Shown here piece by piece: positions 1 through 64,000 of a DNA stretch of 64,000 bases; position 1 is the stretch's first letter, and each line of letters begins with the position of its first letter. The position numbers were made by a program, and so were the translations under genes. This DNA is from Pseudoscleropodium purum (Eukaryota > Streptophyta > Bryopsida > Hypnales > Brachytheciaceae): contig OZ017795.1 in NCBI GenBank assembly GCA_963969395.1, forward strand, positions 9,796,001 to 9,860,000, in the 5' to 3' direction. The notes under the pieces are model-generated. The model searched no databases and was not told the DNA's origin. It saw nothing but the letters and a program-made list of their open reading frames with translations.

Positions 1-393
1 CAAATAATAAAAAATTTAAGTGCATAGTAATCCACTTTCACTTACCAACAAGAGCGCATTAAAATTTGACTGTAGCAATTTCGGGTGTCTAACCTAACCA
101 ACGACGCGAACCAAGAAGAAGAAGAAGAAGAAAGAGGGGTTCCTAACCCCGACCTACTCTGTTTAGGGCAAACCTAGCTTACATCCATTCCTCAAAACCA
201 CCACCATATCACACAGTGTTCGTCCTCTACCTTAAATCTTCGCAACTTTCTCATATGGTATCCAAATATGCATTCTCCATTGCGTAGGAATCCTCTTCCA
301 TTTGCCAACAACAAGAACATATATAAATGTGACGACTCTCCCCACCTGACCAAAGAATCCATCCAACAAGGAGAAAGAGAAATCCCGGCGTAC
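1..393 (-). other. Probable first intron of the LEA_2 gene, running off the window edge
   Basis: The minus-strand reading frame of the LEA_2 exon stays open to 232, but after the GT at 393-392 the translation stops resembling the family. I therefore read this stretch as intron. The remaining exons would lie to the left of the window. I see no convincing acceptor followed by LEA_2-like coding sequence here. Confidence 0.5.
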
Positions 394-669
394 CTGCGCT
401 TGCCCCATCAAGGTCCCCCGATAGAAAATGTCCATGGTGGTTTCGGTGTACTTGATGGGCGTGACATTGGGATTCGTGACCTTGATCGAAAGCTTCATGG
501 AGACGTCCACAACTGCATACGGGATGAAATTCTCCGTCACCCAGCGCAGCTTGAATCCGCTCAATTCCATGCCCACGACCTCAAACACGGGATCCTTGGG
601 TCGGATGGTCCACAACCACCAGCCAGCCCCGCCCACGCCCACGGCGCCCGCCACGCCCAGCAACGCCAT
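394..669 (-). CDS. LEA_2 (LEA14/NHL-type) protein, first exon only
   Basis: The start is the ATG at 669-667; the frame stays open further upstream only through a TTG. The 92 codons encode a hydrophobic N-terminal segment (about residues 2-20, a likely membrane anchor). A LEA_2-like module follows, with the family pattern of an aromatic/Leu strand, then VxVTNPN (Asn-Pro-Asn) and a YRGxxxGQAQ strand. The exon ends on a codon boundary at CAG followed by GTACGC on the minus strand, so the rest of the domain is expected in exons beyond the left edge. Known members are small desiccation- or defence-linked proteins, often membrane-anchored. The ABRE/CE3-like sites upstream fit a stress-inducible role, which is inference. 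An NHL/NDR1-like protein is the alternative reading. The family call is fairly sure and the function is not. Confidence 0.72.
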
Positions 670-916
670 GGCCACTCGCAATCTCAAAATTCACGAAAAC
701 CGCAGTGGCCTCGGAATGCGCTTCCGACTGAGCTCCTCGCGTCGACCTCCGAATTACACACTGCTGTGCCTTGAAGACTGGATCGAAGGGGTGTTGTGAA
801 TTACAGTGAGTTACAGTGAGGATCCTCCGTCATCTTCCCGATTTTCATATGGATCGCCATATCGTCCGTGAAAGTTGATTGGGCTTCGTAGTCGGACCGG
901 AGGGAGTAGCGGCGCG

Positions 917-965
917 ACGCGTGTCCTGGAGTCTAGCTGGTAGGGGCCACTGGACGCCACGTGTC
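917..965 (-). promoter_or_regulatory. CE3-like and ABRE/G-box elements upstream of the LEA_2 gene
   Basis: ACGCGTGTCC at 917-926 matches the coupling element CE3 described in ABA-induced cereal LEA promoters. At 956-965 the minus strand reads GACACGTGGC, a canonical ABRE. Both lie 250-300 bp upstream of the LEA_2 ATG. The motif matches are seen directly; ABA or desiccation control is inferred. Confidence 0.5.
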
Positions 966-1083
966 GGTCCCTGGTGTTCTTCACTTTGGAGCGATGAACA
1001 CTGCAAGAATTATCTCGGTTTTTTATTACAAAGTTTCACGATGGCTCAGTGTATGTGATGCGTAAACCCCTGCCAGGAAATTT

Positions 1084-1465
1084 CTAAGGTAGAAGTACCT
1101 ATTTCAGATAACTTAAGCATTTCATACTGGATGATGTGGGAAAGTCATGGGGAACTGAGTTCAGTGTGTGCAAAAATAAGGTTGTGGAAGAATGCAAAAA
1201 AAATAAATAAAAATTTCCAAAAATGAATGTTTTATTGAATATAAAAGTAAATTTTGCACCCAGATTCATTTCAGTTTCATAGACTCACCTATTGTAGTTA
1301 GCTTTGGCACTTCTCCCTAAGCCAAGAGGGAAGAGAGATCAATGAACGAGAAGGTACAAATCAAAAATCTTTTTCTATGACCATTGCATTTAGTTGTTGT
1401 CCACAATAGGTTAGCCTACAAAGCAAATATAGGGGGGCTATCTGAAATAGGTACTTCTACTTTAG
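1084..1465. mobile_element. MITE with 27-bp terminal inverted repeats
   Basis: The sequence at 1084-1110 is repeated as its reverse complement at 1439-1465 with one mismatch. The shared core is GTAGAAGTACCTATTTCAGA. The 382-bp interval has no coding potential, which is typical of a non-autonomous DNA transposon. No convincing target-site duplication was found, so the superfamily is unassigned. Confidence 0.75.
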
Positions 1466-1505
1466 TACATTCTGTGGGCGGGTTTTGTTGTGCAATCAAG
1501 ACTTA

Positions 1506-1909
1506 GAGCATCCCCACCATGGCCTTCTATATCCCCATCACCATCTAGATGAAGTGGAGAGAAGATGGGAATATAGAATGGAAACCCCCACCAATTCTTT
1601 CTCCAAAATTCTATTAATTGCTAATACAAACAGTTCAATTTCAAAATGTAATTTTTTGAATAGTAAAGAGGGTAAAAAAATAGTCATAACACAAATCCAA
1701 AATGCACATGTCATGTAGCATGGGTGAAATAAGATATAGGATTTACTGGAATTAAATTCCCTATCAAAGCTCCTATTTAGGGAATTGGACCCCCCCCCCT
1801 TCTCCCTAAATTTTTAGGGATAGGATATGATTGATGGGGGAAATTTTTTCCCTATCCGGATGACTTTCATTTGGATAGGGAAAAGGAAGCCCCCTTGGTG
1901 GAGATGCTA
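1506..1909. mobile_element. PIF/Harbinger-like (Tourist-type) MITE with TTA duplication
   Basis: The left end reads GAGCATCCCCACCATGG and the reverse complement of the right end reads TAGCATCTCCACCAAGG. The trinucleotide TTA flanks both sides (1503-1505 and 1910-1912). A 3-bp TTA duplication plus a short non-coding body fits the PIF/Harbinger MITEs of plants. The middle contains a C-run near 1791. Confidence 0.65.
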
Positions 1910-2032
1910 TTAATGCTTGGTTACATAGTTTTGCCTACACAATCAAGCATTACAACTATTTCATCCAACATGCAAAAGTTCATTCTGAAATCTCATCTAG
2001 TTTTACATATACGTGACATATTTTAGCCACAA

Positions 2033-2164
2033 TTTACATTGGGCAATGCCTCTTGTCGTCAGGCACTTTGCAAAATAAAGGACCCTCTCGTTAGGCTTTG
2101 CCTTCCTCATTGAACCTTTATTTTGTGAAATGCCCTCCTCTTTGGGCATTGCCCTATATTGAAT
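2033..2164. mobile_element. Foldback (hairpin-like) repeat
   Basis: The left arm contains GGGCAATGCC and then GCAAAATAAAGG. The right arm contains CCTTTATTTTGTG and then GGGCATTGCCC. The arms of about 45 bp are imperfect reverse complements around a spacer of about 35 bp. There is no coding potential. Confidence 0.55.
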
Positions 2165-2268
2165 TCCCAAGTGAAGGACCGAGGAAATTCAGAAAGATGG
2201 ACAAAAAAAAAAGGATGAAGAAGAGCTTGGATTAAGCAAAGATTAGTTCCATGGATCTCCTACTAAAT

Positions 2269-2506
2269 TTAACCTTCAAAGGACAGGTTGGTGACCAACT
2301 GACCATGGAAATCATCTTATCTTTGGTATCATGTGAATCATTAGCTAAATGAATGCAAAAACATTCAATAGAAGTCAAACAAATGTACAAGACCTCTCCT
2401 TTTTGCACAAAATTCTAAGGACAAATAGTTGTATTTTTGTCCTATATAGAATGATTCATTGTCATTCATTAGACAAAAAATTTCGATGGTGTTCTTTAAG
2501 AATTAA
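2269..2506 (-). mobile_element. piggyBac-like MITE, family B, copy 3 (diverged)
   Basis: This 238-bp interval is the diverged reverse complement of the repeats at 28093-28340 and 39001-39230. It is bounded by TTAA at both ends, the left followed by CCTTCAAAGG. Shared landmarks are GGAAATCATC near the left end and TTTTTGTCCTA and TCATTGTCATTCATTAG in the middle. Confidence 0.6.
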
Positions 2507-5500
2507 TTGTAGAAGGATGCGGCCCTCATAATCAAAGTAGTCACCAAAATACTTTGATTATTGGACGAATAGGTGCATTCTTTGTTTCTATAGTCAACAA
2601 TGAAGCCATTTGAACATCAAACCTTTTTAGTGTCCTTGTAGGATCAATTGAAGGTATTTTGCCAAAAGTGATTCAATTCGTGAACCAATAGGTTTATTTT
2701 TTATAACCTAGGAATCTTGAAAGTCATCCATTAGCCACTTTTGGACCTCAACTTTGTTCTAAGATTATGAATCCAAGCTCTAAAGCATAAGTCCTCTAAA
2801 AGCTCTTCAAACTTTCTCTCTACATACACTACCATCCCTTCAAGGACATAACATTTGCAACCTGGTGTCTTGCCATTTTTTTCCCCAAATTCTCTTTTTT
2901 ACTATACAATTTTTTTTTAAAAAAAAAATCTATTTTTCCTAAAATTTTCCATTTAATTTTAGAATTCTTTTCCACCAAAACATGTTTTACAAACTACATC
3001 CTATGAAATCTACATCCACCACATCTTAAAGCTAGATTCACGTTTGCATTGTTGTCACACCTCTAGATAGTTAGCTCAATCTATGCACACTAGATCTAGT
3101 CCAATACTTAAATCCGGTCCAAACTAAATCTTGAGGCTTGCTAGCTTGATGTTGTTCAAGCATTTTGAATGCTATAGAGACATGACCTTCACCCAAGTAC
3201 TCAACCAAAAATTATCAAAAAATTTGAGATGCAAAGATGAAAAAGTGGGTGATTGTAAGATACACTTGCTAATTTTGTTGCATTTTCACAATACTCATGC
3301 TTAGCTTTCTAAAGTACTATGTAGTTAGAAAAAAAATCAATATGGTCAATGTATGCACCTTTAAGAAGATTTTATCCTAGAAAGATAATGCAATCAGATT
3401 AAAAGGTTTGGATTGTATAGTGGTAAAGGCAAATCCTATTAATGTATCAATAGAGAGAAAAAATTTCATTTCATTTATAACTAGGATAAACATAGAATAA
3501 AATTTACTACAATTAACTAGTTTATACTATACTTCAATTTAGTCAAAACTCTATTGATTATTCTTTAAGCAACATAAAACAAGCCAACTCATTTACAACC
3601 TCCCCAATTCTTTACAAATGCTTGAATGTTAACACACCAATTTCACTTCTAATATCCATAAAACTAAATCCACTAGTTGAAGATTATGGCAGTTGCCTTT
3701 GGGTTTTGCGATTTTTTTTTGGTACAAACTTGTTGCAGTGATTGAAAAATATTCTTGAAAGGAGTCGATCCAGTTGCATGTTGCCACGGTATGAGCTTCA
3801 GTTCATTGGGAGCTTGCTACTTGCTTGTGTTTTGATATCAAATAAATCAGCCTATGAGTAGTTTGCCCTTTTTGTAATTGGAAAAAAAATTCAGATTTGT
3901 TTTCCCATACAAAGACAAATGTGACAAATGAAGAGACCAATTGAAATTTTATTTTACTTGACAAGGTATGAATTTTTTATGAATTTTTGAAGTGTATTGC
4001 CTGATTGATCCAGAAGAGTCTTTAGAATATTTCCAAAGGAGGAAGAAAGTGTATCCATAATGGTCATCTTACCACCTAAAGCAATCCCAATATTTCCTAA
4101 TATGGCTACAACATTTCCTAACATGGCCATAATATGAAGGAATAAGAAAATCACTTATTGCGATGAATTTACATTGAAAAGGTAGAAGTTCCTATAGCAT
4201 TCACTAATAACTCCATCACCATCACCCTAGGCATAGATTTTGACCACTAACCAACTTAATTTAATCCTAATTTCATTATTAGAAAAAGACTATCATGGGG
4301 TGATGTAAGATTCTAATGGGTCATTCTCTAGGTGCTTGTCATGGGTGGTTTTTGGTCAAAGGTTGGTTTCTGTTAGTCTTGGAGACAAAAACTTGTTGGA
4401 TAAATCCTAGCCTGCATCCCAAAGGAAATTTGGTCATCCTTTGTGGTGTAGCAATATCATTTGATGGAGTTCAAGAAGAAACTAAAGTAGTTGTTTGCTT
4501 TTGGTGTAGGCTAGTACTCCTTGATTGAATTTAACCTAACCTTTCAAGTTTGGCTCTAGCTCGACGTTGTGGAAGTGGGGTAGCACTCCTTGACGTTGAT
4601 CCAAGTGTAAGTTGTGATATCATTGGTATTGTACAAGGATTGAATTCAACGCAACTCTCCTCAGGAATATTATCTAAAATTGGTTTCCATTTTTTTTTCC
4701 GTCTAAAGTGCGTCCCTTTTTGTTTTTTAGTAGCTATGATAAGTTTCTTCAATTTTCTTCTTGTCTTACTTTTCAGAATAGATTCTAGAGTTTTTTCCTC
4801 TTCTGACATCTCCATGACCACCAAACAATCTTGAAATAATTGCAACAATGTTGTTACAATACTAAACTTGCTCAAAAGAAATACTAGTTAGCTTTTTGTT
4901 TTCATACATTAGATATTGCCATTAGGATGAATGGAATTTCAACTACACCAACAAAATAGATTATTTAAGTCCTTAAGATTATAGAAATGTTCAATTCAAT
5001 CCTAAATAAAAAATAGAACTAGAATCATGTACCAATATGAATGAATAATCTAAATATTAGATAGAGGTGTTGGTACCTTCATTAACAAACTCAGGAAAAC
5101 CTACAAACTTGTGAAAGAAAAGACTTGCAAATAGATTTCAAATGATTAAAAGAAAAAAAGTAAATAGCATAAAATAGTAACACAAACAATAATATGCCAC
5201 TTGAAAAGAAAGCCTCAACACTCCAAAAGGACCAATTGAAAGGAGATTTCTACAAATCCCTATCATACAAAAGGTGCAAGGACATGGATTCTACTAGACA
5301 CCTAAGAAAGATTAATCTTTAGCAAAGTTTAGAATAAAGAAAAAAGATGTATGTTTAAATAGGCCATTCCAATCCCTCCTACTGAGGCTTTCGAAGGCTT
5401 GTAAGTTTACTATCGAGGCCTTTGAAGTCTTGCAAGTTTACTACCAAGGCTTGAATGATTTCAATTAGGCAAGGTTTCTCTAAAACTACTCAATATGAAT

Positions 5501-8500
5501 ATGAAATATGTAGACCAAATCTTATATTTGACATTGAATTGAATAAATTAGATCTATTAATTACTTGATTGGATTCAAATTTTAAAATTATGTCTCAAAA
5601 ATGAGATGAACTATTTGCCTAAATTATAAGGCCTTCATAGTAGGGTTAATTGCTTGCCTTGAACCTACTCCCAAGGCTTGATTATTAACTTCAAAATGGC
5701 ATACCTTGAGCACAAGAATGATCATTTTAATTGGGGTTGCGATTGTTTATGTCAATCAAAAGGAGCATTGGGCTATTGGTCTATGTAGATTTTACATTTC
5801 CTCTTCTATTTTGTAACAAATAATGTAGAGGGAGTAATGCTTTGATTATAAAAATAATTCCTTCTTTTGTATGGTTTCTTGCTAATAATATTCAAAATAT
5901 CTTAAAGAAGTTTTTTACTTTCTAAGTCCATTGATTATGTTAGTAATCTTATATTCATATTAATGATCATTAGAACTTCTTCAATTGCTTCAAGGTTGTT
6001 GGAATTGAACATCCTCTTGGAAACAATAAATCCTATATTAATTGAGGAAACCATAAAATAAATCAGTAACATGAAATACTCCTTTTCCACAAAGCTTATG
6101 ATAGTTCATAGAATTAAGTTTATTTAAAAATATATTGACATTAATCATGCATTTTTTGGTAGTTGCAACAATGTGCTTGTGCATGAAAGGAACCCTCTTT
6201 TGTGTTTTGTTTTTTAATTTTGTGATAGTAATATTTAAAATATTATAGAGAACTATTTTGTTCTTTGAGTCCATTGATCATGTTAATGATCATTAGAACT
6301 TAGTTCTTAAATTCCACTAGAAGTACTAGAATTGAACATCTTTTGAAGAATGGTGTGTTCTATATCAATTGAAAAGAATATTACATCCCATAAGAAAGAT
6401 CCTAACTTCAAGCACAATTGTGTTGTAAAAGCCTCATAGAATCAAATCTTTTTTTAGAATGACATTCTTACTCTTATCTACCACTAATAATAGTTGGTGC
6501 ATAGTTGCTTCACAAAAATAAGTCTATTTAAACATATATTGGTATTAATCCAATAGTTTTCAATGTTTTCACAAAGCTCTTGTACAATTGTATGTTCCAA
6601 ATTGAAATCAACCAATTTATATGTAAAATGATTGCGGATGAGGACTTGGCTTGTATAGTGTCCAATTTGCAAATGGCAAATGAGAAGATCCTTAAAGAAA
6701 AACGATCATAGAACTATACACAATCTTGGCTACGGTGATGAAGTATTGTGAGTATTATATGGAGAATGACAACATTATTCCTCAAGCCAGGATGGATGGA
6801 TGGGATGAAGATTTCATCAATGTTAGCCAATTGGATTTGTACAACTTGATGCTAGTTAAAATTTATGCCTTGACTTTTGATTGTATAGAGCATTATTTTT
6901 GTTTAATATTCTTGAGTGCTATAGTTCAAAGTTGTAGAAAAAAATTGTTGGATTTGGCAAATGTACATGGATATTGTATTTTATAGCTCCATTTTATGGT
7001 GCATATTAACTTCATGAATTTTATTAACATTGTAAAATATATTGTTGACCTTGATTTTAATGCAAGAATACTATAAAGGTTGTTGCAAACAAATTGTTTT
7101 AGTTGAAGAATGAATGAGATGATTGCATTTCACATTTTTATTATGATGGCACCAATCTCTTTGCTTTGACTTTGTGTGATAATCCAAAGTTGATGAAAAT
7201 TCAATTTTTGAGCTTTCAATCAAGTTGGATTAAGTGTATGTGTGATGACTAAATTTACTTTGTGATCTTCTAAACTAGTGGTATATTGATGTTGAATGTG
7301 AGTATTACTAATATGTTTCATTGATGATTTGCAAGCATCTGACTACTTGGGCATTCAAAATTTATTGAAGTTATTTGGCAAGGCTGTTTGACTGATACTT
7401 TTGCAAAAAAGTACCAAATTTCATGTAGGTGCTATAACATGAGATCGATGCAAATTGTTATGTGCTTGATTTTGCTTTTTTTTAAAAGAAAAAGGTTTTA
7501 TTGAACAACATCTTTCACAAAGTTAAATCTTATTAGTTTGGGGTTCTTGTCTTTTTGTATTGTTTGATTTCATGTAATTAATCATTTCATTGATATATAA
7601 TCTTTTCTAGAGCTCTTCATACAAAGAAGGTACTTGTGTTGCATTGAAGGTAACATTCATGTTGCCTAAATTCTTTTATGAGCTCTTGGTAGAGTTGTAG
7701 GTGTATGCTTTTTACAATACTAGAATAGACTTCTCTCAACTTTATTTAAGTCATATTAAGAATAAATTTTGAAGAATTTATCAAGCATTAGTTTATGCAT
7801 TTTTTGTCACTTCTACTTTTCTATAAGTATTTTAGAAACCTTAATGATTCCTATTGCAATATTCAATCAAATTGAAAATTAAGGGAAAAAAGTATTATAC
7901 AAACTAAGTCACTTCAAGATATAATCCTTTATTACTAAAATCTATGAAAGAACTACACATAGTCTAGATTTGGAACTTTGTCGGATTGCATTATATCAAT
8001 TTTTATTCATAATTAACAATGGGGGATTTTGTTAAAATGGCAGTATTTTGAATGCCATTTGTTTAGGAAGGAGTGTTCAGGTGGTTTTTCAGTGTGGTAT
8101 GCAAGTGTTGAAGAGCAGTTGTGTGTTTGGGCCCACTATTGTGCCAAGGATGATTGGATGACTTTTTGCATAGCCATTGTAGGAGGCGGTGGCCATAGAT
8201 GTAGTTAGTGGTTGTCTTGTATGACTACTTTGTAGACAGGTGAATGTTGATGGAGTCTTTGGGGATGTCGTTAGATGCCACCTTGTCGCCACTCATTAGA
8301 GTGACCACTTTCGGCTTGTGGGTCACGATGGTCAAAAGGTTGGATGCTTGGATTTGCATCATTTCAAAGCTTGTAGTCACCAAAGAGGAATTCCACAATA
8401 TAATCTTTTGCAATCACAGAACAACAAAAGGGAAAAGGCGCATGTTTCTTGTTCAACATAGTGGTGTATACAAAAATTGTCAAGCGTGAGCTCAAATTAA

Positions 8501-8645
8501 CTTCCGCCTCTTTTTCAAAGCGCTTGGAAAACCACAACAAAATTGAATGGCTAGGCACATATGGTTCCTCCTACGGTGCTTTGCGTGGACATTCAAGTAG
8601 TCCATAGTGAACAAAGTCATTGCGTGCATTAGTACTGTTGTATGT
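2507..8645. other. Gene-poor AT-rich intergenic DNA
   Basis: I see no supportable gene here. Open frames are short and lack codon structure or recognisable motifs. The longest, on the minus strand at 4531-4875, is lysine-rich but matches nothing I recognise. The stretch holds homopolymer runs and degraded repeats. Confidence 0.5.
5875..6560. repeat. Degenerate tandem duplication of about 0.3 kb
   Basis: Two copies share ordered landmarks: AGTCCATTGAT, TTAATGATCATTAGAACTT, GAATTGAACATC, and a stretch around TATTTAAA(A/C)ATATATTG followed by ATTAATC. The copies start near 5875 and 6190. Divergence is high, so this is an old duplication. Confidence 0.45.
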
Positions 8646-8652
8646 AGCCTAC

Positions 8653-9484
8653 CTAGGAGGGTTCATACGGATAAGCCTTGTTGCTCTTCTTTGGCAATTT
8701 GTTGTAAATTGTCCACTACAATTTCATTTGTTGTCGTGGTGCAATGAAGCTGCATCTTTTGTTCTTCTTCGGCTTCTATGATGCCATGATGTTGTCTGTT
8801 GAAACATAGCCAATGTAAGGGGCCTTCCGGTTGACCTTCTACGTGAAATTGGTCCTTATGTCCCACCTTACATACAACCGTTGTAGATCCTTCGACATCC
8901 CACGTGGCACATGCCATTGCACCAAAATTTCATGGAAGTCGTTAGTTCTAGGATCAAATTGAAGATTCTCCACAACCCTACCCAACCAAACAAGCTCTTC
9001 GCAATTTGGCGTGGGTCTCACAAACACGTAAAAACCTTTGTGGAGATTGGTGGCCACATTGTACACTTGTGGTGGCCTCTCCTCAAGAAGGTCAGTGTAG
9101 GGGTCTTCGACCTCAAGCTCTTCTTGTGTGCTTCGATCTTGCATGAAATCCGTCATGAAATCCCTCGGTTGTCAGGTTTGAGGCCAAAATACTGTACTCA
9201 GGGATGGATCCCAAGAAAATGTCCATATTCAATGAAATTAACGTACCTTCATATAAACCATTTGTTCATTCGCAATTCTCCTCGCTCAAATCTTGTTCAA
9301 TTTTTGGATAGTTTTTCTATTTCACTCATTGCCGACTGTAGTGAACTAATCCCTTGTTTGTTCCCAAGGAAAAATGCCGACATTTTTCAATCCACACATG
9401 ATAAACCTTATCAATTCCAACTTCATTTTTACAAGCGCAGGTCCCAAATCTAAAAGAATGACCTATTGAGTGCAAACAAGGGCA
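8653..9484 (-). pseudogene. Decayed transposon-type protein gene with many in-frame stops
   Basis: Reading the minus strand from 9484, a protein-like frame runs to 9247 and contains HSIGHSF and later EQDLSEENCE. A phase-compatible GT-AG interval (9246-9192, 55 nt) joins it to the frame continuing to the terminal TAG at 8655-8653. That second frame includes FYVFVRP, VWLGRVVENLQF and ILVQWHVPR. Internal stops lie at 9326-9328, 9317-9319, 9266-9268, 9172-9174, 8839-8841, 8776-8778 and 8716-8718. All are TAG or TGA, in contexts where tryptophan would fit. I do not recognise the family with certainty. The C-terminal WxGxV...QWxxP pattern resembles tails of plant transposon-encoded proteins. The window shows only this 3' part. 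The 55-nt gap could be a short intron or an indel. Confidence 0.55.
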
Positions 9485-9581
9485 TCTTTTTCCCCAATGT
9501 TTCAAAGTTCATGCATATATTGGATAGGGAACGTTATAGTAGCACATATCATTCATTCATAATTTCTCTTGATGTTCAATC

Positions 9582-9837
9582 TTTGCTTTGGCGTTGAAGT
9601 TTTTTTGGAAGATCTCTTGTCCTTTTTGTACTACCATGTTCTATAGTTTCCTTTGGTGTTGAAGTTTTTGGAAGATCTCCTATTATTTTCATATTGCTGT
9701 GTTCCATAGCTTTGTTTTGGCATTGAAGTTTTTGGAAGATCTCTTGTCCTTTTTGTACTGCCATGTTCTATAGTTTGCTTTGGCATTGAAGTTTTTGGAA
9801 GATCTCTTGTCCTTTTTGTATTGCGTATTCTATAGGC
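9582..9837. repeat. 63-bp tandem repeat, four units
   Basis: Units start near 9582, 9648, 9711 and 9774. Each carries TTGAAGTTTTTGGAAGATCT followed by CCTTTTTGTA (changed in unit 2) and TTCTATAG. The period is 63 bp for the last three units. It lies directly upstream, in the minus-strand sense, of the decayed transposon-type gene and may belong to the same element. Confidence 0.85.
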
Positions 9838-12800
9838 TTACTGTAGAATCTATGATTGTGGAGCTCATTGACAACAACTCACCTAAAAAAACAAGAGCCC
9901 TATAGAAAATCCACATCCTCTTCAATAAAACATCTATTTCCAATGGAAGTATGTGGACCATCCCTCTGATGCTTACATCCTATCAATGTCCAAAATTCCA
10001 CTGGGTGCTTTGTCAAGGCCACATATGGCACCGCTTTCTACCACAAGAAGGCATGAAAGACTACCCTATGTGCGCACAAAAGGCATAGGCATGCCAAACC
10101 ACTCACAAAACCAACAAAATTTACAACTTTGCCACGTTTTTTTCCGAAAACAATGCCATTTTTGTTGAGTTTTCAACCTTTTGGGGTCCACTTTCCTGCC
10201 ATATTAATGGAATACCGTCATTTTAACGGAATTTGCCATAACAATACAAAATTCATATATCAAATTGGGTGAAAATTATCTTAAATATTTTTTTAGTAGT
10301 GTACATATTTTTTTACATTTTAAAAATTCATGACTTTATTCAAACAATGTCAAGAAGAATTTATTAAAAAAAAAACTAGAATCCCCTTTTCACTCTCAAC
10401 AAGACCCACAACATGCCAGTAATTTTTTTTAAGAGAACACAAATAGAAATCATGCTCTAAATGCTTTTTGAAACAATTATAGATTTAATTTAATGTAGAA
10501 GTTCCATTAATTCTTAAACAAGAGGCTAGGGCCCTTGAAAAAAAGTGACTTTAGAATTTTTTGGGGAATATTTTAACCTATTAGATTCACATCAATAGTA
10601 AATAACATTTTCTAAAAATTGCATTTGGAATGAAAAGTGAAAACTTTGTTTCTTAGTCAATTTACATCCCTTGACTATATAAACTTTAAGTAAGGTGGAA
10701 GACCCATGCTCTACTTCAAGGAGATTTTTGATTCCCCTTTGGATTGCCTAGTTTAAGGATTAATGTTTTGAGACAATAGAGTCTCTAAAAGTCTATTGAA
10801 ATTGAATTTTAACATTTCATTTTGTGCAATACACTCTTTCACTTAACATCTTATTTTAGGTGGTTTAAGATTCGAGATTGTTGCAAGAAAAATTCACATG
10901 TATAGTGAATGAAACCTCTTTCTTGTTGTTTAGTGAATGGGAGGATTAGAATTACGTAAGTGCACCTATATTCAACACTAATAGTAAGCACCCCATTTCT
11001 TTGTAGTTTCTGAAAAAGTGTTGAGATGGTGATCACTTAAAATTTGATGAAGCATTCATTATTTACATTCATCCATCTTTTGGACCAAGAAACACTTTTC
11101 AATCATATTCATGCACTTTTTATTCCAAAATTTGGCAACTTCATTCACTTTTAAAAATAAAAATGGAAAATTTATGGTGAAAAAATATTATTCTTATTTG
11201 GTTAAAAGTAGAAATTTATTTTGAAATGGTGCAATCTAGCCCTCTGGTGCTAGAAAAAAAGTGTTGATATCAAGTGAGCATACTTACTATTATAGAATAT
11301 AAATGTTTTTTTTTATTGAATGTCATTGACAAATGAAAGAGGATTTTCAATGTGCTTTAGTATGCATTATTTGGACACCATCCAAATAAGAAATTTTTTT
11401 AGAGTATGGTTTGTAGGTGTACTAAAAAAGCACATTAGAGTCTCTTTGGTTCTTATGTTCTAATTGTGTGCAAATGCAAGTATTCATTCTAGAAGCAATA
11501 ATTATGGATGTATATACCTAAAACCTTATGAATGTCTACATTAAATATTCACATTAAGTTGCCTTTGTAATTAGATCATCCGATTTAACTAATTATGGTA
11601 ATTTAGATTTCAAAATCTACAACTTGTATATATGATAGAAGAAACTCAAAAGTGTTTTATTCATCATCCTATTGATTATATAACTTTGTCTCACATGTTG
11701 AGTTCATAGTGTCAAGCAATCTAATAAGAATAAGTTTATAAACTACCTAGGTACATTCTAAAAGCATCTTTAGATAATACAAAAGTATACATTAGAATTT
11801 TGAATGTACCATTAGTGAACATAATGGTTTTAGAGTCATATGTCATTTCAACTTCAAAAATTCATAACTAATTCCACAAAGGTCCAAAAAATACACCAAA
11901 AGAAACCATTTTAAACATGGATAGAACATAGTAGGTACGTTCTTTTGGACGTTAGTCATGTCAACTTGGATGTCGAAAAAAATCCATTTAGATCAATATG
12001 CTCCAAAACATGCATAATCGCGAACATGGTCTTCCATGGTCACAAGAGTTTGCCATGTGGTTGCCACCTTGCCTCCACATTAGCGCCAACAAGGTAGGTA
12101 GTGCCACATCAACAACTTTTTCCTTTGGGCCCTTGCTAACGTTAGCGATGTGTTGTATCCTAAGTCCTGTGAATTTGGACATTTGTTGTAACGCACACGT
12201 GTTTTTTCAAACATCAATAGTGACATGAGGTTAATTATTTTAAACATCATATAGCATCCACGATATATTATGACATATTTGTAGAAACATAAAAACATTA
12301 TAAACAACATCTTCTAAGACATGCTTGAAGTGCATCTCTTAGTTTTTTAAGACAATTTATACATCTAGACGCTTTTTTAGACATTAGCTTAGACGTTTAG
12401 ACATTTTGCAATGTTAGCTTAGACATATACCATATATAATAGGTCATATACAATACACCATAAAAAAAAATATTATGTCATACATTATACACCATATATA
12501 TATAATATATATGCCATATATAGTACAAAATATACCATATTCAATACATAATATACCATACATTATACACTACATTTGTCTTCAAAAGCCCCTTATCATA
12601 AATATATTGACAAGAGAAAAAAAACTATCTATATAAATGGGGTAGTATGAAGGAAGACAAACCATATGGGATATATTAAGCTTAGGAATTGTATAAAAAG
12701 TAGAATTTTGAATATGAGCATCCTCATGAATACAATATTCTCTTAATTGTTGTCTCAAAAAATATCTAAATATCTCAATTGATGTCTCAAAAAACATATG

Positions 12801-13535
12801 AACATCTCAATTAATGTTTCAAGAAACACCTTAACATCCAAGTTAATGTCTCAGTTGATGTCCAAAAAAATAGTGTTAAAATTATCAAATGGTGTCAAAG
12901 TATGCTAATGTCATCCGCCTTGGATGCCACATTAGGTGTCATTTTAATTTTTTTCAAAAAAGTGCCATATGGCTAGCCTTACTTAGTTTTTTCCACATTT
13001 GGTTAGAATATTACCTCAACTTCTAGTAACTTCTACAAACTCACCCATAGTCAAATCGTAAATCCTTACTAATGTGGCACTTTCATGTTATCTAGGATGT
13101 CTCCAAAAACGTGACTATGTTTTTTCAAACATCTTACAGAACATAGTCGTTAGCTTTATCATCAAGTTGTTTTTCTACTATGTCCACTATAATTCAGCCA
13201 TCCACTACTTGAGAGTCTATAATGTCTTTCTATCCACAAAAATATGCCAATTTTTTGTCTAATGTAAAATAAACGTGAATTTCTTCTTATGATATTAACT
13301 AACTTAGGTTAGATGCTGCTTTTATCTTTCAAATTTTTTTTTATAGAAAAGTATAGATTGAAGGATTAGTTGGTAAAGGATCACTTCCCAAGAATGTGAT
13401 CAACTAGTAAATGGTTGCTACATAGACCAACTAAGGTAATAAGCACCTTAAATTGACAAATTTCCTATTTAGAACTTGATTAGATTATCAAAGTGAATAT
13501 TTGGATTCTTCATTCAAGCATAACTCTTTGTTGCT
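9838..13535. other. Gene-poor AT-rich intergenic DNA
   Basis: I see no supportable gene. The stretch holds A/T homopolymers and an AT-dinucleotide-rich zone near 12,420-12,560 with repeated CCATATAT-like words. Short open frames look random. Confidence 0.5.
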
Positions 13536-14492
13536 TTAACACTTAAAGTCCAAAAGTCCCTTCAACTTGTTAGATATACTTTTAGAATTTCAAGTAGGCT
13601 TGTAAGCTTGTTTGAACTCAATTTTCAATATGATTTTTTGAAACTATTTTAGAAGATAGAAAAACATGTTAGCTTTACAAGAATACAATTTTTATTTCAA
13701 TCTATACTTGGGAGCAAAAGTTATACCACCCTATGCCTTTAAAGTAGTTTACTTGGCAAAAATAACAAAATACTCAAACTTGATATAATAAACTTTAAAA
13801 TTTCTTTTGCATAGACTATATTTATATCTACATAGAAACCTTTGATTCATTCCATTTGAATTATGGTAGTAATGTGAAAGTTATAGAGTTTCTTCTTTTG
13901 CAAGGAATCATTGCATTTTCTTGACATAATAATGTATTGGATTTTTTTTTTAACTCAATTTTTGCAATTATTAAAGAAGGTTCTATGTTGTTTTAAATTT
14001 GCTTTCTATAACAATCTAATTGTTGGGATTAGTATGTTTTAATTTCATCTTGGTCCTTTTAGAACTATTATCAATTTAATTCTTCCTCCAATCTTATACC
14101 TATTTCTACTTAACAAATCTTTAAAGAATGAAAATTGAGTCTTTCTTTTTGTATTTAAAAAAAAATTTCAACTCAATTTTTCAATATAAAATCTTTTAAC
14201 AACAAACTCTTTAGTACAAAAATTTCAAGTGAAGAAGATTCAAAGTCTTATATTCTAGTCATGCAAGCACTAAAAATCCAATTTTCTTTACATCAAATGC
14301 AAATATCTTGTAATTTGCAAAGTCAAAATTTTTTAAATTTTTTCGACACATTCTTATACTAGTTTGGTGCAAGACCCTACAATTCAATATGCAAAAAGAA
14401 TCATTTAAAAGCTTTTTGGTTCTTCGCAATAAGAATGACGGTTTTGAATGGGTTTTGATGAAAAAAAAAGGCCTCACGACTCTAAGGATTAA
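13536..14492 (-). mobile_element. piggyBac-like MITE, family A, copy 4 (diverged, reverse orientation)
   Basis: The interval begins TTAACACTTAAAGTCC and ends in GGATTAA. Along its length it matches the copy at 41044-41968 at ordered landmarks, such as CTTATACCTATTTCTACTTA, CACATTCTTATACTAGTT and GACGGTTTTGA. It is the most diverged of the four near-complete copies. It carries no coding capacity. Confidence 0.65.
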
Positions 14493-14987
14493 AGTTCCAA
14501 ATTTGTAGTTTCTTCTTGAGTATATGATCCATTGTAGGGGCTATAACATGTTGCTTTTGAAAATTTATAACATATTCTCAAAATGTTCCAAATAATACCA
14601 AAAAATCTAAATTCTACTTGCAACATCTTTCACTACAAATTGCTAACTCGTTCGAACAAAAATTTCACCACAAGGTCACCACACACAAATTATATATTGT
14701 CGATTCAAGGTGCCACTGTGCTTACCTTACCGAAATACCGACAGCATCATATTTGAGAAAGAGGACCTGGAACCGCAAATCTGCATGATCTTGGCGGTAG
14801 AGATTTGCACCGTCGGTACTTCGCAGATTCTCCAAGGCGTGGTAAAATTTTAGGGTTTAAGAATTCCATGAGGAGGAGGAGGATGCCGCATGCGAGGTCC
14901 TGGTGTTGAGATTTTGCCCTTCGGAACGACACTTGGTGGTGTTAATTGCAATTGCTTGAGGAATTTGATACTTCTTGTGTGTTCGAG
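14493..14987 (+). promoter_or_regulatory. Upstream region of the Ddl gene
   Basis: Base composition shifts from AT-rich repeat to balanced sequence from about 14,700 onward, consistent with promoter and 5' leader. A TATA-like ATTATATATTG lies near 14,690, about 300 bp before the ATG. No transcription start can be fixed by eye. Confidence 0.35.
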
Positions 14988-17900
14988 ATGTTGCTCTTGT
15001 CGAGCCCGAGTGCAATCTTCCATGGTGTCGCTGTCTCCAGCGGTTTCGGTAGCTCCCGAAATGGTAGCGCTTCTTATCGCCACTATTTCGAGAATGGTGA
15101 TAGGCGGAATCATGTGCCGAACAAAGGGTCGTTCTCCCTTGGCGAAGTCTGTGCCCAGAGCTGCAAATTTGGTGTACCTGCAGCAAACGAGACGAGAAGG
15201 GCGAGGGTTGCTGTCACGAGGAGGTAAGCATGCAAGCATGGGAACAATGGGATCCACCTCTTCATCTTTTGATCTCACCAATTTGTTGAGCTCCCTGCCC
15301 TATTGTCCTGCTTGCCAATTTTGTGAGGGTTCATAGTTTAGCGATAACTAGTGCAGAAGTATTTTGATTTAGGGTTTAATCTAGCTCTGTGAATCACTCG
15401 TGCTACGGATTTTAGCTCGTACACTACCAAGTGGTTCAAATGTTTTTTTAAGCACTTTTGAGTTGGTCATATCGGAACTTCTGTTCTGTTCTATTTTATT
15501 TTATTTTGCACCAACACATGCAGTGTTCTTCACTGGTTTGGGTGTTTTAAGATTTGGCTCTGTCTGAATTTTATTTCTTCACAATGTGATCGATCGAGTT
15601 GGTCATTTTAGAACCTTGCATCGTTGGTCATTTAGGTTAAGCTACTGGTTGCGTGTGGATGCCAGTGGTGTGAAGGAGCTCAATTCTGAAGTAAAGAAGG
15701 TGCAAGAACAGGGCGGGAATTCAGTACGAAAGGATGAATCAAGGTCTGGGACCCTCCGAGTGGCTCTTATCTGTGGTGGTCCTTCAGCAGAGCGTGGAAT
15801 ATCGCTGAACTCCGCGCGCTCTGTGCTTGATCATTTAGAGGTAAGTTAGAGGATGCAATTTGCGTCCAACTTCAAGCATTTTAACCAGTATTTCTAGGCG
15901 TGCGTTTTCATTGGGAGATCACTATAGAGCTCACTGGGGAGGTCACTTTGTTTACAAGAGTCAAATTTGTCGAGATTAATTTTTTATCATGCTGAATGAG
16001 TTGCTTATGCAACCATTCACGTTTGGGTTTGTAGATGTCTATTGAATGGATATTTTGCAACCCATTTCCATTCAAAGATGAGTGTCCATAGACATTTAAC
16101 CGAGTCATGCTTACACCACTTGCTAATTGAAGATCAATCAAGTGTAATGGAAGAATGAATTACTGTTGGTAACAGGGTACAGTATAGGAAACGGGATCAG
16201 GGCCTAGAATGTTTTACTATCCTCTAGCTTATGGGCTGCCGGGACTTTTTTTTATGCTATTTTGAATTTTGGCAGTTCTAACAATTTTGATGACTGTGTC
16301 AGGCGGAGGATGTGTTGGTGAGTTGTTATTATGTGAACCAGAAGTTGGAGTTTTTTGGCATTGCTTCAGCGCAGGTGGGTCGCACATTCAAATCGCTAAA
16401 CTGGGACCTCGAGTTACGTATTATGGCCTCTGGGGTTTTGTTTTCTTATTTATTTATTATTTTAAATTTTGATGTGTTCAGTTGTGCTTCATATTTATTT
16501 TCTATTATTTCACTAGCAGGAAATGTATCCTTAGAGATATTCTAGAGAGCCTAGTCGCGTTACAATTTGGCAGGGTTTAATGTGGTCAGTTTTCCAGAAT
16601 ACCTCCGGAGAGGAGTTTTATCTGTGACTGGTGCTTAGATGCAAATTGATTGCCGCTCAATGTGAATGTTGTTGCAGATGTACTCCAACACGCCGTCTGA
16701 TTTTGATTTCAAGATTGCTAGGTGAGTAGGACTGGAAAGAACTCACAACCAGGTGGTTTCTAGATGTTGTCGTACAAAGCATGAGTACTAGGAGGGGCAT
16801 GCTTTTAATGCCTCTTATCTTCTACTAATATCTGTAATAGAGTTTAACAGAATGTGGTCGTGTTGATTTGAGGTAGCACTGCGGAAAGCTTTCGTTCTCA
16901 TACTGCGTTTCTTGAGCATCTTCAAGCCTCGTCAGACATCGTGTTCCCTGTGTTGCATGGCTTATTTGGTGAAGGCGGAGGCATTCAGGTGACCTTTCTG
17001 GAAATTTCAGTGGACATTTCCATCGAGTATGTTTGGCTACCGCCAAATGATACTAAGACATGATACGTTGTCTTGCCGCTTTTCTTGTAAGTTTGGGGTG
17101 AAATGGCAAGACTAATCTGTGGTTATTTTATGCTCGGCTGTAATGACCCCTCAGGCCCTTCTTGAAAGTGCTGGCCTTCCTTTTGTAGGAACGAGTGCTG
17201 CTGTGGCTCGAGTTGCATTTGATAAAGTGAGCACTATTCTTTGTTGTTTGGACTTTGTTCTTTTGAGATGGTCTCTAACTTCACACTTGATGGTCTCTAA
17301 CTTCACACTTTCAAGTCCGATTGACTCTGTCAGCTGACTGCAAGTTTGTTGCAGTATGATGCAGCTGCGGAACTGGGAAAATTTGGGTTCGCTACGCTTC
17401 CCAGTTTTCTGGTTGAAGTATGTATCCCAACTCTGTTCAAAGTTCAATGATTTAATCGTATGAGATGGTTCAGATCATTTAATGTCAATCATACCCAGTA
17501 TATTGATATCGCAAGTTCACCTTACCTGGCCATGGGTATGTATGAAATTTTACGAGTCTAGGTTGAATTTGTAAATCTCTACTCTTGGTATAGGTTGGGA
17601 AGGTAGACATCAGTGGATTAAGGGAGTGGTTTCAAGGCAACAGTATCGATACGAACACCGGACGTGTGGTGGTAAGTACCATTAATTGAATTCTACCCGC
17701 GTTGAGATTTCATGAATGTGAACTTTTGTAGTCAGTTCAGCAATTCCTTATGGCTCTATCCCTCTATCATCTGTACCATCAAATCATAACCAGGTACGAT
17801 ATAATAATTAAGCATTGAATTTTCGAGCATGAGATGCTACTAGTGAATGTTTACTTGCGTGGACACTGTAGACTTGAATTAATATCTGTAAGTGGCCATT

Positions 17901-20900
17901 CCCAAGCGATACAAAATGCTGAGTGCATGGCTACATATGTTGTTACATAATGATACTTGATATTTGTTCTGCTTGATGCTATTGCTTGGAGAGTATTTAC
18001 ACGTACTGGCTTGAGCACTGTGGCAGGTTAAACCCGCACGGTCAGGCTCCAGTGTGGGAGTTAGTGTTGCCGAGGGCCTGAATACTGCAGTGAAAAGAGC
18101 TGAAGCATTGTTTAGTGAGGTAATTTCTATATCTTATTAGTTCATCCACGATGACCAAAATAGAGATTCTTTGCTTCTGATCAAGCGGCAGAGGAATACT
18201 GTGTGTGAGATGCGGTAATTTTCAGCACTACTTTGGTTGGTCATCAACGCTGGTTGAATGATAAAACGAGGTTTCAAAATCATTGCCTGAATGATTCTAT
18301 AATCTTCTATTTCTGTTTTTCTGGGTGCAGGGCATTGATGAAAGAGTTGTCATTGAGTTGTTTGCAGAGGGTGGCCAAGAGTTCACTGCCCTTGTGTTGG
18401 ACGTGGGATCTGGAAACGATAGTCGTCCTGTGACTCTTTTACCAACTGAGGTTGCAATTTTAGTCCTGCTCTCGGTTTAACAGCGTTGTTCTCGTTTGTC
18501 ACCGTGTAGTTTCTCTGTTACTGCATATCATGTAGATATATTATTGTACTCACTATGCTAAATCTGCAATCAGGTGGAGGTTTTTGGAGGAGATTCGAGT
18601 GATGGTGAGCAAGAAGTTGCAATCTTTAACTATCGTCGGAAGTATCTGCCTTCTCGACAGGTATTATGCCTAATCAAACTCCGGTTCACAACTTGAACAT
18701 CAGAAATTGTTCTAAGAGCGTGTTTTCTAGTGCTGAAATTGCCGAAGTTTCTCCTTGTCTTCAAGTTTTGTTCTGAAGAAACTCTTGCTTTTTCGTTCAC
18801 CAAAGTATGAGGGATGTTATCAAAATTTGTCTGCCTCCTATGTAAGAATTTAAGTATGCGTAACTGGTCTTGTGTAGGTCTCATACCACACTCCTCCACG
18901 GTTTTCAGAGGAGATTATCAACAAAATTCGCAGTGGAGCAGCTGTTTTGTTTCGAATACTTGGGCTTCGTGATGTTGCTCGGATAGATGGGTGGTTATTA
19001 CCTCAAGGGCAGCCTAGCGAATCAAGTTCCGGAACCGTCGTCTTTTCTGATATAAATCTGGTAAGACACATTTTGTCCTGCGATCTGTACTATGCGATAG
19101 CTCAAGATTCTTTATGCAGTAACTACAAAGGGGAAAGGTTGTGATAGTTCTCTATTTGGAAGCGTGCAGATGAGTGGAATGGAGCAAACTAGCATCCTGT
19201 TCATGCAAGCTGCACAGGTGAGTTGTTGAGTCTTTGTGGATGTGCTGCTGTAACAGTCATTGAACCTAGAAATTTCACCTTCTGAATCTAATATGTCATC
19301 TGGAGGAGCATCCTGAGCGTAGTTAAGTCCTCAAACTAAAAATAGAAAGTAAACTTTGGAACCAAATAGTCGATTTCAGGAACTTCCAGAACATATTTCT
19401 TTAGTTCGAAAAACGAGGATATGATTTCTTCTTTCTGTTGGTAGATTAACCTTCCTTGAAGTTTCTCTATTTATTTATTACAACTCTTACAGACATGGAA
19501 GCGGCTACGTTTGGCCATTTGGCACTTAGGGGATAATGCATTTATATCATCCCTCACATTTTATTTATGCTTCGCAGATTGGTGTCTCACATGCTGACAT
19601 CCTTCGGTCTATACTTAGGCATGCATGCACACGATATCCCACCATCCCACTTCCAAAGTCGATCAGACCTTCCACGAATTTATCAAACGCAAACTTAAAA
19701 GCAGAATTTGGAAAGGGAGGTTTACTTACAAGAAGGCAAAAAGTCTTTGTGATATTTGGAGGAGATTCATCTGAGCGGCAAGTTTCCCTTATAAGTGGAA
19801 CCAACGTTTGGCTGAATTTACGAGGCTGCAGTGATGTACTTTTCGGAACCCAGTTATTTTCCATGTTCCATCTAGGATATTTTTCTCAATGTTACAATTC
19901 TACCACATGTGCCATACATATATTTGATGACTGCACTTTTGCCAATGGCTCAGAGTTTATGTAGTGTGTGTTTTTGGAATCTGCTACTCTTGCTGGATTA
20001 TTTCTTTCGTGTCATTATCCTCTTTTTATGTTACATTATAAAATTAATTTCATGTTGCAGCTTGATGTATCACCGTTTCTTCTCGCTCCAGTTGACTCCA
20101 ATGACTCTGTAATGGAAGCTGACAGAATAGGGGACAAGACAGTCTGGGCTTTACCGTAAGCTATCACGACATTTTATTTGAAACTGGATATTATGACTCA
20201 ATTCTCTCTCTAGCTGGTTGGGGATACCTTTGAACGTAATACAGCGTGTCTGGATAGGAGGTTAGTGTACTTATTGAGATTGGGATCGTGTTGCAGATAC
20301 GCAGAAGTCTTGAAACATACAGTCGAGGAAGTCGTGGAAGGATGCATCGAACATTTGGAGTCCTCGACGGTCGCGAAGGTGTCCTATTTGAGGGACCAGG
20401 TATTGTCTGAGCTGCAAGGACAAGTGAAAGCCAGTTTGCTGTCGGATGAAGGCTTTTTGGAAATGCCAAGGAAGCTTACGCTGGAGAGGTTCATCGAAGA
20501 AGCCAGACTGGACGATGCGGTCGTGTTTATTGCAGGTAAACTCTCTTACACTGGACGGAGAATCCACGGATTTGAAGATCGAGGGTATTAGATACAAATT
20601 GATATGTTCAAAACACATTGAAAGATTTTGTTGTTGGTAATATTTGACGCTATTGAGGAGATTTCTGTGGCCCAGCACTGATTTGCAGAGTCTAAAACTT
20701 ATGTGGAACTATTTCTGGAAAGATACTGCTGATGACAATTGCAACTGCACTGCCTTTTAGTTTTATTTTATTAATGTGCAGAGAGGAACTTCAATCTTTC
20801 GAGTCTAGCTTTGATATTTTGTATCAGATCTGTGCTGGTAGTGTTGGTTCCCATGTAGAAAATTGTGGCCATCGTACAGCCGTTTGAGTATCAGAGATGT

Positions 20901-23900
20901 TAAGGTGCATCCTTGTTTGAGAAATACCTCAAGTGTCATCTTATCATCCTTGTCCATTTTGGGATGAGCTTCGACTGGATTAAATTTGAACAGGAATTTC
21001 TGATGTCGTGTGCCGTGTGATATTTTGTAACCCTGAGGCGTTTTCATTCTGCATTTCAGTTCATGGTAGCCTCGGTGAGAACGGCACGTTGCAATCTCTT
21101 CTCCGAGCTTCAGGAGTACCACATACAGGTACTCTGCAGTCTTTCTTTCATAGTTGCAGCTGGACAGGCTTAAATATGGGTAATACACGAATATGAATTT
21201 TATAGGTCGCTTATGCCATATTACTTGGAAGCTTTAGAGACTGCATGTGAAGTCTTGAAGTCTTGTGAAGTCCGAAAAAGTCATGAGACTTTGCAAAAGG
21301 GTTTACCTGCAGAATTGCATGTGGCGTTTGACAGGATCTAGTGAAGAGGCATCAAGGCTCTGCATGGACAAGGCGGCTACAGGCGCTGCTCTTTCCCATG
21401 TATGTGCCATCCGTTCTTGATCTTTCACAATTCTTGGGTCAAATAGTCCATGTGGCTCTTGATTAGTGAAATTCTCTGAGGGTTTCTTCAGTTAAATTAT
21501 ACATTCGGACTCCTTGTACAGATTTGCATGTAGTAAAACGATGTTTTGCTCACTTATAGTGATGACCGCGGATGTAGATGTTATGATCTCACCAAATGCT
21601 CGTGCACTTCGTCCCAGCTATCGTCTCAGGGTATATTTACTGCTGCTAAAGCAGTGATAGATTTTCATAAGCTTCTAGAGGGCGGGGATCAAATGTGGTT
21701 GAAATTGAAGAAAGAATTGAAAGCAGACGACGTCTGCGTAAAGCCGGTTGGCGATGGGTGCTCAACAGGTGTCGCCAGACTCAGGTGGAATGATATGCTA
21801 CCTTGACAAATGTGATTGTGCATTGGCATTTTAGTTTTTGCCTCCAGTCCAAGTCTCATCTTGAGGACCTCAGTCTAGTTCCTGATATACCTTATGGAAC
21901 GTATATTCTAGCTGGAACTTGGTGTCATAAGTAACGACTCTTCGGTGTCTTGCAGCTGTGCCGACGATTTAGCAGCCTATGTGAAGGCCATCCAAACTGG
22001 CCAAACCCAGATTCACCCTGGCACTTTTCTCAAGGTAGGTGCGCCTGTTCCATGTCAAGTCTGAAGTTCTTACTGGTTTGGGCTCGGATTTTGATGGTGA
22101 AGATCTTCAAGTACCAGCAGTGGCTTTTCTGTCAATGTGCAACAGATGTTCCATGGGTTTTCAGTAAAATTAGATTGTTTCAGGAACTTTTTGAACATCA
22201 TCATCATGAGGATGTTTCAGGGTAAGGTCTCTCTATGATGTTTTTAAGCGTAAGGAGACCTCATGGGAAGATAGTCTATATAGCATCCTCTAAAAGTTCC
22301 TGTAACAGTCAAATTTACGGAAAATCCTGCTACAACTTGTATAACTCACCTAAAATTTAGTTCTGTAGGGATCAGCACTCACGTAATCTCTCATTTTAAA
22401 ATATTTTCAACTTTCGCAGGCACATGGAATCATTGAGATGCCAGTTCCTTCGCCTAAGCAGCTCCTATTTGAGCCATTTATTGAGACAGACGATGTAGTA
22501 GTGGTATCCTCCAATCTAGGAGGCAGTGGGAGGGAGGGAGAACTCTATTGGGAAGGCAATAGTCGCTGGCTAGAGGTCACTGTAGGAGTTCTAGGTCTGG
22601 ATGGGGTCATGCATGCACTCAATCCCAGTATCACTGTCAAGGAATCTGGAGGCATATTGACGCTCGAAGAAAAATTTCAAGGTTGTTGATCCTTCTTTTT
22701 CTCTTCTCTGAAAATTTGCTCCAGATTGGACGTGATAGAACTTGATACTAGAATTGCTTTTCACCATTGAAATTGACGAGGACGTCTGATTGATGAGATT
22801 AAGTGCGGATTCTGAGCAACGTGTATTCACTGTGTGACAGGTGGAACTGGGGTTAATTTGACTCCACCACCTCCATCACTCATCAAGTAAGTTCGATGTT
22901 TTGATATCTGATTTACAGTGTCTAATTGCAAGTGTCCTGTCTCGAATAGATAATTTTCATGTCTCTTTTTCGTGTAATCCGTACATTTCTCAACATTTTT
23001 CTCAGTCTATTCGACTAAATGAAGAATGCAAAAACCCTATTTGACAATCTTGGAATGCCACGATTCCTATAGCATATGTCACAATTCTACTGTACATTAT
23101 AACTTCATTATTGGAAATGATAGGTCTCAACATGCTATTGTTGCATTAAATTTATGTCTGTTTCATTTGACATCGTATCTTTTCTACATTTTCGAACTAT
23201 TGCTTAGTCTCTCCCCTGGGTTAGAGGCAACAAATCTGTCAGATTCGAACTTCCCAGCGGAAATTTAATGTTATTTGGTTGTCTGTTTACAGGGAAGAGG
23301 CGATTGCAGCATGTAGAAACCGCATAGAAATCGTGGCCAATACTCTGGGTCTGGAAGGATTTGCACGTATTGATGCGTTTGTGCACGCTGATAGTGGGGA
23401 GGTAAAGCTGTTTCTTCTCATTTGAAAAGGCTCACCCAGTTAAAGAGCTATGGTAGAAGAAAATGGCTTATTGCAAGATTTAGGGTTTTGTACTAGTTTA
23501 AATTCTCCTCATTTGCAATGTGTCAGGTAATTATTATCGAAGCGAACACAGTGCCCGGAATGACGCCATCCACGGTTCTTATCCATCAAGTATATTTTGC
23601 ACCCCTTCCATTGATTCCGTCTGGCTTATGTTACTATAGAATGTATGTGTCATTTGTTTCTGTCTACTTTGACGTCCGCCAGAAATTTGTTCTTAGATTA
23701 TGGACCTGACACTGCTTTGTAGCCGGGAAGGTTGAGATCATTATCGGACATAAAAGCAACTCAATCTACACTTTGGAAAGCATCCAGATCTGTGCTTTCT
23801 GGTTGTTTTAAGGGCTTAGAATGAGCAGGATTATGGGGTTTAATTCCCTACTGACTACGCAATGAGATATTGACACAGTTGCGAACTTGGCATTATTTAC

Positions 23901-24052
23901 ATAACATAAATTTTGGTGAATATACTAATTCTCCTCATTCTGATCCCATGTTCCAGGCGCTCACAGAGATACCACCAATGTACCCAAGGTCCTTTTTCAG
24001 GAAAGTAGTTGATCTGGCGCTTCTTCAGCACTCTAGGAAACAAATCTCCTGA
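14988..24052 (+). CDS. DDL: Plastid-type fused D-alanine:D-alanine ligase (two ATP-grasp halves)
   Basis: Twenty-five coding exons join in phase with GT-AG introns: 14988-15223, 15666-15840, 16303-16374, 16678-16721, 16877-16988, 17155-17226, 17355-17417, 17594-17671, 18027-18119, 18331-18450, 18574-18660, 18878-19060, 19170-19217, 19578-19835, 20061-20155, 20297-20535, 21060-21128, 21335-21399, 21618-21784, 21956-22034, 22420-22681, 22841-22886, 23293-23401, 23527-23589, 23957-24052. The product is 976 residues. An N-terminal extension of about 100 Ser/Arg-rich residues looks like a plastid transit peptide. Half one starts at GGPSAERGISL (about residue 120) and keeps RIDG (D421) and SDIN (D442, N444). 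Half two starts at GGDSSERQVSL (522) and ends with EANTVPGMTPST, the metal-binding and substrate end. The VHG loop reads GENGTLQ where GEDGTLQ is usual. The enzyme makes the D-Ala-D-Ala dipeptide for peptidoglycan. In mosses Ddl is needed for normal chloroplast division. The family call is certain; a few exon edges are chosen by phase. Confidence 0.95.
15858..16250 (+). repeat. Dispersed repeat family C in Ddl intron 2 (LTR- or TRIM-like)
   Basis: This stretch matches 30925-31315 in the phosphatase gene at ordered landmarks: GCGTCCAACTT, TTTCATTGGG(A/T)GATCAC, GAGC(T/C)CACTGG, TTGTAGAT followed by CTATTGAA, and TGTTGGTAACAGG followed by GGGATCAGG. The TGGTAACAGG word resembles an initiator-Met-tRNA primer-binding site, so a retroelement remnant is possible. 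No coding sequence is present. Confidence 0.6.
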
Positions 24053-25492
24053 CGTTTGGAGGATGATAACTTTGAACCTGAACACTGATACCAGCAAAGC
24101 TATTAGTTGCTTCAAGTATTGCAGGTAACATACCTTAGCTAGACAGTAGCTAGGGTGCATCAATTAGGAAGACCAGTTCAATGATGCAAATTTGCATTTA
24201 CGCTTACTCATGTACTGTGTTGCTTTGATGTCCTAGATGGAAAGGTCAAAGAGTTTTAAATCATATGGTACAGTTCACGTAAACTATTTAGTACGAACTC
24301 AATAATGGAATACTTAAGTATCCTTCGCTTGTCACACCTGGAATATAGATTACTTGAGTATCATGCCTTGGAAACCGGTTCCTTTCTGTGTCTGTGGAAC
24401 GAAAGTGGATTTTTGACAATTGCAGGTGGTACAGTATCTGAATTGCATCCCTCCAAGTGTGAAGGGGCAAAAGGAACATGCTTCAGTACATACTCAGCTT
24501 CAAAAAGGTATGGAATAAGTTCAACATAAGTTACTTGTAAAGCTCTTCCCAAGGCTTCTTTCCATACAATTGTCGAAGGTTTTATTCCAGTTTGACCAAT
24601 TGCTGGTTTTCTTTTCATTTATGAATCCAACCGACTCAGTGAAGGAGGGTGCATATGCCAATTGTTATAGGGAGAATATGCCACTTCAAATTTCCAGGTG
24701 TAAACCTGTGTATGGTGACTGTTTTAAAAAGGGATAAATGAAAAATCCCCTGTTGGCATATCCTCATTTTTTAATCTTTGATCTTGGCATATTTTAAACT
24801 TTGTTTGGCATATCCGCATTTTGTAAATGTCGTCGCAGTACCCAGCTGGGTCTCTAGGTGGCTTCGATACTGAGAAATTAACGGCTTTACGAAGTGGCAC
24901 CAAGGGAACTTAACTACCTGAACGCTTTGATTTTGAACTCCTTGATTTTACAATGAGTGACATCAGCATGCCTCGATTACAATATCCAACTTCAGCTGCA
25001 GTGACGACAGTAGAAACCTTGAATTCATTCAGATAACTTAAATAACATGGGACACACGTTTACCTTTGACTCTCCTGAAAGGTTGCATTGAAACCAGCGT
25101 TATTCAAGAGCGGTTCATCTGTTCCAAATCCCACAGCCAAGTTCAAAGGACAATGGATGATATCGTGAATGATTTATCTTCCATTGGTGGTAATTGACCT
25201 TCAACCAACAGTACGAAGATTCTTGTATGATGTAATTCTAATACATTAAATTAGGTTGTTTGTTTTGTTTGTTATAGTGAGAGAACTCTAGAACTGTGTG
25301 TCCCCTGGTTGTGTTCTTGGTAATGTTGGAAAGCATTGTGCAAGGAGGAGTGCATGGGCTTAGTTTTATGGTATTTGAACCTATGATGTAAAAGATATTG
25401 AATTTTGAAGTTTTTATGAATTTAAAAAAATTACAAAACTACTTACTTTTATTTTGGTTGTGGTAGTAGCAGAGGGTACACTAGTCCATACC
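24053..25492. other. Ddl 3' flank and intergenic sequence
   Basis: The first few hundred bases are probably 3' UTR of the Ddl gene. Around 24,650-24,830 the word GGCATAT(C/T) or its complement recurs five or more times, suggesting a small degraded foldback repeat. No gene is seen. Confidence 0.4.
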
Positions 25493-26394
25493 TTAACCCT
25501 GAAGGACCAATGCCTTTCTTTTACCAAAAAACACTCAAAACTGCCATTTCTAAGGCAAAAGGTAAAAAAATAATTAAATTGTTTTCTTTTCACATCTAAC
25601 AGTAGGATCTTACACCTAACTAGTATGAGAATGTGTGAAAAAAATTTCAGAATTTCTGACCTCACAAATTGCATGATATTTGTGTTTAAAGTAGAAAAAA
25701 CAAGTTTTTTAGTACATTGCGGGATTAGATTTTTTAACTTTGAACATTTTTAACTTTAATTTTTTGCACTATGGCGTTTTGAGCTTTAAATCATTATGGT
25801 ATAAAATTGAGTTGAAAGTTTAGAAAATATTCAAAATATTCAAAAAAAACTTAATTTTTATTCTTTAAAAAATTACTAGATAGAAATAGGTACAATATAG
25901 AAGGAAAATCCAAAATATTCATATCTCTAAAATGAAATTGAAATGCACTAATTCCAATGGTGAGATTGTTCATACAAGAAATATTGACCATGTGAAACGT
26001 TATTTTTTTGAAAAATTGTAAAAATTGCATTCAGAAATGAATCCTACAAGTTATTTTTTCAAGAAGATGCTCTAATTGCCCAAAAAACAAGATTGTTCAT
26101 AACTTTCTCATAAAAAGTCCAAATGGAACGAATCAAAGCTTCACATGTATACAAAAAATTTTAAATATAAGTTTTTGGAATTTTTTTTGCTGCCCCCCAT
26201 TCCCTATTTTGAGCTTATTTGGACATAACTTTTGTTTCCTGGCACCAATTGAAACCAAATAATATTCCCATGAAGCTAATCAATTTTTCTATCTTCCAAA
26301 AAAGTTTTAAAAAATAAGGAAAAATTTCAATCCATAGGTACTTGCGTGAAATCCCATTTGTCCCCCAAAGAGACAATGGTCCTTTAGGGGTTAA
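25493..26394 (+). mobile_element. piggyBac-like MITE, family A, copy 1
   Basis: It begins TTAACCCTGAAGGACCAATG and ends CCTTTAGGGGTTAA, so the termini are inverted repeats each bounded by TTAA. It aligns end to end with 35154-36081 (for example AGGATCTTACACCTAACTAG and TAGTACATTGCGGGATTAGA in both). It is 902 bp with no open frame above background. Confidence 0.8.
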
Positions 26395-28092
26395 GTTAGA
26401 TTGTTTTGTTTTGTTTGTTACATTGAGATCTCTTGGACTACATGTCCTCTAATTGTGCTATTGCCTATTAGTATCATGGAGTCCTTTTCAAGGAGGGGTG
26501 CATGGTTTTTTTTGTTTCGTGGTGTTTGGACTTTGGATTTATGGTATGAAAGTTATAGAATTTCAAAGTTTTTATGAATTAAAGAAATAGAAATTTATTA
26601 TTATTTTATTTTATTATGTTGTGACAATGGCATAGGGCACTCTAGTCAATTTGATGAAATTGAGGCGGATAATATATTTTTACAAAGATGTAAGCAAAAA
26701 CATGCAAAAATTAAAAAAGGATTCAAGTGTTGATGTGTTAAAAAAAAATTCAAACAAATATAGGATCTTATTTATAAAAAAATTCTACCTGCAAGAACTA
26801 AAGACAAGGCATTCATAACATTCTTGAACAATGGAGAGCTTGTACATTCTTCACTATGGTTATTACAAAATCTCATGATTGAATAATTCATTCTCAAATG
26901 AATGTACATATTATTGGAAACTCTCTCTTGACATAAGATGCAATTTTGGTTTCACTTGATTATATTTTATAGATTAATGATGGGATCCAAATGGATGGCC
27001 CCTAGCATGTAGGTAGACTTCTAAATGCTCAAATTGGTTAAACTTTGCAAAATAGACCCAAAAAAAATTTGGAATTCTGTATGGAAGTGTGTAATGTTTG
27101 CAAGGGGGGAATCGAAATAATTTACTAGCAAGATAATAGGGAAAGTAAATGAAAAGTATGGGGAGCAAGTTTCTAAGGCTTCTAGAAAATTACTTTTAAC
27201 ATTAATCCTTAAGCGCTCAAGCAACCATTTTTTGGTTGCTATTCAACTTTGGGCATCATTTTTAGGTAGGAAAAAAACATTTTTTAATTTAAAAAGGAGT
27301 AGAAATAGAGTAGGTTGTTTTTTAGTATTTATGTTCAAAACTAAAATTTCTCTCGATCAAACAAAAAATATAAGAGAAATAGCACAAAGTATTTAGAATT
27401 TGCTTCATGTTGAAAAGCTTACTATTTAGGAAAGTGTTGGTGTTCATATTATTAGATCTTATGCATTTTTTTCACAAATCAATAGAAACCACAATTTTGA
27501 CTTAACCAAAAAAATTCAAATGCTAAAGAGAGAAATTGAATTTCTTATGAATTTTTGAAGTTATATCTTCAAAATTCAATTGAAGAGAATCTAAAAATAA
27601 TTCTATAATTTCAACTGTATAGACACTTTCTAATTTTTGTGCTTTACATTATTTGTGTTGATGCAAACTTCAAAAAAGTTATAGAGTTATATTTTATAAC
27701 ACATTTGTGTTTTATCCAAATCCCTTGGGCTTTGGAGAGTTAAACTTGAACTTTCAAATAGCTTTTAGTTTGACAACAAGACAAAGTTGTTCCTAAAATA
27801 TAGTTTCTCCCTACTCACGTAGACTGAGGTGTAAACATCATGGAAGTCAACCAAAACAATTTTTGATTCAAGAAACTTGAAATTTTTTTATTTTTATTGT
27901 GACTCCACTTAGAAGCCCACCCTAAGCAAAAAAATTAATTAGAATTACTTCTCTTTCTTTCTCTCTCTCTCTCAGAAACATTGTTGGATAAATGAACACA
28001 TTGTTGGATGATTAAATTGGGTTCATCCATATGTCTCATATATGAAAAAAAATTCTTTTCATGCAATGCTTGTGTTGTCCACCAAAATGAAA
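26395..28092. other. AT-rich intergenic DNA
   Basis: No gene is supportable. The first 250 bases resemble 25,240-25,440: both carry GTTTTGTTTGTTA, GTGTCC/TGTCCTC and TGGTNTTTG words before a TATGAATTNAA stretch. The DNA just left of copy A1 therefore appears duplicated to the right of it. A CT-rich run lies at 27,951-27,975. Confidence 0.4.
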
Positions 28093-28340
28093 TTAATCCA
28101 TAAACGACATTGAGGACATTTTTCAGCCGATGAATGACAAAGAATCTCTCCAAATGATAGAAATGCAACTATTCATCCTCACCAAATTTCCAACAAAGAG
28201 GTTAAATCATCTACATCAATTTGTCTTCCAATGAGTGCTTTTGCATTTTCTTAAGTCAATAAGCCAACAATTCACACAGAAAAACAGATGATTTCCACGG
28301 TTAAAAAACAATTTCCATGAGCTCATCCTTTGAGGGTTAA
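28093..28340 (+). mobile_element. piggyBac-like MITE, family B, copy 1
   Basis: It begins TTAATCCATAAACGACA and ends TTTGAGGGTTAA. It matches 39001-39230 at GATGAATGACAAAGAATCT, GCAACTATTCATCCTC, CTTCCAATGAGTG and CAGATGATTTCCAC. It is 248 bp and non-coding. Confidence 0.72.
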
Positions 28341-29024
28341 AAAACCTCTAAGTTAGTCCAAGCGTGCCAACGTGCCAAGGTCCAAGTGTCTCAGCGTCCC
28401 AGGGTTCGTCAGCGCAGGATCCGGAACCTGACGCGAAGGTCCGATTTGGGCCCAACTGCGCCTTTGCCGAGCATCCGGAGTGCGTCGAGATCCCTCGCAT
28501 CTCCCCTGATCCGCCTACATGTAAGTCCCTTTATTAAGACCCAGCCCATGCAATCCAGACGCCAGCACAAGCTCCGCGCAAGCCCCAAGTAAGGTTCAAT
28601 TTAGCCTGCAGCTGAGACCGCGCCTCAATAACTCAACCCCAGGTGAGGCCTTTCGCATTCATTGACGTAATTCCACCCTGAGTAGTTCCACCCCTGATGA
28701 TTGGGAACGCTTCTACTGCTGTGGTCTGTGGACACGGACGCATGCCCAGCACATTGCCCCACAACGCCTTGGGGAAACCCGCAAAAATACAGTAGCAGCT
28801 CATCTTGAGCTTATGGTTTCGGAGCTCGTTTATACACGGGATGTTTAGGATAGGGAGGTTCAACTGCCATGGCCTTTGAGTCCGTCAGCTGAACTAATCG
28901 ATCGCCAGCAGGATGAGTGAAGCATTGAATCTCGACGCAAGTGTAGTTTTTGCTTGCTCTGTCATTGATGTAATCCTCGTGTGGATCCTGCAGGGAGGAA
29001 GGTGGGTTTTGCAATTGGGGAAGG
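28341..29024 (+). promoter_or_regulatory. Upstream region of the purple acid phosphatase gene
   Basis: This is unique sequence, clearly more GC-rich than its surroundings. It starts with a short degenerate repeat of GTGCCAA/GTCCCAG words (28,365-28,405). It probably includes the promoter and 5' leader. Short open frames on both strands lack support. Confidence 0.35.
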
Positions 29025-32000
29025 ATGGGGAACGGCAGCCAGCTATGGGCTTGGGTCTGTGTGGCGCTCCTGCTGGCTTCAGTGGCGGTGACGACGGCTG
29101 AGGAAGTGGGTTTCGGCGCCGGAAGCACCAGCCGGTACGTCAGGAAACTGGCGGAGAGTGTCGATTTGCCCTACTCGTCGCCTTTGTTCGCTGTGCCGCC
29201 GGGCTCCAATCCGGCGCAACAGGTAACAACACTGTTGCCGTACGTGATGGGCACTTTGAATTCGTCCATCGCACCTTTGTGGGGTTCAATTTTGAGGCTT
29301 TCTTTCGAATTTGAGGTGTTGGCGACATGGCATTGTAGTATTGTGTTGGCTGCTAACGTACATTGTCTGCTTTGATCCTCCTCTCGCCGGCCAACATTAT
29401 TAAATCCTCCCGAGAACCGATTCATTCTAGTGTGGGTTTTAGTGCGACCAAGGCCGAGGTTGAGCAATGAGAGCCCTAATCGCAACGGATTTATGTAGGA
29501 ATTTGTGAATTTAGAGTATCGTACTTTGATATTTAGTGGAAAAAGAGGGTATCGTAATTCCGTGAGGGGTACAACAGGAGTGAGTTGATGATGATACAAA
29601 CGGCACATGCCTTTGGGATATTCTGTATTCTGAGGTATATTCCAGGAGAGACTCAAAAGGAGTTACTCCGTATATTGCATGGAGTGGTGCTGGAAAGGCT
29701 GTTCGGGATTTGGACAGGTCGTCAATATTTTTGCAGTGTCATTAGTGTCTACGGGGGAAGAGATTTTTAGTAAGAGTTTAGTAGGGTTTAAGGTCAGGCT
29801 GCTCAAGCAATTAATCTACTGTAGGTCACATGAAGTCGACGCTAGGATTTCGGTTAATGAACTGTGTTGCGAATTACTTGAGAGTAATAAACCAATCTAA
29901 TTAACCTCAATAGCATCACTGTAATTGCGTCTTGGAGAATTTAGCTAAGTTTGGATTTGTCTTTGAAATTTGGGTATGATACCCTGCGTTTGATCCAGAA
30001 GCACGAATTGCTGCTTAGGCCATAGCCCGCACCAAGCAAGTAGCGCCAATTAGCTAATTGGGACCGTGTTAATGCCCATCAACAAATTGGAGGTTCACTT
30101 ACCTATCGTGTGGCCGCACTTGTAATGTAACTAATCCGGAGTTAGTCTTCCAAGTTAGCTCAAATTGTCTAATTGCAGCTGATGTTTGGCGTGGTGGAGT
30201 TAAGTGAATTTAGCTGGTCCAAAGTTTAGTACGTAAATTCATCTCCAACACTCTTGTTCACACACCAAGTGCAAATTCTTGCTACATGGTTGATGCGAGC
30301 ATAAACTCAGTTAGTGCACTTGTTTAAAATTTGGGGAGTTAAGGCAGTTTTGATGATCAATTCGGCAGGTGCACCTGACCCAAGGAGATTACGATGGCAA
30401 AGCTGTGATCGTCTCTTATGTGACAGTCAAGCCGAGCAAGCCGAAGGTGTGGTATGGCACATCAACAGGAAACCATCCTTGGGAGGCCAAAGGCTACACA
30501 ACGCAGTACCAGTTTTACAACTACACCTCCGGCTTCATCCACCATGTCCTCGTGCCCAACTTGGAGGTAGTAATCTTTAATTTCAACGTGCAAATCCAAC
30601 GTTCGCACTTCTCAACTGAGCTCTTTCATGTCTTTGTTGAGCTCTTCCGTAGCACACTCTAGACAGTTTCATCTCTGATAAATGATTTGTTTACAGTATA
30701 ACACGAAGTACTACTACAAAATCGGAGCAAAAGAAGATGGCCCCCGCGAGTTTTTTTTCACAACTCCTCCTGCCCCTGGACCTGACTCTCCTTACACTTT
30801 TGGAGCAATTGGTGAGTTCTGATTCTGACTTCTCTTCAGTAATCGACTTGCACACAAGATGCTGTTTTTTGAATTAGTTGTGGAGTTCTGCATTCATATC
30901 TCCATTTCCTTATTTATGGTAGAGATACTGTTGGCGTCCAACTTTAATCCTTTTAACCAATACGTAGGAGTGAACTTTCATTGGGTGATCACAATATAGA
31001 GCCCACTGGAGAGAGCCCACCAGAACCAAATTGTTGAGGTTGTTGAAATTTTGCATCACAGTAAATGAAACTCTCTTGAAATCATTAACAGTGGGAGGTT
31101 GTAGATCCCTATTGAAGGGATAGAATATATCTCCACTTCCATTTCAATGATGAGTGGGCTTTGATAATTAGCCAAGTCTGCTTGCTCCTTTTGCTGATTG
31201 AAACCCATTCAAGTATATGGGAAGAGACGTGTTGGTAACAGGCGTCAGTCTAGGAGATGGGATCAGGTTCCAAATGGTTTTAGTATCCTCTACCATAGCT
31301 CATACATGACATATGGTTTAAATTCTGTCTGTTGGTTGATCCAGGGGACTTGGGACAAACATATGATTCTGCCGACACTTTGGAACATTACTTGCAGAGT
31401 TACGGGCAAACCGTTCTCTATTTGGGGGACCTAGCGTATCAGGACACTTACCCGTTTCATTACCAAGTCCGTTTTGACACCTGGAGTCGGTTTCTGGAAC
31501 GCAGCGCTGCTTACCAGCCATACATATGGACAGCCGGGAACCATGAGCTTGATTTTGTCCCTGAAATTGTACGTACCAACCTTCATTCTTTCTTTACAGC
31601 TGATTTGAATTTCTCTGCTAAGCTGGTCTGGATAGGCCTACTTCTGTCGTGTTAGACGTCTGATGTCTTATTAGATGGGCGTTGAACATGCTTCTGTGAC
31701 GGGCGACGTTGTCTATTAGACGTTGAGTCAAACATACTTAGACGTTGCGTCTGCTTGTCTGCGAAGATAACTCCGTGCAAAGGGATTTACAAGTGAAACT
31801 AATGAGATTGGTGTTGAATGTTGTGTATGCTCAGGGGGAGAGCACTCCATTTAAGCCTTACGACCACCGCTTCCCCACACCTCACTGGGCGACCAACAGC
31901 ACTTCACCTCAGTGGTATTCAATCCGCCGTGGACCAGCCACTATCATCGTTCTTTCATCCTACTCTGCTTACGGTATAATCACCTTCTCCCTGCTTATTA

Positions 32001-33251
32001 TTATTATTATTATTATTATTTTTGGACACAAATGAAACTTTATTTCATTGCAGTAGTAGCACATGGGGTACCAGACTTCAACTGTGTGCTAGGCTTTAAG
32101 TTCTATATTTTCTTCTGTCTTTCCATTTGTGCTCTGCAGAATATTTGATCCCCAAATTCTCGCCAAAAATACTAGAGACTGATTGAGGCGTTGCATTGTT
32201 GCAGGAAAATACACTCCCCAGTACGTTTGGTTGCAGGCAGCCCTTGCGGCAGTGGACAGGAAAGTGACGCCATGGCTGATCGTCTTAGTCCACTCTCCGT
32301 GGTACAACTCATACAATTATCACTACTTGGAGGGCGAGACCATGCGAGTCATATTCGAGCCTTTCATTGTAGCTGCTAAAGTTGATCTTGTGTTTGCTGG
32401 CCATGTTCATGCCTACGAACGATCTGTAAGCTCTTTCTCCCTTTTTCCTTAATATTTTCAATCTCCTCCTAGTTTGTTTGGTACATCTCTTCAGTTCACT
32501 TGCTATTAACCCCTAAAGTCCACGAGTCCCAAATTTGGCCACACGTTTCTTGTAGCATCATATGGTTATGTTTTGAGGAGGTCAAATGAAACTTTCTTTT
32601 GTCAAGTTTTATGTATTCTTTGACCTACACATGCAAGGTTTTTCATTGATTCTATTTATCTAAAATTTGAGCCCAGGTGATGTAAATTTTTCACAATATA
32701 ATCGTTAGAATTGGTCATTTTCAAACCGTGAATTTTTTGGAACCCTTTACCCAGTTCACTGTAGTACTCTTTTGCTGTTTTATAACAGTGGACCACTTCA
32801 TGCGAGACCAGAGTCTAACTGTGGTACCCTGTAATTGCAGTATCCAGTTTCAAACATCGAATACAATATAACCAACGCTATCTGCACTCCAAAGATAGAC
32901 CCAGCATCTCCAGTATATATCACTATTGGTGATGGCGGTAACATTGAAGGTCTAGCAGCAAAGTAAGTCACTCACGAGAATGTTCATATTTTTTTCCCTC
33001 ACTATCTTGACCCTCGAAAAAACTCTTTTGGGGGAATAAATTTTTTGATGCAGTGCAATACGTTGTTTTTGGTTGGTTTCAGCTACACACAGCCACAACC
33101 CAGTTACTCAGCGTTTCGGGAAGCCAGTTTCGGCCATGGCCTGTTGGACATCAAGAACCGTACAACTGCGGTGTGGACGTGGCACAGGAACCAGGACGGC
33201 GAAGCTGTTTCAGCAGACTCTCAGATCATTCGCAACAAGATTTTTGGTTAG
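29025..33251 (+). CDS. PAP: Secreted purple acid phosphatase (plant PAP, metallophosphoesterase)
   Basis: Eight coding exons join in phase: 29025-29222, 30369-30566, 30697-30811, 31345-31568, 31835-31973, 32205-32425, 32841-32962, 33083-33251. The product is 461 residues, normal for high-molecular-weight plant PAPs. Residues 1 to about 25 form a signal peptide. A fibronectin-like N-terminal domain ([11 protein letters not shown]) precedes the phosphatase domain. All seven metal ligands are present: D172 (GDLG), D199 and Y202 (GDLAYQD), N236 (GNHE), H321 (VLVHSPWY), H358 and H360 (GHVHAYER). The C-terminal WxWHRNQDG motif is also seen. These enzymes hydrolyse phosphate esters in the apoplast or vacuole and are commonly induced by phosphate starvation. 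The closest family member cannot be named by eye. Confidence 0.95.
30925..31315 (+). repeat. Dispersed repeat family C in phosphatase intron 3
   Basis: This is the partner of 15858-16250. It begins TGTTGGCGTCCAACTTT and ends near CCTCTACCATAG. It has the same orientation relative to transcription in both genes. It ends within about 40 bp of the exon 4 acceptor. Confidence 0.6.
31995..32022 (+). repeat. (TTA)n microsatellite in phosphatase intron 5
   Basis: About nine uninterrupted TTA units lie just after exon 5. Confidence 0.95.
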
Positions 33252-35153
33252 AGGATTGGGTATTTGAATAATGAGAAATTGTAGATGCAAATTGAGTGTC
33301 AATCTTCTCCAAAAAATGAGAGTGGATCACAAGTTGTAACATATGAGATCAGTTCAACACAGAAGGTACTGTTCCTTGTACTCCAACAAATAAGAAACAG
33401 ATCGCCTCCATGGTCGTTCACATGAAGTGCAAATTTGCTTCTTGTCCATCTGTTCTTATGAAGAAGAGTGCCAAGAAGTTTGTAATCTTATCATGAACTG
33501 TTTTGCAAACAACTTTCTTACCACTCGATTGCAAAAAACTTTACCGAATTTCGGTCGATTTTATGGTGAATTGTGATATTACTGCTCATGTACGAAGAAC
33601 TCATTACATTATTCTGCAATTGTTACTCTGAGAAGTCGGCAAGGGCTACCAGCAATGTTATCATGTGCATAATTTTCTTGGTCACGTCCAAGGAAGAATA
33701 CGGCGCTGATATTAAATTTCTAGTTCATAGGTTTACTAAGGACCATTAAGTTCCAAACTGATAACTAAGTTAGTAATACCACCGACGTCCTGAGGTCACG
33801 CGCATGTAAAGTCTGCCCAATTCTCTGCAGGCTTGAAATTTCAATTGGTCGTATCAGTTAACTCCTAAGTGCTCGAAGTAAAGATAATCAATATGATCAC
33901 TCGTAATGAATCGTAATAAATTATTGTAACTCCTGTAATCTATATTATTAATTCATGTAAGCTTAACTTAAGTTATCCTACAGTAGAGCATTCAATTCTT
34001 CCTCCCTTCCATTCCTTTGTGTACTTTACTGGATAAAGAGTACTTTGCCAGTGGGTGGTTGAGTAATGCGGGCTTAAATCCGTGCGATCTCTTACATCCA
34101 ACCGACATTATGACATTCAAGTTCACAGAGCTCCAGAAATGAACCACGATTGGCAGTTTGGCACAGACAAAACCCTGCAAAAGTCTGTGCCCATCTCTTT
34201 GAAGTTTCGCCGTTTCAAGTTAAAAAACAGGGCGACGCGCCTTCCAAGAACACCTTGCAAGATTGGGTCTCTACTCTCTACAGTGGGTGAGAGTTTTCGT
34301 GCCCTGGAGGAGACTCAGACGAGACGAGACTCCCTCATCAATCTATGGCGAGAAAAGGATCGAGGTAACTAAAGGTGGGCACCCCCGAAAACCGCCACTT
34401 TTCATTTGCAACTGTGCCTCGTTACTATTACTAGACTGGTCAAATTTTCTTTGCAAGAAAGCTCCAACGCGACATTTCAATACAATATGCAAAAGTAGTA
34501 TGAAGAGACTCAAAAAAATTGGTAGAGATTCTGAAATCGTTTCTTCCACATTGGGTATTTTACATATTGATTTTGGAGATGGACGGACCCTGAGTGATGA
34601 TCTTGGCGGTTTAGTTTTGAACCTGGATCAATGGCGCATTTGAAGATGCAAAGTGGGTGTTCAATTCTCATTTGTTGACTTGTTAAGGATGCTGGAGTCA
34701 ATCGCAACGTGGCTCCAATCGAGAATTTCCACCTGAAAATAATTAGTGGAGAAACTTCGTGCAAATCATCACGAACCTGTTCAGGAAATTTAGGTTTCAG
34801 GTTCATTGCAAGTCAAGCGGCCCGCTCTTTGACACGCAATGCTTCAGGTCCAGTCCTGGTCTCCAGTCAACCAGGTTTCCAGATTTCTAAAATTGTGAAG
34901 ATGCATTATTAATTGCAACTTCGAAGGATAATGTAATGATGACTCTCAAACTATAGTTGTATTTTCTTACTCCTTTTGTGCAGCCTTTTGGACTTTTGGA
35001 CTTGGCTAAAAGTGTGTATCCCTTGATCAGTTGTGCAATGAATTCTCAAAAAAAAAACACTGAAAACAACTATAGTTGTAAAATCACATAGATCTTATTG
35101 ATATAGTTAGATCTACTATTGCACTAATCAATATTTTTCAATGAAATTTTCTT
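33252..35153. other. Phosphatase 3' flank and intergenic sequence
   Basis: The first few hundred bases probably include the phosphatase 3' UTR. The rest is mixed-composition unique sequence. Open frames near 34,100-34,650 overlap on both strands, show no motifs, and were not accepted as genes. Confidence 0.4.
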
Positions 35154-36081
35154 TTGACCCCTAAAGAACCAAGGCCTTTTTTTTGCCAAAAAAGACTCAA
35201 AACTGCCATTTTTATGGCAAAAGGTAAAAAAATTAATTAATTGTTTTTTTTCACATCTAACCATAGGATCTTACACCTAACTAGTATGAGAATGTGTGAA
35301 AAAAAATTCAGAATTTTTGACCACACAGATTGCATGATATCTAAGTCTAAAGTAGAAAAAACGAGTTTTTTAGTACATTGCGGGATTAGATTTTTTAACT
35401 TTGAACATTTTTAACTTTACTTTTTTTGCACAATAGCGTTTGGAGCTTTAAATCTTTGTGATACAAAATTGAGTTGAGAGTTTGGAAAAAATTTCAAAAT
35501 ATTCAAAAAAACTTAATTTTTATTCTTTAAAAAATTGCTAAGTAGAAGTAGGTACGAGATAGAAGGAAAATCTAAAATATTCATATTTCTAAAATGAAAT
35601 TAAAATTCACTAATCCCAATGGTGAGATTATTCTAGCAAGAAATATTGACCATGTGAAATTTTTATTTTTTGAAAAATTATAAAAATGGCATTCAAAAGT
35701 AAATCCTACAAGTTATTTTTCCATGAAGATGCTCTAATTGCCTGAAAAACAAGATTGTCCATAACTTTCTCATAAAAAAAATCCAAATGGAAAGAATCAA
35801 AGCTTCAAATGTGTACAAAAATATAATCTATGAGAAGAAAAAAATTTAAAATTTAAAATTTTGAAATTTTTTTGGTTGCTCCCTGTCCCCTATTTTGAGC
35901 TTATTTGGGCATAATTTTTGTATCCGAGCACCAATTGAAAAAAAATTATATTCCTATGAAGCTAATCAATTTTTCTATCTTAAAAATATGTTTCAAAAAA
36001 TAAGGAAAAAATTTCAGCCCGTAGGTACCTGCCCGAAATCCCATTTGTCCCCCAAAGGGACAATGGTCCTTTAGGGGTTAA
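35154..36081 (+). mobile_element. piggyBac-like MITE, family A, copy 2
   Basis: It begins TTGACCCCTAAAGAACC and ends GGTCCTTTAGGGGTTAA. It is 928 bp, aligned along its whole length with copy 1 and, in reverse, with copy 3. The first base quartet is TTGA rather than TTAA, a single change. Confidence 0.8.
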
Positions 36082-39000
36082 AATTGATTGTAAATTGAAT
36101 ATTTGTGATTTTCTCAAAAAAAAAGTTTCCTATACATTCAAAATGTTATGTTCTAATCATAATTTTTTTTGAAGATATTTATTTTAGCTTTTTATTTAAC
36201 TTGTTTTGAAGGATTAATTTTTGACAAAAAAACATTAGAAGAGTTTTGGGGGGTCCAGAAGCCTATTTTGGACCTGTTGCCCTACAGCTGTTTCCCATAG
36301 TGAGGGGAACAACCCATTGTTAGAATTTTGTTTTTCATAAAATTAAAAATAAAAAAAATAAAAATTGGGTCAATGATGTAGCAAAGGCTCAGCCATGTCA
36401 AACTGCTGCGCCGAACCTGTTTCCTACATTCACAAGCTGTGATAACTCACAGGTATCCAGAGGCCCCAAAAATCTTCTAATGTAATTTTTTGAAGCTACA
36501 CCTACTAATATCCTTTGAATTATAGAATATTTGAAAAATCATTAAAATTCTTTAGAATCTATATTGTACAAATGTTAAAGAACTAACACAAGAATGTTTA
36601 AAAAAAATTATGAATGAAAAAGTGCATTTTTGTATGCTTGGGACATATTTGTGTTGATCATACATTGTTCAAAATTTGAATGTTTGGTCTCGAAGGGATT
36701 ATAAATGAAACTCACGTGCCTATAGGGCAACCCAAAGGACAATAAAAAATCTCCTTCAAGTAAAATATGGATCTTTTTGCTTGCCCAAAGTTTGTACAAT
36801 AAGGGCATGCAAGAGTGAATTATAGTAAATAGTACATTGACATTCCAACCTAAATAAGATGCTTGGCAAGCCATATTCTCTATTGAAGTCATTCAAATAA
36901 ATTGAAACATTTCCAAAAATTACAAAAGCCATTTTTTGTTATTGATTCTCTCAAAACCAAGCACAAGGAGCTTGGCTTGTTGTATAAAGGTTAACTTCAT
37001 CCTTGAATCCATGTATTATTTTAGGAGCATTGCTGGATTAGATTCATGAATTAGGTCATTGCATTTTCTATAACATTTTGGCAAAATCTACCTTGGGATA
37101 CTATGAGTACTATGTAGTAGAACAATCTCATTTGTTGATTGGAAAAATCAATGGCTTTTGTATCATTGCAAGTACTATAAACTACTTGCAAGTACTAAAA
37201 TAATACTATGGTGAAAAAAAAAGACAAATTACCACATAAAATAAAAACAATGAAATGTAATTAATTAAAAATAAAAAATCATGATCCGAGAGAATTAAAA
37301 ATTGACCATTTGAGAGGACTTGATGGTGATCTCATTTCTCCAAAGAAATAAAGTTGACACTATCTTCAATGTTTAGAAGTACTTGTGCAAGGGAGTCCTA
37401 TTTGCGTGGACCTAGAGGACATGAAATAATATATTCATAGATGCTCTTTTGTAGGCATACACCCACCTAGTGTAGAAATAGATTACCAAAATTTCAACTT
37501 TAAATCATTCAATTTAGGTACTCTGAACGTATTGAAAACCTTCAAATCTCAAAATATGACAAGTTAACAAAATTGAATTTTAAATATAAAATTATTTGTT
37601 TTAAATTTAAAAAATAAGAGATTTGATTACCATCAAATTAAACATCTCTAATAGAAATTTCAAACTCTTAGGACTTGGGATTCAAAAGTTATATTGGAAA
37701 ACAACAATGTCACTTTGATTGTAACAAAAAATAGGACCAATGTTTTGCAATGACCTGATCATGTATGTGAATGTAAGTTAACGTCTTCCTATAACTAGGT
37801 TCCGTCTATTGTCAAATACTAGGGAGAATCACAATTACCCTAAAGTACATAATCAAATTGGTTGACAAAACATATGGTCGTGAAAGGCTGGTCAAGGAGA
37901 AAACCTAGGCAAACTCATTGACAAAAATCATATATGTCATAAATGCAAATTTAGAGATAATCAAACTTATTGAAGATGGATTCTTCAATTGCAACTCCCC
38001 CTATTGATTTAAGTACAATGCCAAAGAGATTATTTACATTGATTTGTCCCCTTAGTACACATTACCAAATAAACTTCTATATGGTTTTAACTTTTACAAG
38101 GGAAGAATATTTTTATCAATGATATTTGAGAGACTCTTCAACATTGAACAACATGAATACATATAAAATGGATAACAATATTCCTCCCTTGTAAAAAGTC
38201 ATAGCCATATGGAACTTCATTTTGTAATACTTACTAATAGAACAAATCACTATAGTTGCTAATGTCTTTCAAGAGTTCCAATGGTCTTTTATTACAAAAG
38301 AAATTTGAGACATATATTTGTTTTACTTCAAATGATATAAAAAAAAAGGACTTGTTAGAGGGTGGTGCTCCATTACGACACTATTTGGCATGTTTCAAGG
38401 AATATTATTAGTACCTTTTATTTATTCTATATGAGAAGAGCCTCTCTAAATTAATAGGACCTAGACTACTTGCCAACATTACCATAGGGAGGTTTATTGA
38501 TTTAGAGAGGTTCTAGGCATTCAAGAATTTGTACAAAGGAAGTTGACAAAGCTCTATAGGTGGCACATCTTCAAAAAAAGGACCTTGCCATGATGAAGAC
38601 GCTTGTTCAAAAGCCTAATTGAGTTTTTTTGGTCCTTGGTTGACTTTCATAGAGTGCTACCATTTATTATATTCCCCAAACTAAGACTGCTTGACCTTAT
38701 TACTTAAGAGAGGTTTATTGGCTTATAAAGTATTGATTAGGGAGGTTCTGTTTATATCAATATAGTAGATTTACAATTGAATAGTAAAAAAATTGCATTT
38801 AATTCAAAAAAATTAAACGATAAGTCTAACTAAATCCTTTTGAAAAATAGACAAATATAATAATAAAACAGGATTTTTAGAGAAAGAAGTTTCATTGAAA
38901 ATAGATTGAATGTCTTCCTTGTCTTTATTAAAAAGGAAAAGGGAAGGAAGGTGCTAGTACTTTAAAATGACACTTTATACTATTCTGCATACTTGTCACA
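36082..39000. other. AT-rich intergenic DNA
   Basis: No gene is supportable. Reading frames are short in all six frames and no further repeat relationship is obvious to the eye. Confidence 0.45.
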
Positions 39001-39230
39001 TTAACCCATAAACAACACCGCAACCATATTTTGGTTGATGAATGACAAAGAATCTTTTCATGTAGGACAAAAGTGCAACTATTCATCCTCCAAATTTTGT
39101 GGAAAAAGCAAAGGTCTTTTGCAATAACTTGACTTCCAATGAGTGTTTTTTCATTTTTTTTAACCCAAAAATGCACACTGTACCAAAACAGATGATTTCC
39201 ACAGAGACCAGTCCGTTGTTCTAGGGTTAA
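39001..39230 (+). mobile_element. piggyBac-like MITE, family B, copy 2
   Basis: It begins TTAACCCATAAACAACACC and ends GTTGTTCTAGGGTTAA. The termini give an imperfect inverted repeat of the form CCC, three variable bases, then AACAAC, with TTAA at both ends. At 230 bp it is the best preserved copy of this family. Confidence 0.78.
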
Positions 39231-40211
39231 CACACTTATTATCTCACTTTCAGACCCCAGGTGGTACAATTAAAGAGGTTTGAGCATAGTGGAATACAGT
39301 ATACTCCAATTTTTTAAGAAAGGCATTGTACCTCATCATGAATGGAATCAATGGTATTGTAATGGAATTTTTCATTTTTTTTTTTTCATTTACTGGCTCG
39401 GGGGGGCAGGCTTACAGGAGAGGTTAACAAGAGCTAAGCTATATCCACAGTAGGAGGAGGAAGTGTGAGGAGGTTTGACTAGGAATGTAGGACCTTCCCT
39501 TCCTCGAAAAGCAAACCATTGCTAAGTTTCAAGGTCAGCCAGAGCCCCCTCCTGGCTTGCGTGTCGGCTTGTTTTTGAGATCGATCGATCGCTTCAACTT
39601 ATTCCACCGCGATCGATGGGTAACTTCACTTAGCCTGTTACAGAGCATAAAATTCCATCCGACGCCAGTCACTTTGCTCAATCAGTCGTCCTGAACTTCA
39701 TCTCTGAAAACGGCCTGAAATTCTGGATTTCTGGGCATGCATCTAGCTAGTGCAGCCTCACCAACTGGTCTCAATTCCTGTAAATTCCTGTCGACTGTCA
39801 AAGCTTGCCTCGCACAGTCGCACTCCATTCCGTCCTGCAACATCCAGCTCATGGAACTTATTATTAACTTAATTACTTGAAGCTAGGTAGATGGAGTGGA
39901 AGACTTTAGAATAGATAGGCGCGACGGACGCAGCTAGCGCGCACTGGTCCGGTCGCACTCTGCAGGAGGGAATGCGGCGCTTGGAATACTGATTGAGCCC
40001 ACTGTTTCCCCCTCTGGTCTAATCACATGCGTGACGGACGGAGGGCAAAGAAATGGTAGGCCGTATGTTGGCGCGCACAGCAATGTCGAATTAACAAGCA
40101 CTCTGACTGATGCCAGACTCAGAGGAGACACTTCTGCACCAGAAACTGAAACGAAGACCAGTGAGTTTTTTTATCATTGGGGAGAAGGAGCCAGTTGGTT
40201 CCTCAATAGTT
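39231..40211. other. Intergenic sequence with a GC-balanced unique block
   Basis: From about 39,400 the sequence is unique and more GC-balanced, including a GATC-tetramer run near 39,580. No reading frame is convincing. It could hold a non-coding transcript or regulatory DNA, but nothing proves that. Confidence 0.35.
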
Positions 40212-40414
40212 ACTCGTGTGATACTCGTGTGATACCCTTGAGATATTCATGTGATACTCATGTGATACCCTTGAGATACTCGTGTGATACCCTTGTGATA
40301 TTCATGTGATACTTGTGTGATACCCTTGAGATACTCGTGTGATACTCATGTACTACTCGTATGATACTCATGTGATACTTGTGTGATACTCGTGTGATAC
40401 TTGTGTGATACTTG
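40212..40414 (+). repeat. 11-bp tandem repeat array (ACTCGTGTGAT-type)
   Basis: About 18 units of the type ACTCGTGTGAT, with variants ACTCATGTGAT, ACTTGTGTGAT and the composite ACCCTTGAGAT, follow each other without spacers. A diverged relative with GATACTTGGGTGATACTTGG lies at 63,266-63,295. The preceding flanks also match: TTTTTTTATCATT, then GGAGAAG and AGCCA. Confidence 0.88.
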
Positions 40415-41043
40415 ATGACACCTATATTTCTAAATAAGATGTTACCTAGGTAAAATTTGACTACTAATCTTTAAAAAATAGCAATAACCTAGTGTTTATT
40501 TTGAAGATATTGACCTTGAATTTAGAAATTGACCTTTATTTATTTATTAGCTATTAGCTTCCATCAAAAAATCATACCAAGAAAGTTGAAACATTGTTCT
40601 TCTTGCCCCAATCCTATTTGAGGCAATTTTAAGAGTTTACCATCATAGTAGTGGAATGAAGTTTACCACTTAGTACATGGTATTATAGAAAATCTTTACT
40701 CTCCAAAAGGTCATTTGACTTTGATGAGCAGTACAAATACAAGAAATGAAAATAAATAAATAAATTTGAATTTAAAAAACATTGCAATCTGATGTGACAC
40801 TTGAGGCAATTACGTGTTATATGATTTTAATTTTTAAAATACATTTTTCACTTTTTGTTGTAATTTGCTTTGTTGGTGAAAGTTATTGAATAGTCTTCTT
40901 GAAACTTCAAATGTTTTCTAATATAATGATTCAATTGAGATTCATAGTAAATTTTGTTGCATTTCCTCCATGAATCCATGCTAAACTTTTCAAACTCCTT
41001 ATAAAACTCTTTACAATATTAATTCTATAATTTTCTTTCCTCT
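40415..41043. other. AT-rich intergenic DNA
   Basis: Only A/T-rich sequence without reading frames. The first 120 bases resemble the sequence after the related array at 63.3 kb (both carry CCTAAATAA/CTAAATAAGAT and AAATNTGNCTA words). Confidence 0.4.
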
Positions 41044-41968
41044 TTAACTCGTAAAGGACCATTGTCCCTTCAGGGGACAAATGGGATTTTGGGGAGGTAC
41101 CTATAGGCTGAAATTTTTCCTTATTTTTTGAAACTTTTTTTGAAGATAGAAAAATTGATTATTTTGATGGGAATATAACTTTTTTTTTCAATCGGTGCCT
41201 AGAAATAAAAGTTATGCCCAAATAAGTTCAAAACAGGGGACCGGGGGGCAGCAAAAAAAATTCAAAATTTTTAATTTTTAATTTTCCTCATAGATCAAAT
41301 TTTTGTATACATGGAAAACTTTGAATCATGACATTTGGATTTTTTATGAGAAAGTTATGGACAATCTTGTTTTGGGGGCAATTATAGCATCTTCTTGAAA
41401 AAATAACTTGTAGGATTCATTTTTGAATTCAATTTTTATAATTTTTCTAAAAACAAAGTTCCATATGGTTTATCTTACTTGATAGAACAATCTCTCTATT
41501 AGAATTAGTCCATTTTAATTCCATTTTAGAGATATTAATAATTTAGATTTTCCTTCTATCTCATACCTACTTCTACTTAACAATTTTTTAAAGAATAAAA
41601 ATTAAGTTTTTTTGAACTATTATATTTTTCCCCTAGACTCTCAACTCAATTCTATACCAAAAATATTTAAAGCTCAAAACTTTGTAGTGCAAAAAATTAA
41701 AGTTAAAAATGTTCAAAGTCAAAAAATCTAGTCATGCAATGTATTGAAAAACTTGTTTTTTCTACTTTAAACGTAGATATCTTGCAATCTATGAGTGGTC
41801 AAAAATTCTGAAATTTCTTCCACACATTCTTATACTAGTTAGATGTAAGATCCTATGGTTAGATGTGGAAAAAAAAACAATTAAAATTTTTTTTTACCTT
41901 TTGCTATAGAAATGGTAGTTTTGAGTGTTTCTTGGGCAGAAAAAAGATCTTAGACCTTTACAAGTTAA
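41044..41968 (-). mobile_element. piggyBac-like MITE, family A, copy 3 (reverse orientation)
   Basis: The interval begins TTAACTCGTAAAGGACCATT and ends with TTAA at 41,965-41,968. Reverse-complemented, it follows copies 1 and 2 in order, for example AGTATAAGAATGTGTG and ATCATGATTCAAAG-like words. It is 925 bp and non-coding. Confidence 0.78.
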
Positions 41969-43470
41969 CTAATTGGCGATTTCATCTTAATTATTTTCAA
42001 AAAATGGAACAACTTGGCATCATTATCCAATTCTTCTTCAAATTTTTCCTTACAGTTTGGTTTTCCCAATTATTTTTGTTGGTGCTTTTAGTCATTTCAA
42101 TGCCTTAGAAACAATGACGTGGCAGGGACGACCGAGACCCACTTGCTGTTTGGGGATGTTCTTGGTTCCTGCTCCAAAGTTCTTTCAAAAGACTTGAAAC
42201 AAACACAAGCCTTCCAAGCCTTCCAAGTGGACCTTCTCTCTAGTCCGGGACTCCGCGTCTTCCACTTCCATGCACAGATGTCTTCCACCAGTTGAGCCAT
42301 TATTCAGTGCCTCAAATTCATGTTGGGATTCCGGCCCTGGAGGTGAGTCAGGTGACAGCAAGGTACAAAGGATTCCGCCGATACCATGCTCAGTCCGCCC
42401 GGCCTTTCCAAGTGCATCCTGAAAAGGCAACGAGCAACAGGACTGGCTTCTCCTTCGTAGCAAAATCAGTGAATTCGCCTTGAACCGCTTCAACAATCCC
42501 AGGCACCGCTTCAACAATCCACTTTAGAAGTATAGAATCTCACCGCCCAAATGCAAAAAACAACACCCGGCCTGTCCAGCTGCACAGGCTACACTACGCT
42601 ACTTCGAACAGTATTATTGCAGTCAGTAGTCCTTGTTGTAGACTGGACGACGGATGTATCAATGTTTTATATACTTATTCAATTCGGTTCGAGCTCCTAG
42701 CTCACTGGCCCCACTTCGGCCTCGGGAGTCAAGCCCGGAGAGATCTACAGTGCAGTATAGTATCCTAGCTTATCAAGGGCTTTGCTTGATTCCTTCACTG
42801 CATTGGCCGTCGTCCAGCTTATTGAAGGCGCGTCCTTTACAGAATTTGGTGCAAGACTTCACCTTTTCTTAGTTTTAACTTAATGGTCCTCGATCACTGG
42901 CTTCTCCGACCAGCCAGGGATGGACGAAATTTTCAATAACATTTGGATTCGTTTTGATCGTGGTCGGCTTGCTATCAGCTATTCGATCCTACTGCAACAG
43001 AGTATCCCTACCACGCCGCGTCACGGCAGTTGCTGTAGACAGGAATTGAGGGTTTGAGATATGTGGAGACGAAGTCCGTCACTTGCATGCAAGGATCAGA
43101 GTTTTGGAGGATTATGGTGCGCATATTTATGCTTCAGTGTAGGGATGGTAGGTAGTCTGGATAGATGGACGAGTTCCAAATTTGGTAGTTGGACTTGAAG
43201 CAGGTGATGAGAACGGGGCGATCGGTAGCACTGTTTAGTTCATCTTGCGAGCAGGTTGTAGTGGTTAGCTTGTGGGATACTTTTCGTGGTGCAGATGCGC
43301 CTGTGCAGCGAATGTTTCGATCCATGGCAATTGTAGAGGTATCATGTCTGCACTCACTGGTGGGGATGATTCAGATTCGAGACCATTGGAATGACGCAGC
43401 AAGGACTGTGATTGTTCCACGGTCTGGAAGAAACTGAGATTTGATCAGACGGGGAGTGAATGCAAGTGGA
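41969..43470 (+). promoter_or_regulatory. Upstream region of the receptor kinase, with a possible uORF
   Basis: This is GC-balanced unique sequence. It contains an ATG-initiated frame of 76 codons at 43207-43437 that ends 33 bp before the receptor-kinase ATG. If transcription starts upstream of 43,207 this would be a uORF. Minus-strand frames across 42.1-42.5 kb show no motifs and are not called. Confidence 0.35.
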
Positions 43471-46400
43471 ATGGCAGAAGCTATGGCGACTCGCCGCAGC
43501 TGCAAATTCGTCAAGAATTTGTGCGCTGGGAGTGCTACAGCGTCGAAATTGGGCATGATTCAGGTGTCGGTGGCCGTGATTGCGATGATTTTGAGCGTGG
43601 TGACAGCCGATCCAGCGTCGGACAAGGCAGTGCTGACCTCCTTCAAAGCGGGAATCACCAACAGCGACGTCCTGGGCTGGACCGCGGCCGACCCCTGCTC
43701 GTGGACAGGGCCTTCCCCTGCGCCCGGGGTGCAATGCGACAGTGCGGGGAACGTGGAGTGGCTTCGCGTCCGCGAACTCGGTCTCACTGGGACCGTCACG
43801 CCCTCTCTCAACCAGCTCACGAGCCTCACTTACCTCGAGATTAACCTCAACAACTTCACGGGCGCAATGCCCTCGCTCGCAGGCCTGTCCAAGCTCACCC
43901 AAGCGAATCTCGGCAACAACGACTTCACGTCGATCCCCGCAGATTTCTTCGACGGATTGAGCAGCATCCAGGGACTTTTCGTCAACGACAACCCGAATCT
44001 CAACCTTTCTTCTGGCGGATGGACGTTACCCGCGGCTATGACAGGCGCCGCCACCACGCTCACCGTGCTTTACATGAACAACGTCGGCGCGACGGGCGCG
44101 GTGCCGGCCTACTTCGGCACCATGCCCGCGTTGAAGACCTTGCGGATGGGGTACAACAGCTTCAGCGGGGAGGTGCCCGAGTCGTTTGCAAGCTCAGGGA
44201 TCCAGGAGCTTCGGTTGAACAATCAAGCGGCGGGGGGATTCTCGGGTAGTATCAAGTTTATTGGGACGATGACGGGGTTGACGCTTCTCTACTTGCATGG
44301 TAACTCGTTCACGGGGTCGGTCCCGGATGGAATTACAAGCGCGGTGGGGTTAACCGATTTGAGGTTAAGTGGGAACCAGCTGGTGGGGCGGCTGCCACCC
44401 GGGTTGTCGAGCTTGAAAGCGTTGCAGTATTTGTGGTTGGGGGATGGGAACAAGTTCTGTGGGGAGCTTCCGGTGTTGCCGGCTGAAAGTACTATCGACG
44501 CGACCACGTTCTGCGCAGCAGCCGGAGTGGCGTGCTCTGCGCCAGTGAATGCGCTTCTGGATTTTTTGGCTGGGGTGGGGTATCCACAAGCGATCGCCAC
44601 GGTGTGGGTTGGTGGGGATCCGTGTTCATGGACGGGCATTGCCTGCAACGCCGCGACGGGCGAAGTCACGTCGATTTTGCTGAATAAGGCTAGTTTAACG
44701 GGGACTATTTCCCCATCCCTTGCGAATCTGACGTCGCTGGAGACGCTGAGCTTGTCGGGAAACGCGCTCACGGGCGTCATTCCTGCAGAGCTCACGGGAA
44801 TCACAACGTTGAAAACGGTGGACGTGAGTTTCAACAACCTCTCCCCGCCGCTACCGTCGTTTCCTGCTTCAGTGACATTCACGTACACTGGAAACGCCCT
44901 TCTGACGGGAACTCCCGCGCCAGCTACGTCTCCCACCACGCCTGCTACTCCGCCAACCACGGCCCCCGCTCCAGTGTTGACGCCCCCTGCGCCTGCGTCG
45001 CCTCCAGTCGCGACGCCACCAGGGACGGCACCATCGTCAATTGTGCCCGTTTCGCCGGGTCCTACAACCGTTGTAGCGCCAGTGCCTTCATTGACTGCAC
45101 CTCCACCTGGAATCCAGCCTCCCGGAAGCAGCCCTGCGCCGACGATACTGAATTCGTCGAAGGAAAGTAGTAGCATCCTTCCAGCTGTTCTGGGAGGAGC
45201 TGTTGGGGGAGTTGTTTTGTGTGCGATTTTCCTTGTGCTCCTTTGCTGCTACAAGCGAAAGATTGCGCGCAGGAACGCCGAAACGAAGAACCAGAATCGC
45301 TCGGAAGCGCTCTCTGGTACTACTAATGCCGCATCGCCGGATGTGGTGAATGTTGTTGTTCATAACAGCAGCAGCAGCAATGGGACATATAACCCTGACT
45401 CCCCGGTATGTGATTAAACCCTAATCCTCTGGCACTAAGGAATTTTCTGGATGCGGTAATTTGCAATAACTTTAACCCGTATACTACAAAGTCTTGTGTT
45501 CGAAGCATACGTATCCCTGACAGAAGAGGATAAATTATAACCCATATTCCTTCTCCTAATTCTAAGTTCCATTAGTACAGATGTGGGCTTAATAAAGTAG
45601 AAACGACTTGGCATTATGTCCGACTATGCTCTTAAACTTCCCAGGTGTCAAACAACATCGACGACCTTATCCCATAACAGTTTGGTGTCGGTATGGAAAC
45701 ATGTAGACCAGAAGTTGAAATATCAATGGTCTTAAGTTACAGTTCATGCTTCTTGACATTTCGCTTGAAGCATTATATTATATACTGTGTCTCATCAGCT
45801 CTTACATAGCTCGTTAGTGAAATGTGATAGTAAGTTTCTCAGGTTGTTAGCGTCTGCCATGTTGTCAATTTCCCTCGATGCATGTTGAGTACCGGGAGTT
45901 TATGGAATTCGGGCTACGAAAGAAAAGAGTGCACTTGAATTGTATCCAACGACGTGAACGGTGCCTGTTTGCAGGGCTCGGGGTCTTGGAACATGACGTA
46001 CACCATCGGCGAGCTTCGATCAGTCACCAGCAACTTCGCGGAGCGCAACATCCTGGGCCGGGGTGGCTTCGGCGTGGTGTACAAAGGCATCCTTCCGGAC
46101 GGCACCAAGATCGCGGTGAAGCGGATGGAGGCCGCCGTGGTGTGCAGCAAGGGCCTGAGCGAGTTCCAATCCGAGATCGAGGTCCTGACCAAAGTGAAGC
46201 ACCGCAACTTGGTGGGGCTGCTGGGCTACTGCACGGATGGGATTGAGCGGCTGTTGGTGTACGAGTACATGTCGCAGGGCACGCTGTCGCAGCACTTGTT
46301 CAAGCACCAGGAGATGCAGGTGAAGCCGCTGTCGTGGAAGCAGCGGCTGACTATCGCGCTCGACGTTGCCCAGGCTGTGGAATATCTGCATGGGCTGGCG

Positions 46401-47702
46401 CATCGGAGCTTCATTCACCGAGATCTGAAGCCCAGCAATGTGCTTTTGAACGACGACTTTAGAGCGAAGGTCTCGGATTTCGGGCTTGTGAAGCTGGCGC
46501 CGGAGGGGAATTTGCATTCGGTGGAAACAAGACTCGCGGGGACCTTTGGGTACCTTGCTCCAGAGTACGCGGGTAAGTGCACGAGGCCAAATGCGATTTT
46601 TCGGTATTTATTTTGGTTTCTTAAGCACATTCGGTAACCAAGTCGCAGCCGGAATCAGTAAGTAATTCGGAACTGTTTGCACTTGAAATTTCAAACCGAG
46701 ATTTCGTGCTCAAATTTCAGTAAGTGTTTTGTTGAGTGATATCTCGTTGGAAGATTACTGAAACTACGCTCCTAAGTCTGAAGTATTGAAGCACAATAAG
46801 CAGTCGAAGATGCTCAGAGAATATGGCAGCAGCGAAGTAATAAGAACTTCATTTTGTTGAGATTTTCTTTGCTCATTTATAGGTCAGATCATGTAAAGGG
46901 TCGCTTGTTTGAACGCTCTGAAAAATGCGCCTTTAACATTTTGTAGCAACTGGTCTGATTCAAATCGTGGCGACCGAATGAAATCGTTTATGTTTCAGAT
47001 TGTACAATTGGTATCTTGTTGGAAAGCTTCGTTCGATACGCTTTTCAGAAACCATTTCCCATGTTCTGATTCTCTGTATTGAAACTGTAGCAACCGATTG
47101 AAGTTTGCTTTCCAGATTAACCCTAATTCGAGCACCTCGACAATTCTGATTGTCGGTGGGGTTTTTGCGTGGTCGCAGTGACGGGCCGTGTGACAACAAA
47201 AGCGGACGTGTTCAGCTTTGGCGTGGTGTTGATGGAGCTTCTGACCGGTCGCCGCGCGGTAGACGAAACGCAGGAGGAGGAAGACATTTACCTGGTCTCT
47301 TGGTTCACGAACAAGCTCCGAGGCAAGTCGGAGTCTCTTCTTCGGGACTCCCTGGACCCCAACCTTCTCTCTTCCGACCTCGATGACAAAGCCACGTTCA
47401 AGAGCATCGCCACGGTGGCGGAGCTCGCGGGCCACTGCACCGCAAGGGAGCCCTCACAGCGTCCCGACATGGGCCACGCGGTGAGCGTGCTACGGCCGCT
47501 GGTGGACGAGTGGAAGCCCCAGGAAGCGTTCAACATGGACTACAGTGGTAGCACGCGCGATATGTCGCTGTCGAAAGCCTTGAAGCAGTGGCAGGAGTTT
47601 CGGGACGACTCCGCGTCGGCCGCGACGGATAACAGTGCCACGAGTTTACCGACGCGGCCTGGCGGATTTGCGGATTCCTTCACATCTGCAGATGGACGGT
47701 GA
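43471..47702 (+). CDS. TMK-type leucine-rich-repeat receptor-like kinase
   Basis: Three coding exons join in phase: 43471-45405, 45975-46572 and 47179-47702, giving 1,018 residues. The first ATG in the frame is used. A signal-anchor-like stretch follows it, at about residues 29-46. The ectodomain has two blocks of leucine-rich repeats, each opened by a DPCSWTG cap and separated by a Cys-containing non-LRR island. This is the arrangement typical of TMK receptors. A Pro/Thr-rich juxtamembrane region precedes the membrane helix (about 569-594). The kinase has the Gly loop [12 protein letters not shown] (672-683), K694, HRD (D795), DFG (D813) and [11 protein letters not shown], so it should be active. 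Plant TMKs act at the plasma membrane in auxin-linked growth signalling; that role here is inferred from family. An Arg/Ser-rich tail follows the kinase. Confidence 0.94.
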
Positions 47703-47979
47703 TGAAGGGCAGCGTCCCACACTACCGGAGGATGAAATCCCCACCAACCCCAGCTGTCTATAAAATCAATCCCTCAATTCACCTGTAAGCTGCCTGAATC
47801 CTCTTACAAGTAGCTCAGAAAATTCAGTTTTATGAACTACGTTGGAAACGGTGAATCTCACAGAGTAGCATTCCTGAGTGGAAATCGGGGATCGTGTCGG
47901 GGGCTTGAGTGAATGGTGGATCAATTAGGTTTGTTAAACTACCATGCAAACGGTGCATCTCAATGAGTAGCGTTTCTGC

Positions 47980-48402
47980 GTGGAAATTGAGGATCTCATT
48001 TCGAATGGTGGGTCACTTACAAGTTGTCGCCTTACGCTCCTTGACTCTGCAGGAGTGTCATCGGTCTTCACTACACCAGATTTGGCATCAGATACGGTGC
48101 CATTGCTGAAGTTCCAGAAGAGTGATGAACTGCAATCTCAAGCTTTCAATAAGTCCGCGAGAGCTGCTGCTGCATCAGCTAATTTATGTTATATGCCGAA
48201 CAGATCAAGTTCAGAAAGGAATCTGAGACGCGCGCTTCCAAGCCATTGCCTGAGGATATATCAGCGCAATCTGCTTTCAAATAACGTCTTCTCCTGGCAG
48301 TTGGGTACGTGTAAACTATGTGGGTATGACGGTAGCTCATCAGCTGAAGTTATGCGAAGTGATTTAGAAAATTTATACAAGGATATTCGACCATTGTTCT
48401 GA
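47980..48402 (+). other. Possible coding fragment of unknown identity
   Basis: An open frame continues through a possible acceptor (CTCTGCAG at 48,045-48,052) with Ser/Leu-rich sequence such as SSVFTTPDLASD. It starts 277 bp after the receptor-kinase stop. It may be a long 3' UTR, a separate small gene, or chance. No family is recognised. Confidence 0.2.
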
Positions 48403-48787
48403 TAGCATTCACTTTTGAAACCGACTCGTAGCATGAATTTATGCATTATTCTACAGGAATTATTTCTCTGTGTCGATCCGTCATTTATGTTCCATGACAT
48501 GATTCTGACGAGGTGTTACTAGCAATGGCGAACTCGCATTAGAAGCCAGACGGAACTTGGACACCACTTGGTACATTCCGACTCCATGAACCCATAAGTT
48601 ACTCCTAATTTCCTGAATTGTCTCTTTCCATTCTTCGGGAGTTCAAATGAATCTTGGAAGTTTCAATGTAGAAATGTTGAAAGAAGAAACTGTGCTGTGC
48701 ATTTGTCAACAACAAATATGTGTTACTAAAGTTACAATAATTGGTTGTGAACTTCTGCAGCAAACTCTTTAATATTTTCAATTAAGG

Positions 48788-48964
48788 TACGAAGAGGCTG
48801 ATTCAAAGCAGGAGGCTTTGGCACTAGAAGAAAAATGCGCTGCTTTGGACATTCTTTGTGGTAGTGAGAGCTTTTCATCTAGGGTGGCCATTGTAACAAA
48901 TCGGTATGAAGAGGCTGTTACAAATGGTTGTGCCTTTTCAACTACTTGTGACTTAAAATCGTAG
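48788..48964 (+). other. Possible terminal exon or small coding fragment
   Basis: This is a 58-codon open frame with protein-like composition, including YEEADSKQEALALEEKC and a later repeat of YEEAVT. It lies just after a pyrimidine-rich stretch ending in AG and ends at TAG. The repeated (R)YEEA word suggests an internal duplication. No family is recognised. Confidence 0.25.
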
Positions 48965-49693
48965 CACTACTATCAAGAATTCTTCATCATAATCATGTAA
49001 ATATGTAGAGTTTGATTTTGAAGAGTTTGATTTTGAATATCTTGAACATACCGACAAAACTAAGGGTTTACTTTGGCATATCAGTTTGGATAGGGGTTTG
49101 GGAAAATCTAATGGGAGGAGTAGTCAGTCAATGTGAAAGGTGGGTACACCCAAAATTGCACCCTACCTAAAATCGTCATTAGCACTTTATGTGTACATTT
49201 CCAAAATTAATTTGTATTTATGTGGAAGAAACGATTTTGGAACCTCTATCAAAAAAGTCTTTGACCCTTTATAACTTTTGCATATAGTACCCCAATGTTG
49301 TATTCTTTGGTGTGTTGAGACTTCCTTCCACTTGCCAACAAGAAAATTTAAAACACTCTAGTAATAGTAATTAGTCTGATAGTACCAAAAAGTAGCGGTT
49401 TAGAGGGTATCCACCTTATATTGTTTGTAGGCTATTGTATTATATCTTGCCATATGTAAGTTACTTTTGATCTATAGGGCCCATGACAAATTCTTCTCCA
49501 GAGTTGAATAAAAGAAAATGTTATCTATGTTTGAAAGTATTGGAGCTAATGTAAAGTATTTGAAGGTGAACCAATATAAGACTTTTTAATTTAAGTAGAG
49601 ATGGGGTCTTAAAGTAGAGTGGTCCAATGGAACTTCACTCTTTTTTCTTCACTATGGACCTTATCTTTTATTTAACCTCATAAGGACCACAAG

Positions 49694-49701
49694 GTCAGAA
49701 G
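49694..49701. repeat. Target-site duplication, left copy (GTCAGAAG)
   Basis: The same 8 bp lies immediately outside the right end at 59726-59733. Eight base pairs is the duplication length of hAT transposases. Confidence 0.92.
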
Positions 49702-49711
49702 TAGGGTTGAC
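49702..49711 (+). repeat. Left terminal inverted repeat of the hAT element
   Basis: TAGGGTTGAC pairs with the right terminus except for the first base. Beyond it both ends share ACGTCCG, AGTGTCCG and GCAGCG in the same order, counting inward. Confidence 0.9.
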
Positions 49712-49712
49712 A

Positions 49713-49870
49713 CGACGTCCGGACGCGGACGTTGTGTTTGCAGTGTCCGCTGACATTCGCGGTCTCCGCAGATGCAGCGTTCGTCGGGACCGCCCCGTCC
49801 GTCCGCCCCATCCGCTTTGACGGCCCTATTTCCCCCGACCGCCCTACCCAAACTGCCCTGCGGTCACTCC
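49713..49870. repeat. Left subterminal GTCCG-rich block
   Basis: Many copies of GTCCG or CGGAC in either orientation give a CpG-dense block in an AT-rich setting. Clustered short subterminal motifs are where hAT transposases such as Ac bind, so these are candidate binding sites (inference). Confidence 0.7.
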
Positions 49871-50256
49871 CTTCATCTTTAAACAATTAAATGTTAAATG
49901 AAGTGCAATGGTTCGCTTAAAACAATGTCTCTTATAAGTTGAAAGATTATAAAGTTTGACCATGAGTCCATGATAGTCTTGAAACTATAAAAAAATTCCA
50001 ATTCATTTTCAGAAGGCAAACTAAAAAAGTTTGTGACTTTAAATATATATATATATATACTATTTAAAAAATCGAGATCAACACAAATACAAACATAATC
50101 AATATGGGCAAAATGTATTGAATTTAATATAGAATACCATACATTGTGCACATTTGGCTAATTGCACATATAATTTTTTTCATTCCAACTCTATATTTCT
50201 AAACTAATTTTTAATGCCTATACAACCTATTCAACTACTACTTCTGCACTACCAAT

Positions 50257-51753
50257 CTAATATAAATGGCGGAAATGTTCATCTGGCATCGGCCAACGAT
50301 ATGTATTAGAAAATCGCGTAATCACATGGGCCAAACTAGTATTTTCATCGTCAGTTTTCGAAGAAATGCACTTCAAGTAAGCATAAAACACTTTTGCAAA
50401 GTCATGAAAGGCAAATTGTGTCGCACTAGGTGTTTTTCGTAGCACGTTGAAATACGCCTCTGACATGTTGTTTTCATTCATCCGCCGAGCAATTTTTCGA
50501 ATGGCATACTCTTTCGACTTACGTGAATACATCGGAATGACTTCCACATTTGCACCTGCTTTATGCAAATATGCAATACGTGGATCCACCCACCATCTCC
50601 TCTGCAAAGTCTGTTTCATCTCATCTGCTGATGTGAATGTGTACAAAGACTTCATTGGCTGAGAAGCTAAGGTGGTCATGCCCCAATCGCAAACTCCAAT
50701 ATATACACGTGACTCATCCTCTGGAAAATGCAACAAGATGTTGTCCGGAGAAAGATCATTGTGCAAATGTCCAGCAAGATGCACTGCATACATTATATGC
50801 ATAAACGCCCATGTCAACTCCGTGCGCTTCTTCCGATATCGTCCTAAATGGTGAGCTTTTACAACCTCCTCTTCGGTTGGATTCGTATACATCAAACGGA
50901 TTTGAATGTTGTTTGGAAAGTCCTTATCCATATTCAACATTTGTCGAAGAGTCCCACCATTCCACCAATACGCATAACCTTCACACGTCGTTCCATGCAC
51001 CGCAGCAAACCGTATCACACCTTCGTGTGAAATTCGAATAGCCATTGATTCGTTTTGATGTTCTAGCTTTGCAAGATCGGGTCGAGTTTGGTGGTGAATG
51101 GATTTCTTTGCCGCAAACTCCCAATAAGGAAGTATTCTTGGGCATCCTTCAATACGAACTTTTCGAATCGTTGCATATCCACCTCTCATCGTTCTATCAT
51201 CAACAGCAATCACGCGTGCTGTATCTGGAAGTGCTATTAGGTACCGTTTGGTCCTTTCCGCTTCAGCAATTCCATCATTGCTTTTCCACCAACCAATTGA
51301 ACCAACTCGATTGTGTGTTTTGGCGAATGGAGCACATCGCCCCCTAAACAAGTCCGCTTTCAAAATCACTTCTTCAAACTGGGCGTCATTGGGTCGATAT
51401 TCCTTGCCATATTTAACCAAAATGATTTTGGAATTCCACAAAGCGTCATGAACCTTGTTCTCCAAACATTTGGTGAAGTACGTCTTATGCATTTCGTCAT
51501 GCCACTTTGTCACGTTCAATGCATCCAACAACATCTGTGTCATGTCTACCTTGAATTTAGACACGCACTCCTCTTGATATCTAATGTATTTATTGTCTAA
51601 AGACAATGTTGTTTCCGATTCATAAAATTGAACGATGCGCTCAATCATGAATTTTTTGCATTCCTCCGAAGGACTTTGGCGAGCTACCTCTAAGTTTGAT
51701 GGTCCCTCTCCATGTTTAAGCTTCGCAACCTTCTTCTTCCCCTTCATCATCAT
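50257..51753 (-). CDS. Transposon-borne protein-kinase-like protein
   Basis: An intronless 498-codon frame starts at the ATG at 51753-51751 and ends at TAG. It has no internal stops. An N-terminal region of about 180 residues, Lys-rich at the start, precedes a kinase fold. The fold shows a Gly-loop-like RGGYATIRKV (190-199), the lysine pair of FAAKKS (216-217), and a catalytic loop HNDLSPDNIL (D333, N338) in place of HRD. A metal-binding CDWG (D356) stands in place of DFG. No clear APE motif is seen. Catalytic residues are retained, so activity on a protein or small molecule is plausible. The gene runs divergently from the transposase, with a GC-rich block directly upstream. I cannot assign it to a named kinase family. 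Uninterrupted coding beside a broken transposase suggests selection or recent acquisition. Confidence 0.85.
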   Translation of the reverse strand: MMMKGKKKVAKLKHGEGPSNLEVARQSPSEECKKFMIERIVQFYESETTLSLDNKYIRYQEECVSKFKVDMTQMLLDALNVTKWHDEMHKTYFTKCLENKVHDALWNSKIILVKYGKEYRPNDAQFEEVILKADLFRGRCAPFAKTHNRVGSIGWWKSNDGIAEAERTKRYLIALPDTARVIAVDDRTMRGGYATIRKVRIEGCPRILPYWEFAAKKSIHHQTRPDLAKLEHQNESMAIRISHEGVIRFAAVHGTTCEGYAYWWNGGTLRQMLNMDKDFPNNIQIRLMYTNPTEEEVVKAHHLGRYRKKRTELTWAFMHIMYAVHLAGHLHNDLSPDNILLHFPEDESRVYIGVCDWGMTTLASQPMKSLYTFTSADEMKQTLQRRWWVDPRIAYLHKAGANVEVIPMYSRKSKEYAIRKIARRMNENNMSEAYFNVLRKTPSATQFAFHDFAKVFYAYLKCISSKTDDENTSLAHVITRFSNTYRWPMPDEHFRHLY

Positions 51754-51947
51754 GACAAATGAAACTGATATAGATGAAATTTTCTAATTTAAAATTGAAT
51801 TCACGCGCAAGTGTTCAAAAAATTGGCAATAAGGAGGCCCCAATAAACTACTCTTGTCTTGCTTAGGAAAGGAGCCAATGGAGGATGAACCACCAAGCTC
51901 TCCGCTCCACCTTGCATTCACAAGGGGCAAAGCAAAAGTAACAATGC

Positions 51948-52460
51948 GGACGGCCCGTCCGCCCCATCGGACGGCCTTAAACCGTCCGCCCGATCGGACG
52001 GGCCAGGGGTGGCGGACGAATCGGCCGTCTGCCTCCTCGAAACCCTAGAGCCCCGTCCGCCCAATCGGACGGCCACGGGCGGACAAATCTGGCGTCCGCC
52101 CGATCAGACGGTCCGGGGGGGCGGACGGGTATCGGGGCGGACGCCGGATCGGACGGACAGGGCAGACGGAGGACAGGGCGGGCGAGTATCAGGGCGGACG
52201 CCGGATCGGACAGACAGGGCGGACGGAGGACAGGGCGGACGATTATCGGGGCAGACATGGTAGACGCCGGATCCGACGGACAGGGCAGACGGAGGATAGG
52301 GCAGACGGGTATCGGGACGAACGGGGCGGACAGGGCGGACGCCGGATCGGACGGACAAGGCGGACGGAGGACGGGGCGGACGGGTATCGGGGCAGATGGG
52401 GTCTGGGCGGACGGGGGTCTGGGCGGATGGGGTGGACGGGTATGAGGGCGGACGGGGCAG
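51948..52460. repeat. Internal GTCCG-rich block upstream of the kinase gene
   Basis: This CpG-dense block is mostly G-rich on the plus strand and is packed with GGCGGACGG-like words. It lies between the kinase ATG and the AT-rich core. Telobox-like motifs AAACCCTA (52,040) and ACCCTAAACCC (52,476) sit within and beside it. It may act as promoter and/or transposase-binding DNA. Confidence 0.75.
52129..52420 (+). repeat. Minisatellite, about 57-bp units (four to five copies)
   Basis: Units start with GTATCGGGGCGGACG and continue with CCGGATCGGACGGACA and GGACAGGGCGGACG. The first two units are 57 bp; later ones carry 9-18 bp insertions. The Pro/Arg-rich minus-strand frame across it is a by-product of the repeat. 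Confidence 0.85.
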
Positions 52461-52911
52461 TTTGATTCTAAAGCGACCCTAAACCCATATTTTGCACGAT
52501 AAACAGAGGTCTTCATGGCACGGTATAGTTCAACTAACTTTTCATTCATTCAATGTAAAATTTGAAATTAAAAAAGGTAGCCTTCCTTCATGACCAAATT
52601 TATGAATTCTTGGTAAATGATATTTTTGTATAAAGATATGAGCTAAAATGTGCAAAAATTCACGAAAGGATTGCGACGTTTAATATATATACAGAAATAT
52701 TCACGTTGCATTGTGTATAAAGCAATTGTAAGAAGGTAGTTGAATAAAAATTCTACTATTAAATTGAATTAGTTGACGTCTAATCACTTAGTAAACCGCT
52801 AAATGTTCAAATCCTTGCAAGTGTGTTTTGGCTATCGAAAAAGAGCATGGACTTATAGTTATCCCCAATGAAGCAAATTGTTTTTTTTTCAAAATCTAAC
52901 GGTATAGATGT

Positions 52912-53110
52912 TTAGCCCCTAAAGTTCTTTTCACTAAAAACACTTCAAAACTGCCATTAGTAGTGCAAATACCAAGTCTTGGAAGAAAAATACTTTTGGG
53001 CAAATGTAACCGTAGGATCTTGTAGTAAATTAGTTGGAAAAGATGTGGAAAAAATTTTAGACAAATCCACCATTTGGATTGTAAGATATTAGATATTGAA
53101 TGTTTCATTT
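52912..53110 (+). mobile_element. Truncated family A piggyBac-like MITE inside the hAT element
   Basis: It begins TTAGCCCCTAAAGTTC and continues with CTTCAAAACTGCCATT and GTAGGATCTTGTA, parallel to the first 200 bp of copies 1 and 2. The rest is missing or too diverged to follow. Confidence 0.55.
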
Positions 53111-53320
53111 AAGGGGGCTACTCAATTATGTCTATTAATGAACAATTGGTAGGCTAACAAACCTAACTTAGCATGCATTTTAATATTTGTTGCAATTGTT
53201 TTAGGAATATTATAACATAATACTATTATAATATTCTTATAAATGATATAGTACTAAATCATTTCAAAATCAACAACATTTGAACATAATCTGTCAATCT
53301 TGTCTTCCATACTCCTTTAA

Positions 53321-53322
<2 letters not shown>

Positions 53323-53370
<48 letters not shown>
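53323..53370 (+). repeat. (AT)24 microsatellite
   Basis: An uninterrupted AT dinucleotide run of 48 bp. A shorter (AT)n run lies near 50,045-50,060. Confidence 0.97.
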
Positions 53371-53378
<8 letters not shown>

Positions 53379-55284
53379 TTAGATAAATCAACATGACAAA
53401 TCAATGATTATATATTTCATAAATCTATTCTTCATCAATCAAATAAGAGTGCATGTTCAAATATAGACAAAGATGGTTTCTCCATTTGTTCCCAAAAATT
53501 AAATAAACAAATAGAGAAAGATATGAACTGAATGTTACTTGGAGAATTGAAGGGAAAGAAATTGAAGTACTCAATTGCATTTTATTAAATTGGAAAATTG
53601 CATGTGGATGGCATGAATTAATCTTCATAGATGCTAAACTCATACGAGTTGCATTTCAACATTTATGATTTATGCAATTGATTGAATTGAAAGCTCTTGT
53701 AATTACATTTTCAAATTTTCGATTCAATCATTCAAATTTGCAAGAGTGATTTACGATAGATTTATAACTTTAAATGTGAAAGCATTGAATGCCTTTATGC
53801 GTTTATTCATCAATATATTAATTTTAAATAAATAATATATATTTTTTATAACATATGCATAAACCATTGCATTAAAAAAAAAAAAAAACTAAGAGCCAAG
53901 CCAAATAGGTTGGTCAAATGAAGTGAACAAGAGAACAAGAGCCCTACGAGAAAGCAAAGGAAAAAAAAAATATCAAAAGGATTGAAAGGAAGGAGCAAGA
54001 TGCATTCTTGCAAGACCGTAGAATACATAATGTGATAATGATTTCAAAATCCAAACACAAATATATTTTCTATTTCAATGAGAGTCAAAAATGAATTCCC
54101 CTGCTCTCAAAGATTGTACAATGTACACGTTATACAAAACGAACATATAACAGAAAGAGTAGAAGACATCGTTTATCATGATTGAAAACTGAAATGATTT
54201 TTTCTTTCTATGTAGAATATTTTATGAAATGTAACAATGTATTTAATTATCATAGTAATTGGTAGAAATCTTTGTGCAATATATAGAAACATTTCATTCA
54301 TGCGGAATTTTTTCATTTATTTAGGATTAAAATTGAAGTATTATACTCTACAAAGTACAAACCGAAAACAATATCATATACCTAAGTTCAAAAGTTTGCA
54401 ATTGTTTCGTGAATTCATTTTGAAAACTCAAACAAAGAAATATTTTATAATCAATATCTTGTTCATTTGAATCATTTCAAAATTCGAATTCCGAATTCAA
54501 TTCCTATTTATAATAGAAATTATGTTTGTCAATTTTTTAGATCTTTAAACAATGAACCCTCTTTTTTTTTAAATTAATATTTAAAAATATCTGAAATAAG
54601 AATATTGGAATTACCCTTCAAAATAAATATAGCACATGTATAAGTGTATAATGTATTCTACTCAATCAACTCAAGTAACGAATTTTTCTATGTTTTTAAG
54701 GAAAAATATAGCCATACATGATTTGAAAGTTAAAACATTGATTCTTTTTCTTTATTTTCAAATCTAATCAAAATTTCATTAAAAAATATGAAAGACTCGA
54801 TGTTCATTTGAAGATGGTGATGCACTTCTAATTAGAAAACACAACCTTTCATTAAATATCATGAGGTTGAAATCCATTAAACTGTTATTCTAATTATGTA
54901 TTGGGGCCTTTTTTTAAAATTTCATTTGCTTACGATGAAAAAGGAATTGATTATTTCTGCAAAACATTTGATTTCCTAATGAACTTTAAAAGAATCCCCA
55001 CCATCTTTAGATCTTCTCAAAACCTATTTAGAAGGATAATATGAGTAAATAATCCAAACATATTCAACTTAACCACATTCCCCTCATTCGTAAAACAATT
55101 TAGGGGAGAAAAGAAAAGGTTTAGGGTAATTAGGGTATAGGGTTTAGGATTTACATTTTTTTTTAAAAAAAATGATAAATCAATTACATTGATCCTCATT
55201 TAGCAGTGATTATTAGGCTGTTTTTTTTTGGAAATGTTACCGCTCTTTTTGAGTAATATCGGCCTCATAGGATGCTCCAATGGA

Positions 55285-55505
55285 CAACTAGGCGGACGCC
55301 GTCGGCGGTCAGTGTTTAAGTGGGGCGGTCGGCGTGTCCAAAGCGCGGACGGCATCGGAAGTTGGACAGTGCGGACAGTCCCATCCGACCACCCCGTCCG
55401 ACCACCCCGTCTGCCGCGTCTGACCGCCCGTCCGACCCATCCGTCCGACCCATCTGGCCTGTCCGCCCCGCCCACCCGTCCGCTTCAGCCCCGTCCGGGC
55501 CATTG
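55285..55505. repeat. Internal GTCCG-rich block upstream of the transposase
   Basis: A CpG-dense block with many CCGTCCGACC and CCCATCCGTCC words, mostly C-rich on the plus strand, so it is opposite in strand bias to the block upstream of the kinase. A telobox AAACCCTAAA follows at 55,521-55,530, about 280 bp before the transposase ATG. Confidence 0.72.
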
Positions 55506-55812
55506 CTTGTTTTTGAACAGAAACCCTAAAAATGAACCTTTAATTTTCTGGAGGGGACTATAAATGTTAGAAGAGAAGCTTTGGTATTCACTCTCGAAAA
55601 ACCGAATGCTAAGATTTCCAAGGGCTATGAGCTTCAATTTATTGAGTCTCTTGCTTGATAATGCATAGTTCGGTGGACGGGGGGGCTTTGATTTTCAAAG
55701 CTTTGTGTAACTAATTTCATTGATATTGTATACATTGTCACGTTGTGGGTTTCAAATTTAAAACATTTTATTGGTTTCTTTTGAAATTGAGGTAAAACAT
55801 ACATTTGTCAAT

Positions 55813-58800
55813 ATGGTGGCCAAACCAACGGGGGATTTTTCTCCTTGGTTTAGTGTGCAAGAGGGTGGTAAAGTAAAATGTAGGCTTTGCAAAGCGAGCA
55901 TGTCAAAGAAGTTCAGCCGTATGTTCAGCCACTTAGGCTATTCTGGGCTTGGAGGTGTACATGATAAAGAGGTGAGCCTTTGTCCACGATTATCAATGGC
56001 AGTTCGAGATTTATTTCGGCATTGCGAAGGAGTTTTTCCAAAATGCGTTGTAATGGACAATGTGGATGGCAACCGTGGCCCTTCAGATGTTCAAGAGTTT
56101 TTGGCCGGAAAGGCTGTGTCGCATTCTGACCATGAAGATTCTTGTCCAGCGTCCAAAGAATTGGTATCAATGGTATGTGCCACAACTGAAATGACTTTGA
56201 GTACGGAAGCTTCTAGTGAACGTGAAACCCCGAGGGCATCAAGTTCTAGGCCTCAGAGGCAAGGCAGCTTAGTGAATGGGTTTGAAGAAGGTGATAGACG
56301 CAAATTACATTCAGTGTGGGCAAATTTTTTTTATTCGGCAAACATACCATTTTCCATGGCTCGAAATTCAACTTTTAAAGAAGCAGTGAAGAAAACGGTT
56401 GCATTTGGTAGGCCATACATTCCTCCTTCATACCACGACCTTCGGTACAAATTGTTGAATGAGGCGAAGACCAACATTCAAACACAGTTGAATGCACGGA
56501 CCGAAGATAGCATTTGAAAATTTGGAGCAACATTGTCCATTGATGGATGGAGCTCTGTGACTAATCGACCTCTCATCAATGCCATGCTTGTATCATCTGT
56601 AGGTGAAGAATTTCTTGGATTTGTGGATACAAGTGGTTGTGAAAAAAATGCGGAGTACTTGGCAGCTGTGTTGGAAAAGTTCATTGAACAAGTGGGGTCT
56701 AAGAACGTCGTGTTAATAACTACGGATAATGCTCCCGTGAATCCGTCCGTATGGGATGTAATATCTGCAAAATATCCTCATATTTTTTACCAAGGGTGCG
56801 TGGTACATGCATTGAATTTGTTGTTGAAAGATTGGGCTGCACAGAAATGGATTGCTTCCAAATTGGATAAAGGAGTTCTTGTAGCTAAATTTATCAGAAA
56901 GAGACATATGCCGCTAGCTCTATTGCGAAAGTATTCGCCAAATCTTGGTCTCTTGATGCTTGGAGATACAAGGTTCGCCTCTAAATTTATCATGATGGAG
57001 CGTTTGACAAAATTGAGAGGAGCATTGGAACAAACGGTGGTAGATCCGCAATGGATTGAGTATGTACATACTCTTAAGAAGAAACGTGGAGCGAAAGTCC
57101 AACCAAAAGACTTGGCCTTAGCGGTGAAGAAAATTGTTTTTGATGACCATTTTTGGAATCGGTCCATCAATCATGTGGAGATGGTTGAACCAATCATATG
57201 TGCACTCCGCGATTTGGATACAAAATCACCATGTATGGGGAAGGTGTTGCATATCATGAGGAAGTTAGAAAAGCACGTGAACGGATTACAAAGTCCACCA
57301 TTTTGTTTGCTAGAAAAACTTGCAATTCCATAGGTACAGTCTTTTTATGCCCGAAAAAGAATGGTGGACAATGATCTCCAATCAGCCGCAGCTCTTTTGA
57401 ATCCATACCTTCTTCATGACAAAGAATTAGCGGGTGACACAAATGCAATGTCAGGATGTAAGAAAGTTTTGGAGAGAATATGTAAACCGGATGAATATGC
57501 AGCAGTGGTGAAGGAATTTGTAGCTTTTCGACACAAGGAACCTCCATTCCACAATATGTTGAATCCAGGAGATCAAATGTTGTCCGCACATGCTTGGTGG
57601 GATTTTGAAGGTGCATATGGCAAGTTTATAGCTCCATTAGCGAAGAGGATATTGGCTCAACCGGTGTCATCATCTTCATGTGAACGGAATTGGAGCAACT
57701 ATTCTTTTATTCACAACAAATCTCGAAATAAATTGAAGCTGGAGAGAGCAGCGGATTTGGTGTACGTGTATACCAATTCCAAAGTATTAAACGCATCGAA
57801 GGAAAAAGATGAAAAAAAATGGTATAATGATAATGTGGATCCGATGGAATCAGAGGATTCAGATAGGTCGACGTTAGAAGACGATGATGACGATGATGAT
57901 GATGAGGATTTGGAAAGGGCCCTTTCAACTGTAGATGGCGGAGATAACTTCAATCGTGCGACAGCATGGGGAGATGAAGACGTTATGGAAGGCTTTTCCG
58001 ATTTGGTGAATGATACGCATGATTATCATCTAAACCGCAAGGATGTCGTTCCCGACAATGCAAACGATGCATATACCTTTTGTGAAGACGAGGACAATGT
58101 AGGGGGAGAGGAGAATCTACCTTCTTTAGCTGCATATTGCAATAGAACGGGATACTTGAATAGCGAAAACATTCTATCGGAAAAGGCAAACGCTATTGCC
58201 AAAGAGGTGAAAATCAATGAGAATGCTATTGGTGATGATGGGAGAAATGAAGAAGTTCTAATTTCTCAATCTCCATCTGTGGCATTAAATGTAGTGCAAG
58301 GAAACGACAAAAGAGAAGATGCGGTCATGGAGGTGGACGTTCCAAAAGATGTGGGCAACAATAGTGGTGATGAGGGGGAACCAAATATTGCGGTACAGAA
58401 AAATAATGATTCACTTGGGATGGCAGTCACAAATTCGACAATTGTGAAGAGTGATAAAGGAAAAGAGCTAATGAAGTCAATTTTTGAAGTACCGAGATCT
58501 AGTGCTCTTCCACCAATACCGTTGAAGTCTATTAGCACACGATTGAATGATTCTCAGAGCTTTGGATATGGAAAACGCCTAATGAACATTTCCAAAGAAA
58601 TTTCTACAGGCGGTAATATACGGAAAGTAGCATCATCACTTACAAGCCTAAGTGATACGGATAGTGATCGGATGTCATTGGCATCTTTGCGTGCTCGCAT
58701 TTTAAGAAAAGGAATGGCGCAAGAACCCATCAAATCAACAAACGGCACTCTATTACTTCAAAAGAAAGCCAAAGTGGAGATAATCGTTCATGGACATGTC

Positions 58801-58998
58801 GACCCTACATCAAGATTGATGGTTCAAGAATCGAGTAACGTGAAAGCGAAAAGAGAAATGCAACCTTTTTCTATCTCTCCAGTGAAGAATAGGACCCCTC
58901 TTGATGAAAATGTTGCTACTTTGTCAAATAGAAAGAAAAGAAAGGTTCCTATTCAAAAAGCCTTTAATCGTTCTGTCAAAGTAAAAAAGAAAAATTAA
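55813..58998 (+). pseudogene. hAT transposase (BED finger, DUF659, hAT dimerisation) with two in-frame stops
   Basis: From the first in-frame ATG at 55813, one frame runs 1,061 codons to the TAA at 58996-58998. It is broken only by TGA at 56515-56517 and TAG at 57331-57333. The N-terminus has a BED-like finger (C23, C26, H40 or H50, C57). The middle has DUF659 features: SIDGWSS, then GFVDTSG, TTDNAPVN and CVVHALNLLLKDW, the DDE-type catalytic region. After the second stop come ALLNPYL and the C-terminal SSSCERNWSNY and RNKLKLERAADLVYV of the hAT dimerisation domain. A long acidic, low-complexity tail ends in KRKKR-like basic clusters, a likely nuclear signal. Each stop is one transition from a sense codon. 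The protein would cut and rejoin the element's ends, but this copy should be inactive unless the stops are bypassed or are sequencing errors. Confidence 0.9.
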
Positions 58999-59162
58999 AT
59001 TCGAAAGAAGGGAGTAAACCTACTTCGAGAGAAGACTTGAAGGAGACAACAATACTTGATTCCAACAATGAAGATGACTTCGATAATGAAGATTTTGAAC
59101 GGAGAGCTGCAGGAGAGAGTAGTGGGGTTGAGGTTAGAGGAAATGTGGATTGGCGTCCATAG
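58998..59162 (+). other. Possible frameshifted C-terminal extension of the transposase
   Basis: Directly after the transposase stop, another frame stays open for 54 codons. It encodes an acidic tail (NNEDDFDNEDFERR) ending GNVDWRP then TAG. The switch lies in an A-rich run, where a one- or two-base indel or an unseen intron would join the frames. It resembles the acidic tail before it, but may be chance. Confidence 0.35.
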
Positions 59163-59511
59163 GAATTGTGGAGATGTGAATTTAGATGTTTGATTGTTTA
59201 GTTGCTCATGATATATGGAGCTCATGTTGACAAATGACAATGGTTTCTTCAATCATTTTATTATAAAATTGTTTGTTTATTGATGATATACATCTCGTTG
59301 GATTTTAAAGTGATTTTGTTTCTAAATCAAAATGAAATTCAACAAAAAAAATTAAAAATATATTTCATATTTTAGCTTTTACATAAATAGTGATATACAA
59401 CTCTATTGAATCGCAATTGCAATATAAGAAAAATTAAAATCAAAATGACTTCACTCTCAATCTCTCATTGGTGAAAACAATCAAAACCCTAAACCCAAAA
59501 CGGGTTTTCTA

Positions 59512-59707
59512 AGCCGCCCTGTCCGCCCTGCCTCGCCCGTCTGCCCCGCCCGTCCACCGCGCCCGTCCGCCCCGTCCGTCTGCCAATCTGCCCCGTCAGC
59601 CCGCCCCGCCCCGCGCGTCCGCCTTCCGATGGCGGGAAGGACGCTGCGTCCGCTAGCGTCTGTGCGTCCGGACATCCGGAAAACGGACACTATTTTGGGG
59701 CGGACGT
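59512..59707. repeat. Right subterminal GTCCG-rich block
   Basis: A CpG-dense block of CCGCCC(T/C)GTCCGCC words, preceded by AAAACCCTAAACCC at 59,483-59,496 and followed by GGGGCGGACG next to the terminus. It mirrors the left block. Confidence 0.72.
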
Positions 59708-59715
59708 AGAGATTC

Positions 59716-59725
59716 GTCAACCCTG
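59716..59725 (-). repeat. Right terminal inverted repeat of the hAT element
   Basis: GTCAACCCTG on the plus strand is the complement of the left end except for the outermost base. Confidence 0.9.
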
Positions 59726-59733
59726 GTCAGAAG
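59726..59733. repeat. Target-site duplication, right copy (GTCAGAAG)
   Basis: It is identical to 49694-49701. A G precedes it on both sides, so a 9-bp match exists, but 8 bp leaves the Ac-like T/C end pair. Confidence 0.92.
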
Positions 59734-59743
59734 GTGGTTTCTA

Positions 59744-59950
59744 CAATTATATTTGTTGAATGTGAACCTCACTAAGAATAATTAATGAAGTCAACAACAA
59801 AGAGATCTTATTCAACTATGTAGTTACATTTACAAAATGTAAACCTCACTAATAGTCTATGAACAACAAAGAGACCCTAGACTTTTACAATTACATTTCT
59901 AGGATGTAAACCTCACTAAAAGCCCATAAACAACAAAGAGTCCCTAGATC
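59744..59950 (+). repeat. Degenerate tandem repeat of about 66-79 bp, three units
   Basis: Each unit contains ATGT(G/A)AACCTCACTAA, followed at some distance by AACAACAAAGAG. Occurrences start near 59,758, 59,838 and 59,904. Confidence 0.7.
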
Positions 59951-62900
59951 ATTTTTTCTATTGAATTAGTCGATGCAATCCAACCAACTAATGATCAACT
60001 TTGCGCTTTTTGGTGAATTTTTGGAGAATGGTGAAGGCACTCTAGATTGTTACTTCAATTCCTTATATCTTTTTTCCACACCTCAAAATTATCTGGAAAA
60101 AATTACATACCAAAGTCATAATGATAATTATGTACTTAAAGAAAAAAAAATCAAAGTTGGAAGAGTACTTTCGAGCATTCTAATTTCAACAAATGTACAA
60201 AGTAATGCCTAACCATCTTTCATCAATCTTGTCAATGGTGGCATTTTTCAAAAATTGTCCAATTTTGTGGATTTTTTTTCAATAGAAAGCTTTGTAAGTC
60301 TTTTTTCATATCAAAGGTGTCAATCATCAAAATAATTCTACATAAATGAGGAATTATACTTGTTACAAAAGCTAGTTAAGAAAACAAGAGCTATACTAAA
60401 AACCCTAGTCCTTTAGGGGTTGAGGTAACCACAACTACATGTGACCCCTTTCTAAGATCAACCCCTAAAGATTCTTCTCTAAAATGTACAACCCCCATTC
60501 ACAAGAGACTAGGGACACTATTATTAGTACATCTATTTTCAACACTTTGAAATGCTACAAAAAAGAATTTAAAATCCCCTTTAAACTTACAACAACATCC
60601 AACAAAAATTTAGGCAATTTAATAATAGGAATAACATTCAATTGCTTATTCAAATGTATTTAGGTGTAGTTGTCTTATATTATTGAAGCGATCATTGTTT
60701 TCTTTTACAAATTGAAGAATTAATCATGTGAAGATAATAAATTCCAAACCCCAATATATAATCCACACAAAGTTCATTGTTCATTGATACTAAAAAAGGA
60801 TAATGACATCTAGACAAAGTTAATTGCTCATTGACATTAAAAAGGTATGATATTTAAATTTTGACTAAAGGAAGTACTTATAGTTCTCTTTTATTTGTAT
60901 AGAATAGATTCTTACAAACTTTTCTTTGCAAATTTCTTATAGTTAAAGAATATAAACATATTATGATGAAGACTAACTTCATACTTCTCTTATATAACTT
61001 TTCCAATTCCAAAAATGACCTTTGAATAAATAAAGAAAACAAATATAATAAAAGTCTTAAAAGATCACCATAATTAAAACTTAAAATTTTGAACTTAATT
61101 AGAAAAAAGAACCTTGCAAAAATTACCAATATTCAATTTATAATCAATAATATAAAGAATGCTTCATTTTTGGTTTTAAATTTTATTGGAAAATATTGGT
61201 TAGGGTAGTAGTTGATCTATAATGAATATAATCTATATATCATATTTACAACTATTTTTTGAAAATTATCATGAAGTTATTATTGTAAGTTGCATTTTAC
61301 ACTACATTTCCACAATTTTGGAAATGTGGCCTATCTTTTGGTCTTCTAGGAGAAGAACATTTAATGCACATTGTTATTGCCTTTTTTCTAGTTGAGCCTT
61401 TTTGCTTTCTACAAAATAGGAACTATAATTAAACCATTGTTTTGGATGGTCAAACACAATTTATTTATTAATTTGGTTTGAATTCATAAAGTATTGTCTA
61501 ATTATTGATAATCCAAGCTTGGCTTTGTAAAGTCTATTATTCAATTCCTATTGGTAATTGTCTTTAATCCAAGTTTAACCACATAATTAGATGATGGAGG
61601 AATAATAATTAACCAATAGGTAGTCCAGTTACCTATTACTTAATACCTCTCATTGCAATGTGGATCAAACACTCATCCTTATGAATCAATGATTAATTAG
61701 TCCCTAAATTTAGTTGCAATCACATCATAGTTTTTGAGATTGTGGTTAATTTTAATTTGTGGTTTGAATTTTGACTTGTTTTCATATGGATTTTATATTT
61801 TTAGATGCTTATTTTTGATACAAATCTGAAAATATAATTAGCATGAATATACAAGTTTGTATGCATTTTCTATGATTTTTTTAGAGTGATTAGGCCTCAA
61901 AAATTTAATTTTTACAATCATTGATAGACTAAATTGAGGCATTTCCACTTTGCAATTCTTTCCTAAGCACTGAAGGACATTCTTCCTTAAGGGCAATGGC
62001 ATAAAAAATAATCTTTTTGAACATCAAAAATTCAAAATTGTGTTTTTCAACTTTTTATGAATTTTTGTTTTCTTCTCACTTTTTGTTGTTACAAATATAT
62101 CAATCCACTATTTAGATTGAAGAAAAAAGTAATTTGGAAGTTTTGATGAATTTATTAATGCTATTGAATGTTTTCTTCTTTTTAATTGGATCATAGTAGT
62201 GCAAGGTTCATAAGTTTTTTATAAAGTGAATTGAAGTTTTGATTTTTAGTATACTAGTTTTCAACCCTAATGATTACATCATATCCAAAAGATATAAACT
62301 AAATTCAACATCATTTATTTACCATTGAATTTTGAAGTTGACATACCCCTATGAATATGCATTGGAATCAAAACACTTTCTACTTTGAGCTTGTAGATCT
62401 CACAAATTCATACAAAGGAATTTGAGTTTGAATTATTTGTATGTGTTCAATATAAAGTTAAGATTAAGATCTTATGGTTACAATTGTTATTGTTTATACT
62501 TTTTTCATTGAGAAATCTTGACACAAAGTAACCGCTTGGTCCATGTTTTGGAGGTACAAAATGAAAAAAAATTTAGAGATTAATTAACAGTAATATGAAT
62601 TGATGAAATGTTATTTACCTATCATTACATGGGTTAAGCAATCACACAATGGGCCAATAATAATAAATTAAATAAAAAAAAGAGGAACTTGCTCAAGAAC
62701 CATTAATGACTACTTTAACCCTAAGATGCCACGAAAGATTCAAAATGCTCAATGTACAATTTTTTGGATTCATATAGAAACAAAAAATGCAAGTGATTTA
62801 TCTTACCAAAGACTAATTTGGAAGCTAATGTTTACAATGATAGGCCCATTGTTTCAAAGTTAATAGATAGCCTTTCTCTTTAAATTAAATTTTTTTAAAG

Positions 62901-63265
62901 GAGAGATATTGTTAGAGAAAATTTCAATTTTCATCACATGTCTTAGAATGCCATAAAGACCTCTCTTGGAGGAATTATGAAAAACAACCTTGTAGGATTT
63001 CAAAATCCTACCAAGGTTTGGATGAAAAATCTCAATATTGAATTTGAAATCTTTATTTTTAATGAAGACTATTTACTTGGGAATTTTCCTTGTTATTTTG
63101 GATCTTGGGATAACAATTTCCTTAGAAATAGTCTTCATCCTACACTTCAAGTAAAAATCTCTTGATTATAGAATGCATTGTACATTACACATTTGGTAAT
63201 GTCTTTCACTTGCAATGATTTTTTTTATCATTTTGGAGAAGTAGCCAACTATTTTTCCAATTTAC
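59951..63265. other. AT-rich intergenic DNA
   Basis: No gene is supportable. Two back-to-back piggyBac-like termini lie at 60,411-60,470. A TTAACCCTAAGA word at 62,714 may be another terminus. Everything else is low-complexity AT-rich sequence with short frames only. Confidence 0.45.
60411..60470. repeat. Two outward-facing piggyBac-like termini
   Basis: CTTTAGGGGTTGA at 60,411-60,423 looks like the right end of one family A-like element. TCAACCCCTAAAG at 60,458-60,470 looks like the left end of another. The TTGA/TCAA quartets are one base from TTAA. Confidence 0.45.
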
Positions 63266-63345
63266 TTGGATGATACTTGGGTGATACTTGGTGATATGAT
63301 CTCTACAAAAGTAGGTGATATACAGTATACCTAAATAAAATATGG
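63215..63345 (+). repeat. Diverged relative of the 40.2-kb tandem-repeat element
   Basis: TTTTTTTTATCATTTTGGAGAAG followed by AGCCAACTA leads into GATACTT(GG)GGTGATACTTGG. This is the same order as at 40,165-40,225 but with only three repeat units. Confidence 0.5.
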
Positions 63346-64000
63346 CTAATTGGTCTTAAAAGAAACAAAAGTAATATAGTTATTTTGATTTTTTTTTAAT
63401 GAAATTTTTCTTTCACAAAAAATAGTCAATGGCTTTTGATTGTAGTCAATTGGTGAAAAATTGTGCATAAAAAAATTATTGCTCACTTGGGTTTCGTTGT
63501 GTCCTTTGCCCCTTGGATAGTATGAACTAAAAAATTATGAAGGATTTGATTGGTTCTAGTACCAAGCTTCCTCATGTATTTCTCTATTTTAATTATAGCA
63601 TGGTTAGTATAGTAAGTATATCTAATTGTGTAATAATTCACACTCATCTTGATTCTAGAATTAAAATCTAGCTAGGATAAAAACATTTGACTTGTGAAAT
63701 AGGTGTATAGGTGCACTTGAATATGAGAAGAATAGCTACCTTTGATTAGGTGTTGGAATAAAGAGGGGAATATAATGCAATGCAATTAGGTGGTGGATGC
63801 AATTTGGCATAATTGTTGTAGTTGGTATAGCAATGTCATTTTAGATAACCACATTGTTGAATGTAAAGAAAGAAAGAACTCCAACCAATTTGATTTTAAG
63901 GTTGACATAAAGTAATAGTTTGTTCATCTTGAGATCCACACTAAATTTATTGAGTTTCACACTATAATTAAGTGAATCATGAATGAACTTGATTCAAATT
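63346..64000. other. AT-rich intergenic DNA at the right edge
   Basis: No gene or repeat could be supported here. Frames are short and composition is uniform. Confidence 0.45.

Follow-up and report, generated by a model that had tools for sequence, protein, structure and literature searches.

A transposase is commonly regarded as all that a hAT element requires, and Ac is not known to encode anything else. The moss element described here is like Ac/Ds and other hAT elements in its 8-bp duplication, its short YAGGG-type ends, the dimerisation domain and the subterminal short repeats. Unlike Ac, it has a divergent kinase gene as a regular second gene. A second gene is also found in MULE elements such as VANDAL21, which carry VANC, for which anti-silencing has been shown. 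The FunK1 kinases of fungi have undergone lineage-specific expansions, resemble Pkinase mostly in the C-lobe and have a serine for the lysine in the catalytic loop, according to the available part of PMC3203195. In wheat-pathogenic fungi, the cargo-carrying DNA transposon ToxhAT/ToxTA was first called a hAT element; PMC12506042 describes 2-bp TA duplications for ToxTA and suggests that it be renamed and placed in Tc1/mariner. No hAT element with a kinase gene was found among the titles and abstract beginnings listed in searches of the open-licence PubMed Central literature, and the new feature reported here is a kinase as the standard second gene of a hAT element.

The element lies in a window of 64,000 nucleotides, the whole stretch of Pseudoscleropodium purum DNA that was analysed. 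Both ends of the element are exact (49702-59725) and flanked by GTCAGAAG, an 8-bp target-site duplication with identical copies on the left (49694-49701) and on the right (59726-59733), which confirms the boundaries of the original prediction. The termini read YAGGGTTGAC. The left terminal inverted repeat is TAGGGTTGAC (49702-49711, plus strand), where most copies have CAGGGTTGAC, and the right one (59716-59725, minus strand) is CAGGGTTGAC when read inward. Beyond these two ends, the 9-mer AGGGTTGAC had no exact match in the 64-kb window. Next to the left terminus, a G+C-rich stretch with CGGACG/GTCCG words (49712-49870) is a candidate transposase-binding region, and a right subterminal G+C-rich stretch occupies 59510-59700. 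Two more G+C-rich regions adjoin the genes, a tandem array directly upstream of the kinase start (51945-52460) and a block upstream of the transposase (55280-55500) that partly resembles the right subterminal block (55406-55483 and 59536-59622). The divergent genes are separated by an A+T-rich spacer (52461-55280), which contains an (AT)n run at 53323-53379 and, at 52617-52672 and 52925-53061, two short segments that match repeats elsewhere in the window. Neither Rfam matches at the gathering score nor tRNA genes were detected in the window.

The kinase-like gene (50257-51753, minus strand) encodes 498 amino acids, in which a kinase fold follows some 170 helical residues at the N-terminus. Its open frame of 508 codons (50257-51783, minus strand) has no stop, and it is arranged divergently to the transposase gene inside the one element. 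An intact, divergently transcribed kinase-like gene had been predicted, and the open frame with its kinase fold agrees with this. The fold is two-lobed and matches FGFR2, IRAK4, BRAF and others, which indicates a general kinase fold and no subfamily. The conserved residues K216, E235, D333, N338 and D356 correspond to the catalytic Lys, Glu, Asp and Asn and to the DFG-type Asp. The protein has DWG in place of DFG, and the catalytic loop reads HNDLSPDN with a serine replacing the lysine. Because the window protein stayed below the gathering score of Pfam Pkinase (22.2 against 31.7 bits), it was classified as kinase-like by its fold and residues. Pkinase matches with an E-value of 0.01 or better were obtained for 34 of the 35 aligned kinase members, and the kinase matches in NCBIfam were all sub-threshold. 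Pkinase_fungal (PF17667) matched two of the 35 members, with a best E-value of 0.028, in a search whose filters discard the majority of hits with E-values beyond roughly 0.1.

The hAT transposase gene (55813-59163, plus strand) encodes a DUF659 domain (PF04937; E 1.1e-24, 87.2 bits, cut-off 34.7), the C-terminal hAT dimerisation domain (Dimer_Tnp_hAT, PF05699; E 7.3e-07, 29.3 bits, cut-off 21.4) and a long acidic tail. A match to zf-BED was weak (E 0.083, 13.4 bits, cut-off 20.6). The gene is broken by two in-frame stops, TGA at 56515-56517 and TAG at 57331-57333, and by a shift of the frame around 58960-58998, after which the conserved tail resumes in another frame. Judged from its sequence, the window copy is unable to make its own transposase, so that since the break it could have moved only with the transposase of another copy. 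The element had been called complete, which holds for its ends but not for its transposase gene.

The source genome (313 Mb in 52 contigs) was searched with the kinase, and 86 of 1548 first-look candidates were scored. All 86 were at least 93% identical to the window kinase, the 85 further places being in the range of 93-96%; 33 had no stop and 53 had in-frame stops. The element belongs to a high-copy family with at least 86 kinase places. At the 30 best-scoring loci, including that of the window, a left terminus was always present 453-880 bp behind the kinase stop. It was exact AGGGTTGA at 28 loci and had one or two mismatches at the other two, and each of the 30 termini adjoins a different 8-mer. 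Among these 30 loci, none was found outside such ends. The kinase is not a single capture by one element, and the case that would have counted against the original prediction, a kinase found mainly as a host gene outside the termini, was not seen among the loci read. The first base of the exact left ends was C in 27 copies and T only in the window copy; a T at one end was also seen in two further copies among the 20 kinase-transposase pairs described below. The Ac-like mismatched termini that had been noted are not a trait of the family.

The linkage of the two genes was analysed by crossing the 86 scored kinases with 150 scored hAT hits out of 664 candidates. At least 22 of the 86 kinases have a divergent hAT match upstream, where 0.31 would be expected within 15 kb, and 21 of the 22 pairs are spaced 5.44-5.87 kb apart. 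The other orientations gave two same-strand neighbours and no convergent one. The ends were obtained for 20 of the 22 pairs, six of the left ends coming from the kinase search. Both termini were present in 18 of the 20 pairs and enclose elements of 9,496-9,978 bp; in the other two, the right terminus was not recognisable in the stretch read. Perfect 8-bp duplications were seen in 12 cases, duplications with one or two mismatches in three and unlike flanks in three. In many independent insertions, one pair of ends thus encloses both the kinase and the transposase. Twelve partner transposases were read, and all are 95-96% identical to that of the window at the DNA level. None of these 12 was fully open, the longest frame having 958 codons, and therefore no fully intact two-gene copy was seen. 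Taken together, the element has the tested features that define hAT elements, namely the 8-bp target-site duplication, exact in the window copy, the short YAGGG-type terminal inverted repeats (left ends of the 30 loci, right ends of 18 of the 20 pairs) and the dimerisation domain; the exception is the BED finger with its weak match below the cut-off.

The reverse test was done with 20 hAT hits drawn at random from the 107 unpaired hits below the 21 best-scoring. Fifteen belong to the family of the window (92-96% DNA identity), whereas the remaining five are members of a sister family, with 42-43% identity of the proteins over 112 residues. With one 700-bp probe for each of the 15, the kinase was found at the predicted place in 11 and was not found there in four. 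One of these four probes instead shows similarity to the element's left end (67% over 227 bp) and so points to a kinase-free copy, and the other three may be spacer insertions. These four cases speak against universality. The question raised at the outset, whether other copies in the genome contain the kinase, can be answered positively for most of those examined, both from the kinase side (30 of 30 loci with a left terminus) and from the transposase side (11 of 15).

The shared history of the two genes was analysed in 13 copies, where the mean divergence was 3.2% for the kinase and 3.5% for the transposase. A comparison of the two phylogenies had been proposed, and distance matrices were used in place of trees. 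The kinase and transposase distances correlate (Mantel r 0.70, p 0.0004), also when one of two near-identical copies was left out (r 0.50, p 0.032). Two near-identical C1 copies, with 99.9% identity in the kinase and 99.8% in the transposase and with their four longest transposase frames in common, carry different perfect duplications. The simplest reading of these sequences is that an already broken copy was moved with transposase from elsewhere; conversion between the copies would be an alternative reading.

Selection was tested with 30 kinase copies, the best matches to the window protein. The single-copy C-to-T variants had a ratio of nonsynonymous to synonymous changes of 135:60, as expected without selection (2.25). 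For the other single-copy variants, the ratio of 38:19 (2.00) was below the expected 3.26, so the neutral baseline is imperfect. Widely shared variants were depleted in amino-acid changes, with 10:15 for those common to at least six copies (p 0.0068 against 173:79 for single-copy variants) and 45:39 for those common to at least three (p 0.017). The mean dN/dS was 0.37 over 435 kinase pairs. The pattern points to a largely neutral decay of the kinase after insertion and to constraint while the lineages were active. It is supporting and not decisive, since the choice of best-match loci biases against amino-acid differences.

The sister family also carries a kinase. Its element at C48:7704767-7721012 is 16,246 bp long, with CAGGGTTGTCAAA termini, and is flanked by a perfect duplication of TTGGAGCT. 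The transposase, in an open 1174-residue frame around the dimerisation domain, is 36% identical to that of the window over 666 residues and is nearest to P0090 and P0089 (54%, among 34 compared). The kinase, with two stops in the C48 copy, is 26% identical to the window kinase over 390 residues and nearest to P0057 (39%, among 74 compared). In three of three further copies probed (97-99% DNA identity), a kinase was found at the predicted place. Between kinase and transposase, a minus-strand frame of 699 residues contains a RING-type finger (zf-RING_2 E 4.9e-05, below the cut-off; RNF24 E 0.0017), and a plus-strand frame of 192 residues resembles its N-terminal part. The RING-type frame was found in four of six other copies probed; two of these six, and one of the three copies probed for the kinase, had been chosen by hAT hit and frame length.

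Protein searches gave 58 kinase relatives (74 with alignment) and 34 transposase relatives, one of the latter being a distantly related protein from a fungus (E 1.2e-4). For the kinase relatives, a single plant is named, the moss Ceratodon purpureus, with P0022 and with P0037, the latter in a cluster of 126 member sequences. The kinase P0002 is filed under a Bacilli MAG and probably derives from a misbinned contig. The kinase P0036 and the transposase P0070 (ena) both come from source contigs of 27639 bases, which suggests that they are linked in another source too. No relatives of either protein were found in viral contigs. A single locus in the genome contigs was dropped, as it was a 40-residue match in a short frame, SecE-like in appearance, of a bacterial contig. 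Trees were made from 52 of 75 rows for the kinase (at least 300 residues) and from 34 rows for the transposase. Since the metagenome proteins cannot be paired, the two single-gene trees are not comparable tip by tip. When drawn with midpoint rooting, their outermost clades are P0056-P0058 for the kinase and P0087, P0089 and P0090 for the transposase, and the nearest relatives of both sister proteins sit in these clades.

The kinase shares the history of the transposase, keeps its catalytic residues and occurs in a distant sister hAT family. These results suggest that it helps the element to spread and that a hAT lineage has probably long had it among its core genes. We think it likely that the window contains one copy of a high-copy two-gene hAT family, in which the transposase and kinase genes point away from each other between CAGGGTTGAC ends of elements of about 9.5-10 kb that make 8-bp duplications, and that the kinase, as a core gene, would serve the element in trans, with selection on active copies to retain it. 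A passenger, i.e. a host kinase that an ancestral element picked up a single time and that has since been copied along with no service to it, is an unlikely explanation. The stops in 53 of the 86 kinase places, the neutral appearance of the single-copy C-to-T variants and the one probed copy that may be without the kinase are compatible with it. Against it stand the depletion of amino-acid changes among the shared variants (p 0.0068), the mean dN/dS of 0.37, the kept catalytic residues and the retention in the sister family, where the transposase is only 36% identical. A chance position of the kinase, as a host gene or as a repeat of another kind, in or beside a hAT element can practically be dismissed, as this is contradicted by the linkage counts (30 of 30 left termini, at least 22 of 86 pairs, 18 of 20 with both ends and 11 of 15 probes), and no support for it was found. 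It is quite improbable that a hAT element with the kinase and another with the transposase merged, leaving the inner G+C-rich blocks as relics of inner ends. Such arrays adjoin both gene starts as well as both ends, and one of the inner blocks is similar to that in the right subterminal region, but an exact inner AGGGTTGAC terminus is missing. A merger concerns the origin and is compatible with the unit as it now exists, where a single pair of ends encloses both genes in 18 of the 20 pairs.

If the kinase is a core gene, its substrate might be a host protein that limits transposition by silencing or repair. From the sequences, a host protein seems slightly more likely than the element's own transposase with its long acidic, serine-rich tail, because the two families differ more in the kinase (26% identity) than in the transposase (36%) and because the sister family has a second signalling-type gene with the RING-type finger. 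In a sub-case of the core-gene explanation, the kinase would phosphorylate the transposase, for instance in this tail, to time or activate transposition, with no host targets. The tails of the transposase relatives are long, acidic and poorly conserved, many with a SSGAEVKGDSDY-like end, and an enzyme and its substrate stay together when their divergent genes share one element; the stronger divergence of the kinase argues against this sub-case, which we regard as possible but somewhat doubtful. Not quite an even chance is given to a wider version, in which signalling-type genes are standard throughout a lineage of moss hAT elements (the kinase in both families, RING in one) and would counteract host control through phosphorylation, and possibly ubiquitination, of host proteins or the transposase.

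A kinase that is a core gene of a hAT lineage would be without precedent in the literature searched. If it is retained at scores of independent insertions and across two families that diverged deeply, DNA transposons would be able to carry their own post-translational control or counter-defence. It may account for some metagenome proteins annotated as 'hypothetical' or 'serine/threonine protein kinase'. Kinase-plus and kinase-dead elements in moss protoplasts would be a tractable system for comparison.

Among the systems compared, VANDAL21 is likewise a plant DNA transposon that combines a transposase with a second gene acting in trans, as is proposed here for the kinase; it belongs to another superfamily, VANC is not a kinase, and anti-silencing by the moss element is a conjecture. 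The FunK1 kinases, as described in the available part of PMC3203195, share with the moss kinase the lineage-specific expansion, the similarity to Pkinase mostly in the C-lobe and the serine in the catalytic loop (HNDLSPDN). In contrast to FunK1, only two of the 35 aligned kinase members match Pkinase_fungal, and the available text of PMC3203195 does not place the FunK1 genes inside transposons. ToxhAT/ToxTA is, like the moss element, a DNA transposon with cargo and was initially termed hAT; it differs in its TA duplications, and the word kinase occurs 0 times in the main text of PMC12506042 as available, whereas the moss element makes 8-bp duplications and carries a kinase as its regular second gene.

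Two near-identical copies of the element in the same genome, at C1:2666020 and C1:2681123 (L080, L081, L087 and L088), share the same four longest transposase frames, whereas their target-site duplications are perfect in each copy but differ between the two. Since the frames are the same and the perfect duplications different, this pair suggests that a broken copy of the element was moved in trans. When 20 kinase-transposase pairs were checked for both ends and for 8-bp target-site duplications, three elements (pairs 13, 15 and 18; L052, L054 and L057) had both ends and were flanked by unlike 8-mers, a pattern as after inter-copy recombination or nested insertion.

The sister hAT element at C48:7704767-7721012, which also carries a kinase, contains on its minus strand a gene for a RING-type finger protein of 699 residues (C48:7711713-7713809, equal to L128:1533-3629). 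This gene was present in four of the six further copies probed, and a partial frame resembling the N-terminal part of the protein was found in the opposite orientation in the genomic stretch L137.

At C49:6071587/6082279, C1:41126616/41146832 and C47:19231571/19236122 of this genome, equally scoring kinase copies have opposite orientations and are separated by about 5-20 kb; these are either local inverted duplicates or assembly artefacts. The protein P0002, with 73% identity to the window kinase, is assigned to the MAG of a Bacilli bacterium, but its contig is probably misbinned.

The window holds a dispersed repeat in three copies, one of them inverted (25500-26400, 35160-36090 and 41030-41940). 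Within the spacer of the element, a short segment at 52925-53061 is similar to this repeat (69% over 141 columns). An array of a degenerate 11-base, TACTCGTGTGA-like unit occupies 40178-40441. On the plus strand at 43438-47702, 2 kb from the element, lie the frames of a gene for a leucine-rich-repeat receptor kinase, which seems to have several exons. This is an ordinary plant gene, and its kinase domain scores far above the Pfam cut-off, unlike the kinase of the element.
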